A stretch of 64,000 nt of DNA from Clytia hemisphaerica (lineage: Eukaryota; Cnidaria; Hydrozoa; Leptothecata; Clytiidae). The first letter of the stretch is position 1; every line of letters starts with the position of its first letter. The notes beneath the pieces were generated by a model. The model did not search any database, was not told the origin of the DNA, and saw only the letters and a program-made list of their open reading frames with translations. The translations under genes were made by a program, and so were the position numbers. Below, in pieces: positions 1-64,000 of the stretch. The stretch spans positions 861,309-925,308 of the forward strand of contig CACVBU010001205.1 in the NCBI GenBank assembly GCA_902728285.1, given 5' to 3'.

Positions 1-897
1 TATTTCAACTGCAAGAATTGTTGATGCAATAAGGAGTAAGGGATGCCCTGTTGAAAACTTCATTTTCAACTGTTATTAGCTCAGTATATCAGACGAACGA
101 TCTAATTTTCAAGTGCAAATAGCATAGAAGAAGTGAAACTTGACAAAGTGCAACCATGGGTTGTGCTGACCAAAGAACATCTCGATTTTAACACTTTCTT
201 ATTTAGTAAAAGCACTATGTTTTAGAATGGTTTTACTATTGTAAGTACCTCAAAAAGCTCTTTTTATGGATAACTCTTTAGTTCTAATTTGAGAATTAGG
301 CAGTACCTATCCCATCAACTTCCTTTGAGAAAAGGGCAATAGCATGGTTGCTTGATCAAAATTGGGGAGATAAATAAAAAAAAGGCAACCCGTAAGGGCT
401 GGGGAAACATTTTAACAAATACGAGAGAAGTAGCGAGCGCGAAAGATTTGTGTTAATTTACAGGTCCGCTATTGTGGCTAAAAGGACTAAAAGTGTGTTT
501 TGTGATGTGAAATTAGGAAAAGGTTTAGTCTGTCCATTTGCCTTTGGATCAAATTCTACTCTAATAAAGAAAAAACACATTTGTAAGTGCTTGAGAGAAA
601 GTAGCATTTTTCTTGTAAAAAGTCATTATTTAAAGGATAGTGAATGGACTATAACCACAAAAAAGTTGCCACTAGACTGACTAGAGGTGGAGCAGTTTCT
701 GACCCCATGTCACCACGCTACTGTTTGGAAGCTAAAGTGGTATATAAATACTGTGTCAAAACTGATCATTTTAGAAAACATGGGTGTAGTTTTCTAAAAA
801 TAATTTTAGCGACGCAGGCGCGATTTTCGAAATTCTCGCTTTAAAAACAGTTCGGAAAGATTTTAAAGTTACCGAAATACCGAGGTTTTAAGAGTAA
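1..897. other. no gene recognised
   Basis: I see no convincing coding exon here. Short open frames of 60-80 codons have no domain-like composition. The sequence is AT-rich with scattered A and T runs, as in the rest of the intergenic DNA. Confidence 0.5.
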
Positions 898-1055
898 TTA
901 TAGCCCTGCAATACAACTGTCAATCATTTTTAAGAAAACTGATTGGATGATTAATGTCACGTGGCCGTTCAATATTTCTCCATAGTGACCAGTTGTGATA
1001 TTGACATCATTAAAATGTCAATTACTTTTATTACTTTATTTTTGCAGGGCTATAA
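898..1055. mobile_element. short MITE with TTATAGCCCTGCA termini
   Basis: The left end reads TTATAGCCCTGCA and the right end is its exact reverse complement (TGCAGGGCTATAA). The unit is about 158 bp and has no coding capacity. This is the structure of a miniature inverted-repeat element. The family cannot be assigned because the target duplication is ambiguous (TA or TTA/TAA). Confidence 0.65.
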
Positions 1056-2251
1056 ATGGATTATTAACCTCAGAAGCCTGTCTCTCTTGCAAAATATCGA
1101 CCTCGTTCGCTCGTATTGGACCTCGCTTCGCTCGTATTTTGCCAGAGAGACCGGCTTTTCGGTTAATAATCAATAAATATCGAAATACCGAAGCATTTTT
1201 AGGCAATGTATCGTCACCAGCAGTATTTCAAATACCGGAATACGGTACTTTTTTTCTTGAAATAGCGAAATACTGGACAGAAAAAAGGCCGATACTGTGT
1301 CACCGTAAACCTTGAAACCCCCCTTTTTATTTTTTAGGTTTGAAATTTTGTGTTAAAATATGTGAATAAAGTAACAACACCCTTGTCTCATAGCCCCGGA
1401 GGAACTTTTTCCCACAGTGGAGACAAAAATTTCTACTAAAGTCCCAATAAGGATAGAAGTTGGGCTAAGTTCCCAGCGGGTCTAGGACATGTCTTAAAAG
1501 CTCAAAATGTCAACAATACATTCTTGGGGTTTACTACATTCTCGAGGCCAGGTGGTGTAGGTGCGAAAAAAAGACTGGGACGGTTTTAGTGTGGCAAAAC
1601 GGACAAAAAAATGCCCACGCGGCAATTAAGCGACTACTTTCTGTCATGAGGACCTATGGTCTTAAGTCATCTCATATATTGGGGTTTTAGCAATCGACTC
1701 GATATGGCCCAATTTGAGACAACGTGAACGTCACCATTAAGAGCTGTAATCACTCTTTAGTAACCCGATAATGGCCCTAAGGAAGACATTAGCTGGCTTA
1801 TAACTTGTGTCAATATTTTACAGGACACTCAATATCATGAGTCCACGCAGTCCCTGCAAAAGATCAAGTTAACGAGCCTTTAAGATCAAGTTAATGAGCC
1901 ATTAACCCTTTAACGACTGCGTCTTTTTATTTTTACGTGCCCAAAAGACCACGCTTTTTTAAATGACTGCTCTTAAAATACCGTGGTTTTTTAACGAGCC
2001 GTGCCAAAAAGACAGAGGACGAATATCATCTCGTCATAATCTTGTTCGAAGGTTTGCGACTGAAGGACGAAATATATCGCCAGAAAGTTTATTGGGGGTT
2101 CGCTACCATATCTAAAAATGATACGACTTGTGTACAAAACTTTTCTATACAGTCATCAGTTTTTTTGGCACGGAACACGATGACGATATACCTCAGAATC
2201 AGTAGTTTGGAGGATGTTTTCCCCACTATTTGTACCTAATAGACCTTCTGA
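1056..2251. other. intergenic, no gene seen
   Basis: No domain-like ORF is visible. The stretch near 1100-1140 has two near copies of a CTCG(C)TTCGCTCGTAT motif. Around 1860-2010 there are short repeated phrases (AGATCAAGTTAA, TTTAACGAC). Nothing suggests an exon. Confidence 0.4.
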
Positions 2252-2722
2252 TTACCCATAATTATCAAGTGTAATTTTCTTTAGAATGTGGGTAAAATGT
2301 ATGAAATGCTGTTGATGTGATTTTTTAAGGAATGAATCGTCTCGTATCTTCCTGTCCTTGATATAAGCTCCCGGGGGGGGGGGGTACTTAGGCAAATGGG
2401 TATAAGCTTCAGTGTCTATCACTTTTCTTTCGTCCCAATTCATTTCATGGTCATTCTCCCAGCAATGATCAGCTAAAATTTCGTTTTTATCTGTATCACC
2501 ATTTCGAACAGCTCTATTATGTTCTTTGTATCTGACACCGAAAGATCTCTTAGTATCTCTTAATATCATTGCGTCGTTAAGAATTTCTTTTGATATACAT
2601 TGGTAAAAAAATTGCTCCTTATTCTTAAAAATTGAACTAGTAATGGGCGAAAAAGGAAAACAAATTTTCATTGTTATCGTCAAACCATATAGAAACCACC
2701 TAGAAACCGTACGATTTTTCAA
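2252..2722 (-). pseudogene. Penelope-like retroelement remnant (GIY-YIG-end region)
   Basis: A 156-codon minus-strand open frame contains RSFGVRYKEHNRAVRNG followed by ILADHCWENDHEMNWDERKVID. This resembles the end of the GIY-YIG endonuclease region of Penelope-like retroelements, where a conserved R-x-K-E-H is followed by S/A-D/E-H-x8-H-x-x-x-W. A run of nine G residues near 2372-2381 falls in the coding part and gives a proline run, so the frame is probably damaged after it. No reverse transcriptase is seen alongside, so this is a 5'-truncated relic. Seen: the motif. Inferred: family and inactive state. Confidence 0.45.
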
Positions 2723-3029
2723 CGTTTTTTCAAAAGAGCTTTTAACCCTTTAACATCAAGACTGTAAAGTTTTCACTGGCGAATCTAAGACAATAGAGCA
2801 AGTACTTAGGAAACATGCGAAAGAAAGTTCGACATGGTCTAAAACAGCCAATGGTTTTATGAGACGACTATTTCTTAGTTATCGAAAGTATTATTTTATT
2901 AAAATTTATTTAAAGAGTGAAATGAAAAAACATTTTCAACAAGGCCAATCTCGCATCTTATTTCTACCATATGTGTAGATATGTAAACATCCTTAATCCT
3001 TACATCCGCAAACATCACGTTTTTCTTTT

Positions 3030-3240
3030 AAGAACAAACTATATAAGAACATAAGGCTTCGATGACCAAAATGTTAACAACAAGTTAAGAACATTTTAAG
3101 GCTTTGGGGACTCTAAAACATCCAGTTTCTTAGAAAAATGGGCAAAAATACTAACAAAATGGTGAAAATAAGAACATGTTAAGAAAATTTGTAGGCTTAA
3201 AACTCAAAAAGTTTAGAACATCCAAGGCTTTGGATGCTCA
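3030..3240. repeat. dispersed AT-rich repeat (AAGAACAT family), copy 1
   Basis: Contains ACATAAGGCTTCGATGACCAAA, then repeated GTTAAGAACAT and GGCTT words. The same order of words recurs at about 53,875-53,990, so this is a dispersed repeat. The ends are not sharply defined. Confidence 0.5.
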
Positions 3241-3540
3241 CGTGTACTCGTTTTTCTCAAGAAGTTAACCTTTTTCAACACATACCCTCCTGCAAAATTG
3301 GTTCTTATAAATTTGTTCTTATATAGGGGTTTGGGGCGTACAGGACTTCAAAAAACTGATAAACCGCGCAAAAATTGCTCTTTCACCGATAAACTGATCC
3401 TCAGTCAGTGACACCGACTTTTTTACTCTTCCTTTAAAAGATATGTGACTCTTGATGAGCAGGCTGCAGGCATCCCCGAAATTGTTATAAACAAACCATC
3501 AATCCCCAATCCTATGGAAACATGTTAGTGCCATCAAATT

Positions 3541-3700
3541 ATCAGCAGAGAATATCTAAGTTAATTTATCTCAAGATAATTTTATCTCTGAATGTTTATA
3601 TCTGTGTTTTTCCTCAAAAAAATTCATCCCTGTATTTCTATCTCGAGATAAATTTATCCCTGGATATTTATCTCAAGATAAATTTACCTCTGGATATTTG
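3541..3700. repeat. palindromic TTTATCTC(G/A)AGATAAA minisatellite, left arm
   Basis: About five degenerate units of roughly 22-30 bp, each with a TTTATCTCNAGATAAA-like core, separated by TGGATATT or TGAATGTT. Each unit is itself a near-perfect palindrome with a central CTCGAG or CTCAAG. Confidence 0.7.
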
Positions 3701-3844
3701 ATCGGAATCACTAATTGAAACTAATTTTCTTTGCTTAACAATTAGAGAGGAATAAATATTTTGTCTATCAGTGATTCAGACGTTTCTATTATTCCTATCT
3801 CTAAAGAAGGATGTCAAAATTAGAAGAGGGGTTTCGACATATTA

Positions 3845-5510
3845 GGGAGCGGTCATAAAGTATCTACTAGGGGGGGGTGGAGGATTCTAGGGGGGGGGGG
3901 TCGAAATTTTTTTCGAGGGTTTAGGGGGGGTTCCAAAATTTTTTTGAGGGTTTAAGGGGGGGTTCCAATTTTTTTTGGGAAACTCAAGAGAAAATGTAGG
4001 AAGTCTAATTTCATAGTTTTACGTTTGAAGATATCAAAAATTTTTCGGCCTTACGGCCGACAACTCATAATTTATCTAATGGATATATGTACATTTCATA
4101 TTGCCATTATTTGGCCATCATTGCCTTCCCCTTATTGGTTTGTAACATTAATCAAGGTGAGGGAAGTAGATTAGTGGCTCTCATAGCTCATCCGAGTGGT
4201 TTGAAAAAGTACTTCCTAAAAGAAATTTGTCAAAACAGAGTGTCTTTTAGCTAAAATGGTGGTGAAAAATATTGAAATTCAAAACGCCTTAACATTTCAA
4301 ATTACAAAAAACAAATTCCAAGTTTCTTGACTCAAAGATTCCGGGCGTTACTTTCAACCATACTGCTCTTACAGTTTAATATTTTCACTTAATAATGGGG
4401 GGCGCAAATAAGGACAAAAAATACCAGGGGCGCCAATTTCATAGTTTGCACCCAGAAAATTAAGCCAGGTCGCTACTGGGGAAAATAAGCCGTATTTTTT
4501 TCCAAATCTTACGGAAGCTCAGAGAAAACCACTTGATGATTCTTGTGTCCTGTTATACTTTAACTTAACAGGGCTAAACTATCTCTCTTACCTTATTTTG
4601 ACATAAAAAACTGTCATACAAACAAATAATACTCTTTGTCTCTTTGTACCGCATCTGTATGAATTCTTTTTCGCGTAAAAACTTTTCTAGTAGGGGGGGG
4701 GGGGGGTGCGAAAAAATATTGGGCTTATGAGGGGGGTTCGAAATTTTTTTCCAGTAGTAGGGGGAAATTTGTAAAATCGCTCGATTTTTTTAGTCAAAGC
4801 ACTTGTTATACATTTTTGGAAAGCTAAGGGGTAGGGGAATCAAAATAACTTGGGTGCCAATTTTCTTTCGGACACTTGGTGTGATTTTCGGACAAATACG
4901 ACGGTCTCAGGCAAAAATCATAGGGTGAAAAATTAATGAAAATTTTAGCTTGAGAAAACGGAAAGGTCTCAAAAAATTAAGATTAGTGATATATTGCGAG
5001 TATAGGTGATTTCAGTACCTAACTCGAGATATTGAGCTTCCGAAAGCGCAAAAACTGGACAAAACAGCTGTTTCTTGCTGAAAAACACTGAAAAACACTG
5101 TTTTTAAGGATTAATATCTCGAGTTAGGTAAAGAAATCACCTATACTCGCAATATATCACTAATCTTAATTTTTTGAGAGCTTTCCAAAAATATACAATA
5201 GGTCTCCGTTTTCTCAAGCTAAAATTTTCATTAATTTTTCACCCTATGATTTTTGTCTGAGACCGTCGTATTTGTCCGAAAATCACACCAAAGTGTCCGA
5301 AAAAAAATTGGCACCCAAGTTATTTTGCTTCCCCTACCCCTTAGCTTTCCAAAAATATATAACAAGTGCTTTGACTAAAAATGTCGCGCGACCTCAAAAA
5401 AACGAACAAATGTCCCCCTACTACAGGTTAGGGGAGGGGGTGCGAAATTTTTTTTGGATTTTTCAAAATATCCTCCACCCCCCTCTAGTAGATACTTTAT
5501 GACCGCTCCC
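3845..5510. mobile_element. 1.67-kb fold-back DNA transposon with TTA target duplication
   Basis: The left terminus GGGAGCGGTCATAAAGTATC and the right terminus GATACTTTATGACCGCTCCC are exact reverse complements, and TTA directly flanks both sides (3842-3844 and 5511-5513). A 3-bp TTA/TWA duplication is typical of PIF/Harbinger-type insertion; that assignment is inference. G-rich blocks (GGGGGGTGCGAAATTTTT) lie inside both ends. There is no transposase ORF, so the element is non-autonomous. It lies between the two minisatellite arms. Confidence 0.8.
4775..5395. repeat. long inverted repeat (about 280-310 bp arms) inside the fold-back element
   Basis: The sequence from TTTAGTCAAAGCACTTGT (about 4790) to CTAACTCGAGATATTGA (about 5035) returns as its reverse complement from TTAATATCTCGAGTTAGG (about 5110) to ACAAGTGCTTTGACTAAA (about 5380). 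The arms look roughly 90% identical by eye and enclose a loop of about 70 bp rich in AAAACACTG. Transcribed, it would form a long hairpin. Confidence 0.8.
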
Positions 5511-5513
5511 TTA

Positions 5514-6308
5514 GACCAACTTACGGATTTCTGCTAATTCGTCCGTACTGCAATCCCTGGAAAGTGGTGACTTATAAATGAAATGAATGTAATTTCCACA
5601 ACTGATGTTTTCCTTTGAGACTCTTTAACACTTTTTGGCTCTCTTATTCGATTTTTAGTATAAAAAAGGGCCTCTATTTAAGACGTAGAGTTTGAAATTT
5701 GAACATACAAAAAACGTATGTCGATACCGCAAGGTAATCGATATTAGGCAGATATCTCATTGAAAATAATCAATTGCTCATCGAAAATCATTGGCTAAAC
5801 CGCTAAATATTCAATATTCACAATTTTTTTGAACCTGATTAGCTAGATTTTAATAGATAACTGATCGATCGATTAAGATCCATTATATATCCATTTAAAA
5901 CAATGATCGATTTTATTAATTACGACTGTCGAGATATTGCATAATAATGGATAGTAACCTAGACTTGCATCACGTGGGATTTTTGGCTTGGTTTATTGAT
6001 GTTCTTAACTTTTTGTATTATAAGGGCCCCTTCTTATAAGCCTAATCGCACGATGGGTTATTTTTTCTTATTTGGCACGCCCTCAAAGAGAGCAAATAAT
6101 CATTAATTGCATCCTGTAGAGAGCAATTAATCGTTAATCACACTCTTCAATGCTGCACCAATGTCTACAAAAATGATTTTAATGTTTTTTTCTTATCGAA
6201 CATTTTTTCTGCATCGAACGTTTTAATTGCATTCGAAATTCATTTTGTGAGAAAGATTTAGAAAATTAATAAACAACAATAAAAGAAAGACACAGAGAGA
6301 AGAGAAAA
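5514..6308. other. intergenic, no gene seen
   Basis: No exon-like frame. The stretch is AT-rich, with an interval around 5730-5940 containing repeated short ATCGAT-type words. Confidence 0.4.
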
Positions 6309-6315
6309 ATATTAA

Positions 6316-6615
6316 TAGGGGGGGGTTCATGGTTGGCGGAGGAGCGGAATCGGCCCTTTTTTCGGACGGAGTGGCGGAATTTGGCGAAAATTTAGACGGA
6401 ATTACGGAAATTTGGTTCTCTGACGGAGATGGAAAATTAAACAATTTTAATGCGGAAAAACGGAATTTAGCAAAAAAAATTGCGGAATTTCGGAATTGGT
6501 AAAAGATATTCAAAATTTGCGGAATTTAAGATTTGTTCAATTTAAGACGGTTTGACGGAAATTGGAGAAAGAATTGGCGGAATTGCGGAATCGGGTACCC
6601 CCTGAAACCCCCCTC
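6316..6615. mobile_element. 300-bp element of GGCGGAAT motifs flanked by TTAA
   Basis: TTAA lies on each side (6312-6315, 6616-6619). The ends, TAGGGGGGGGTTCATGG and CCTGAAACCCCCCTC, are imperfect reverse complements. The interior repeats GGCGGAAT, GACGGAATT and GCGGAATTT many times. A TTAA target site is characteristic of piggyBac-like insertions, but the terminal sequence alone does not prove the family. Confidence 0.6.
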
Positions 6616-6784
6616 TTAATACTCTCAGTGTAATTTCTGTAATTTACTTTCCTAGCTGGGAAAAAGTAGTGAAAGCCATTGTGCGATTAGCTTGTAATCA
6701 CATAATAACTCGTACAATTCGAAAATTGCACATAAACATAAATCCCATATTGGGCATATTACACTCTGCAGTATGCGATAACTA

Positions 6785-7110
6785 ATACATATCCAGATAT
6801 AAATTTATCTCGAGATAAATATCCAGACATAAATTTATCTCGAGATAAATATCCAGACATAAATTTATCTCGAGATAAATATCCAGAGACAAATATCCAG
6901 AGATAAATTTATGTCGAGATAAATATCCAGAGATAAATTTATCCCGAGATAAATATCCCGAGATAAATATCCCGAGATAAATTTATCTCGAGATAAATAT
7001 CCAGGGATAAATTATTTTGAGGTCGTAAAACACGAATATAAACATCCAGAGATAAAATTATCTTGAGGTAAATCAATTTCCTTAAGATAACTTGAATATT
7101 ATCTGTTGAT
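6785..7110. repeat. palindromic TTTATCTCGAGATAAA minisatellite, right arm
   Basis: At least nine units of AAATTTATCTCGAGATAAATATCCAG type, about 24 bp each, some shortened to 12-16 bp. They read as the reverse complement of the array at 3541-3700. Several consecutive units are identical, which points to recent expansion. Confidence 0.75.
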
Positions 7111-7165
7111 AATATATAATGGCACTAACAGGCTTCCGATGGCCTCAATAGAGAAAACATTTGTA

Positions 7166-7312
7166 CAATGGAGTCTCTATAACTCGAGCCCGCACGGGGA
7201 ACACAAATTTGTTCGAGTTAAGGAAATTTCGAGTTATGATGTAAGGTTTATAAGGCATTGCTAACTGGAGAGACGAGAAAACTTGTTCGAGTTATAGAGG
7301 TTATCTCTACTG
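7166..7312. mobile_element. MITE with Tigger/pogo-like termini, copy 1
   Basis: Begins CAATGGAGTCTCTATAACTCGAG after a TA and ends with TATAGAGGTTATCTCTACTG, an approximate reverse complement. The internal text (GCACGGGGAACACAAATTTG, GTTCGAGTTAAGGAAATTTC, TTATAAGGCATTG) is shared with copies at about 42,593-42,776 and 45,060-45,185. The ends resemble those of Tc1/mariner-pogo derivatives. Confidence 0.6.
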
Positions 7313-7314
7313 TT

Positions 7315-8482
7315 TGATGGAGAAAATTTTGCATTTTCTAAACAATCCATACGAACACAATTTTAAACTCAAGAATTAATACCTCTGAAATTGTGTGTCT
7401 GGGAAAAAGATCTTTAAAAGGCCCCAAAAGTGTCACTGGGCTTTTGCTGGTCATATATAAACCGTTTACCCGATTATAGCTTTTACTTATAGGCTATTGT
7501 CGAACGTTTTATCTCTTTGTATCAATTTTCGTTATATCATCTTTTCACTTGGACAGCTTTGATTAGAATACAGGAGTGTTTTTTTACTCTGCAATTACTT
7601 GCAGATGTTTTACTTCTTGATTTTTTATTATTTGTGCACAACAAGTCATCAAGGATAACAGATTCTCAGAAACCGACTTATTTTCCCAGACGAAAATTTT
7701 CCCCGACGAAGTTTTCCCCGATAAGGTATTTGACTATCACCGAAAACCGATCGCTTTCGATTCTCTCACCGATAAACTAAACAAAAACAGCTCCAATCAC
7801 CGCCAACACCATAATGTTTTCCCTTCCCTGATAACCGCACGAACTGCGAAAAATTTTGGATGCTCTTAAAAAAAACGTGTAGACGATTAAAATAGTTTTT
7901 GTATTAAATACATTAAATGCATTTATCAAATCTAATAATCATTATGATGTTTTAATATAATTTTTTAATAGACAAAAAAATGATACATGTTTAAAATAGT
8001 TTATCATTTTTTTGACCGGCTGTGAGTAACAGCTTGTATTTTTTAATGACATTTTGATTTTTATTGACGCTAGGAGGTCATCACAGGAGTTTTTATGTAA
8101 TTTTTTGAAAGTTTTTTGAAAGTTTTTCTCTACGGTGATTGTTTTGTTTAACTTTCATAAATTGTTTGACTTGATTCTTAACACATTATAGAAAGGTAAA
8201 CTCTGTAGGATTGTTCTTAATTGTAGTTTGAAAAAACTTTACATAAGGAGCATACAAAATATTTGTAACCAGATCTGACTTGTGAAAACATTGTTGTTAT
8301 TTCTTTAGATAGCGATATCTTAACAAGTTAATACATGAAACTCGAGAGGACTGCAACAACATCGAACTGAAACAAAGTATCATTCAGTCAAAATAAGAGA
8401 ATCGAAGGATTCTCGGAGGAACGTGGGGCAGTTTCTCAGGCTACACTGGCACATTTTTAGCCTGAAAACACATTCAAAAGAA
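7315..8482. other. intergenic upstream of the filamin-repeat ORF
   Basis: Repeated CCCGATAA/CCGATAAACT words occur at 7690-7800. No coding exon is recognised. The last 100 bases before 8483 could hold the promoter or 5' UTR of the small gene that follows, but no clear core-promoter motif is seen. Confidence 0.35.
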
Positions 8483-8755
8483 ATGTCAACGAAAAAGAAC
8501 TCAGACTTACATTTAGACTTGCGTGAGGTGTTACGTGATGCAGACCCAAACGCAGAACTATCGTGCGTTGTACGTGACCCGAACGGACAGAATATTGATT
8601 CAGCAATCGAAATATCAAGTGCTCGAGGACGGAATGTGAAATTTTTCCCGAAACTGACTGGCAAACACAGCGTTTATTTGTATTATGATACAGATTTGGT
8701 TCCTGGGTCACCTTTTATCATTGAGGTATTGCAAAAACCGAAATTGATAAAATGA
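8483..8755 (+). CDS. small protein with a single filamin-type repeat
   Basis: A 90-codon frame opens with MSTKKNSDLHLDL and stops at TGA. Residues from about 28 to 83 carry the filamin/ABP280 repeat pattern: VRDPNGQNID, then VKFFPKLTGKHSVYLYY, then VPGSPFIIEV. The last two match the family signature of F-x-P-x-x-x-G-x-H-x-V-x-V and V-x-G-S-P-F-x-V. Filamin repeats are Ig-like beta sandwiches found in filamins and in TRIM/NHL proteins, usually in arrays or beside other domains, so a lone repeat is unusual. The start chosen is the first ATG just before the domain; an upstream in-frame codon would extend the frame to about 8423. It could be one exon of a longer gene, a processed fragment, or a real small gene. 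No intron borders are needed to read it. Confidence 0.5.
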   Translation: MSTKKNSDLHLDLREVLRDADPNAELSCVVRDPNGQNIDSAIEISSARGRNVKFFPKLTGKHSVYLYYDTDLVPGSPFIIEVLQKPKLIK

Positions 8756-8900
8756 GTTTGATTGTGGTATATGGACTTGTATGGATTCGGTTATTTGTGG
8801 TGGAGGTCCAATTGTATATTTTAATTGTTAACCCTTTATATTTTTTTCATTATTTAAAATCATATTTTTTTCTTGGCTAAAAATGAAACAGTGAAGTCTA

Positions 8901-9251
8901 CACTCTTTTTTTATAAGAATACACTTTATAAGAATGTCCATGATGAAGATGGCCAAAAAACTAAGAATATGCTAAGAATATCACCATCATGGAATTTTGC
9001 TACTGAAGCTAAGAATGCCATTTTAAGAGCATTTTCAATTATAAATTATCAATTATCCCCAAGTTAGGCTCACTCCTTTTACAAAAGTGCCATTTTATGC
9101 TCGAGACGTAGGTACTAAATGTTAAATCTAGTATGAATTAGGATCCTAACCTAAGAATGTGCTGTAAGAATATTTTAGGATGATTTTCCCAAAAATGTTA
9201 AGAATAGCCATGATGAAATGGATTTACACCATTCTTATAAAAAAAAGCGTG
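8901..9251. mobile_element. TA-flanked MITE with CACKCTTTTTTTATAAGAAT ends, copy 1
   Basis: A TA precedes CACTCTTTTTTTATAAGAAT, and the right end is ATTCTTATAAAAAAAAGCGTG followed by TA. The TA duplication suggests a Tc1/mariner-like mobiliser. The interior shares phrases (GGATCCTAA, TTTAAGAGCATTTTCAATTA) with the copy at 26,033-26,372 in opposite orientation. Confidence 0.75.
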
Positions 9252-9254
9252 TAT

Positions 9255-10178
9255 TCCAATTCCAAATATTGAAAATAATGCCTTGTTGGAAAGATCATTT
9301 TAAGTAGATGCGTTTAAGGGTTTAAGATTATCAAAAAATTCTAAATCGAGGATGAAAAATGAAGAAGAAGAAAATGAAGATTTCTACTAGACCGAAATCC
9401 TTGATGAATTTATACTTTTCCGAAACTTTGAACTCCGCCGATTTCAAATACGTATTCAGAAATTTCATATCATTCTAGAAACAGCACTTACAGCCATACA
9501 AAAAAGGCTAAAAATGACCACAAATGGTTTAAATCCCACTTTGGATGGCCTTTGAAGTAAAATGTCTCCCTAACTCGGAAAATTTTCTCCTCTTTCCCTT
9601 TCTGTTATGTTCCAAAACAATCTCTTGTAATACTTTTAGATAAAAACCAAAGTAATACTTTACTGCAAAGTGGATAAAGCTTTATTTAAATATTTTCGAA
9701 AACAGGGCTTGAAATAGTTGTTTACAGTAAAAGTTAGCAATAATTGGACCCACGTAGACTCCCACAGTTACAAATTTATTTTATAATTACCAGTAAATTA
9801 TTGCTGAGTGTTAGGTCTTCTTGTTTTTGCCATTAGGGCACTTTCGCCCTCAACTTATTCATATCATATTATTTAAGATGAAGGCTATTTTACCCAGACT
9901 TCGTACATAATTTTTCATATAAAAATAAGAGTGCAAATTTTCATGATCAACCATTTTTATTGTTTTTCCTACTACTGTAATGTCTGTAACCAAATAAAAT
10001 TTTCTTTTCTTATTTATTGAAAGCTTGTATATTATACATTATATAAAAATAACATTTTGTTAAAAAATCGAAAAAGATACTTGGAGACGAAAGCCCGATC
10101 TGAGGTCACTTTCTTGACAAGTTAAGTATTACCCCCAGACAATACACCTTTTCGACCGTAGTTGCGCGGTCAGGTGCG
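9255..10178. other. intergenic, no gene seen
   Basis: No recognisable exon or repeat boundary. AT-rich throughout. Confidence 0.35.
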
Positions 10179-10720
10179 TGCCACCATAATATAAGAAAGC
10201 CGCGGCTGGAATGATGACGCTATTGTTTTTGTCGTAAATGGATGTTCTATCTGTATCTTCGTGGTTTATAAGAACTAAGTCGAAGATAACAAAATCCTTA
10301 ACCTTAAAAGTGTTCATAATATTCAATTGAAGAACAATTACTTCTCAAGTCTCAACTTTTTCTAACTATCCTCTCTTATTACCTTATTTGAAGTATATTT
10401 TTATAGATTCCAAATAAATTTTATAAATTTAAGACCAAATAACACACATTTTATTAAAAGAACTAATTTTCAAATGTTAAACTTTGAATATTTGATGTCA
10501 TCTCAATACTGTTACTTTGATGTTATGAATGCGTGAATTATCAAGAGATTTGCGTTTATGAGCAAAATTACGTCTAACGAGGGAGTTTGTTAAAAGTCAA
10601 ATTAAATTGACAATGGAAATTGTCACTGAACCATAAAAAATTCGTTCTTACGACATAGATAGAACAACAGAAATTCAGCTGTACTCATTCCAGCCGCGGC
10701 TTTCTTATATTATGGTGCCA
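10179..10720. repeat. inverted repeat pair preceding the LINE fragment
   Basis: GTGCCACCATAATATAAGAAAGCCGCGGCTGGAATG-type sequence at 10,179-10,213 returns as its reverse complement at 10,687-10,720. The arms are about 34 bp and nearly exact, 470 bp apart. Together they may be the termini of a short element just upstream of the LINE ORF1 relic. Confidence 0.6.
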
Positions 10721-10807
10721 CTTATTTAAGTTACCACCCTAAACTCGGTCCGATCCTTTTTTTTTACTTTTTTTTTACTTTTCGTTTTTTCCAAAAACGC
10801 TAATACA

Positions 10808-11386
10808 ATGATCATCGAAATAAAGGATTGCTTTGAGACCAGAATGGTAACGATCGAAAAGAAGAAAGGAGAAAATATATCACAAAGCTACGCAGCAGTC
10901 GCGTCGTGGCAAATCGAGAAGAACATAGAAAACGTACTTCGAAGGGAAAAACTGGAGGAACGACAGATTCAATCCACGGCATGCAATCTAATTCTTCATG
11001 GTGTTGACTAATCCACTGAAGATTCAGAGGAGTCAACCAAAATCTACGACGAAGAATATCTAAATGTCTTACCTTTGAAACTACGCTTAAGGAATATAAA
11101 GATTGAAGAAACTCAAAGAATCGGAAAATTTTCTAAGGAAAAGGAAGATGAAAAACGCTATCGACCAAGGAAAGTCCGACTTGCAAACGAAGAAGACAAA
11201 AATACAGTGTTAAGAGCAATCACTAAAGGAGAAAGATTGCCCTTCCGGCTGACAGAAGATCTTACGAAAAGTGAAAGGAAGACAATCAAAGAGTGGTGTA
11301 AGAAAGCCCAAGAAATGAATACTTCACTAAAGGACGCAAAGTCAGGGGGAGCCCTAAGAAAAAATTCTATCTTAAGAAAATTGTAA
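10808..11386 (+). pseudogene. LINE ORF1-like protein with one in-frame stop
   Basis: One frame runs from 10,808 to 11,386 and is broken only by a TAA at about 11,009-11,011. Before the stop are a charged coiled-coil-like part (QIEKNIENVLRREKLEERQ) and NLILHGVD. After it come a STEDSEESTKIYDEEY part, then RIGKFSKEKEDEKRYRPR, VRLANEEDKNTVLRAI and LTEDLTKSERKTIKEW. This order (coiled coil, N-L-I-x-x-G-V, R-I-G, R-P-R-x-V-R-x-A, L-R, D-L-T) is typical of the RNA-binding ORF1 protein of L1/CR1-like non-LTR retrotransposons. No endonuclease or reverse transcriptase follows, so the copy is both truncated and stopped. Confidence 0.6.
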
Positions 11387-12139
11387 ACCGAACAAAGAGC
11401 GGTTCATAGAGGCCCATGTGCTCGCACAGTGGCCTGCGAACTTGTTGCCACCGGAGGAAGCCTAAAGCTTCTGAGGATGGCATTCATAGCTTCACGCATA
11501 AGGAAGTTGGGCAAACATCTCATAATTTTGCGCGCGTTTTTCAGTATTTTAGTTCCGCTTAACGGTAGCATTCTTATCTTACGGTCTCTCTATTGTTTTA
11601 TCATCATCAAAAAGACTTTTCCGGAGTTATTTTGATTTGATTACTCATTTTGAAATGTCAGTTTGTCTTTTTCTTATCCCTGGAGAGTTAAATGAATCCA
11701 AGGAAATTCCCTTTTCTGGGAAATTCCCTTTTTATACCACAAGTAGTTATTAAGCGCTCTTAATAGATTAAAAATATTACTCTACTCAAAGTATTCGAAC
11801 AGTTATGTTGCTAAACGTGTACCTTAGTAAAATAACATATGAAGAGCAGTATCTTTAGATGTATACGCTTTTTATAGGGAAAAACAGTCATATGATTCTG
11901 GCTGGCCTGCTGTTAAATTTATATGAGTTTTTCAGCCTTAAATGTCAATATTAATCAAAATGGAAACATATACTTCTCAGTAATTTCTGAAATCTGAGGA
12001 TCAGATTCTTCTTAATTTGTTCTTAGGTTTTGGCCAAATTTCAGCCTCGTATTCTTATGAAATTGTTCTTATAAAAAACGTGTAAGACAAGGCATGGATG
12101 TCACTCTAAGTCACTCTTGACACATTTCTTAGCATTTGA
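11387..12139. other. intergenic, no gene seen
   Basis: Nothing exon-like. AT-rich, with a short TATAAAAAACGTGTA word near 12,070 that resembles one end of the MITE family at 8901-9251. Confidence 0.35.
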
Positions 12140-12790
12140 AAGAATTTTGTCTCAAATGAGAGGTCAGTTACTCACTCTTAACAAAAATTACTGTAGGGCT
12201 AAGATCATTCCTTTTGAACGCAAATTCAACTCTATGTGCTCGTTTTGCTGCGGTGGCACCTTAATGAAAGTTATGGCTAGTATAGCATTATTATCATCAT
12301 CCTTATCGCGCTAAGAATAGGTCTTTAACTCTTTTTAGGAGACTTTTGTACGTTCCGTCGAGTTGTTTTTCTAATTTACGTTTGAAGCGTTTCCGAATCA
12401 TAGAGAAAGATAGGTTCTATGGTGAATTTAAAAGCTTTGACTTTAAGTGAAAAAGCGAAGAAGAAGAGATGTCCAAATTTGGTGTAGTTTGTTACAGGTA
12501 CTCCAGGAAAGTACTTTGCGAATCTTGAAATCATTTTCTGACGATGAAATGTAGGATTTATAATCATCAACTTTCTTTAAAATTTGATACCCAAAACAGT
12601 TGACAGTTGATACTTTTGGAAGGATCAATGGGATAGACCTTTTCATAAACTAGCCATAATTTTCATTAAAGTGCCACCGCAGAAGAACGATCAAATAAAT
12701 TGTTGAATTTGGAAAGAAATGTTACTGATAGCCGTTACTTCTGTTAGAATGGCATCTCATCTGAAGCAAAATTTAGTCTACGAATATTAG
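12140..12790. mobile_element. fold-back element of about 650 bp
   Basis: CTGCGGTGGCACCTTAATGA at about 12,249 returns as the reverse complement TCATTAAAGTGCCACCGCAG at about 12,661 with one difference. Weaker inverted similarity extends outward for about 100 bp on each side. The interior carries no coding signal. The outer limits are estimates. Confidence 0.6.
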
Positions 12791-12837
12791 CAATTTGTGT
12801 CCATCTCATAGATATCTTCTTATAGAGATAATATCTG

Positions 12838-15116
12838 TGTGAGTGGTGCAATTCTCACAACCTGTTCTACCCGTACAACCCAGTGCACTATATATGTGTG
12901 AGTGGAGTAATATCACACAACCTGTTCTACCCATACAACCCAGTGCACTATATCTGTGTGAGTGGTGCAATTCTCACAACCTGTTCTACCCGTACAACCC
13001 AGTGCACTATATATGTGTGAGTGAAGTAATATCTCACAACCTGTTCTACCCATACAACCCAGTGCACTATATCTGTGTGAGTGGTGCAATTCTCACAACC
13101 TGTTCTACCCATACAACCCAGTGCACTATATATGTGTGAGTGGTGCAACTCTCACAACCTGTTCTACCCATACAACCCAGTGCACTACATCTGTGTGAGT
13201 GGTGCAATTCTCACAACCTGTTCTACCCGTACAACCCAGTGCACTATATATGTGTGAGTGGAGTAATATCACACAACCTGTTCTACCCATACAACCCAGT
13301 GCACTATATCTGTGTGAGTGGTGCAATTCTCACAACCTGTTCTACCCGTACAACCCAGTGCACTATATATGTGTGAGTGAAGTAATATCTCACAACCTGT
13401 TCTACCCATACAACCCAGTGCACTATATCTGTGTGAGTGGTGCAATTCTCACAACCTGTTCTACCCATACAACCCAGTGCACTATATCTGTGTGAGTGGT
13501 GCAATTCTCACAACCTGTTCTACCCGTACAACCCAGTGCACTATATATGTGTGAGTGGTGCAATTCTCACAACCTGTTCTACCCGTACAACCCAGTGCAC
13601 TACATATGTGTGAGTGAAGTAATATCTCACAACCTGTACTACCCGTACAACCCAGTGCACTATATCTGTGTGAGTGGTGCAACTCTCACAACCTGTACTA
13701 CCCGTACAACCCAGTGCACTATATATGTGTGAGTGGTGCAATTCTCACAACCTGTACTACCCGTACAACCCAGTGCACTATATATGTGTGAGTGGTGCAA
13801 TTCTCACAAACCTGTTTTCTACCCGTACAACCCAGTGCACTACATATGTGTGAGTGAATTGTAATATCTCACAACCTGTACTACCCGTACAACCCAGTGC
13901 ACTATATCTGTGTGAGTGGTGCAACTCTCACAACCTGTTCTACCCGTACAACCCAGTGCACTATATATGTGTGAGTGGTGCAATTCTCACAACCTGTTCT
14001 ACCCGTACAACCCTGTGCACTATATCTGTGTGAGTGGTGCAACTCTCACAACCTGTACTACCCGTACAACCAGTGCAACTATATATGTGTGAGTGGTGCA
14101 ATTCTCACAACCTGTTCTACCCGTACAACCCTGTGCACTATATCTGTGTGAGTGGTGCAACTCTCACAACCTGTACTACCCGTACAACCCAGTGCACTAT
14201 ATATGTGTGAGTGGTGCAACTCTCACAACCTGTACTACCCGTACAACCCAGTGCACTATATCTGTGTGAGTGGTGCAATTCTCACAACCTGTTCTACCCG
14301 TACAACCCAGTGCACTATATATGTGTGAGTGGAGTAATATCTCACAACCTGTACTACCCGTACAACCCAGTGCACTATATCTGTGTGAGTGGCGTAATAT
14401 CTCACAACCTGTACTACCCGTACAACCCTGTGCACTATATCTGTGTGAGTGGTGCAATTCTCACAACTTGTACTACCCGTACAACCCAGTGCACTATATA
14501 TGTGTGAGTGGTGCAATTCTCACAACCTGTTCTACCCGTACAACCCAGTGCACTACATATGTGTGAGTGAAGTAATATCTCACAACCTGTACTACCCGTA
14601 CAACCCAGTGCACTATATCTGTGTGAGTGGTGCAACTCTCACAACCTGTACTACCCGTACAACCCAGTGCACTATATATGTGTTGAGTGGTGCAATCTTC
14701 ACAACCTGTTCTACCCGTACAACCCAGTGCACTACATATGTGTGAGTGAAGTAATATCTCACAACCTGTACTACCCGTACAACCCAGTGCACTATATCTG
14801 TGTGAGTGGTGCAATTCTCACAACCTGTTCTACCCGTACAACCCAGTGCACTATATATGTGTGAGTGGAGTAATATCTCACAACCTGTACTACCCGTACA
14901 ACCCAGTGCACTATATCTGTGTGAGTGGCGTAATATCTCACAACCTGTACTACCCGTACAACCCTGTGCACTATATCTGTGTGAGTGGTGCAATTCTCAC
15001 AACTTGTACTACCCGTACAACCCAGTGCACTATATATGTTTGAGTGGCGTAATATCTCACAACCTGTACTACCCGTACAACCCTGTGCACTATATCTGTG
15101 TGAGTGGAGTAATATC
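12838..15116. repeat. 59-bp satellite array, about 38 copies, with higher-order structure
   Basis: Tandem units of about 59 bp share ACAACCTGTTCTACCCGTAC, CAACCCAGTGCACTATATA and TGTGTGAGTGG. Two variants alternate: one with GTGCAATTCTC and one with AGTAATATCTC. A six-unit block at about 12,843-13,198 is repeated almost exactly at about 13,199-13,555 (356-bp period), and a nine-unit block at about 14,270 recurs about 536 bp later. Later units prefer CTGTACTACC over CTGTTCTACC. A few units have 1-2 bp insertions (13,800-13,870, 14,080). Each unit contains the palindrome GTGCAC. Confidence 0.95.
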
Positions 15117-15548
15117 TTATTGGTATTATATTTCGCGTGTATTAAATTTCGCGGGTACTTAATTTCGCGATTTTTTAGGCCAAATTTCGCGAAATTTTAT
15201 ACCGTTTAAATTAAAAAAAAAAATACAAAATCGCGAAATTAAATACTCGCGAAAAATTTTCAAAGTAGTTAGAAAATCGAAAATACTTATTTGTTACTCT
15301 TAATTACTATTTTTGTCACTATATTTGGTATGTTTACACCCAATACGTTGTGTTTCATACAAAATCAGTCATTTTCTTGCTTTATTCCCACTTTTTGAAG
15401 ATGCATAATTTAATGAATCGCCAAATTTAATACACGCGAAAATTTCCAGAAACTGGCAATCGCAAAATTTAGTACACGCGAAAAACGTTTACTCGAAAAA
15501 ATTTCACGAATCGCGAAATTTAATTCACGCGAAATATAATACCAATAA
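15117..15548. mobile_element. fold-back MITE rich in CGCGAAATT, capping the satellite
   Basis: The left end TTATTGGTATTATATTTCGC and the right end GCGAAATATAATACCAATAA are exact reverse complements. The interior has roughly a dozen CGCGAAA/TTTCGCG words in both orientations. It starts directly after a satellite unit (GTGAGTGGAGTAATATC), so it inserted at or defined the edge of the array. No coding capacity. Confidence 0.75.
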
Positions 15549-15656
15549 GGTATGTATCATATACATTGTATGGAGGGGGCGTGTAATATCAGTTAATGAC
15601 AGTGCTCATAATGGAATATTATAGAGCTTAGTAATAGCGCTATTAAAACGTCCGAA

Positions 15657-16136
15657 GTGTTAAAAAATGACGGCAGAAAATACCGACGATTTCAGGGTCT
15701 CATACATTGCGAGGATGCCGAAAATCACCGAGTATTGAGAACCCTCACTATGATATCGGCTGCTTTTATCATTTTGGTATTCCCAAGAGATATTTTTCAT
15801 ATTATTTATGAAGGATCTTGGGAAGTTCAACCAGATGATGGGATATTGTCCGATGATACACTGAGAAGTATTAATTCCTTGTTGAAGTTTATACAGTCAA
15901 TCAATAGCGTTTGCAATGTTTTCATTTACGCGCGAGTCCACCGACGATTTCGCAGATTGCTTAGAAACAGCTTCAGAAATTCTTTTAACAACAGAGAGTG
16001 CGGGACGAAACATTTAAAGAAAGAGCACATTTTGACAATGGTTAGTTTTGAAGGTCAGAATGGATTAAGGTGGTCGTTAACAAACTTTTTGAAAATGTCA
16101 AAAAGTATTCAAATTGAAATATCTCAAAAAGTATAA
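15657..16136 (+). CDS. rhodopsin-like GPCR, C-terminal part (TM6-TM7-tail)
   Basis: The frame reads as the end of a class A G-protein-coupled receptor. It has a basic stretch (GRKYRRFQG), then a transmembrane helix after HRVLRTLTMISAAFIILVF (TM6), an acidic extracellular loop (EVQPDDGILSDD), and a second helix, SLLKFIQSINSVCNVFIY, followed by ARVHRRFRRLLRNSF. N-S-x-x-N-x-F-I-Y corresponds to the NPxxY end of TM7, with P replaced, and the basic run matches helix 8. A tail of about 55 residues follows. TM1-TM5 are not found in the 15 kb upstream. The frame is open from about 15,612, and a possible acceptor is TTATAG at about 15,618-15,623. It may be a last exon whose earlier exons lie across the satellite or outside the window, or a receptor fragment. 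Confidence 0.6.
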   Translation: MLKNDGRKYRRFQGLIHCEDAENHRVLRTLTMISAAFIILVFPRDIFHIIYEGSWEVQPDDGILSDDTLRSINSLLKFIQSINSVCNVFIYARVHRRFRRLLRNSFRNSFNNRECGTKHLKKEHILTMVSFEGQNGLRWSLTNFLKMSKSIQIEISQKV

Positions 16137-16254
16137 ATGATATATTGTTGAAATTTTGTATGATGATACTTCATTATCATCTTGATCTAAAAATAGAAAA
16201 AAATGTTAGAAATTTCAAAGACGGGGGTCATGAGGTCATTTCTAAAAATAGATA

Positions 16255-16550
16255 TCAAAATCTTGTGGCAGAAGAATCTCAACAACCAGATGGAGTTAGA
16301 TTTTGATATTTGGCAGTTATGTTACAATATTGACCTACTGTGTTTTGAGTGAAATTTTTTTTTAAAAAAATAAAAAACCGGGGGTAAAAACGCAAAAAAC
16401 TGTTTTTTTTTATTTTGAAATCAACAAAACATTTTTTGAAAAATCTGTTTCACTCAAAACACCCCTTGCACTAAGAGCAAGCTGTGTACAAAATTCCAAG
16501 TAAATCGGAACAGCCAATCCTGAGATTCTTCCGCCACAAGATTGAAAACC
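16255..16550. repeat. fold-back with A/T-rich loop
   Basis: TCTTGTGGCAGAAGAATCTCA (about 16,261) and TTTTGAGTGAAA (about 16,342) recur as reverse complements at about 16,445-16,545 (TTTCACTCAAAA, TGAGATTCTTCCGCCACAAGA). The loop is composed of long A and T runs. It lies about 120 bp after the GPCR stop codon. Confidence 0.6.
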
Positions 16551-16559
16551 CCCGGTTTT

Positions 16560-18350
16560 GCTGTTTTGCGTAACTGGCCTTAAAACTATTTTTTGCTGTA
16601 GAAGAAAGAGGAAAAAAAGCTTTCAATATGGGATTTTTGACAGATTTCAGTTGAACTTGATGCACTGATTCAATTTTCACCTTCAGAAAGAAAGTAAAGC
16701 CATTTTCTTTTGCATGTCTCAGCAAATTTATGGTGTCGCGCAGAACCCTGAAACTACTGCAAACATACAAAAAAGTTGCGTAAACCTTACTTTTGCTTGC
16801 GAAAAAGCTTAAATTTGGTGAAAAGTGATTGAAAAGTATTCCCTAACCCTTTCATTGGTTAAAGTAACACATTTCACTGTAACAAAGCAAATCTTTATCT
16901 CTATTACTTGAAATACAAGCTGTGCTCAATTCTAATAAAGAGCACTTTCACTTTCACTTTTGCGACTTTTGCGAAAACCCCGAAACACACCAAAATCAAC
17001 TATATCACTATCAAAATCCAACTAAATGTGTATGGATAGCTTCAAGAAGAGGTTATGGAAGTTTTAAACAATAAATTATCAATTAAATAACTAAAAAGAG
17101 AGTGAAAACAGAAGAAACATTACACGTACCTGTCGCACATTGATTGTGTGGCGCTGAAATTTGATCCCAATGGGAAGGAAATTAGAAAGATTATCAAGTA
17201 AAAATGTTCCTTGGAGTTTTGAGAAGCTCTGTATAAAAAGGAAGCATCAAACCATCACTTACTACAAGAAAATAAGCCATGAAACAGCCATTCCCTTTAC
17301 CAAAAATTCACACTTGAAATTTGACAAGATTCAAGATGGCGGGTTTGTTTTGATTGTCATAAATCCGGAACTATTAGCAATACCGGTGTAAAATTTTCCG
17401 GGAATGTTCTTTGTGGCTCTAAGAAGCGACAGTAAAAATTTGGAGTCGCTCCGAGAACCAGAAGGGCTAATATTGCAATTTTCGTGGCGGGCGGCAGAGT
17501 GGGCGTTTGGGGCGGACCACAAAATCTGCTCAGGTACGTGTCTAAAAACCTAAAGTTTTCGACTTTCCTCTTCTTTATATGAAATAAAACTTCGGAAAAT
17601 TGTTTAGCAAGGTTCAAACTTTAATTTAAACCAAAAATTGAAAAATCGACCCGAAAAAGATGATCCTATCTCAGAAGTGTTAACGACCACCTTAAGAAAT
17701 GACTTTAATATACACTTTTCAAAATAGAACGCATTTCTGATTTCGCCAAAGCTGGTGAATATTTGAAACAAACAAACGTTATTGAAATTAGTTTGAATTT
17801 ATGATTTGGATGAACAAAGAACTACAAATTGTAAATTACATTTCCCGGAAGCTTTAGTCGAACTAAGATTACCAATTGCAGGAATTTGTATCCCAGTTAA
17901 CCTTTTCCCCAATTATGTAAGAAAGATTTATACTCTCTTTACAAAAATAAAATTCGAAAATTCCTAATTAAAAATTTATTTTTGCGTAGAAAAACTTCAT
18001 TTTAAAAATTCCATGAAATAAAATAGACGAAAATATTCCCTTAGCCTGTACCAAACTCTTCTTTACTGACTGAAAAGATAAACGGGAAGTTCGGTTTGTT
18101 ACGGTTAGACAACATTCCTTGTCTGAGACACAGAATCTCGCTAGCCGAAACACGGAATAAAAAACAAAATAAAAACACGGCCGTGATACGGGGTTGTCTG
18201 CACACAAACCCAGAAGGGGTGTTTATCTAAAGAATCCTGCATTGTTAAAAATATACAAAAAGAACAGCAAGTTTCGCAGAGGTACGGAAATTTTTTTATC
18301 AAACAGAAAATGTGCACAGAGTGTACTACTAAAGCGATAAACGTGAAATA
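16560..18350. other. intergenic, no gene seen
   Basis: Several short ORFs (60-99 codons) exist on both strands, but none has domain-like content. A GC-richer patch at 17,400-17,520 contains GGGCGGCAGAGTGGGCGTTTG and may be a fragment of a repeat. Confidence 0.35.
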
Positions 18351-18351
18351 T

Positions 18352-18465
18352 ACCGTGAAAAGCACAGGCAAAATTATATATTGACATGTGCCGACCAATC
18401 GAGATTCTATTCAGCGCACAATCAACGCAGAGAAAAGTAACCATGACGACTATCAAAGATCTTAG
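18352..18465. repeat. dispersed repeat (CCGTGAAAAGCAC family), copy 1
   Basis: Begins CCGTGAAAAGCACAGG and contains GTGCCGACCAATC, AGATTCTATTCAGCGC and AACGCAGAGAAAAGTAACC. The same order occurs at about 21,720-21,840 and 41,825-41,925. No RNA polymerase III box pair is clear, so whether it is a SINE is open. Confidence 0.7.
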
Positions 18466-20020
18466 ATTAAGTTCAAAATTGATATTTTTTTCCCGTCGTT
18501 GAAAACACAACTTAAAAATGTCATCAATGCTCTTTTTAAAAAGAGTCAGTGATAGATAATTATAACATAAAGACTTGCATATTATCTATATATTAATAGT
18601 GGTATCCTGTATGTCGTTTTGTATGTTTGTCTGTTATACTTTCGTTTTCGCACACAATGCTTTTGTTCTTTTAAAATATGACTTATGCCTGTATCCTTCT
18701 CTTGCCTCAGTACCCACGGGCTGCCTTTCTTCGACGAATCTCGTGTCATGTCTATAATTTCACTCCTCTTATCTTGACATCAAAGTTTTCCTAATTCTCA
18801 ACAACTACGGCAAATGTAAAGCGAGCGAAGCGAAAAAAAATGTAATTGCAGAGCCCTTTCGGACGTCGCAGGTCGCTGGTATGGTATAGTTTGAATAACG
18901 CCCTTTCTGATAATTTTTACCACAATTTAAAAATCTTTTTCAAAATATGGTTAAAAGATACGTGACCTGGGAGGGACAAAGTCAAACTTTGAAGAGAATT
19001 TTTCCCTTTAATTTTGACTTCATCGTATTTTAAACCAGCTTCCCAACATCCAAAGGACTTTAAAATGCGTTAAGCAACAGCTAAACCGGCGTGCGACGCC
19101 GGATACCGGCTAGTTATTATTATTACACTTGGTGGTTTCTGGGGAATTGGTAAATAGTAAACTATATACTGATACAGTCTGCAATAGATATTAATATGGT
19201 AATTTTTTCTCTTCATCTTTGATTTTTTCATTAGTGATTAGATTAACACTTGCGCGATAAAATTTCTATTATTCGTCTTCAGAGGTTGATTATATTCTTT
19301 GAAAACTCAACCTCTGATACTCAGGGCACGAGAAATACACTCTGTTACAGAGTAGGTACGGAGTGGTACAGGCTGAAATTCCATGGGAAACTATAATCTC
19401 ACTTTAAACAAAAGCTTAGCAAGGAGGATCCTTCTCTGACAATGGGTGTCAAACAGTATCCAGGAAAAAGCAGAACCAACGCATATCCATTGAAAACAAA
19501 TGGTGGTGCAAATTGAATCAAATTGCGTTATGAACGCTTTCCGATACAGTTTTAGTTTCAATGTCCTGTCATTATCCATACTAATTACTGTCTGTAGGTG
19601 GATATGAGAAATCACATTAGAAAAAACGTTTTTGTTTTTCAAGTAATGAATTATTTTCCAATTTGACCCAGTAGATAACTGACAGGTTAAAAAGTTTTAT
19701 GTATTAGGTCCTTATTAACATGTTGAAGGTTTTAAAAAGGGATGGAATGAACTCCAGGACTTTCTATAAATTATACTGACTATACATGACAATTTGACCA
19801 TTGACCGCTAAATTAATCAATCATTAAGTAGGTACCCCTGTCTCAGTGACCAGGTGAGAATTCTCAACAGTGGAGATAAAATAAAGTAGCTAAATGTCGA
19901 CTACTCGTAATAGTTTACATAGACCCCATACTGTCGTTCAGAGGAAATTTTCACATACTTTTGTTAAGGATCGAATTCCTTTCTAATTAATTTTTAAGTG
20001 TTGGAAGGTTTCCCAGGCAG
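18466..20020. other. intergenic, no gene seen
   Basis: Includes short repeated phrases. GAAAACTCAACCTCTGATACTCAG at about 19,300 recurs near 41,980, and a CTGTCTCAGTGACCAGG / ACAGTGGAGATAAAA pair near 19,840 echoes 1385-1430. No exon is recognised. Confidence 0.35.
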
Positions 20021-20113
20021 CACACAACGTCAAAACAACGTGCATGTGACATTCCTAACGTCCTCATAAGGTCATTTGGACGTTAAAACAACGTTGTCTG
20101 CCAGCTGGTTTCC
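20021..20113. repeat. AACGTT-rich short element, copy 1
   Basis: AGCACACAACGTCAAAACAACGTG at the left and AACAACGTTGTCTGCCAGCTGG at the right frame several ACGTT/AACGT words. This is one of at least seven copies of a short element ending in CCAGCTGG with multiple AACGTT motifs. Confidence 0.6.
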
Positions 20114-20757
20114 AGCCAGGTCTTTGACATGGGGTGACTCTGTTATTCAGGGGGTGTTAAAAGTCTTTTACTGCAATCATGGTCGAAATATATTGACATT
20201 TTAGTGTATTTTAACGTTTTTCAGAATTCAAAGTTCGGACGAGAATTGCCATTTTAGCACTTCCACTATCTTTCATTGAATATTTCGATTTTAGCGGGGT
20301 TCGGTGGCTTCTATAGGCTATATTCCAAGCCTTATTCGAGCAAATTTGAGCTTTTAAATCCTGAGATCTTAAGGTCCTAAGTCTTAAGTCTCATTTTAAA
20401 ACTTTTCTTTCCAAGGCGCTTAAAAATCATTTGTTGTGTTTAAAATTTCGCCGGGAAATTCACTTTGTCTCAAATGTTTTGTCCATGATTGCAGGTAATT
20501 CCCTGTTTTTTAGAAGGTGTGGCCTCGATACCTAGTAACAGGTATAAGTAAGAATTCCTGTGCAAAATGAAAGTATTTAGCATCTAGATATGAGCATTAT
20601 ATATATTTGTAAAATTAAACTTCATAACATAACAAAAACTTTTTGTAGGTGCTCGCTAATCCTCGTATTACCAACTTTTGCTATTCTGAGTTAAGCCACT
20701 CTTAAGGAAAATAATATCTCGGTTCTGATACACCTCTATCACAACCCAACTTGCTAG

Positions 20758-21015
20758 GTAGAAGGCGGCAAGAAGATTGCAAATGGAGACCGAGATAACC
20801 TTGTGTGCCGTCTGAAAGATTTAAAAAAGTACAGTGATGGTAAACTTGGTAAAAAAGATTACTTAAGTCTACAATTTGATGTCAACAACGTAATCATTCC
20901 TTCCCTGCACAATCAAGGGAATCAATATTTGATGACAAACTACAAATTGCTGATATTGTTTCAATGGAAGGCTATTACAAATTTAATTTTTTGTATCCTG
21001 GCTTTCAAAAGCTAA
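20758..21015 (+). CDS. possible exon of unknown protein
   Basis: After a pyrimidine-rich tract and TAG (about 20,757), an 85-codon frame reads VEGGKKIANGDRDNLVC, then RLKDLKKYSDGKLGKKDY, then LSLQFDVNNVIIPSLHNQG. The first half has soluble-protein composition, and the end becomes hydrophobic (FQWKAITNLIFCILAFKS) before a stop. I do not recognise a family. No partner exon was found, so this could be chance or a degenerate exon. Confidence 0.22.
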   Translation, partial: VEGGKKIANGDRDNLVCRLKDLKKYSDGKLGKKDYLSLQFDVNNVIIPSLHNQGNQYLMTNYKLLILFQWKAITNLIFCILAFKS

Positions 21016-21395
21016 TATAAAAATATTTTTCAAAATTTACCTGAGCACATAATAAACTTTATGACGCCAGTCTAATTGTGGGTGCAATTTGCAAGCACGA
21101 CAATCAAACTACAATCTGATATTATGGTGTTAGACAGTACTCGCTCGAGTAAACTTGACCTGTACTCATCTCACACCAATCTGCAGTTAAGTCACCTGTA
21201 AAGAGAAAACAAATTTAATTGATCTTTCTAGTGAAAAATCTTGACTTCAAGAAACATCTTATACGATTGTTTCCTTGTTGTTTCAAAAAAGTGAATCAGA
21301 GTACCTATCAATATCAGAATCAAAGTTTCGATAAAAGGTGTTGTCCTTTTAAAAATTTATATTAGTACGAGCTAAATGTTCATCAAGCGAATTAA

Positions 21396-21560
21396 TTCTT
21401 GATATGCGTTAGTCATTTTTCTAGCGGAAGCACCCGAAAGAATCCGGGACTTGACCTCTCTCTGTTACTAAAAATAGAAACCCGGAGGTCAAAAGCCGGC
21501 TTTTTTCGAGTGCTTTTATCAAAAAAATATGACGTCATCTTGACTTACGCATATCAAGAA
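21396..21560. mobile_element. palindromic MITE with TTCTTGATATGCG ends, copy 1
   Basis: Ends are TTCTTGATATGCG and CGCATATCAAGAA. The halves are inverted (AGCACCCGAAAGAATCCGG versus CCGGCTTTTTTCGAGTGCTT). A second copy is at 27,926-28,080. The inner pair of CCCGGAGGTCAAAAG and TTGACCTC words is shared. Confidence 0.75.
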
Positions 21561-21719
21561 TACATGACATTTCGTAAAAAAAGCTAATTCAACAAAAATC
21601 ATTTGGAGGAAGGTCTTACTTAATCCTTATAATAACTGTTATTAATAAGTACTAATGATTTAATTAAAGGTTTGCTGCCTACTACTTTTGAGGTATATAG
21701 TGCTCCCTAAAGTCTGTAC

Positions 21720-21840
21720 CGTGAAAATCACAGGTTGAAATCATATATCGACCTGTGCCGACCAATCCAGATTCTATTCAACGCGCAATCCACGCAGAGA
21801 AAAGCAACCATGACGACAATCTAAGATCTTGGATTAATCA
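21720..21840. repeat. dispersed repeat (CCGTGAAAAGCAC family), copy 2
   Basis: Matches 18,352-18,465 through CCGACCAATCCAGATTCTATTC and CGCAGAGAAAAGCAACCATG, including the trailing ATCTAAGATCTTGGATTAA. Confidence 0.7.
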
Positions 21841-22029
21841 TCATTTTTGGTATATTTTGTAGGAATTGGATTGGGCTTCATGGTCATAAGGAAAAAAAAA
21901 TCAAAAGTGAGTCTTTCCAGCGAGATTTTAAGCCAAAAAGTAACAAAATGCAAAAATTTGACACAAATCCACCTGTTTTGGTCAACGAGTGATCCATGGA
22001 ACCTTCAACTTTAGCCCTGCTTTACTTGA

Positions 22030-22690
22030 TTCTGTCATCTAAAAGTTTGCCTCAATTTAATTTGCAGCAGAGGCAAAAAAGGCTATAGCTTTTGATAGAA
22101 TTCGAATTAGATAGCAGTTTTGTGCTTGTTGAAAAGACAAACAGGAGTGGAATATTATCAAGAAGAAAAAATTCAAAAAAAAATGAAGAAGAAGAAAATC
22201 AACTTCTCCAAAAATTGTGCTATAATCATAATTTTCGCACGAGTGATTCTTTGATCTTAGAACATCACCAATTTGAAAAAAATCTCTCAAAAAACTTTTT
22301 TTAATCGAAAGATATAGTCGAAGGCTTATAACTGATTGGCTTCAAAAAACACCAAAAAACAACAAAAAGAGCCTATTTTTAAGTCGACCAGGGCAAAGTT
22401 TGAAGCAGCATTTTTTGACTGAAAAAATATTTTTGAATTATTTTCCCCATTTATGACGTTCTAAGATTGAAGAATTTCTGATAACAAAATGAAGATCATA
22501 GCATTATTCCTTAAGAAGTTGATTTTCTTCTTCTTCATTTTTCCATTTTTTAAATATTTTTCTTTTTTGATAATATTCCATTCTGGATTATCTTTTAAAC
22601 GAGCACAAAACCGTTTTTTAATTTGAATTCTATCAAAAGTTACAGCCTTTTTTGTCTCCGTTGCAAATTATATTGAGACAGACTTTTGCG
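22030..22690. mobile_element. fold-back element with about 250-bp arms
   Basis: The left arm has AGCTTTTGATAGAATTCGAATTA, GAATATTATCAAGAAG and GAAGAAGAAGAAAATCAACTT. The right arm has the reverse complements in reverse order (AAGTTGATTTTCTTCTTCTTC, GATAATATTCCATTC, TTTGAATTCTATCAAAAG). The outermost matched words are GCCTCAATTTAATTTGC and GCAAATTATATTGAGAC. The loop is about 170 bp. Confidence 0.7.
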
Positions 22691-22699
22691 AATTAATTT

Positions 22700-23240
22700 G
22701 AAGTTTTACCACTGGGCACCTTTCCGTCACTCAGGCAGGCAACGTCTTTTTGAAATACGTAACGTTATTTTTGCAATTAAATTCCTAATCACTCATGGAG
22801 GGCTCTGACCATAGTGAATTTTTAATTTTTGCGGTAGACGGTGTATCTTTTATCGAACTAAAACTATTTTTTCGGAAATTTTTTCTAAAAGCTTATTTGC
22901 TTCAAAATCTTGAAAATAGTGCTTTTTGACCAATTTTCCATCCCAAAAAACAGCCATAGCTTTTGATGCATTAATTTAGAAATTTCTTTCGAAAAATTAA
23001 CAAAACAGTTCAATTCTTTGCGGACAGTTTGAAAAAACTTCGAAACAAAAAGGTTAAATACCCATTAAAACTTAGCACTTTTTATAGAAGAAGGTGATGC
23101 AACATATTATTAACGTCTTTTTAAAGTCCATAGCGTCATTTTTGCAACTAAATTCTTAATTACTCTTAAGGGATTTGATTAGAACGCAATTTATATAAGG
23201 CAATTTTTTGTTAAAAGTGTTCAGGAACATAAAACATAGC
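22700..23240. other. intergenic, no gene seen
   Basis: Two similar phrases about 380 bp apart (ACGTCTTTTTGAAATACGTAACGTTATTTTTGC and AACGTCTTTTTAAAGTCCATAGCGTC) each precede AATTCTTAATTACTC-type sequence. This suggests a diverged direct duplication. No coding content is evident. Confidence 0.35.
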
Positions 23241-23304
23241 TTTTATATTCAAATACCAAAATAAATTTTTCGAATGCAATGAATTTGACTCGTATCACAC
23301 AGGA

Positions 23305-23625
23305 TTGCGAGGAATAATGGGGATAATGAAGATAGGGAGGGTAGTGAGGAGAATGAGCATAGTGAGGATAATGAGGATAGTGAGGATAATCGGGACAAAA
23401 AGGATAGTAAGAATAAGGAGGGCAATGAGAATAATGAAGATAATGAGGATAATGAGGACAATGAGGATAGCGAGAATAGTGGTAATGGTAACATGTGGTA
23501 ACCATGATACAATTCTACAGCATGGTGCCGCGATGCAATTTGCCATTTTTGAGGGGGTCCATATTGGGGTCCATAACGGGGTCCATAAGGCGGTCCATAT
23601 TGGTGTTCATATTGGGGGGGTCCAA
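23305..23625. repeat. GATAATGAG 9-mer and CCATATTGGGGT 15-mer tandem repeats
   Basis: From 23,310 to 23,490 the plus strand is a degenerate (GAGGATAAT)n array. Read on the minus strand it encodes runs of HYPHYPHYPHY. From 23,555 to 23,620 a 15-mer (TCCATATTGGGG, TCCATAACGGGG, TCCATAAGGCGG) repeats. On the minus strand this gives QYGPPYGPRYGPQYGPP, in a frame that does not run into the HYP frame without a shift and has a stop just upstream. Low-complexity repeat is the safer reading; a damaged Tyr/Pro-rich secreted protein is possible. Confidence 0.6.
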
Positions 23626-23739
23626 GTTATGTCTTCTCCCCAAATTCACAACAAAAGTCTCCATGTTTTAAACGAACATGGAAAAGAATCTCCAAGTCCA
23701 ATACAAATTTTAACTGTGCATATGAGGTGATTTCCAATT

Positions 23740-26032
23740 GTTTACTACGTCCATGACCATATGGGATAAACATTTTCAGAAGCTAACATTCTTCATATCT
23801 GCCGTGGTGTTTGGTTTGTCAGCTTTTAAAAAGTTGGAAATTAGCCATAACAGAATCCCCCTCCCCCACAAAGAGTTTTCACTAACTGTCACTAACCATT
23901 TAAGTCATTGTTGTAGAAAAACACCAAGGGAAATTCAATCATTAAAAAACCAGTCAGTTTTGCTTCAGGTTTAAATTTTTAGCTCAAAGCTAACCAGTTC
24001 AACTATTGGGTGCATATCAATATCAAACTTTTTGATGTTACAAGTATCTAATTTTTCAGGTAAACATGGTCAGATTCATCCACAAAATATTCAGTCTCTT
24101 TGCCTTGTTACAATTTATGTAAATATACAGGCTAAATTGAAGTTAGTTTTTAGTTGTGAAAGTTGACAAAAATGTCCTGTTTTTTCAAGAAATTGCATCT
24201 CTCATTTCAAACCAACAAAATGGAAACAAAACATCAAATCCATGAAGGAATGATAAGAAAACTTCATCAGCAACCATTTCTTGTGACGATCAATAAAACC
24301 AAGGAAATTAGCAAAAGACAACAGTAGTTCGATTCATGACTTTTGGCGTTCGTTTAGCAAAAGCGATATTTCACTTGTAACCTTGCACATTTTCGATCGG
24401 ATCAAGTATATACAACAAAATTTTTCGCAGATCTAGGCAAAGGATGCTCCACTCACTATTCGTGCGCTCAACCGCTCCAACGCTCGTTCTGCAAAATGTT
24501 ATTCATATAAATAAAAGATGTCTCATGAGAAACTTTGATAAACATGGTAAATTTAGTGAAACACACACAAGAACTTTCTTATTTTTATAGAAGTGGTACG
24601 ACTAGATGCTCTTTTCGGGACCCCCTGTGCAGTAATTACATTGACACATGCGCGATAGAAATTCTGATTTCATTTTCAACTTACAGCTACAGTAAAATGA
24701 ATAGAATCGCAAAGTGCTCAAGGTAATTCGAGTGAAATATAGATGAATAGTTTGCGCCAGCATGAAATACCGTGTAGCAATTGTAATTTAGTTCGTTATT
24801 TCTCGGTATCGAAACAAAAACATTTTCACCCTAAATTTCGGAAATCACAACAATTTGATATTTCGAAAAATCAGAACCCTCATGCACCCTATGAAGATTA
24901 CATCCAAATCAACTGAAGACAGTTTCAAGGTTTATCATTTGAGCCTTCAATGTTATTTCAGCCAAATGTTATTTTTGTAAGGATAAGCCATTTCTTGAGC
25001 TAATTCTACCAGACTAGAACAGGAAGATTCTAAAGCAATATCTTCATACGAGGGACAGGTGGAGAATATTGTGAATCGCGAGACGATAATCAAAAATTAC
25101 AAACAATTCAATTGACAGCAATTATAAGATCGTTCGAAAAGCGAATATTTATAAATTATGAATGTCAAAGAACTGTAGCTTAGTGACGTCAAGCTGCGCA
25201 TAGAAGGTTTTGATTCCTCAAGGGCGGCATGCCATTAAAAAGATTTCTCTATTATGTTACATTTGTGTGCTTGATGATACAAATTATCTATCATTCATAA
25301 TTGTTTCCCAATTACATAAGGTATTTATTGCACGCTTTTGTTTTTATCACTTTTATAAGAACATCAAAATCTAAAAGACAAAGAAGATTGATGCTTTTGT
25401 CTTTGATGAAAATTTTTACAATACAGAAATCAAGGGTTTACAAATTATAACAAACTATGTTTTTTGATGCCGAAGATAAATTAGTTTCAATAACAATAGA
25501 AATTCTAAGGCGACAATTAAATAATCGAGCAAATTTGAAATTAAGAATTATAATTTCATTTGTTACGGCTCTATATTCGTTTCTTATAAAAAATCAAATA
25601 TTGATACAAGTTGCAATTGACAAAACGACGTCATTATCTCAACCTATTGTTCTATTGTTCAATAGAATGGACAGATTACAGCATAAGAATAAAAGGGGAA
25701 GGATTCTGGAATCAAACCCAAAAGAAAATCACGGAGATCAGACACTACACACGGATCTCCCAATGAAATAAAGAAAAAAGAAATCTTCAAAAAAAATCAG
25801 TAGAAACACAAAAATCAGTTTTAAATTAGTTTATCTTCGATTGGTTGCGAAAGTGTCATACAACTTTTACCAGTTATTTTGGCATTGACACAGATAGACA
25901 ATGATTTGGACCAGCATATTGATATGTTTTACGATAACTCTGGTTACTGCAAATGGTATGTTTATTAATTCTTTTTCGTATTTGATATTTTCTTTATCAT
26001 CATCGTCCTTCGATCTAGGTCCGAAGGGAATA
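23740..26032. other. intergenic, no gene recognised
   Basis: A 104-codon frame at 25,457-25,771 (MFFDAEDKLVSITIEILRRQ...) has plausible composition but no recognised domain and no partner exons. The rest is AT-rich without clear repeats. Confidence 0.3.
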
Positions 26033-26372
26033 CACGCTTTTTTTATAAGAATGGTTTAAATCCATTTCATTATGGATATTCTGAACTTTTTTGGAAAAAT
26101 CACCCTAAAATATTCTTACAGTATTCTTAGGTTAGGATCCTAATCAGACTAGATTTAACATTTAGTACATACGTCTCAAGCATAAAATGACATTTTAAGG
26201 TGAGCCTTACTTGGGGGTAATTGACAATTTATAATTGAAAATGCTCTAAAAATGGCATTCTTAGCTTGAGTAGCACAATTCCATGAATATTCTTAGCTAT
26301 TTTTTGGCTATTTTTTTGGCTATTTTCATCATGGACATTCTTATAAAGTGTATTCTTATTAAAAAAAGCGTG
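26033..26372. mobile_element. TA-flanked MITE with CACGCTTTTTTTATAAGAAT ends, copy 2
   Basis: TA then CACGCTTTTTTTATAAGAAT at the left; CTTATTAAAAAAAGCGTG then TA at the right. It is the same element as 8901-9251 in inverted orientation, with shared internal words such as GTTAGGATCCTAAT. Confidence 0.8.
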
Positions 26373-26904
26373 TACCTAACGAGGTAGTATTTTACCAATC
26401 TGATTAGCGTTGATGCATTGATCTCTTATCCAGAGCCACTTGCACCATATTTTGGTTTTACTGTATTGTTGATATGGTAAAATCACGGATTTAAGGAAGT
26501 TTGGTCAATATTGGTACTTCTAAGCTATTCTTCAAACGTCTAAAAAAGGGGTACAATCCTTTTTACTACTTGTTCATGCCATTCCTTAGAATTTAGGTCC
26601 ATCATAGTCACAGGGGACTTTGACAGATTATGTCTGAATGGTCCCAATACACAGGTTTTGCCTAGATCGTAATTAATATTTGGGTTATTTTTGTGAGTAT
26701 GTTTTAGAGTCGAATAGTGGGAGAGAGGATAAGAATGGATGAAAGTTAAAACCAGAATAGTATATTTATATGACTAATAATTCCTTTTGTTCATCGCAAT
26801 TATCTTAATTTAATTAATATTCGTCGGAGGACCAAGATTTTTCAATTAAAAAGTCTTCGATCGATTTTTCACATAATTTTATCGCAGGATTATCTTGCTA
26901 AACC

Positions 26905-27002
26905 CAGCAGACACACAACATTGTTTCAACGTTTATATAACGTCCACAACGTCCATATAACGTTATATTAACGTTTAAACGATGTTGTGTGCCAGCTGGT
27001 TA
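26905..27002. repeat. AACGTT-rich short element, copy 2
   Basis: Starts CCCAGCAGACACACAAC and ends GTTGTGTGCCAGCTGG, with ACGTCCACAACGTCCATATAAC and several AACGTT words between. The termini are imperfect inverted repeats. Confidence 0.7.
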
Positions 27003-27629
27003 ATCTCCAAAGAAATATTACCAAAAGAAAGATACTTTTTAATTATTTTTCTTCTCTGATTTCTTTCAAAAAATTAAAGGTAATTAAAACAATAGTGTCA
27101 TTACCGCTCGATTGAATCATTTTTATAGCCTCGATGTCACTTCCCTAGAAAACACATTTTTAGAAATAGAAAATCGAACAAATCTGTCCGGCCTTTTATT
27201 GTCTGTTGCTAGGAAACAACGTCGGAACGGTAATACGTCGTCGGAAAGTCGTTAAGGATTTCTTTAATTACCACCACACTTCTGCCTGATTACTCACTTC
27301 AAACTTTGGATAAATTCATGATGATATCATTTTATAATAGAACTTTTCGTAAATTGCATCACAAACATCACTTGCCTCGTTTTGATAATATTTCTAAGGT
27401 GATTAAGGGATATAATTGCCATGGTAATTGTTTGGATACGAGGAAGGTGATGTTCGTGACGTAATTTATGAAAAGGTTTATAGTTCATGAGAGGAGCTCT
27501 CAAATCGTTAAAATCTACATCAAACCCTTTTAAAGTACTTTAGAAATCTGTTATAAAATCAAATGATTTAAGGGATACCTTAAAAATTAATTTCAAAAAT
27601 TTTACTGGTTCCCAAGCGACACCTCCCAG

Positions 27630-27782
27630 CTGGCACACAAACGTTGAATTAACGTTGGAATAAAGTTACTCTGTTAAGTTGTACCAACGTTGCCCTTAAG
27701 TTAGGAAATGAGAGTTTTTTTGACGTTAAGATTATGACGTGAAATAAACGTTGCCGAAATAATGTTGTGAAAACGTTATTAT
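27630..27782. repeat. AACGTT-rich short element, copy 3
   Basis: Begins CCAGCTGGCACACAAACGTTG and continues with about seven AACGTTG/AACGTT words. This is inverted relative to copies 1 and 2. The right end is not sharply defined. Confidence 0.6.
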
Positions 27783-27925
27783 ATGGTTTTATGTCTAGTT
27801 ATGAAAAACCGATATTACAACTGTACTCAGATCTGTTACTTGTTCCAAAATGGCGGAGCAAACTAGAAAACGGTATCTTTTCATGTTCAAAAATATTTTC
27901 TTTTTTCAGGTTACATACTAGTATT

Positions 27926-28080
27926 TTTGATATGCGTAAGTCAAGATGACGTCATTTTTCCTAACGGAAGCACCCGAAAAAGCCGGGTTTTGACCTCTGT
28001 TTTTCTAATTTTAGTAACAGATCAAATCCCGGCTTTTTTCGGGTGTTTCTGTTAGAAAAATGACTTGCGCATATCAAGAA
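27926..28080. mobile_element. palindromic MITE with TTGATATGCG ends, copy 2
   Basis: Left end TTTGATATGCGTAAGTCAAG, right end TGCGCATATCAAGAA. The inverted halves share GGAAGCACCCGAAAAAGCCGG and CCGGCTTTTTTCGGGTG. Nearly the same as 21,396-21,560. Confidence 0.75.
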
Positions 28081-28084
28081 TATA

Positions 28085-28519
28085 CACTGGTTTGCCTGCA
28101 CAAAATCAAGTGTAATATATATTTACTCGATGACAGAACGGACCAGCATGTTATATTTACATTTTTAATAAAAACGTTTGACTAAAAATACGACTGAGAA
28201 GACCAGCCTGGTAATATATACATTTTAAAAACGATGAAAAGAAAATGTTTTAAGTTAATCTTTTGACAGACTTTTTTTAATTTTTGAGTGTCTCGTGGAT
28301 TAAAAAGACACAAGCGGTAACAGGTTAACAGTAAAAATTAAAAAAATCTTAGAATTTGAGTCCTCTCAAATAAAAACAAGCGAAGTTGATATTTGGTTAA
28401 TGACGCTTGTGAATTCAAAATTAGGCTACAACACTTACAATGTTAAGTTGAAAAAAACGGAGGCTAAAAAATATATAAAATATAAACGATGCTTGAAAAA
28501 GAAAAATTTCTATTTTAGT
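28085..28519. other. 3' flank of the DUF4806 gene
   Basis: Two similar phrases occur here (ACGGACCAGCATGTTATATTTACATTTTTAATAAAAACG and AAGACCAGCCTGGTAATATATACATTTTAAAAACG). These could be subterminal repeats of a large element covering the next two genes, but no matching copy was found right of 36,212. Confidence 0.3.
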
Positions 28520-31500
28520 CTAGTCACTTTCACTGTCACTGTCGTCATCGAACATTTTAAATCGTTTTGGTAGGGGTGGACTGACTTGATCTTGAAATGG
28601 CAAGCTGACTTCATTCTGAGATGGTGATGGTCTGTGTTGTGGTGGTGGGCTTTTTCTTTTCCTGCCTGATCCACCATGTTTATCAGGAGCAAATTTCAAC
28701 ACATCTATCATTGCATTGTAAACGTCATCCTCGGTCCCCTTACCAGAGTCTACGACTGCTTCTATAAATCAAATGTAAACAGCACATGAAGAATTGAGAC
28801 AAAACGAAGCATAGATAAAAGCATACTACAGTTGACGCTCTCCAATTCGAGGTTTACCTCCAGACAGAGCTACACCCCCGGACAAGGGAAATTTCGATGA
28901 TTTTTCACTACCCCCCGGACAATATATCCTCCACCCCCTATGTACGAACATTTTCTGGAAGAGCCCATTCCATGTTTTGACTTTTATATCCCTCGAGATA
29001 TTTTGTAAAGTGACAGTACAATCAATCAAACCCGGCATTATTTCCTGGAAAACTATAACCAAGATTAAAATGTACTCACTGCGAACTGCTTGGAAAACTT
29101 TTGTGTCTTTAAATCTTCTTTTCGGCTCACAATTTGACTTGACCGTGCCGCACATGTTAAATTCCGACATAAGTTTATACGTCATAACTCTGAAAAGATA
29201 GATTTTAGATTTTAGCATAATATTGTACTCCTGAAATAGAGTGAAAAAATAGGCTATTATGGAAGAAAATGAAAGAATTCTTTTGATAATGGGGATCTTT
29301 AAATAAAAGTAAAATAGAGGTACGTTAGAAAAAATCGGGGTGGGGTTATTTTAGGCACCCAAGAGAGAATTTCTCTATGGATTGAATAGACTAAAGAAGA
29401 CAAATGACCATGTCAACCTACATGTTATTTTTTATAAGCAAGTGTCTGCCCCTATATCAGGCTCGCATTATGCTTAGCATTCTATTGTTCTCAAACAATG
29501 GAGCCATTGTTACGGTGCCAAAAACTGAGCCTGCGTATGCTTATAAACGTTATGCTTATAAAAGAAAAAACATGTATCAACTTTGGTTCCAACTTCATAA
29601 TAACACATTTTTAGTTTTGGTAAACCTCATTAAAAGATACTTATATCCCCAGAAAGGAAATTTATTCAGCCTAATCCTACTAATCAATTGTCAGCCTCAA
29701 ATCTAGAGTAAACTTAAAAAAATGTTACAAATACTCCACTATTTTTGACCAGCATCAACCTCTTTGTAATCTTACCTTAGCATGGAGTTCTTAGTGGCTT
29801 CTTTGCAATCTTTTCCACCTATGTACTTCAATGATTCGATCTGAGACAAAAATATTTCTTCCTTTAAAGAGTTTATCAGACGACAAGGTTTTCTTCAGAA
29901 CCTGTCAGAAATCTGAAATCTGATAGTCATGGTTTGGCACAGAAAGGATTTTCTAACTGATAGTCGTGGTCTGGCACATGACTTTCTTTCAGGACTCCCT
30001 GTTTCGTCAATAGACTACAGCCACAGGGAAAACTTAACCACTAGACTTTTTAGAGTAAAACGAGGAACTCTTCTTTTGGTAACTGGAAAAAAATCGAAAA
30101 ATCAACAAGCAGGGGGGGGGGCCGTTTATTAGGCACCTGACGCTGAGAGTACTATAGAAACATCACCAAGAATGCAAATTTTCTCACCATAGAAAGATGT
30201 TTGTTCTGATTAGGATCATTCTCGTGTTCCATGAATTCTGAAATTGTAGTGAACTGGTGTAAATCGTGCGGCCTAGATGATGATGGACCGGTAGATGGTG
30301 ACTGCCTGACAACTTCCAGAATTTTGGTCAACAAAGACAAAACTTTCTTTTGAAAACCTGAAAGAGGAAAAGTTAAATATGACTTCCAGGGAAAGACTCT
30401 GGGTGAAATTTTAAGCAAGTGCTAAGTCCCATGGAAAAGACTTGGTAAATTCTAAATAACAAGGAGATACTGAAAGATTTTCAAAAATGTCTATTGAAAT
30501 ATCACATGAACTTGTTCCCTAATAGACACCCAACCACTGCCAACCGCAGCAAAAAAGTCCAGGTATCTTGTAAAACTTACGTCCATTTTCCATAGGAAAC
30601 TTGTAATTGTGTGCAATAGAATTATTTCTTGGGGTAGAATGAGATGCTGATGCATTGGGTGACTCAGCATTAGAAGTCATTGAGTGATTTGCAAACGATT
30701 TTTGACTTTTGGGGGTGGGTAGAAATACCGGTGCTGTGGCTGATTCAGCGATAGAAGTCTTTGATACAGCGAAAGATTTCTGACGTTTTAGGCTGGGTAG
30801 AGATACCGATGATTGGGATGACTCAGCAATAGAAGCCTTTGATGGAAGGGCGAATGATTTCTGACGATTTAAGTTGGGTAGAGATACTGGTGCTGTGGCT
30901 GATTCAGCAATAGAAGCCAGGGATAGATTGGCGAACGATTTGTGACGTTTTAGGCTGGAAACCGATGATTTGGGTGCTTCAGAAGAAGCCTTTGATGAAG
31001 AAGCCATCGATGGATTGGAAAAGAGACTTGTCATTTCAGTTGATGGCATCAGCACTACAATAATATAAAAATAACCCAAATTGAAATCAAAATAGTCTGA
31101 TTGAGGAAAATATTTCAAGATTGTTACAGTATAGAAAAGGGCAATCCAAGAGCAATTTCAAATTTCTAATATAGAAGGGCCTGAATTACAAAAATCATGT
31201 ATATCAGATGGGCAATTCACTTAAACCAGTTATTAAAAACGTATACAGAAAAAAGTACCAGAACAAAGACATACCATTTGAATTATCGTTGTTGAAATCA
31301 ACCGAAGTTGGTGAATCCATGGAAGCTAAAAAAGTTTCATCTATTAACACTTCTCTGCACAGGGTTTGTAGGCTTCATATTCATGCTAGTCATGATTTAA
31401 TCTTTTCTTGTGAACAAAGACCCACAATAGATATTGCGCAACACCTCACCGCATAGAATTAGACCCGCTGAAACATTTTACAGTGTGGTGTGTCCCAAAA

Positions 31501-33084
31501 AAAGCGGACAGATTTTTGTATAAAGTAAAATCCTGAAAATTCTTGTCACGATAAATCACATGTTTTTTTTTTTTAATCACATATGTTGTTTTGTTTTTTT
31601 TAATTCTAGTCACGATAAATCACATATGTTGTTTATCTTTTTTTTTCAAAAGTAATTTAATTGTCTGGAAAATTGGATATCTTTTGTATAAGCAAAAAAA
31701 TTCTAATATCCAATCATTAATTCAAACCCCATAAAAGGCAGAGAATTTTGAGGATTTTATTATATATAAATTTTTGTCCGCTTTTTTCAGGACATACTGT
31801 ATATTGAAACAAAAGGTTATTATAAAAGGAAGCCTAATAACTTAAAAGCTTGGTCCTCACTTGTTGAAAAAAGTCGCCTGCATCTAACTTTTGCACACAC
31901 TAGGAAACTTTTGATAAAAAATTAAAAGAGAAAGTAAAATCGAAAGTGGAAGAGGGGAAATCACTAAAGAATTGAATAGATTTAATCCTATTTACATTTT
32001 GGTGTCTTTGAACTTTAGATGCCTGGAACAAAATTTTTTTGTTCCACGTGTCTAACCAATTTGGGCTAGATCCAGGTGTTTATTGAACATTTAACGCTTG
32101 TGTCTACGAGTGTACCCACTAGAGGTCTCAAATGCTTAGTCACGGGCGTCTAAAGTTAGATGTCGGAGTCTAATGCTTTAGAGACAATTTTTTCAACAAG
32201 TAAGGACCAAGCTTTAGTGTTTTTCTCAAATAAAATTAAAAATTTTGAGAACATTGATTGTAAATAATTAAAGAATTTGTATAAATGAGGGTTTTTCTTT
32301 AAAGTATTTGAGCTTGTGTGGTGATTTTTTAATTTTTCCAGGGGGTCTTTGCTTGAAAAACATTGTAGCAGGCAAATCTTCTGCCACCAATAATAGTGCT
32401 CAAATGTTTTCAGTGAAAAGATTGTCAAGAATATCACGAATTCAAAAACGATTTTCCAAAACAAATCAGATAAACCTATTTACTAGTACTGCATATTTTT
32501 TTTAACAAAAAGAAAGCAACAAAACAAGAAAAAACTTCAGTTCATCAATCAGCCAAATTAAATTCCTGTCAAAAATAATATTTCCTCTAGGTAATAAAAC
32601 GTACCGTCTCTATCATTTCCCGATTCTTCAGCAGCTGTTGTGTAGCCTGCACCTTCCAACTCTACACATTCCTCTTTTGAACCTAATTAAAAAAAGGTAA
32701 TAAAAATTTTGGGATGCTTTAAAATGAGCATGCAAGATAAAGGAGGAGATGAAAACAGGTGATTCCAGTTATGGAGCATACAGTTTTAGTATTTCAGAAA
32801 GAGCATAATATCTAAATTTAAAAATTTGATAGGATTTTACTGTTACCTGTAAACTTGATTTTTAAGACATCAAAGGTGAACCAGTCACAGCTTGGGTGTT
32901 CATGCTTTCTGGACTCAACATTAAGTGTGTCTGGCCAATATAAGATGGTTTGACTTTGTGAGACCCAATGACTGGGGACAATGCTCTGAGTTTCAATTCT
33001 GCGTCCGCTTTTTGTAACATCATGGTACACTACAAGAGACCACTCAATAGTTTGTTGCTGATTGGAGCTCCTAGTACTTGGCAT
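28520..33084 (-). CDS. seven-exon DUF4806-type gene beside a transposase
   Basis: Exons on the minus strand, all with GT-AG borders and matching phases: 33,084-32,847; 32,682-32,605; 31,054-30,581; 30,357-30,188; 29,840-29,776; 29,189-29,080; 28,761-28,520. Together they give 458 codons. Exon 1 starts MPSTRSSNQQQT and holds SIVPSHWV, ILYWPD and SCDWFTFDVLKIKF, the V-P-x-x-W-(x)-Y/C-W-P pattern of N-terminal parts in this family. Exon 3 is Ser-rich with four repeats of about 30 residues (R-x-K-S-F-A ... S-I-A-E-S). Exons 4-6 form the DUF4806-like part: FQKKVLSLLTKILEVV, then SLKYIGGKDCKEATKNSML, then KLMSEFNMCG and RRFKDTKVFQAV. The tail is Pro-rich, then acidic (FDDDSDSESD). DUF4806 has no known biochemical function. 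Such genes often lie near transposases in invertebrate genomes (recalled, not checked). Family assignment is from motifs only. Confidence 0.7.
29421..29574. mobile_element. 154-bp MITE with CATGTTATTTTTTATAAGCA end, copy 1
   Basis: TA flanks both ends. The termini CATGTTATTTTTTATAAGCA and TGCTTATAAAAGAAAAAACATG are imperfect reverse complements. The interior (GTCTGCCCCTATATCAGGCTC, GCATTATGCTTAGCATTC, CAAACAATGGAGCCATTGTT) is almost identical to 45,980-46,135. It lies in an intron of the DUF4806 gene. Confidence 0.85.
31481..31799. mobile_element. Tc1/mariner-like MITE (CAGT...ACTG, TA target)
   Basis: TA then CAGTGTGGTGTGTCCCAAAA and AAAGCGGACAGATTTTTGTA at the left; TTTTTGTCCGCTTTTTTCAGGACATACTG then TA at the right. 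CAGT/ACTG ends with a TA target and an inverted GTCC-A-GCGGACA block are typical of mariner-like non-autonomous elements. It lies between exons 2 and 3 of the DUF4806 gene, and the middle is T/A-rich. Confidence 0.75.
31845..32215. mobile_element. MITE with AAAGCTTGGTCCT termini
   Basis: The left end AAAGCTTGGTCCTCACTTGT and the right end ACAAGTAAGGACCAAGCTTT are inverted repeats with one mismatch, followed by GTTGAAAAAA on the left and TTTTTTCAAC on the right. It is 371 bp, in the same intron as the mariner-like MITE 45 bp away. No clear target duplication. Confidence 0.65.
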
Positions 33085-33267
33085 TTTTACTGATTTATTT
33101 ACTAAAACTGAAAAGAGTAATAAATATGAAATAAAATCCACATATCTTATGCAAACAACAGAAGTCACTTTTATATCTCCAAAAAATCTCCCGTCTCATA
33201 ACATAGTTTTTTTGGTTTTTTTTTATTTGTTTTTTTTAACATCTCTTTTATCACCATAAAGCTACGG

Positions 33268-33300
33268 TGTATATATATATATATATATTATATATAATAA
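33268..33300. repeat. (TA)n microsatellite
   Basis: About 15 TA dinucleotides, interrupted once, just upstream of the DUF4806 gene start on the minus strand. Confidence 0.9.
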
Positions 33301-34271
33301 AGGTTTTTGAAGAAAAAAAAAATATACATCGTTTTCGTTTTTCTTAGACAACAAAATAAGAACAAGAATTTTTATTACCAAAAAAGGGAACTGAAAAGCA
33401 CGAAAAATTCTGCTAATGCCATGTGAAGGAGAGACCGTTCTTGCCAGCGGGGCCTATCCGAAGTTGGAGAACGGTCTTGCCTCCAGAAAACATATAAAGC
33501 AGACCCTTCAAATGATGAGGCCGCTATAAAGGGCTTGGAAGCCAGAATTGAAACTGGAATTGAGTATGAGCGAGGGAATCTCCCAGAAAGTGGAACCGAA
33601 AACGAGATTGGAATCTGATGTAGATAAAGATGGAGAATCCCCTACTGTAAATAGACTTCTAAAATTCTATGTAATACGTAGACGGCGATATTATATACTA
33701 ATAAATTAGTAAAGCTAGCCTAGATCTCATCTCATCTTATATCCTAGTATTGGAAGCTAAACTAGAAGATCAGGGAATCTTCCAGAAATGTAAACAAGGA
33801 AATCTAGAAAATTTTAATAGAACTAAAGATGGGAAGGAAAATGATAAAGTTGAAAATAGGGATGTAAGTCAGAATTAAGTGACTTAGTAGTAGACATAGA
33901 GAGCTTGGATGTGGAGAAAGCTAGCCTTAGTATAAAGGGTTATGATAACTCACAAGTATGAAATTAACTGATAAAAATATTTACAACTTTTTTTTTTAGG
34001 TTTTTGGAATATTAAACTCTAGTATATTTCTAAAATTTTTTTGGTTATTCACATCATGCCACAACGATAGTGTCAATAAGGTACCTTAAGGGACAAAATT
34101 TGCCAAAATTAGTTCTTGGCGATTTTAAATTTTTTGGAAATATTCCAAAATTACCTTATTTTCAAAAAAATGCTCAAAATAAGGCAAAAAAAGAGATTTT
34201 TTTCCCAGTCATTCGCCAGAATAAAAAATTTGTGCCATTCGCCAAAAACTGTTAAAATAATACTTTAGGAA
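33301..34271. other. spacer between the transposase stop and the DUF4806 gene
   Basis: About 1.2 kb separates the two minus-strand genes. No exon is seen. The interval 33,400-33,960 is richer in purines (AGGAGAGACCG, GGAATCTCCCAGAAAG, GGGAATCTTCCAGAAATG) and has two related GGGAATC(T)TCCCAGAAA words. It could contain the DUF4806 promoter or a decayed repeat. Confidence 0.35.
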
Positions 34272-36212
34272 TTAAAAAATATCATTTAACAATGCAGATA
34301 CAATCATTCCATTCTCATACTCCACACAAGCAGCTTTCCTTAAAAACTGACTTTTATGCAAATCCTGTGAACGACCTTTATAGTTGGTTCCAATCATGAC
34401 AATGTTTACTGCTCTCGAAGCACATGGCACTGAGAAAAAATCTTGACATAAAGAAGATCTGTATACCTTACAATTGAAAATGTCTTTCATTGGAGAACTT
34501 TGAATTTGAGCAAAGTTTCCATCTCCTGTTAGAAACCAAGAATCCTTTGCACTGTTCGAAAGTTTTGTTACCAAATGTTTCTTGGTACATAAATCAATAC
34601 AATGTTCGTCAAACTCGTGGATTCTTCTTACAATTTGACTCAAAGGATTTTGTGCCTTTCTGATGAACTTCTTAAAAAATTGTAAATGGTTCTCAAATGG
34701 AAATGAAGAAATAGAGTCCAATGAACAATTGTGATATTCCACATCATCGCATATGTGAACAAGGTTGTGTACATTGTAAACAGTGAACGTGGTACCATAT
34801 AAATATCGGCTCTTTTTGACAAAATATGTCAATAATTTTCGTGCATTTTCCAAATTTTCATTTCGTACAAAATCATTAGACTCAAGTAAAATTCTGAATG
34901 CAACAACCAAAGATAAAAAATGCTTGTATCGGTCTTCACTCAAAATATCTCTTAGAACAATAAATCCAGTGTATAATAAAAAAAGGCGGAATTCAGTTGC
35001 TTTCCATCTTTTTAGGTCCTTGAGACCTCTCGGTTGGCGAGCAAAGTCAGATGGAAATTTTCCACTCATACTGTTTAGAGAAGATGAAATCCTATTTAGT
35101 TGACCAGCAGATAGTTTATAACGTCTGTCACCTTCTTTCCAAACAATTAGCAGTCTTTTGACAACTCCAAGGCACACAAGATGCATGTAGTCAAGGGGAA
35201 ATTGAGATACACAGCAAATGCCAAATTCCACCAAGCAGGTAAGCTCAAGTTGATGTTTTCCAGCATATTCAAATCTTGCAAACGCTTCATTAGTCCTTTG
35301 GTCAGAATCAAGGTTGTGAAATACCATACGCCTTGAAATACTTTCTCCTTTAGCATCACACCGCTCACAACCATGATAGCCATTGTGTGCCTTGACACAC
35401 TTTAAAAATTGACGTGCTGGAGCATCACAAGGCAAAGTGAAAATTATAACTCGATAAGATATTCCTTCGAATTCTAGTCCTTCCAATTTCAAAGAAGCAT
35501 ACTCAAAAAGAAAATCATTTAAGAAATCACGAAGGTTAGTTGGTTTTGAAGTCCCATAATAAAGGGCAACTGTAAATGGAGTCAGTTTGGAAAAGTTACA
35601 CAATATTGGCCAAAATTGACCATTGGTGGACTTAAATATTGGAAGCCCATCCACATTAACACATAACTTTATGCAGTTATCAGGGATATTTATTCCTGGA
35701 TTCTTTGAAAGTGCTCTAATAATTCCTTTCTTAATGCCAAGGTAACAATATTCTCCACCAGCTTTAGACACTATTGGAGAGGTACGAGGTGTATGAAGTA
35801 GTGTTCTTGTGTCTTTTGGTAGTTGCTCATCGTGTCCATTTTTTTTAAGTAAGGAAAGTAATTCATCACTAGCCGTTCTAGTTATTTTGTTTTTCAAAAT
35901 CCAAGAAGCGAGATCTGAAGGGAAATCTGAAAAGACCTCTTCATTTTCACAATTTCCCTCTAAGCCATCAATATGTTCCCTAAAAAAGTTATGGATTTCT
36001 TCGTCACTACTCGATTCAAAGTCAGACTGTTCTTCATCACTTGGAATGTTCTCTAATGGCAAATCTTCTTCATAGCTTGGGCCAGGGCTGCAAGACACAA
36101 TTTCATCTTCTGTAGTAACGCAAGGTTCTTCAGATGAAGATAGGTCTTTTAAAATGTTTTCGATCCTTTTATTATCTTTTCTCCATTTACGTTGATATTC
36201 ATTGCGGTTCAT
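34272..36212 (-). CDS. intact CACTA/Transposase_21-like transposase
   Basis: A single uninterrupted 646-codon frame. Residues 1-90 are basic, then strongly acidic (EEDLPLENIPSDEEQSDF). The catalytic part has the layout of an RNase H-fold (DDE/D) transposase related to plant Tnp2/Transposase_21 with a DUF4218-like end: CVNVDGLPIFKS (D188), TLPCDAPARQFL (D263) directly before a zinc-knuckle-like C-x2-C (GCERC, 282-285), then FPLDYMHLVCLG (D341 in D-x-M-H), and SFPFENHLQFFKKFIR (E507). NVHNLVHICDDV near 480 matches the H-x-x-H-L/V-x-D conserved in DUF4218. No frameshift or stop is present, so it could be active or recently active. The first ATG before the basic segment is used as the start; an upstream exon is possible. 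The DUF4806 gene lies 1.2 kb downstream on the same strand. Terminal repeats flanking both genes were looked for and not confirmed. Confidence 0.8.
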   Translation of the reverse strand: MNRNEYQRKWRKDNKRIENILKDLSSSEEPCVTTEDEIVSCSPGPSYEEDLPLENIPSDEEQSDFESSSDEEIHNFFREHIDGLEGNCENEEVFSDFPSDLASWILKNKITRTASDELLSLLKKNGHDEQLPKDTRTLLHTPRTSPIVSKAGGEYCYLGIKKGIIRALSKNPGINIPDNCIKLCVNVDGLPIFKSTNGQFWPILCNFSKLTPFTVALYYGTSKPTNLRDFLNDFLFEYASLKLEGLEFEGISYRVIIFTLPCDAPARQFLKCVKAHNGYHGCERCDAKGESISRRMVFHNLDSDQRTNEAFARFEYAGKHQLELTCLVEFGICCVSQFPLDYMHLVCLGVVKRLLIVWKEGDRRYKLSAGQLNRISSSLNSMSGKFPSDFARQPRGLKDLKRWKATEFRLFLLYTGFIVLRDILSEDRYKHFLSLVVAFRILLESNDFVRNENLENARKLLTYFVKKSRYLYGTTFTVYNVHNLVHICDDVEYHNCSLDSISSFPFENHLQFFKKFIRKAQNPLSQIVRRIHEFDEHCIDLCTKKHLVTKLSNSAKDSWFLTGDGNFAQIQSSPMKDIFNCKVYRSSLCQDFFSVPCASRAVNIVMIGTNYKGRSQDLHKSQFLRKAACVEYENGMIVSALLNDIF

Positions 36213-36942
36213 GAAAAAATTGTATGAAGTCTTGGAAATGGATAAAAATACAATAATGATACATTTATTTTTAATTTTTCAGTCTGCTAATATGTCCTGT
36301 GACCTGCGTATTGACTAACCAGAACCCAATCGGCCTATTAGGCTTAATTTAACAATCAAACAACACAAGAGCAAAGGAAATTGAACTTGATTAAGACAGT
36401 ATATTTTGATAAAAACGTCTCAACTTCTGAGATGTTAAAAAAATAAGCACAAAGTAGTTCAACAGCCTAGTAGTATAGCTGAATGTCCTTTAGCTTTACA
36501 CATTTCATTGAACCAGGTTTATAAAAACTTTGGCTGAAATTTGACAAACATTATCAAAACCAAGTCTGTGTCTCTTTACGGTAGTTCCTACTTATACAAA
36601 CGACGCAATAAAAGGTATATAAAATCTTTAAAAAAAAAAGTGACATTTTCACAATTTTTTTTAGTTGTGGTGGTTGGGGTCGTGAAATGATTGTCGCCTG
36701 CTAAATATAAGACAAGGTCCGATGGAGAAAAAAAATCCTCTAACCAAAGCAAAACCCACCAGAAAATTGAACTCATCAAAATCCTCATACTCAGTGGTCA
36801 AAACACACACAGTAGCATTTCTGAAGAATATTTGAGTTTGAGAGGGAGAGTTAATTCACCACCACACACTCACTCAGAATTTTAGAAAACATACCAAACA
36901 AAAGAGTATATTTGCATAAAAAACAAAATAATATACTGTAAA
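36213..36942. other. 5' flank of the transposase
   Basis: No exon is seen. Candidate promoter region for the minus-strand transposase. AT-rich with no clear terminal inverted repeat. Confidence 0.3.
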
Positions 36943-37851
36943 AGCAGGCCTGGGGGGGTCACTCATATGATCTGGCCTACGTCATGTGCCGCGCTAAAGG
37001 GTGGGGTTTTTCTGCATCCCAAAATGCACTGTAAGGGTGTGATTTTGTGAGATTACACTGCAAGGGTCGAATTTTAAAACGAATTCAAAATAATTGTTAA
37101 AAAAAAAGGTTTTTACTTCTCGTTTGCTTGAAAAAGTTTCTATTGCCTGATAATTACAGCCAGACGATCTCAATCGAACGGAATCTACGATCGAACCAGT
37201 CGAACCAAATCAAATGCAATCAACCGATTGAAATTCGATTGTCGAACGCAATCGAATCTCAATCGAACGTCAAAGTTCTGGGTAATATTCGATTGGTTCG
37301 ATTGTTTTTCGACTGGTTCGATTGAGATCGTCTGGCTTTATTCTTGCAGCTTCCCAACATCCAAGCTCTCAAACATCACGAGCCAAATGAAATTACTTTC
37401 AATTTCCCGTAGAAATAATGCGATGAACAATCCAAGGGTCAATGAATCGACGATCGAACGCAATCGAACATCAATCAAACGCAATCGAATGTCAATCGAA
37501 TCTGAAAATTGCGGTAATATTCAATTGGGTTCGACAATCGAATTTTAATCGGTCGATTGCGTCCGATCGTTGATTCCGTTCGATTGAGATCGTCTGGTTA
37601 CAGCTGACAAGAATAATTTTCTCAGTTTTTCTTTGAAACAGAAAATTTCCCAAGCTCCTTCTCTTCACGTAGATTTACAGCTGAGAAATATAGTGCACTA
37701 TAAGGGTTGGGTAAATCAAGAGAAAATGCACTGAAAGGGTAACTTTTCAGCCATATTGAACTGCACTGTAAGGGTACGATTTTGAAAAACAGATTTTCCG
37801 CGGCACATACCGTCATTTCAAAATCGAGTGCCCCCCCCGGAAAGCAGGGAA
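36943..37851. mobile_element. outer fold-back element with CACTGTAAGGGT motifs, interrupted by a MITE
   Basis: The left arm reads GCAGGCCTGGGGGGGTCACTC ... ACGTCATGTGCCGCG. The right arm reads CGCGGCACATACCGTCATTT ... GAGTGCCCCCCCCGGAAAGC, the inverted counterpart. Between them TGCACTGTAAGGGTG/TGCACTATAAGGGT-type words repeat at least five times. The 438-bp MITE at 37,160-37,597 is inserted in the middle. Confidence 0.65.
37160..37597. mobile_element. ATCGAA-rich MITE with 6-bp target duplication TTACAG
   Basis: The ends CCAGACGATCTCAATCGAAC and GTTCGATTGAGATCGTCTGG are exact reverse complements. TTACAG flanks both sides (37,154-37,159 and 37,598-37,603). A third, internal copy of the right end (GGTTCGATTGAGATCGTCTGG) lies at about 37,315-37,335, so this may be two elements fused or one with a duplicated end. 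CAATCGAA/TTCGATTG words fill the interior. Confidence 0.8.
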
Positions 37852-37904
37852 ACACAAGAAAGGCCTTGCTTACAGTAGTCTGGCAGAAATAAAAGTTGAC
37901 CTGG

Positions 37905-38480
37905 AAAGAAATTCCGCGTAAACTTTCTTGGTATTACTATTGTTGGAAGCGGAATTTTACGAGGTCTAACATACTCAGAGCCTCACGTTGAGGCCCTTGG
38001 GGAAAAAAAATTGGTCTAATAAAACACTTAGGACCTATTTTCGATATAAAATGCCTTGAAAAGTGCTACTCTTGCAATGGTAGGTGTCTTTCAAAACATT
38101 CAAATATGTATATATACCCCTGTCTCAAAAATCTGGGGGGGGGATCTCCCAACAAACACATTTCTGGAAACCACAAGCAATTAAAAAGTGTCATCCATGA
38201 TATGAAATGGGTCAAGTGCAAGGTGAAAGCCCTTGGGCGAAAGCACATGGGGATAGCGCTGACTTTCAAGACTTTGAATAGCTTTGATAGGTTCTTAGTG
38301 TAGCTGATGACCAGTACACTGCTAAAAAACGTATCTATTTTGGGGCGAAGAAGTACACTTCAGTCTTGATTTTACCAAATGTTTTCCCAAAGGGTCTCAT
38401 CATGAGGCTCTGAGTATGATAATCTACATAAAATTTTGCTTCCAACGGTACCAAGAAAGTTTACGCATAATTTTTTTCTA
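37905..38480. mobile_element. fold-back element with about 90-bp arms
   Basis: GCGTAAACTTTCTTGGTA, TTGGAAGC and ATACTCAGAGCCTCA at 37,915-37,990 return as TGAGGCTCTGAGTATG, GCTTCCAAC and TACCAAGAAAGTTTACGC at 38,400-38,467. The arms are about 85% identical by eye. The interior has no coding content. Confidence 0.7.
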
Positions 38481-38496
38481 CGTCACCCCTGTTTTA

Positions 38497-38842
38497 AGGA
38501 CCCTGCCGACGCACCGGACTTAACGTACACCGGACACGCGAAAGTCCGGTGTAAAATGAGAATTTTTTTTACCACTGGACAATCTCTACACCGGACTTAA
38601 GAAAGTCGGATGTCCGGTGTTGGAGAAGGATATTTTTTTCCACCGGACAATCAAAACACCGGACATGACCAGTCCGGTGCGTCCGGTGTTTCTTAATTTT
38701 TTGTTTCATAAATGTCCGGTGTCCAAAATTCCCTGTATACAACACCGGACTGACACCGGACTTATTGCGTCCGGTGTAGCGAAAGGATACTTTTTGCCAC
38801 CGGACAAATACACTGGACAGTCCGGTGCGTCGGCAGGGTCCT
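38497..38842. mobile_element. 346-bp MITE packed with CACCGGAC sites, 8-bp target duplication
   Basis: Termini AGGACCCTGCCGACGCACCG and CGGTGCGTCGGCAGGGTCCT are exact reverse complements. The 8-bp duplication CTGTTTTA occurs on both sides (38,489-38,496 and 38,843-38,850). An 8-bp duplication is the rule for hAT and P elements. Inside, ACACCGGAC or its complement GTCCGGTGT occurs about fifteen times, including variants, an exceptional density for 346 bp. Confidence 0.9.
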
Positions 38843-38850
38843 CTGTTTTA

Positions 38851-39836
38851 TTGTATTTCGGCCAGACTACAGGCTTATATGTTGAACTGCTAAGAGTATC
38901 AGTAAAGAAGGAGTTAGTTGTTGGATGGTCATTATGGAGAGATGGAAAAAGTAGGTCAAAATTAATTTTAATAGCTTACCAAAATCCAAACGACATAAAG
39001 CAAACATGATAATCATTCTACTATTGTTAAAAATTTTCTTTATAATTTCATTTTGATAACACAGAACATACAGCCAGAGCTGTGAATTTTGGAAAGAAAA
39101 TTTCTTGTCCATGAGCTGCTAAACTTTTTACTTTAGCGGACCTGGGTGTACCGTCTCCCGCCAAACATTTTGTTGATTGACAGCATTGGAAAGAGAATGC
39201 CGGGAAATCAAGGCAAATCAATCAGGGGGCTTTTATATCAACAAACATGTAATCAATTAAACTTCTCAGATTAATATTTGTATGATTTTTATCTTACACC
39301 TATTCATAATAATAGCAAACAGCAAAATATAAGAACATTTTTAAAAAGAAAAAAGGTCCTTTTTAAGGGTTTTTAAGCCAGGACACAATATTCAAACCCC
39401 CGTTATGTAGTGTCACGTGACTAAAAATGTGACAAAAAAACCGGTTGGGCGGATATGGGGTGATGCTATTCTGCGCCCGCACGAAATTTCTTTCGAAGTG
39501 TTATTTGGCGTGTAGGGGCGACCGCCATATAGAAATATCCCGCCAGTGGACACGTTTTATCACACAGAAAAAAAAACACAAGTCCTGATTATTTTTCGGC
39601 GGAACAATTTTCTTCGCTGCGATGTAATCTTTCTTTGAGCAATCAATCACCGACTTTTTTTATCTCGGTAAGTAATAAGTTTGGTCATGATTTGCTCAAC
39701 TCAGCATTATTCAAAATAATCAAACAAACCATGTTGTAAATGCGTTGTTTTAATGGTATTTAACGTAACGTTGTGCTAATGACTAAAACAAAACTAAAAA
39801 ACAACTTAAGGCAAGCATTATGAAACCTTTCGTTGC
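38851..39836. other. intergenic, no gene seen
   Basis: A GC-richer patch at 39,410-39,560 includes GTCACGTGACTAAAAATGTGAC. No exon is recognised. Confidence 0.35.
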
Positions 39837-39998
39837 CATCCTTACGTTAATACTACATTGTCATGACGTGAGTTTCATGACGTTTATAAAGCAACTTTAA
39901 TGGAACGTTGTTTAACGTTGAGAAAAGGTTGTGTAACGTTGCGACCTTAAAACAACTAAAAAAGAACGTTATACAAACGTTGTGTGCCAGCTGGGCTT
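39837..39998. repeat. AACGTT-rich short element, copy 4
   Basis: At least six AACGTT/ACGTTG words and a right end of AACGTTGTGTGCCAGCTGGGC. It lies about 1.4 kb before the first Ig exon. Confidence 0.65.
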
Positions 39999-40789
39999 TT
40001 TTAAGTAAAATTTGAATTTGATCAAAACAGGGAAGTAAGGAGACAACCAACAATTTAACTTCAGGAAGATTTTAAAATATTAATGATACATAAAAAGGGA
40101 TAGCACGTAACAAAATCAATATGAAAGTCTGCAAACTTAATTAGCTATCAATGTTAAACTTCCCTCGACAAATCGGTTGAGTAATTAATCTTTCATTAAT
40201 CCCTTTTTATCTCATTAATGATAAAATGCAGGAACTATAGACGACCAGGAAGAACAAATTAAAGCCTCAGCCGCCAGATTGATAAAGAAATTTTAAAAGT
40301 GATTGAGTGACTGACAGGCTATACAAAACTTCTAGTAAAAATTTGCTACACACTATCCTTCAACACTCCTTTTCCATCAATTTTATGTCTTTTAAACTCT
40401 TATGAAAAGGAGAATCTGACGGCAGAAAAAGTAGGTAGGATCATAGACTAGAGTCTACTTCTGGCTGAACTTTGCTTTTTGATAATTTTTGATGACGCTG
40501 AGTCCAGTGAAGTAGACTAGGAGCGTTTGGCGAGGTCGCCATTTTGAAAAAGAATGTTTAAAATCCAAATAACAAAAAAACTACTCGAAGTTGAAAGGTC
40601 TAATCAAAAATGAGAAACAAACATCAATAACAGATTTGCAATCCCTTATTCTCAAATAAAAACATTGCTTCGTACTGTTTTTACCTTCCAAAAACAACTA
40701 AAATCTAAGGCTAAGCAAAAGCATATTACCATATACTACCGGGCCACTTAATCGCGCCATCCAGTCTATCAAAAAGCTTTAAGTGGACC

Positions 40790-41132
40790 CCGGGCTAGTA
40801 GGATCACAGATATCTGTAAAGCCCGAAGGGCTAGATAGGCAACTTTAAGCTTTCTCTAGCAAAAAAAAGTGAAGCAAAAATTTGATTTTTTAAATTTCGT
40901 GCCGATGGATAGTAGGATCTAGCATTTTAATTGTTTTCGGAGGGCGAGATAAAAAAAAGTAGGCGGCAAACGCTATTTCACATCTCTCAAACCGGTGAAA
41001 TTGCATATTTTAGTCACGTGACTCTGGTAGGAAATCCTTCCAAAGATGAGCTTCACTTTTTGACCAAGGCCGCAAATCTAGCCCTTCGGGCTTTAGAGAT
41101 CTGTGGGTAGGATGTGCTAGATTCCCGGCTAG
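40790..41132. mobile_element. MITE with AAAGCCCGAAGGGCTAGAT arms
   Basis: Left: GGATCACAGATATCTGTAAAG and CCCGAAGGGCTAGATAGG. Right: ATCTAGCCCTTCGGGC and TTTAGAGATCTGTGGGTAGG, the inverted copy. An outer CCGGGCTAG...CCCGGCTAG pair extends the match. It is about 343 bp, 300 bp before the first Ig exon. Confidence 0.7.
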
Positions 41133-41434
41133 ATTATGTTGGTCAAAAACCATTATTGCTAATCGGCAATTGTTGTATCTTTTACATCAAGTTTGAAAGC
41201 TGAAGGGTAGTTCAGCTCGTATTAAGACAATCAAGTCAGTAATTTTATAGACATACCCCTTTAAGTAAGTAACTGGTAAACTTACTTTCAAAATCCTTAA
41301 AAGCTAAAATATGTGTGGCTTACACGTGCCTATCTAGAAGCTTTAGAATAGTATGTTGCTCTATATTACATTTATGTTTTATGCTTCTAGCTTTCAGCCC
41401 ATACTGATGAACTATGTCGATTAATCTCTTTCAG

Positions 41435-41716
41435 ATCCTCCAACCGTTGGATGGGCTGGACCAAGTTACACTACTAGAAAGGAAGGTGAAAGTTTTGAAT
41501 TCTTTTGCAACAGTGGTTCAAAACCAACACCAAAGGTTACTTGGATTAAAGATGGAGCTGAATTAGACACGTCACAAAGTACAATTTATATTCCAGATGG
41601 AAATAAGTTAAAGATACCAAAAGTGACTTCTGAAGTAGCTGGCAAATATAGATGTAAAGTTGAGAATGAGTTTGGTTCAAATATCTTGGGATGGGACTTG
41701 AACCTTATTGTACCAT
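41435..41716 (+). CDS. Ig exon 1 (I-set, canonical)
   Basis: Phase 1 in and out. Reads GESFEFFCNSGSKPTPKVTW, then IKDGAEL, then LKIPKVTSEVAGKYRCKVEN. The two disulphide cysteines, the strand-C tryptophan (VTWIKDG) and the strand-F G-x-Y-x-C are all present. The acceptor follows a TTAATCTCTTTCAG tract. The first recognisable exon of the gene, but probably not the first in reality. Confidence 0.8.
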
Positions 41717-44700
41717 GTAAGGAAAAATCAATTTTGTAGGACTTAAATGTCCATAGTTTAACTATGAAATAATAACTATTATTGAGGTCTTGAATGAGAC
41801 CAGGTTTGTTGAGCCTGGAAATTACCGTGAAAAGCACAAAGTCGATATCATATATTGACCTGTACCGACCAATCCAGATTCTATTCAGCGCGCATACAAT
41901 CAACGCAGAGAAATATTGACACATGCAAGATAATATTTATATTATTGGTCTATATATATTGGTATATATATTCTTTGAAAACTCAACCTTTGATACTCAG
42001 AGTACCTGGAAATATTGATAGGCTTCTGTTCATCCTCTAACGAAAACAGTTTCATATAGAGGAATTAGATAGAGGTCTTAAGAAGAAGATTCGAACTAGG
42101 AAATAGAATCAATTCGACTAGAATCATAAATCTTCTAATATTGTTGCAAAAAAAACCCTTAATAGTAATTTTCTAATTTTCTAATTTTGCTTTTATAATC
42201 ACAGATATGGAAGATGTGTTCGCATATACGCCCCGTAATAATTTCTTTTACGCCTCAAAACGACAAGCATGGGCTAACTGTGCCGCCCCTAAAGGTTCGC
42301 CACGCCCTTTAATCACTTTTATCAACGGTACAAGTGGAAAACCTATCAATACTGACGAAGCACGCATCGAGACGAGAATGTTTTCAAGAGGGGACATGCT
42401 TTTATATCAAATGCTTGTTAAGGATGCTACAGATTATGATACTCATACAAAATGGGCATGCAAAGCTAGCAGTGCTGCTGGAGATAAATACTCATATTTC
42501 AAAGTTGAATTCTACAGTATGTTTACTTTATAATGATATGCTTGCCACCACCACACCAAAAACCTCCTTTTTCAATTGATTTATACACTAAATCACACTG
42601 GGTAGAGTCTCTTCAACTCAAACCTCTATTACTCCCATGTCTCCTTAGCTCGAACAAGTTTTATGGTCCCTTCAGTCAACAATGCCTAATAAACCTTAAT
42701 CTAAACTCAAAATTTCCTTAACTCGAACAAAATTGTATTCCCCGTGCGTGTTCGAGTTATGGAGACTCAACTGTATTTCATTTGCTTATATAGAGGCACC
42801 TGCTGCACCATCAAACATCAAATTTACAGACCGTCTGGAAGGTTTTATTCTCAATTGGGATTTTATTCGTAATGATATCAGCCATTATCATTTTCGTCTC
42901 ACCACAAGTGATAATAAAGTGTTGGAATACAAGATGAAGGAAACAACTGAACACGAGATCTACATCACCAAATACGAAATCCGAAATCTTGAGCGGGGAA
43001 AAACATACAAAGTTGAGATGAGAGCTGTTGACAAAGATGGACAAATTGGGGAATGGAGCAATCCGATTAATTATAAAACGGTTACTGAAATAGCACCTTA
43101 TTTGGACTATCCGCTACCTTTGAAAACCCCTGTCGCAGAAGGAGTTAAACATATAGTCAAGTGTCAAATTCGTGGAGAACCGATTCCGAAAATCGTTTGG
43201 ACTTTGAACGGGAAACAAATATCGGAATCAAATTCGGATTATGAAATGGTTAATGATAAAGGAGAATTGATCTTGGTGAAACCCGTTCGGGATCGTTTGA
43301 ATGGTATCTATCAATGTCAAGGAACAAATAAGCTTGGCAGCATAAAAAATAATCCAACAACTTTAGATGTCGAGTGTAAGTTTAAAGTTTTTATACTTTT
43401 TCTAAAAATCTTTTGAGAAACTAATTATTAGGGCGGAGACGGTGAAACTGAAAGTAATTTTGATTGGTAAAATCTTGATCTTCAAAAACCACACCTTTTT
43501 GTTGATGGTCATTACCCTCTCATTAGAATGTGAAAACCTGCGCAACGTTTTTTCAATGTCTATCTAACGTTCACAACATCCATGTAACGTTTTCGAACGT
43601 TGATACAACGTTATGTGCTAGCTGCGTTTCCTAAAAACTTTATTTACTTAGCTCAGATCTTGGTATCTAAAGATGTTTGATGACTTAGCTCTAGAGAGGG
43701 AAATATATAATTTCCATTTAGAATTTGCCAATTCATATAACTATTGCCAATAAAGCTCACGTTCCCTAATTATGATATTACGACCGATGTTTCTTTTGTC
43801 GAGTAAAACAGGAAGAAGAGGAGTCCACGCGAATCTCAACTTTTAATTAGCCTTCATTAGCATCAGCAATAATTAATTACTCCTGAAGTACAATAAGGAA
43901 GCCATTGAACTGTTTTAATGACTTTTTTGTTAATTACATTTTCCGTGATTACACACTGGATGTTGGTCGCTTCCATAATATTTGTAATCACCATTTCGTG
44001 AAATATGGATGGGTTTGCATTAACATACAATTTTTTTCAAAATTGCCAAAAAATATGAACAATAAAAGAACAATGCTGAACTTGAAATTACTCTATTTCA
44101 AGTAATTTAGTAATAAAATTGGGTATAACACCTAAAATACCTCAATTAATCCTATAAATATTAACAGCATGAGAACAATAGACGATATCGGCTTTCCGAA
44201 TCATTACCCATGATGCATTGCGCAAAAAAATTCACGGACGATATTGACACACTGAATCTTTTTGCACAATGCATCATGGGTAATCATTCGGGGAGAATTT
44301 CGTTAAGCCGGATATCGTCTATTCCAGGGTTAAGCTGCCAGTATGTTACCATCTAAGTTCTGGTTTACACCAAGACTCGGCCTAAACAAATCAAGCAATC
44401 TCTTGGTATCTTATTTGTTTAAATCAGCCAATCGATCGGTGCTAAGAAAAGTCGTTGTTGAGTTAAAGATCAAATCGTCCCTCACATGACTTAAGGTTTA
44501 ATCTCAAAATTAATACCTTATGAAATTTAGAGTTTTACTGTGGTGGTCATCTTTGAGATTGAGATTGCCCTTTTTTCATGTAGAGGAATAGTCGATGTTT
44601 TCATATGACAAAAAGGCCAATCTCAAAGGCAGAACAGGATTGCAAGTTTTCCAATTTTCCAAGACACTTATTTTGAGATTGAACCTTTAGTCATGTGAGG

Positions 44701-47700
44701 GACGAAATCTAAGAATCATTTTCTACCTTTTCATCGTATACAGGGATCGAAAAGAAATTTGAATTCTCACCACGCAACCATACATTCTACCGAGGATTAA
44801 GATTCATCCGTATTTCATGCCGACCTCCAAAATCCTCCCCGGCTGCCGATGTTGATTGGTTATGGAATGATCGTAAAATCAACCCTTTTACCATCTCTAA
44901 TTTCGCTAAAGTCGTTTATAATGACCCTCTTGGCGTCCTGTATCATGCATTGGAGATTCGAAAACCAACATCTGCTTTGGCTGGTAATTACTCATGCGTT
45001 GCTAAGAATGTTGGTGGCACCCAATTCGCTAATTTAACTGTTAAAGAAATTCGTAAGTAACTCTAGTAGCGTCTCTTTAACTCGATTCTCTATAAATCGA
45101 ATGTTTTCTCGTCCATTCAGTTAACGATGCCTTTTATAAACCCTACTTCGAAACTCGATCAAGTTCGTGTTCCCCGACAATTTTCGCGCGATTCTTGAAC
45201 AATAGTGATATCGGCTTTACATGAAAACTCAGATTTGACCCCCGAGAATTGCCTACAATGCTTTGAGTGGAAATAATTTAATCGTGAACTTTTTTCCGCG
45301 CAAAGCATTGTGAGCAATTCTCGGGGGGAGGGGGCAAATCTTGAGTTTTCACGTTATGCCGATATCGTCTATTAAAGACAATTTGTACATAACAAGGCGG
45401 TAGAAAACCGATCATTTTTACCAATTGTTCGGGTACAGGCTGAATAGAACTATGAATTACAGTTGACGCTTGCTAATTCGAATTTCAAGGGGAATTGAAT
45501 AAGGGAGCATATTGAATAGTAGAGTGTCGTTAATGAGTATTTTTTGTTGACAGCAACTTTCAAAATTATCAATAATGATAATGGAGCGTATCTTGTAAAA
45601 ACGTATAGTAAAAAAAAAACCGTATGCAATTTACGTTATATCCTGTTTTTTTGATTTTTTTTTATGCGCGCAATTTGATGCATGTTTTCAGTTCAATAGT
45701 TTTACGATGCGATGTGCGTAATTTTTGATTTCCTGGTTACAAAAATATTTTTTTATAAACAGCAACGCAATTGTAAACACAGATCCGTAAATTTCCTATA
45801 TCCTAGAAAATTTCATGTAGATACAATAGCGACCAACGAGGAAGTCTGAAAATAATTATTTTTCACTAGGCAATCAATTTTAAAATAGGATAATTCTATG
45901 ATTGGATGCTATTCTTTAAAAACAATTAATCTGTCAAAAATGTTCACCCTTGAGTTATACCTTGTATCAACAGGCCCTACATGTTTTTTTATATAAGCAA
46001 GTGTCTGCCCCTACATCAGGCTCGCATTATGCTTAGCATTCTATTGTTCTCAAACAATAGAGCCATTGTTTAGGTATCAAAAACTGAGCCTGCATATGCT
46101 TATAAAACGTTATGCTTATAAAAGAAAAAACATGTATACTAGAAAGTGCTCTTATTCGAAATTTTACCGCCAAAAATTCATCATTAAAAGATTAAGACCC
46201 ACCTAGCGTAAAAAATCAAAACCATCATAAAGTAAAGTCTAACCAACCCAATTCATTCATTCTTCTTCTTATAGTCCCAAAGAAACCGCTAGCTATCAGT
46301 GATCCAAAATCATTGACCCAACTTTTCGCTGATAAAGAAGAATCATTCAAATTGAGTTGTCATTTCTTGGCTGATCCAACACCATCAATTGTTTGGTATC
46401 ACAATAAACAAAAAATCAACATGGAAAACAACCCTTATTTCTCTGTTACTGATGATGGTAAAGGTCTGAGTACACTGACATTGAAATCATTGAACAAAAT
46501 ACATCACGGTGATTATTATTGCACGGCGACCAATGAACACGGAACGACGACAACCACGAATGGATTCATTGATCTGATTTGTAAGTTACTAAACATGATT
46601 CTTTCTAAACAATTCATGTTTTCATGTTTTTCTTTTTTTGTTAGAAGTTTCAATTCCGTAAAAAAAAAGATGTCATCAAAGAAATTAGTCTTGGAATATT
46701 CTTTACCGGTTTTAAAGCTCTCGTCAAAAAACTTTCCAATCTCCTAAGTACGGTATCTTTACCAAACAATTTTCCTTAAGAATTCACAGCAGAACATTTT
46801 TTTTCCAATAAAATCTCCCAAATAATCACCCACAACTATGCTAGGCTACTGACATTCACTAACGGATTCCTTTTCTTTATACTACTGGGTTTTAAAGAGG
46901 TCTTTGATTCAGACTACAACTGTGCTTGATTTTCCACCTGAGTGAATCTGGTTTAAAAAGAAGTTTTCCATTTCCTATAACTTAGATATGGATCCAGATT
47001 TCGTGTACTGGCAAAAGGAAACGTACGTATACGACAAACCAGGGTACAAGCATGCTAACATCATTTGTCGCCCACCTAAAGGAAACCCCTCAACACGTGT
47101 TGTCTGGTCAAATGGTACCGAAGATAATTTACAATACCAATCCAACCCAGATCAAACTTGGATTACAAATGATTTAGAAAATGGAAATTTCGTAATGAAA
47201 ATTGATAATGCTGTTAAATATGTTGGCTATGGGCTTGTTGGATGTGCAGCTTGGAACCACAAAATTGGATTTGCAGGAAAATATAATTTGCAATTGACTA
47301 AATTGGTCAAAGTTGGCGCACCAAAGATAGAATCGACAAAGGTGACATTCGAATCAGCTACAGCAATGAAAGTGACAGTAAAACTGGAAAAAGAAAGGTA
47401 GGAATTTTCATTTTTCAATACGTTAATACGGTGAAAGTTCATGAACGTCAATGCTGATAGTCTTCGGTTGGGACAATTTTAGCCTAAAACTTATGCTTAT
47501 AAGAGGCTAGCCAATATTTGACACCAAAACTTACACAATACGTCTCCGATCCATCTTGTCTAAGCCCTTCTCCATATATTATGAAAATTAGAAGTTAAGT
47601 AAAGATTTTTCGATACGTTAATACGGTGAAGGTTCATGAACTTCAATGCTGATAATCTTTTGTTTTTTAAGTTACAATGGCAATGTAGAGACTATAGACT

Positions 47701-50199
47701 GTCGATGCTAACCCTTTATTGAACATTTACTTCAATAATACCGGAAGTTACGTAACTTAATAAGCCATAAAAAACCCCTTTTAGTTTATGAACTCGATAA
47801 ATTTAATCTGAAAATTAAGATACACTACAGTGCCGTAGGAAGCATTTCCATATTGGGGGGGGGGGCTGAAGTTTAGTGACACCGCGAGGGCCAACCATGG
47901 TTTGGGCCGAGGGGGGAAATTTTGAAAATTTGAGCTCTAGATAGCTTGAAAATGCACTCAATTGTGACAATTATGACAAATTAAAAAAGAAAAACTTTGC
48001 ATTTTGCAAATAACCATTTTTGAAAAAATTATTGGGGGGGGGCATAGCCCCCCCTTTGCCCACCAGTTGCTACGGCACTGCACTAGACTGATCGCAAATG
48101 AAAATCATTCAAGCCCTTAGAGCAGGTCAACTTTACCAGTTCATAGCTTAGGATATGAAACCATTGAAACAATTGAATTTGCCTTTGAAATATTGGGGGC
48201 TTTAAACCATGTTCAGACGTTACGGTTCCGTTCCGTTCCGAAACAGGTGTGAACGTCAAAATTCGAAACGTCAAAAAAGAAGACGTTACAAAGCAAAACA
48301 GATCGAAACAGTTTTGCTCCACTTTTTTCATCGAAACGGAACTGCTCCGTTTTCTTGCTCCGAAACGTTCTGCAACCAATATGAACCCACTCGATCCGTA
48401 ACGAAAATGATACCAGAACGAAACGGAACAGTAACGCGTGAACATGATCTTCAATTCAATATAAAAATACCTCCCAACATTCTTTTTATTCAATCAGATA
48501 TGATGCTGAGTTTACTATTACAGTCACCGGTAAAAAAGACTCCACAGGAAATGTTCGTCGTCGCAGAAGAAACACGGATGAAGTTATTTACACCAACAAA
48601 ACTAAATCCCTTGAAAACACTGTCGAAGCTGATATGTGGCGATTCTCAGATATCAAAGTTCAAGTCACTGCCAGTGATCCTGCTGAGCAAAAGACTGAAG
48701 CTATAATGGAAGTACCGGACTCAGGTACTGAATGAAATTAATTTTCTGCTTTCCTATTCCCCGTGCGCTCGTCCCATTGCGGCACGCCGAACCAGCCGAA
48801 TCAACTTTTGATTCCCCATTTCGTATGTATTTTGATGAACTTGTGTTGCAAGCAACCCAACACCTTGAGTGCCCCCGGGGGAAGCAAAACAACACCAACT
48901 AACAACATCGATAAACAACTAGCAACTAGACCTCAGATCTTTTTCATCGTCCAATAATTTCTTTTGATTTAAATAAGTTCAGATAGATCATTGAAAACTT
49001 GTTCATTTTTAGATATTCCACCCAAACCTACGACGACCACCCCAAAACCAACGACAACGACCACCCCAGAACCAACGACAACGACCACTGAACCACCAAC
49101 GACAATGACTACCCAAGCACCAACGACAACGACCACCCCAGAGCCAACAACAACGACCACCAAAGCACCAACCACAACAACCACTCAGGCAGAAACCACC
49201 GCAAAAGCCACGGAAAAAACAGTTGAAATAACTACCAAAGCCACAACTACAGAAAAAGCAAAGGAAACAACAGAATCTGCAACAACCACGACAACTACAA
49301 CACAAAGCGCAACATCTTCTACCGAATCTCTAAAGACAACCGAACAATCTATGACAACAACCACAACACAATCAACGACCTCTACAACTGAGGCAGAACC
49401 CACAACTGAATCTGAAGTAAAGAAAGTCGATCCCGTCACAACCGTAAAATCAACGGAATTAACCGAAAAAGCAACGGAAACAACCGAAAAAGCAACGGAA
49501 TCAACTGAAAAAACAACGGAATCAACCGAAAAAGCAACGGAAACAACCGAAAAGCCGACACAAACGACCGAAAAAACAACGGAAAAATCATCATCTTCAA
49601 CCGAAAACCCAAAAACAACGACATTGGCTGATACTACTACAACCACAGAGGAGACAGACGAAAAAGTTGCAACAACAAATAAAAACGGGGTGGTTAGCGT
49701 TGCCACACCCACTACTGAAGCCACCCTCAACGTCAAATCATCCAATAGTGGTAGGTTATTTTCTTTTCATTTAATGTTTTCTGTTTAATAATATGTTGGG
49801 GATGATTCTATGTGGTTGTTGATTGGCTTAACAAACTTACCAAAGGAAGAGGCTAGATTTTTGCATCAAAAAGTCTAGTTAGACTAATTATTAAAATAGA
49901 CAAGTAATTTTAAGAGTTTTAGAGGACGCGACATAATATCAAAATAATAGGTTTTAAAGAATCGTCTGTCTTGAAATGAGATTTGGGTTATTTAGTTCTG
50001 TAATGGATAAAAAACAAGTTTTTTTGAAAAAATCCCTTCTTTTTCTTTCCTAATAGGTAAGACAACGTCAGGCAAAAAATTAAAGGATGTTCAATTAGTT
50101 GGCATTATTGTTGGCGCATGCGTATTCTTCATCTTGATTCTGATTCTGGTCATGTGGTTGGTTAGAAGATCAAGGTCACGATCCTCAAAAGGATATTAA
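41435..50199 (+). CDS. membrane Ig/FN3 protein with mucin stalk, 3' end cassette 1
   Basis: A 5'-incomplete gene. Exons: 41,435-41,716; 42,205-42,516; 42,794-43,375; 44,744-45,052; 46,275-46,580; 46,986-47,397; 48,498-48,724; 49,013-49,750; 50,058-50,199. All have GT-AG borders; introns are phase 1 except the one inside the last FN3 domain (phase 2). The product reads I-set Ig, atypical Ig, FN3, Ig, atypical Ig, Ig, atypical Ig, FN3, a Thr-rich mucin stalk of about 245 residues, one transmembrane helix and a short basic tail. This is a cell-surface adhesion/recognition type of molecule. No signal peptide exon was found in the window, so at least one exon lies further upstream. The tail has no signalling motif. 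The FN3 exon at 48,498 could instead splice to a second stalk/anchor cassette at 54,118. Function is inferred only from domains. Confidence 0.75.
41825..41925. repeat. dispersed repeat (CCGTGAAAAGCAC family), copy 3
   Basis: CCGTGAAAAGCACAAAGTCG, ACCGACCAATCCAGATTC and AATCAACGCAGAGAAA match the copies at 18,352 and 21,720. It lies in the intron after Ig exon 1. Confidence 0.7.
42205..42516 (+). CDS. Ig exon 2 (atypical Ig)
   Basis: Reads VFAYTPRNNFFYASKRQAWA, then NCAAPKGSPRPLITFINGTS, then HTKWACKASSAAG. Both cysteines remain, but the core strand-C tryptophan is replaced (LITFING) and the tyrosine before the second cysteine is a W. The motif C-x-x-P-K-G/S-x-P is shared with the exons at 44,744 and 46,986, so these three form one subfamily distinct from the canonical Ig exons between them. 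Confidence 0.7.
42593..42776. mobile_element. MITE with Tigger/pogo-like termini, copy 2
   Basis: CACTGGGTAGAGTCTC at the left and GTTCGAGTTATGGAGACTCAACTG followed by TA at the right. Contains TCCTTAACTCGAACAAAATTG and CCCCGTGCGTG, the reverse of words in copy 1 (7166-7312). It ends about 18 bp before the acceptor of the FN3-Ig exon. Confidence 0.6.
42794..43375 (+). CDS. FN3 + Ig exon
   Basis: Two domains in one exon with no intron between. FN3: APAAPSNIKFTDRLEGFILN, NWDF, HYHFRLTT, YEIRNLERGKTYKVEMRA and GEWSNPI, with the expected W, L-x-x-G-x-x-Y and A/R-V positions. Ig: EGVKHIVKCQIRGEPIPKIV, VWTLNGK, LNGIYQCQGTNKLGS, with canonical C, W and Y-x-C. Phase 1 at both ends. Confidence 0.8.
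43541..43625. repeat. AACGTT-rich short element, copy 5
   Basis: Contains CGCAACGTTTTTTCAATG, AACGTTCACAACATCC and AACGTTGATACAACGTTATG, ending GTGCTAGCTGCG, a decayed CCAGCTGG end. Intronic. Confidence 0.55.
44177..44323. mobile_element. MITE with AATAGACGATATCGGCTT ends, copy 1
   Basis: AATAGACGATATCGGCTTTC and AAGCCGGATATCGTCTATT are near-exact inverted ends. A second inverted pair inside (ACCCATGATGCATTG / CAATGCATCATGGGT) makes most of the 147 bp a hairpin. Intronic. Confidence 0.8.
44476..44704. mobile_element. MITE with CGTCCCTCACATGAC ends
   Basis: Left CGTCCCTCACATGACTTAAG, right CTTTAGTCATGTGAGGGACG, both followed inward by (T)TTAATCTCAAAAT and ATTTTGAGATTGAA. The interior repeats TTTGAGATTG. 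Same intron as the two ATATCGGC MITEs. Confidence 0.75.
44744..45052 (+). CDS. Ig exon (atypical Ig, CRPPK type)
   Basis: Reads FEFSPRNHTFYRGLRFIRIS, CRPPKSSPAADVDWLWNDRK, then LAGNYSCVAKNVGGT and LTVKEI. C-R-P-P-K replaces the usual C-x-x-x-G, and W and Y-x-C are kept. Paired with the preceding canonical Ig. Confidence 0.75.
45060..45185. mobile_element. MITE with Tigger/pogo-like termini, copy 3 (decayed)
   Basis: CTCTAGTAGCGTCTCTTTAACTCGATTC, GTTAACGATGCCTTTTATAAACC and GTTCGTGTTCCCCG match copy 2 in order. It begins within 10 bases of the splice donor, so it touches the exon edge. Confidence 0.5.
45201..45373. mobile_element. MITE with AATAGTGATATCGGCTT ends, copy 2
   Basis: AATAGTGATATCGGCTTTAC and GCCGATATCGTCTATT frame inverted TGAAAACTCA(A)GATTTG and CCCGAGAATTGC arms. 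Shares only the terminal 17-20 bp with 44,177-44,323, so the two are related by ends, not interior. Confidence 0.75.
45980..46135. mobile_element. 156-bp MITE (CATGTTTTTTTATATAAGCA end), copy 2
   Basis: Near-identical to 29,421-29,574 and flanked by TA on both sides. Intronic in the Ig gene, 140 bp before the next exon's acceptor. Confidence 0.85.
46275..46580 (+). CDS. Ig exon (canonical I-set)
   Basis: Reads DKEESFKLSCHFLADPTPSI, VWYHNKQKI, then LKSLNKIHHGDYYCTATNEH. C, W, L and G-D-Y-Y-C are all present. Phase 1 both ends; donor GTAAGT. Confidence 0.8.
46986..47397 (+). CDS. atypical Ig plus first half of FN3
   Basis: Ig: ETYVYDKPGYKHANIICRPP, KGNPSTRVVWSNGT, then VGYGLVGCAAWNHKIGF, where G-C replaces Y-x-C. 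The same exon then starts an FN3 domain: LVKVGAPKIESTKVTFESAT, MKVTVKLEKE. The donor splits an Arg codon (phase 2), and the FN3 domain continues in the next exon. Confidence 0.7.
47828..48080. mobile_element. 253-bp MITE with CAGTGCCGTAG ends, 5-bp target duplication CACTA
   Basis: CAGTGCCGTAGGAAGC and GTTGCTACGGCACTG are inverted ends. CACTA occurs at both flanks (47,823-47,827 and 48,081-48,085). Inside are G runs (TATTGGGGGGGGGG) and their C counterpart (CATAGCCCCCCCTTTGCCCACC). Confidence 0.8.
48208..48446. mobile_element. palindromic MITE with CATGTTCA(G/C)(A/G)CGTTAC ends
   Basis: CATGTTCAGACGTTACGGTT, then GTTCCGTTCCG at the left; CGAAACGGAACAGTAACGCG, then TGAACATG at the right. Ends 51 bp before the second half of the FN3 domain (48,498). 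Confidence 0.75.
48498..48724 (+). CDS. second half of FN3 with a five-arginine loop
   Basis: Completes the FN3 domain begun in the previous exon: YDAEFTITVTG, then KKDSTGNVRRRRRNTDEVIY, then TVEADMWRFSDIKVQVTASD and IMEVPDS. The five arginines (48,556-48,570) satisfy the furin-type R-x-R/K-R rule. Ends phase 1 after a lone G, which joins AT (49,013) to give Asp, or AA (54,118) to give Glu. Confidence 0.75.
49013..49750 (+). CDS. Thr-rich mucin stalk exon, cassette 1
   Basis: About 245 residues, over half Thr/Ser. It begins DIPPKPTTTTPKP; the first part is P-E-P-T-T-T-T-T units, the middle E-K-A-T-E-T/S-T units (TTEKATESTEKTTESTEKAT), and the end is TTEATLNVKSSNSG. The many Thr/Ser-Pro sites suit O-glycosylation, giving an extended stalk. 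Phase 1 in and out. Confidence 0.8.
50058..50199 (+). CDS. transmembrane and tail exon, cassette 1
   Basis: Reads GKTTSGKKLKDVQ, then the helix LVGIIVGACVFFILILILVM, then WLVRRSRSRSSKGY and stop. A single-pass type I anchor with a basic tail of about 14 residues rich in S/R and no tyrosine or PDZ signalling motif apart from the terminal G-Y. Confidence 0.85.
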
Positions 50200-50643
50200 G
50201 AATTTCAGCAAAAGAAATCCTGAAAATAAGTTTTGACTCTTTGGGCCTTATTGACATTGTAATATTTTTCAAGGACACGGTCCCCTAACGGATTTTAAGA
50301 ATGTCAAGAAATCAGATCCAGAATTTTAACTCATTGATCCTTTGGGAATTAATATTTTCGGTGTTCCAATCGTGGTGATCATTAGATACATAATACGGAA
50401 ATGAATTTTGATATCACATTTTCACTCTAAATAGAAATCAAGAGAATTGGAGAGACTTTGACTTTTTTTAGACTTGATATGTCTTTTCATTAGACACGAG
50501 ACATTCTTTATTATACATTGAGTCAAGTCAACATTGAGTGATTTTGGTTGATTTTTAACCTAGAAGGGCCCTTGGAGTCAAAATAAAAATTACTCATAAT
50601 TTTATTGAAATTTTATACTGATAATTAAAAATGAGACAAAATG

Positions 50644-50877
50644 AATAAATTTTATTTATTTAATTGCATGACTGTTATTAAAATTGTATTTATATTTTGG
50701 AATAAGAATCCATTCAATTATTATTGATTATTGATTAAAATATTATTGTACAAAGTTTTTATGTGAAAGAAATCAAAATTGACTACAGAAAAAACTGATT
50801 TTGTCCTGTTTTATCTTTGCAATTCAGCCAGAAAAAATAGGCATGAAATCATGTTAATGTTAAATTGATACAATAAA
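50644..50877 (+). terminator. candidate polyadenylation signals of cassette 1
   Basis: AATAAA occurs at 50,644-50,649 and again at 50,872-50,877, 445 and 673 bases after the cassette-1 stop codon. Either could end the shorter transcript. Cleavage sites cannot be placed from sequence alone. Confidence 0.4.
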
Positions 50878-50879
50878 AA

Positions 50880-51739
50880 AGATCATTTTCTAACCAACCA
50901 CATTCAGCCAAATTGCAGCTTTTTTATTTCTTTAACATGAAGTTACAGATCACATTTATGAGCAGGGAAGGGTTATAAGGTTTGCAAAGAACGATTTTCG
51001 CTAAATTTCTGTACACATTTTTCTGAAAACCTTCGAGAAGGAAATCTTTTTTAATTTTCATGATTTTGGTACCTTTCAGAATGTTTTGTATCAATCACAA
51101 CCACCTCCAAAATAACCAGTGAGTTCTAAAGAACCAATCAAAATAAACTTCCCTTCTCTTTGATCGTATCATCACTAAAACAGCGTTGTAGCCAATCAGA
51201 GCTTTTCCTGTCACCCAAACAACAAATTAAAAAACACTTCCTTTCTTTTCAACTTGAATTATATTACGTATCATTTCCCACGCTATCATCTAATGTTTCT
51301 GTTTTTAAACTTAAGCTTTAAAACAGGATCCAAGTCAAATCCGTCTTTCAATTGCTCCAGTGTCAATTGAATACCTTAATAATATTCTAGTGACTACGAT
51401 TGTTCAGAAGTATACAGTACTACAAATAAAAGGATATATATCGTAATACCCTTTTTGATTCCTGGATATTACTGGGTATACAATTTATACTTCCCCTTTT
51501 TTAAGGGTCTGTAAAAGATTTCCTTTCTACCAAAACGTCACTGATTCTACTTTGAGTTTTGTTATTGTTAGAAATGCCTTAGAAATAAAGACTCCTTACA
51601 CAAAGAAAGAAAGTTGTCACAATGGATAGGATTTTATTAGACATTGTTTGGTTAAAAACAGAGAAATACCAGACCAATCGCAGTCAAGGTCATACACATT
51701 ATATATTCTTCCTTCATTCATGCAAGACAAAGTCCAGGT
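50880..51739. other. intergenic or intronic, no exon seen
   Basis: No Ig, FN3 or other exon was found between the two cassettes here. If cassette 2 is used by the same gene, this is part of a 5.4-kb intron. Confidence 0.4.
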
Positions 51740-53115
51740 ACCCGGGGGTAGTAGGGTTGCAAGCTGACGGGGGAGGGGGTGGGTTACCGCCCGACTTTCG
51801 ACCCTCGGACCCTTACCGGGACTAAAAAGGAGAAAACAAAGGAAAATTTTGTGAATTTTACGACCCTTACCGGTGTAACCGTAAATCTTTACTCCCCGGA
51901 AAAAATCACTCCCTCAGTTATAATTTCCCGGGAAAAAATGACCCCTGGAGTAATAATTACCTGAGAAATTATTACTCCCCCGTGGAAAAGATTACTCCCC
52001 TTCAAATTGCAAATTTATTTGCTCTTATTAGGGGGGAGTGTTATTTTCCCAGTAAATTATGACTCCCTGGTGAATTCCGGCTATTGCATATTCGAATTAA
52101 ACATTCGATTTGGACATTCCAATCAATGAAGTCACTTGCTAAGTAGAGACGTTTTAAAAATGTATGCATACTGTAATCCATAAACTTTATTTTTGTGGTT
52201 GCTGTAAAAGAAAACCTAGCCATAAAATCATCTACAAGTTAAAGTGACCCGTTGTTACCCCCACCCATCCCGTTGAACTGTACCCCTGGTGACGCCAAGA
52301 ACATTTTCATCCGTTCGGGCAAAAATGAAAGAATGCTATCCCCACTGTAGCGATTTTTTATCTTCTTTTTCCTTTTGAAATATTCTACTCTAAGGACCCG
52401 AATAATAGAGGGGTTCAAATATAAAAGGGGGAGGGGGTCCGAAATTTCTGTAAAATATAATAGACGAGGGGGAGGGATTGAATAAACGGGGGGGGTTCGA
52501 AATCAGTATAGTCAAGAAAGATGCCTTTTTATTAGAATTTTTATAGGGCCAAGAAAAAGCTCTACGAACAAGAATTTTTTGAATTAAATTTCAAGAATTA
52601 TTTCAAAATAATGAAAACAGTGTTGCAGTGTCAAGATGTAGCCAGGTTTTTAAAATATCTCTCGATTTTCTAACCCAAGCAAATCGCACTCAAGAAAAAA
52701 GTTTAAATTCAATTTAAATGTCAAAATAACAGTAAAAATTTCCATATTGTTTTTGTTATTTATTCATGATAAACAGGAAAAAAATGTTGATCGTGATCTA
52801 TGCCAGTTTTTTGGTATACTATCAGGGGAGTAAAAATTTCCCGAAGGGAGTCATTATTTTCGCGTAAATTTATACTCCCGGAAGTAATAATTTCCTGGGA
52901 AAAGATTACTGGGAGTGATTATTTCCCAGTGAATAATGACTGGAGAGTATAAATTTTGGGGAGTAATATTTTACTGTGACACCGGGACAAATTTGACCAG
53001 TTTTGACCAAATTTCTATCTTTTCTGGGGGTAAAAAGTTGAAATTTTCCAATTTCTCCTACCCTTAGTGGGACTGAAGTTTGAATTTCTGATTTTTCCAA
53101 CCCTTAGCGGGACTT
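51740..53115. repeat. GGGAGTAATAATTTCCC repeat region
   Basis: Clusters at 51,890-52,075 and 52,825-52,975 contain many GGGAGTAA / TTACTCCC and TTTCCCGGGAAAA words in both orientations. Outside them ACCCTTACCGGGACT (51,810) and ACCCTTAGCGGGACTT (53,100) are near copies in direct orientation. A poly-G patch (52,425-52,500) resembles the ends of the 3845-5510 element. Probably one decayed composite element. Confidence 0.5.
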
Positions 53116-53640
53116 TGTAGGTCCAAAAATTATGTAAAAATGTACTGGGAAAAGGAGTATTTTAATTCTTATTCCCCTTGTTCTAAATTCGAAATTCTTG
53201 TACCTAAGAGCAACATTAATGGAGATGAAAATCTAGGTTATCAGGACGAATTTAGCAACGTCTCATCAAAGGTGACCTCCACAATACTCCTGATATAGAT
53301 TTGATTTCATAATAGGCTAAAATGCAATTAAAAAAGTAATTGCTTTAATTTTTTCTACTAATTGCAAAAAAATTAATTTTATTGCAAACAAACTTTTTAT
53401 GTTTATTTCTAAGAGCCGAATTCCGTTTTAAGTTAAATCCTAATCTTTACAAGTCTGTTGTGTCTAAGCCTAGATAAGCGACTAAGTTACCGCTAAATCC
53501 TGAAGATCGTGGTAACACATTGTGATTTGTCGAAACTTGTGTATGGCATTTGTAAAGGTTTAAAACAGTTTTGTGTCTACTCCGAAATATTTTTTTTCTT
53601 TTTTTACTTTGCATGCTTTTTTCATAAGAACAAACTTTAT

Positions 53641-53875
53641 AACGCCGTTGACAAATCAAATGTCCAATCTCAAAATTATTGCCTGAGAAGACTAAGAATT
53701 TTTATGTTTGCCTGAGCATAAATTTTGAGATTGACCCTGTTTCATGTTGTTGGGAGTATGGGAACATCCTCACTATGCAAAAATCTCAAATTCAAGGCTA
53801 ACTACAGAGAAAAACTCTTAGCTTTGTCAAACACTAATTTTGTGATCGGCCCTTTTGATTTGTAAACGGCGATAT
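53641..53875. mobile_element. MITE with AACGCCGTTGACAAATCAAA ends
   Basis: The left ACGCCGTTGACAAATCAAATG and the right CTTTTGATTTGTAAACGGCG are inverted, followed inward by CAATCTCAAAATTA and TAATTTTGTGATCG. Internal TTTGAGATTG words resemble the element at 44,476-44,704. Confidence 0.65.
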
Positions 53876-53990
53876 CAACATAAGGCTTCGATAACCAAAC
53901 AAAATATCAAGAATAAGTTAAGAACATTTTTAGGCTTAAAACCAAGTTAAGAACATCCGAAGGCTTCATAAATTTGGGTGTTCTTATATT
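53876..53990. repeat. dispersed AT-rich repeat (AAGAACAT family), copy 2
   Basis: CATAAGGCTTCGATAACCAAAC, AAGTTAAGAACATTTTTAGGC and TTAAGAACATCC follow the same order as at 3050-3230. Confidence 0.5.
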
Positions 53991-54117
53991 TAAAATTAGC
54001 ATTTATTTAAAACCTACTTTCATATCAGCGTTTAAAGGGCTTGTGCACAGTTATGTATTCTATTTTTAAGCTATATTGTTTAGTAACATTTCATCATATC
54101 ATTTTTTCCCATTTCAG

Positions 54118-57100
54118 AAAAAGCACTTTTGACTACCCTGCCAACATTAGTGGAATCGAACAATGGTGTAACTCAGTCGACGATTCTTCTACATACAACG
54201 TCGTCTACATCAGAAAATCAATTGACTTCAAGTACAGATTCCCAGATTCAAGAAATGGCAATATCTACAAGTAATCTTCCATCAGTAATTTCATCAAAAA
54301 CATTGGTAATCAAATCTTCAAAAGTAGATCTTATTACTGCAACCAAAAGCTTTCATGTAGAAAAATCGTCTGCAAAAAGACAAACATCTCTGGTTAAATC
54401 ATCTCAATCGACAGAAAAAACTGATCCTATTTCTACAACCGAAAATTTCAAAGTTGAAACACCTTCTGTAATTATCAAAACTTCGTTAAAGTCATCTCAA
54501 TCGACGGTAAAAGCAGATCCTATAATTGCAACCAGAAGTTTAAAAGTTGAAAAATCTTCTGCAAATATTCAAATGTTATCGAAAACATCTCTGGTTAAAC
54601 CATCTCAATTCACAGAAAAAGCAGACCCTGTTGCTACAACCGTAGGTTTGAAAGTTGAACCATCATCTGCAACAAGACAAACATTCCTGGACAAATCAGC
54701 TCAATTGACAGAAAAAGCAGATCCTATTATTGCAACCAAAAGTTTAAAAGTTGAAAAATCTTCTGCAAGTATTCAAACGTTATCAAAAACATCTCTGGTT
54801 AAACCATCTCAATTCACAGAAAAAGCAGATCCTATTGCTACAACCGAAGGTTTGAAAGTTGAACCTTCGTCTGTATCAAGTCAAACATTCCTGGACAAAT
54901 CATCTCAATCGACAGAAAAAGTAGACCCTATAATCACAACCAGAAGTTTAAAAATTGAAACATTTTCAGGAAATTTTCAAACTCTGTCAAAAACATTCCT
55001 GGACAAATCATCTGAATCCACAGAAAAAGCAGATCCTATAACTACAACAAAAAGTTTAAGAGTTGAAAAATCTTCTGCAAATATTCAAATGTTATCGAAA
55101 ACATCTCTGGTTAAACCATCTCAATTCACAGAAAAAGCAGACCCTGTTGCTACAACCGTAGGTTTGAAAGTTGAACCATCATCTGCAACAAGACAAACAT
55201 TCCTGGACAAATCAGCTCAATTGACAGAAAAAGCAGATCCTATTATTGCAACCAAAAGTTTAAAAGTTGAAAAATCTTCTGCAAGTATTCAAACGTTATC
55301 AAAAACATCTCTGGTTAAACCATCTCAATTCACAGAAAAAGCAGATCCTATTGCTACAACCGAAGGTTTGAAAGTTGAACCTTCGTCTGTATCAAGTCAA
55401 ACATTCCTGGAAAAATCATCTCAATCGACAGAAAAAGTAGACCCTATAATCACAACCAGAAGTTTAAAAATTGAAACATTTTCAGGAAATTTTCAAACTC
55501 TGTCAAAAACATTCCTGGACAAATCATCTGAATCCACAGAAAAAGCAGATCCTATAACTACAACAAAAAGTTTAAGAGTTCAAACATTTTCCGCTGCTAC
55601 ATGGTCAATCTTATCAGTGACCGAACTGGTAAAAACACCAACAGTATTGTTACCAGAGCAGCAATCCTTTACAGAAAAAACATCTCAAATCACACAACCT
55701 ACAACTACAGCTTTCGTTGAATCAAAATCTACCATAACAACACCGATTGTAATTTCATCTGCTGAACCCAAAGTGGAAATGAAGATCTCTTCTCAAATCG
55801 TAAAATCAATACCAATCAAATTCATAGAATCTGGATTTTCTACTGGAATTTTGGAAACAGAAACTTCTACAGAGCCAATTGCAATTATACATTCTAAGCC
55901 CACCACGATAACATCTTCTGGAACTGAATCTTTTAGAACTATACAACTAGAATCTACAAAATCTGCAGCTTTGGAAACAAAATTTGCAACACAATCAACT
56001 GTAATTACACATTCTCAATCCACTAAAAAGGCATCTTCTATAAACATTGAATCTGAATCAGTTATTATAACTTCTATAAAGGCACCTTTGATTGAAGTTA
56101 TACCCTTTCATTTCACAGCGACGACATCTCTTCAAGTCACGGACGTATCTTTTAAACAGCTAAAATATACAAAAAGTTTCTTTGAAAGCGTGCTCGCTTC
56201 TACACCATCGATTGCTATTTCGCCGTCGCAGTCTATCACGACAAAATCTAATCGAAACATTATTGGTACATCCATTATAATGATAAGATCGACATTTCAA
56301 ACAAACACATATGAAGAAAAGTCTATAGACAAATCAACGAGAATTTTGCCATCTCAATCCAATATGAAGAAATCCTCTGTGATAATGGAATCCGAATCAG
56401 AAACTATATCTTTGGGAACCATCGCTGTCCCATCAAAACTGACAGACCACCATACACCATTGCAAGCAACTCCATCAAATAATGTCTTCTCAATAACATC
56501 ATCAGAGCATATTCAATCGCTGGACTCACCAACCATTACATTAATCCAATCGTCATTATTGGAATCGTCAACCCAAACATTAATGAAATTGGAACAAACA
56601 CCAACGATCAAAGAAACAACACCGCTCTCAACATACATCAGAGAAGCAGCTCGACAAACTGCGATAACATCGACTCAATCATCTCATCTTAAACAAAAAA
56701 CAAGTTCAAAAATAGACAACGCAAATCAATCCACATACACCACACCAGACACTGAAATGGTAACACATAAAACAGTACACCCAGATCCTTCAAAATCAAT
56801 AACAAATTCAGTGGTACATCACTCAACATCAACACAATCAATACAGCCAACTACCTCGATTACTATAAATAACATAAAATCCCCGATACAAAGTTCAAAT
56901 CCATCAACAACGAAAATTACCGAACAACCAGCATCGTCTGCAATTACCACACCAACAATAGCACCATCGACGACCTCGATAAATACAGAACCGAAATCCA
57001 CAAAAACCATTACCAAGATCCCTTCTTCGTCACAGTCACAAGTTGCTAACCCATCAGAACCATCCTCTAAAATAACAGAACTTAAACAAAAGATCACGAT

Positions 57101-58352
57101 CTCAGCTAAGGTTTCAACTTCATCAGTCACATCACCAACACTTAAACCTCCAACAATCAAACCGTCCACTAGCTTTGCTCATCCGAATCTTTCGCCATCA
57201 ACAAGTGTAATTACCAATAATGTTGGTGGCAAGATTGAAAACAATAAAGGTAAGTCTTTTTGAATACTTCAGATACAAGGTTGACAGCCTAAAGAATTTC
57301 CGAGAAATGCCCGAAAGATTGTTTTTCTTAAGAGTTAAGAGAAGTATGTGATGCGAATAGATCTCGAAATTCCGCTGCGTTTTGGCAAGTATTAATTATT
57401 GTTAGATTTTACATGTATCAATTGTCTGGCCACTAAGCTCAACAAAGCTCTTTCCGAGGAAATAGTTGTTGTTTAATCAATTTTTAACAAAATCTCCCAA
57501 AAAAAGCGTCACAGTGAAATAAATATGAGTTTCATCCTATTTTATTTTAAAAAATGAAACCGAGATAAAGAAATCAAAGAAAGATTCAAAATAAACAATT
57601 TCTGACCTTCAATTTTGATGACAATCTAAATCCCAAACCCATATTGTATTTGAATCAAGCTTGAAATAAACACGATGAAAGTTAAAATAATTCCAAATGT
57701 TAAAATAATTCCCATACCATGACCTCAAGTTCCAATAAGTAATAGTTATCGGACAGTTGCAAGTACAATATGAGAAATATTTTACGAGTTCCGAGATTTT
57801 TCCGTACAATATTTTCCGAGCCTTTAGGCAAGGAAAATATACGGAAAATCCGGAACGAGTGAAATATTTCCATATTGTACGAGCAAATGTCTGATGTAAC
57901 TGGTTTATCGGTGACCCAAAAAATGCACTTTTTGTCTTGGAGGACACTTTTGTAGCAAAGTGACGTTAGATTGCTTCTACCGCTACAATGCAACAACATC
58001 TTTTCGTCAATTTATATTTTTACATGTAAAATACAAGATATATTGTACTCTTCTTAACCAATCAGATTGCAGATATTTTTTGGATCACCGATAAGGCCGA
58101 AATACATAAAAATTCTTATTTTTTCACATTTTATGAAAATCAACATAATAGTACAGATACAAAAGAACATATATAAAACATACTAAACTGTTCTTTTGTC
58201 GTTTAGGAAACGACACAAGGCTAAAGAGTACTCACATTATCGCAATCATATTTGGAGGAATCGGGCTAGTCATCATGACCATCATTATCGTCATTGTGTT
58301 GTTAAAGAAGTCACAGGCTAAATACAAAATGTCTTCAGAGGTTGCCACATGA
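54118..58352 (+). CDS. second mucin stalk and transmembrane cassette (cassette 2)
   Basis: Two exons: 54,118-57,249 and 58,207-58,352. The first encodes about 1,044 residues, mostly Ser/Thr/Lys, with repeats of S-Q-S/F-T-E-K-A-D-P-I and S-L-K-V-E-K-S-S-A. The second encodes GNDTRLKSTH, the helix IIAIIFGGIGLVIMTIIIVI, then VLLKKSQAKYKMSSEVAT and stop. No signal peptide or own ectodomain exon lies between 50,200 and 54,118. The acceptor phase (AA after a one-base carry) matches the donors at 48,724 and 49,750. It is therefore either an alternative 3' end of the upstream Ig gene or the end of a second gene whose start is unseen. The exon-phase layout is the same as cassette 1, and the transmembrane exons occupy the same position, so the cassettes probably arose by duplication. 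The stalk is about four times longer than in cassette 1. Confidence 0.7.
54545..55576 (+). repeat. recent 516-bp in-frame tandem duplication in the mucin exon
   Basis: The block starting AAAAATCTTCTGCAAATATTC occurs at about 54,550 and again 516 bp later (172 codons, in frame). I see very few differences, for example GACAAA versus GAAAAA at about 54,894 and 55,410. Each block has about five shorter 30-40-residue units (T-E-K-A-D-P-I). Likely length-polymorphic. Confidence 0.85.
57751..57893. mobile_element. hairpin MITE with GTACAATATGAGAAATATTT arms
   Basis: GCAAGTACAATATGAGAAATA and TATTTCCATATTGTACGAGC are inverted, flanked by CGGACAGTT / AATGTCTGA. The centre has TCCGTACAATATTTTCCG and GAAAATATACGGAAAATCCGG. 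It lies in the intron between the cassette-2 stalk and its anchor exon. Confidence 0.65.
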
Positions 58353-58429
58353 TGACCAAATAATCTTATATGATTTTAATTCTCTTTTTTATTTCTAAAG
58401 TAAAAGAAAAGTAGTAGTAGGTTAGTAAC

Positions 58430-58525
58430 CCAGCCGAAACGTTGTTTCAACGTTCATCCAACGTTATGAAAACGTTAGGGACGTAAGATGGATGCCAAAA
58501 CAACTTTGTGTGCCTGTTAGGGATA
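58430..58525. repeat. AACGTT-rich short element, copy 6
   Basis: CCCAGCCGAAACGTTGTTTCAACG at the left, several AACGTT words, and CAACTTTGTGTGCCTGTTAGGG at the right. It lies about 80 bp after the cassette-2 stop codon. Confidence 0.6.
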
Positions 58526-58605
58526 GAGTATCTGATCGAGCTGAGCTTAAGTATTTTTAAATGATATTATTCCGAACCACTTTAAGACTCTGAATAGACT
58601 CGATA

Positions 58606-58873
58606 CACTCTTTTTTATAAGAACCAGTAAATTTTTGATGAAACTCGGCCGTTTTTATTCTTTCACACTTTGAGCCTAAATATGTTCTTATCCTGTTCTT
58701 ATTTCTAGGGCAATATTAAGGTATTTTGGGTTTAGTACTCTATTTTTACTAGGGTTAATCCTTAATTTGTCCTAAGTTCAGCCATTCCAGGCTCAGCACT
58801 GTTCTTAAAATTAATCTTTGGAATTCTGAAGCTCATTGTTCTTATAGAATTATTCCTACGCAAAAAAAGAGTG
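58606..58873. mobile_element. MITE with CACTCTTTTTTATAAGAA ends, copy 3
   Basis: TA then CACTCTTTTTTATAAGAAC at the left; GTTCTTATAGAATT ... CAAAAAAAGAGTG at the right. Shorter (268 bp) and more diverged than the copies at 8901 and 26,033. Confidence 0.6.
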
Positions 58874-60742
58874 AATATGGCATTTATTAAGACAAAAAAT
58901 GATTTATACAACTAAACAATAACTTAACACGAAGATTCTACCAGTTATTCACGCATTGGAGTATGCAGCTCATCATCACAGCTAGAGTATTCATATTTCC
59001 AGATTTCGATTATTATTTGACGCTGTGTAAGAAATCAAAAGTGAGCAATTATCTTAAGAACTTACCCAAAAAGCTAACCTCGAGGTAATTCCCTGTTTTT
59101 ATTGTAATTTATTGTTTTGTCCTTTTTTTCAACGTCTTTCTAACATCTATATATAACGTTAGATGAACGTGGAAGCAACGTACCGTGGGCAATATGGGCT
59201 AGGGTGTAATTTATGTTAAAAATGAGAAATTTGTATATTTTATGTTTATTTATTTGAATTATATAGTTCAAAATATTTATTTCCCCAATTTAATTAATTC
59301 TCTAGATTTACCTAAATATTGTTTGGTTTCCAAAAAATAACTGAAAATTGTACATAAACAATGATAGCCTTTTCTATGGACACTGAAAACGAAAATAAAA
59401 AAATATTCTCTTCGTTAGTCGAAATTAAAATTTTTTTCTATTCCCTACAAATTCTAAAAATACTATCATTGATGATATCCTCATTAATACAACTATCAAC
59501 CCTTAGCGGCGCAAGGAGACTGGTAACTAAAATAAAAAGGAAATTTTTCATGACGACGGTATTGAAAATACAAGCGTAGGAGTGCTCTCGTGAAAAGTGT
59601 AAGATACCCTTTAGACGATGCTAACATCTACAAAAGATAACTGAAAAAGGGAATAATTCAGGAGGCGGGATAAATTTGAAAATGATGGTTAGCGCAGGGC
59701 GGAGTAAAAAGTGGCGGAGGTGTTTACAGTGTTCCAAACTCTACCAACACTTTTTTCCCCGTAAAACGCCCTCACGCCCTGAGTCTTGTATTTTCCCGTG
59801 ATTACTGACCCTCTAATGGACGATAGCCTCCCCTAGATACCCTTGCATTGAGTTTTTACTTGGCCACATATTAAGTGTAATTCTGTCGATAAATTAGCCC
59901 ATTATTTATTTGTACAAGGTCGTTTCTCGTCACACCCCAAAAAAATATATAATAGCCCCTCATTTAAATTTAATAGTATAATTTTACTACAAAAATGAAT
60001 ATACCACTTATAAATATAGTCAATTAATTTTACAAACTAAATTATTAATAGCTTAGTTCAATCCAATTATTTGAAAAATACGTCCCCATATTCTATAATA
60101 CACGAAAAATATATACGACTTGTCAATAAATATAACACTAATTTAAAAATCTATAGAATGGTGCATTAATTTAAGTGTGTTTTATAATTTCGAAACTAAA
60201 AATCCTCGATATATATGTATGTATTCATCATTCTTGTTTCCATAAACAGAGAATTTATGAAAATAGAAATCACCAAAAATATTCAACAACAATTGTTATC
60301 TATAGCAGCAAGATGAAGAAATTTCCACCCAAAACACTAACGCTCTGAAGGTCGGGAAAATTTCTGTAAGGTTAGAATTACGAGATTTTACAAAGGTTTA
60401 CCCGCAAGGGTAGTGGGTAGATATCTTGTTGAAATTAGGGATCAATGCGTGTATGTACGGAAATTAAAACAATATGGTCTTCATCCACTACAAAAACTGC
60501 CAATAAATACTTATCTAAGTGCAGTTGATGTGAGCAAAATAAAAATTTAAAAATAAAATAAATCTCATCTAAATAATTCTATGACCCCGAACAGAAAAAA
60601 TTTAAAAAAATGCAAATATTTAGGCCATCAAGGACGCTAGGGAGAAAACACCTATAAGCAGTTTCCTTTGTTGTACTTTATCAAGGTAAAAACTGATAAG
60701 ATCGTCACCGCCTAACTTAAATCGCCTAACGAAAAGCGTGTT
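58874..60742. other. intergenic, no gene seen
   Basis: An AACGTT-type remnant is at about 59,128-59,190 (AACGTCTTTC, AACGTTAGATGAACGTGG, ATATGGGCTAGG). Otherwise AT-rich, with no exon-like frame. Confidence 0.4.
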
Positions 60743-60966
60743 AAGGTCGGTCTCCACTTGCACGCACTGCGATCGCACCTTTTGGCCTCAACCCTTTTGG
60801 TTCGGAAAAAGATTACGTCGTAAAAATGCAGCGCGCGCTCGAAAAAAATGTTGAATACATTTCAAATTTCTTCAACCGTTACGTCAGATCGCACCATTGT
60901 TTAATTTTTCTTTTGACCAATAGCGTGGAAGCTTTGCTCGAAAAAAGTGCGATTGAGACCGGCCTT
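60743..60966. mobile_element. MITE with AAGGYCGGTCTC ends
   Basis: AAGGTCGGTCTCCACTTG at the left and GAGACCGGCCTT at the right are inverted. GTGCGATTGAGACC mirrors the left GGTCTCCA...GCGATCGCAC. The interior includes GCAGCGCGCGCTCG. About 224 bp. Confidence 0.6.
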
Positions 60967-61409
60967 TGTGGTTGGCTTTAGCCAAAATAAAAATAGAAAA
61001 TGAATAGAAAAGATTACATCAACCATACATAACAATGACAAGTTTGCATAATGACTCATACTAGTAATCCGGGGTTTTGCTTTGTTTTTGGTAGACTGAC
61101 AAATGAAAAATTAACTCTGGCGATATCTAGATTCTATGCTGACAAACTCTTAGCAAATGCAAAGCATTGATTAGCGTAAATATGTACTTGAAGCGGCGAA
61201 CCGAACTTTTCGAACGGCGAACTGTAATTTTTCTCGTGCCTTGGATCGGTGAAATTCGCCGTTCTCCGGGCCTAATAAGACCCCTGAGTACGGCTCATAC
61301 TATGTCAAAGCACAGAGCTAAGACTTAATAGAATTCAAAATAATTTAGTTAGAAAAGCAGAGCAGAAAAAAGGTCATGCACTCGGCCAAACCAAATAAAA
61401 AAGCAAATA

Positions 61410-61415
61410 TTTATT
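61410..61415 (-). terminator. candidate polyadenylation signal of the SLC17 gene
   Basis: AATAAA on the minus strand, 150 bases after the transporter stop codon; a normal distance for a short 3' UTR. Confidence 0.4.
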
Positions 61416-61564
61416 CATCCTCAACCAAACAACTTTTGAGCAGCAGTTTATAGCCCCTCGCCAATACCATTTTCCACTCAATGAGTGACTCAGCATCTTA
61501 AGTGTCGACGAAAAGAAAGGACAGAAAACCAACCAAATAACAGAAATCCATTCACAAACCAGAT

Positions 61565-62395
61565 TTACTCATCCTCCTCGTCAACGCCACTCTTGTTAGC
61601 CAGCAATTCATGACCCTCTTCACCATCATCATTGGTATGGTTGAAGTATTGATTGCCATCAGCCCATTCTTGTTTCTCACCAGACGCAAAGATACAGTAA
61701 AACAATAAACCAAATAAGTAGATTGAAGCAGCAATGAAGAAAACAACTCGCCATTCTTCTTGTGTCTGAAATGTACGAAAACACAATACGAGTTTTATTT
61801 ACTTATTTCTTTTAAGAAATAGGGAATAACGAGGGCCGTGTTGAATAAATAGTTCGATTTCCCACTGTCTTTCGGTTGAAACTATCAAGGCAAGGTATCG
61901 ACGCCACATCTAATACAGAGGGACTCGGATTAAAAAAGCATTTAAAATGATATTCTCTTGACAGGGACAGAGAACTAGCTCAATTTATAGAAGTATCTAT
62001 AAATCATGAAATCTCGATAAAGCGCAAGTTCAAAGTACCTTCAAGTAGATACGGACGTAAACACTTTGCTTAAAAGCGCCAGTGAAAATTATGCTATTAT
62101 GCTAATAACTCCTGTTCTGATAAAAATTGTTTTCATACAAAAAAGCGTGTACAAACCTCATGTGGAGTAATCAACCCGACGACCAATGGACTTATAATAC
62201 CAGGTAGCGTTGCAAAACAATTACTAATACCAAACAAAATGGAGGCATAACGTGGGGCGATATCCAAGTGATTGATTGGAAAACCCGTCCCTGCAAAACC
62301 ACCTAATCCAACAGCTAAGGTCAATCCAATGATTGCCAAGTCCTTATTCTTGGTGTAACCAACGATAACCATAAATAAAGCCTGTGAGAAGAAAC
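61565..62395 (-). CDS. SLC17-family anion transporter, last two exons
   Basis: Exons 62,395-62,157 and 61,765-61,565 join in phase 0 (PHE | TQEEWR). The first reads [56 protein letters not shown] and [14 protein letters not shown]. The second reads [37 protein letters not shown] and an acidic tail ([18 protein letters not shown]). G-F-x-x-x-H-L-D-I-A-P-x-Y-A-x-I-L-x-G-x-x-N and F-A-S-G-E-x-Q-x-W-A are diagnostic of the sialin/VGLUT/phosphate-transporter family (SLC17, major facilitator superfamily); these exons cover roughly TM10 to the C-terminus. The tail lacks an obvious dileucine beyond ELLA, which could serve as an acidic-dileucine sorting signal. Upstream exons are not seen in the remaining 1.6 kb, so they lie outside the window. 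Substrate cannot be told from this part. Confidence 0.9.
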
Positions 62396-63905
62396 CTGTG
62401 TGTGGAAAAATAGAAAAGGAAGTTAAAAGTCATAAGAATTAGACCGAGGCTTGGTTTTTCTTATTATTTGCGATTTTCAAGCTTAACCCTTCGAGCATCT
62501 TCCTATTTTTTTACGAGGGGAAGTACGAGGGGAAGCTTCCTGGGGGAGGGGGGCTCCCCTGAACATCTCAATATTGACAAGTGCTTATGAACTTGAAATT
62601 TAAAATACATTTTATGTGGAGTTCCTTGCAAAATTTGAGCAAAAACAATTTAAATTAAAAGAAGTTAGAGGGGGTTCTACTTTGAGCATTCAAAAAAATG
62701 ATGACATCATCAATGATGTCAAAGATGCCAATTAATATTTTCGCACACTTGCAAAGTTTCAAGTCAATCGGAGAAATATTTCAAAACTTATCAAAAGTTT
62801 TCGTGTTATTCAGGATAGATTCAGCCTCAGACTGAGGCTGGGAAGACTGAGAAGGGTTAAATATTCTTCAATATTCTTGATGTGTTTACTCTGTTCACTT
62901 ATTGACTTAAAACGTTTTTTTCCTTGACTTTAAAGATATCTAAAGGCCGTTTTCTATTCGGCGGAAAACGCAAAGTGCTTTCCGCCTACATTGGTTCATC
63001 TGCGCATGTTTGATCTATAAGCAAGGCGGAATTTGAAGTTTTCTTGGCGGAAAATAAAAAGTTGAGAAAATCCAACTTTTTTTCTTTTCCGCTATCAAAA
63101 TGTCTCAAATTGAACACAAATCGAACATTTCAAATCGAATGTTTTTATTTTCAACCAATCAAATCGCGACAAGAATTAAAATACATTGTCAGCAAAAAAC
63201 ATAAACAAAGGCTCACTTATGACTCTTTTGCTCAGAATGAAAATGAAAATCTTCAATTTCACTGTAAAATTATTGTTTTTTAAAGAACCTTCATTCAAAA
63301 TTAAAATAAAACATAACACATTTTTCTTTAACGATATTTCGACCTCTTACGTGTCTTTTTCAATTAGATGTTTTTCTCCACAAAAAAGAGACGTGAATTG
63401 AATTTGGAGATGTCAAGAACAGTCAAACTTTAATTAAAAATTTCAATGGATTTTGTTTGGAATTATGATATCTCAGATATCTTTATTTTTTTAACTTTAG
63501 AATTCTAATTTTAGATTCTAATCTAATCACTGGATAATGAAAAAACGTATTGTGCTAAATAATACTATATTTCATCCTATCTATATATTTTTGAGCTACC
63601 GTATACACCTTCTGGTTAATTCAACAATCTCACAGTTCTTATTCAAACAAAGAATTCGAAGTTCAAAATCAATATTAGTTCCAAAGAAACATACTTCTCG
63701 TAGAGCATCACACTCTTGAATGGCGAATAATCCACACAGAAAACGTAAAAAAATCTAAAAATGATGCAGAATTGGGAATGTTGGTTGAAACTTTGATCAA
63801 ATAGCTACAATTTAATCCTCATACTTATTGGCTTAGATAAACTGGAAAAATCTGGATTGGTAAGAAAAAAACTACAAAAAAATAATCAAGACTCTACCAG
63901 AAGAA
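62396..63905. other. intron of the SLC17 gene, or intergenic
   Basis: No further transporter exon is visible on the minus strand. A palindromic segment at about 62,945-63,060 (TTCTATTCGGCGGAAAACGC ... TTTTCTTGGCGGAAAATAAA with GCGGAA words in both orientations) and a hairpin CAGCCTCAGACTGAGGCTG at 62,822-62,840 are present. Confidence 0.4.
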
Positions 63906-64000
63906 AATGTTCAGGACAATCTTAACTCTTGTAATCTTTTTTATCATCATCAAACTCGCCCATCAATCTATGCGGCCTGGTAATGAACACATGCTCTTTG
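63906..64000 (+). CDS. possible signal-peptide or signal-anchor exon, runs off the window
   Basis: An ATG in AGAAAATGTTC opens MFRTILTLVIFFIIIKLAHQ, followed by SMRPGNEHMLF, still open at the window end. A short basic start followed by about 14 hydrophobic residues is the form of a secretory signal or a type II membrane anchor. The rest of the protein is not visible. It lies on the opposite strand to the SLC17 gene; if real it may sit inside that gene's intron or mark its boundary. Confidence 0.3.

Follow-up and report, generated by a model that had tools for sequence, protein, structure and literature searches.

Two putative stalk-and-anchor ends behind a single Ig-superfamily ectodomain in the hydrozoan Clytia hemisphaerica

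A locus of Clytia hemisphaerica carries seven exons of an Ig-superfamily ectodomain, followed on the same strand by two cassettes (C1 and C2), either of which can be joined in frame to the last ectodomain donor. We lean modestly towards reading this locus as one Ig-superfamily adhesion gene with two alternative 3' ends. RNAs using the C1 exons and ending there would encode a receptor on a 246-aa Thr-rich stalk, and RNAs continuing past C1 and spliced into the acceptor at 54118 would place the identical ectodomain on a repeat-containing, Ser/Thr-rich stalk of 1044 aa that has a different anchor and tail. The model presumes that the Ig gene is spliced into 54118 at all, from a putative donor at either 48724 (C1 skipped) or 49750 (C1 stalk retained), and that a choice of poly(A) site is made between the ends; its predicted effect would be one head held at differing heights over the cell coat, with differing tails. 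Such a two-ended mechanism appears plausible.

Results

Ectodomain and domain content

The window, i.e., the whole 64,000-nucleotide stretch analysed, corresponds to positions 861309-925308 of contig C832 in a 417-Mb assembly of 951 contigs, and contains no N. The features discussed here are collected in Table 1. When joined in silico, the seven ectodomain exons (41435 up to the 48724 donor) yielded a single 810-aa open frame, in which Pfam I-set matched four stretches (E 1.7e-49). These tandem I-set domains would assign the heads of this gene to the I-set Ig cell-adhesion superfamily, and contactins and neurofascin were the best among 147 matches to PDB sequences. We trained an Ig HMM on all six Ig domains of this gene and four of a paralogue on contig C8; searched against the 1143 ORFs of the window, it recovers the six Ig exons by construction, and its next match, at E 0.91, is unconvincing. 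Pfam fn3 matched once, in exon 42794-43375, at a place flanked by Ig 2 and Ig 3; the last ectodomain exon, 48498-48724, which the preliminary description had named FN3, yielded none up to an E of 10.

Table 1. Positions of the exons, cassettes and related features within the window
Feature	Position	Strand	Details
Candidate signal-peptide exon, MIWTSILICFTITLVTAN/G	25901..25955	+	phase-1 donor ATG/gtatgt; putative, from sequence scans
Ig 1 exon	41435..41716	+	phase 1-1; splicing in silico, Pfam, Ig HMM
Ig 2 exon	42205..42516	+	phase 1-1; splicing in silico, Ig HMM
FN3 + Ig 3 exon	42794..43375	+	phase 1-1; Pfam fn3, Ig HMM
Ig 4 exon	44744..45052	+	phase 1-1; splicing in silico, Ig HMM
Ig 5 exon	46275..46580	+	phase 1-1; splicing in silico, Ig HMM
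Ig 6 + first half of membrane-proximal domain	46986..47397	+	phase 1-2; Ig HMM
Membrane-proximal domain, second half, with RRRRR run	48498..48724	+	phase 2-1; donor CAG/gtactg common to both cassettes
C1 stalk exon	49013..49750	+	246 codons, 41.5% Thr
C1 TM + tail exon	50057..50199	+	stop codon at end; TM end-exon scan
Stretch present here, missing in the C349 copy	51874..52980	.	holds signal-peptide-like ORF 52784-52829
C2 stalk exon	54118..57249	+	1044 codons, Ser/Thr-rich, tandem repeats
C2 TM + tail exon	58207..58352	+	stop codon at end; TM end-exon scan

Two familiar families bear comparison with this ectodomain. Contactin/L1 proteins proper carry six Ig domains followed by an FN3 array, whereas here a lone fn3 match falls between Ig 2 and Ig 3 and the membrane-proximal domain has none. 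Hydractinia Alr1 and Alr2 are hydrozoan Ig-type surface proteins with a stalk and a transmembrane (TM) segment, but their heads are V-set-like. In contrast, the heads found here match I-set best, the tails are short, and the first Ig domain is not V-set-like: the weak V-set match (E 6.4e-5; 23.5 bits, below the cut-off of 26) has its best stretch at about residues 547-603.

Two cassettes behind a common donor

In silico splicing bore out the preliminary description of both cassettes as one Ser/Thr-rich exon plus one TM/tail exon with phase-1 borders. The donor at 48724 leaves one G, which, as had been proposed, gives Asp with C1 (G/AT) and Glu with C2 (G/AA), and both joins are open to their respective stops. 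The stalks, earlier put at about 245 and about 1,044 aa, came to 246 and 1044 codons, and the tails do differ (RRSRSRSSKGY in C1 versus KKSQAKYKMSSEVAT in C2). With 18% Ser and 15.9% Thr in its stalk, C2 has the build of a transmembrane mucin, namely a long Ser/Thr-rich tandem-repeat segment followed by a TM segment, and its composition leads us to infer dense O-glycosylation. A scan for phase-1 TM end exons (+ strand, 41-64 kb) returned three matches: the TM exons of both cassettes, with the acceptors as reported, and one at 58802 that we rejected as implausible. At the sequence level, two in-frame alternative TM ends thus lie behind one common donor, as in an arrangement of the Dscam exon 17 type.

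The frame fit itself is weak evidence, because five of the six ectodomain junctions are phase 1 (the exception, 47397/48498, is phase 2), so that any end would likely fit. The joins from 49750 to 54118 and from 49750 to 58207 are likewise open, and because the C1 stalk can be joined in this way to the C2 stalk or the C2 TM exon, mutual exclusion is a proposal rather than a finding. We regard as tentative, and rather unlikely, a regulated, mutually exclusive choice between two stalk-anchor-tail ends in this early-branching animal, by which reach over the cell coat would be tuned through splicing and through allele (in-frame repeat units, in which the long stalks of the two copies differ) with the binding head unchanged. 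A version of the two-ended reading, sharing in its probability and unlikely when taken singly, keeps the C1 stalk and skips the C1 TM exon alone, so that splicing from 49750 to 54118 would yield a stalk about 1290 aa long, attached to the C2 TM segment; such a form is optional exon use rather than a stalk switch. It agrees with a join that is open through the C2 stalk and with a donor score of 8.3 at 49750 versus 5.6 at 48724 on a rough, approximate matrix, but this comparison is weak, with three other donors of the gene scoring 3.7-4.1. We judged donor scores on this approximate matrix, along with poly(A) words, to be uninformative as evidence. Of the earlier proposal that one locus could make short- and long-stalk forms, what stands is the compatibility of the cassettes, the lack of an Ig or credible signal exon between them, and signs that C2 is retained as coding sequence in a second copy; its weakness is that the frame allows further joins just as well.

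C2 looks like kept coding sequence

At the base composition of the exon, the chance probability of the 1044-codon open frame is about 2e-30, a figure that treats bases as independent, which this repeat-rich exon violates. Contig C349 carries a second copy of C2, collinear with the last part of the window from 51484 onwards; of the 11,387 columns aligned, 473 are mismatches (about 4%, repeat overlaps counted). In this copy, the acceptors corresponding to 54118 and 58207 are unchanged, and the donor reads gtaagt/gtgagt. Eight of the nine indels between the two C2 stalks are multiples of three, compared with none of eight in the C2 intron (Fisher p 4e-4). Two of them are in-frame repeat-unit lengths of 204 and 312 bases, which, being whole units, are not independent evidence; without them the counts become 6/7 versus 0/8 (p about 0.0014, calculated by hand). 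The ninth is a 2-base insertion that breaks the frame in C349. On the frame probability and the in-frame indels, we rejected C2 as a chance open frame.

The C2 TM exon is 99.3% identical to its C349 counterpart and the C2 intron 92.9%, and the 47 codons of TM and tail show no nonsynonymous and one synonymous difference. The stalk has a dN/dS of about 0.94 (0.0313/0.0332; 857 codons). At 96.8% plain identity it is more conserved than the C2 intron but not more than the sequence flanking C2, where 210 aligned bases upstream of 54118 agree at 98.1% and 248 bases downstream of the stop at 96.4%; noncoding bins elsewhere in the C349 alignment are similar in identity to the stalk. C2 looks like kept coding sequence on these comparisons, and a kept frame with a loose sequence suits a mucin-like stalk, relaxed constraint being the other reading. 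We consider it improbable that C2 survives as the decaying remnant of a gene end that was once duplicated and is now unspliced. The frameshift in the C349 copy, the stalk dN/dS near 1, and the lack of an equal arrangement in any of the paralogues examined would agree with such decay, but the 1044-codon frame is open in the window, the indels are mostly in-frame, and splice sites and TM exon are preserved in both copies.

Does C2 belong to the Ig gene?

The signal exon of the Ig gene is probably the candidate at 25901-25955, which would reach 41435 over a 15.5-kb intron. This candidate lies within the scan background and is not significant alone, because the stricter signal-peptide scan of the 64 kb gives seven matches on the + strand and four on the - strand. 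Between the cassettes, the Ig HMM found no Ig exon among the 1143 window ORFs, and a hidden one was ruled out with the next match at E 0.91. A signal peptide is required upstream of C2. Our first scan (50.2-54.1 kb) found one weak signal-peptide-like ORF with a donor there (52766/52784-52829), and the stricter scan of the + strand found no signal-peptide-like ORF between the cassettes. The ORF 52784-52829 sits inside 51874-52980, a stretch missing from the C349 copy. The preliminary statement that neither a signal-peptide nor an ectodomain exon lies between the cassettes accordingly holds for Ig exons and for credible signal exons, this single weak ORF being gone in the stricter scan. The C2 stalk reaches its first in-frame Met at residue 47, and the following MAISTSNLPSV... 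is not signal-peptide-like by eye. Because the only signal-like ORF between the cassettes is absent from C349 and the first Met comes as late as residue 47, the sequence favours reading C2 as a second end of the Ig gene rather than as a gene of its own.

The competing view, possible but in our estimate unlikely, is that C2 is a separate membrane mucin gene, equipped with a small 5' exon and a signal peptide of its own, the Ig gene being complete with C1. C1 already forms a full gene end, stop codon included, and lies 3.9 kb from C2. Poly(A)-like words follow both C1 and C2 (14 and 11, respectively), although such words are frequent in DNA this AT-rich. The stricter scan also detected two signal-peptide-like ORFs, 45624-45717 and 45712-45772, within an intron of the Ig gene, which could in principle serve as the signal source for another transcript. 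Precedent exists in Botryllus, where fuhc, described as one gene with two splice forms, proved to be two adjacent genes (PMC3691228). A separate gene is also in keeping with the C349 contig, which has C2 without Ig exons alongside, but the break there stands at an N. It is opposed further by the lack of an Ig exon between the cassettes in the HMM search, and by the lone signal-like ORF there, missing both from the stricter scan and from the C349 copy.

The C349 contig deserves a closer look in this respect. We saw no Ig exon next to its C2 copy, where the break has a single N and 17.8 kb of the examined stretch is N. Homology to the window begins beside this N, at 51484, and window 50200-51483 is without a second copy. 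The C349 bases past the N give short repeat-like matches to the window, and 3,000 of them searched genome-wide turned out to be repeats. The break looks like a scaffold join, which makes the missing Ig exons weak evidence either way. C349 was rejected as a full second haplotype, given that its homology starts only at 51484 beside the N and that none was found at C832:1000001-1002000, a stretch outside the homologous block; its C2 copy may belong to a haplotig of limited extent or to a segmental duplication. Among the candidates scored (56 of 99 and 40 of 153), neither the ectodomain nor C1 turned up again in near-identical form, and N stretches could hide such a copy. As a side observation on the assembly, contig C900 (14,551 bases) carries nad4, cob and cox1, the last reaching the contig end (by eye, reading TGA as Trp); gene order and terminal cox1 are presumably those of a linear mitochondrial genome as found in Hydroidolina.

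Spliced leaders are present in hydrozoans, and an operon has been demonstrated in Hydra (PMC3273482, PMC11067881). C2 might in this way be the 3' cistron of an operon, with spliced-leader trans-splicing at 54118, an acceptor preceded by 15 pyrimidines in 18 positions. We consider this highly improbable: with its 5' end at 54118, an mRNA would offer no in-frame Met before residue 47 of the stalk and no visible signal peptide, and a surface protein would hardly be made from it.

A paralogue and traces of duplication

The paralogue on C8 shares 35% identity across query residues 96-392 and is, judged by its ORFs, a longer Ig/FN3 gene. In the stretch scanned, it has one TM end exon, preceded by a short Ser/Thr/Pro-containing segment. 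An ORF resembling family-C GPCRs (named by eye) follows both the C8 gene and the C349 copy of C2, and the window stops about where this ORF would start; these positions suggest an old block duplication. The TM segments of C1 and C2 are weakly similar, with an ungapped score of 56 that 26 of 2000 block shuffles reached. A plain shuffle (0/200) overstates this likeness, and the C1 TM segment against the C8 TM end likewise gave 0/200. Homology of the two stalks was rejected (score 160 versus a shuffle mean of 152; 43 of 200 shuffles reached 160). It is possible that C1 and C2 arose as a duplicated gene end, the hint coming from the TM exons alone and not from the stalks.

Discussion

Alternative ends of Ig-type surface proteins are familiar in other animals. 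Fasciclin II has alternative membrane anchors, the alternatives of Dscam exon 17 are single exons with common exons downstream, and the mucin-like segment of neurofascin is not known to be linked to a second anchor. In Dscam of Drosophila and other arthropods, exon 17 comes as two TM exons used in a mutually exclusive way, so that one Ig/FN3 ectodomain receives either the one or the other (PMC3364881), whereas each end here has its own long stalk, TM segment, tail and stop, and the choice would involve 3' end formation. NCAM shares with the Clytia locus a single ectodomain with alternative membrane ends, the choice there lying between GPI and TM isoforms (PMC4754453), while the two ends described here are both TM, with stalk lengths about fourfold apart. 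Neurofascin resembles it as an Ig/FN3 protein with a mucin-like (PAT) segment and spliced isoforms (PMC8716720). Botryllus fuhc, also an invertebrate Ig locus initially interpreted as a single gene with two ends, was later resolved into two genes (PMC3691228), which counsels caution for the present locus.

With Dscam exon 17 and NCAM both having alternative anchors, the preliminary claim that a switch of this type is undescribed for animal Ig proteins was too strong. In the literature searched, by title and abstract opening and with few subscription journals, we did not find a stalk-plus-anchor switch of an Ig protein in which the ends each have their own mucin stalk. The novelty, if real, would lie in the combination of known elements.

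Should C2 be a separate mucin gene, the locus would be ordinary. Were both ends in use, a single exon choice would tie stalk length to the cytoplasmic tail with the recognition head fixed, in an animal group noted for fusing colonies and for telling self from non-self, and the locus would offer a clean natural system in which the height of a receptor over the glycocalyx and the identity of its tail could be related to adhesion.

Membrane-proximal region of the ectodomain

Five consecutive arginines, RRRRR, lie in the membrane-proximal domain (window 48498-48724; GNVRRRRRNTDEV) and could be a furin-type cleavage site immediately outside both stalks; furin sites occur in the FN3 domains of the L1 family. 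Translation past the splice donor common to both cassettes (48724-48735) gives Gly-Thr-Glu and then a stop, so that retention of the intron at this donor would result in a secreted ectodomain.

Repeats, a second copy and a paralogue

Searched against Pfam, the minus-strand ORF had no match at E up to 0.1; judged by eye, it is possibly derived from a transposon. The dispersed repeat has at least 43 additional matches across the genome.

Repeats and an additional ORF in the window
Feature	Position	Description
Tandem array	12831-15107	59-base unit, ~38 copies
ORF	34272-36278	minus strand, 668 aa
Dispersed repeat	48201-48451	~250 bases, in intron preceding last ectodomain exon

Window 51484-64000 has a second copy, with ~4% divergence, on another contig of the assembly (C349:685930-697166). 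This copy, whose start adjoins a single N, covers the cassette 2 side only and may be a haplotig or a segmental duplicate. A longer Ig/FN3 gene, paralogous to the window Ig gene, lies on the minus strand of contig C8 (905247-925063). Since an ORF identified by eye as family-C-GPCR-like follows both this paralogue and the C349 copy, an old block duplication is suggested.
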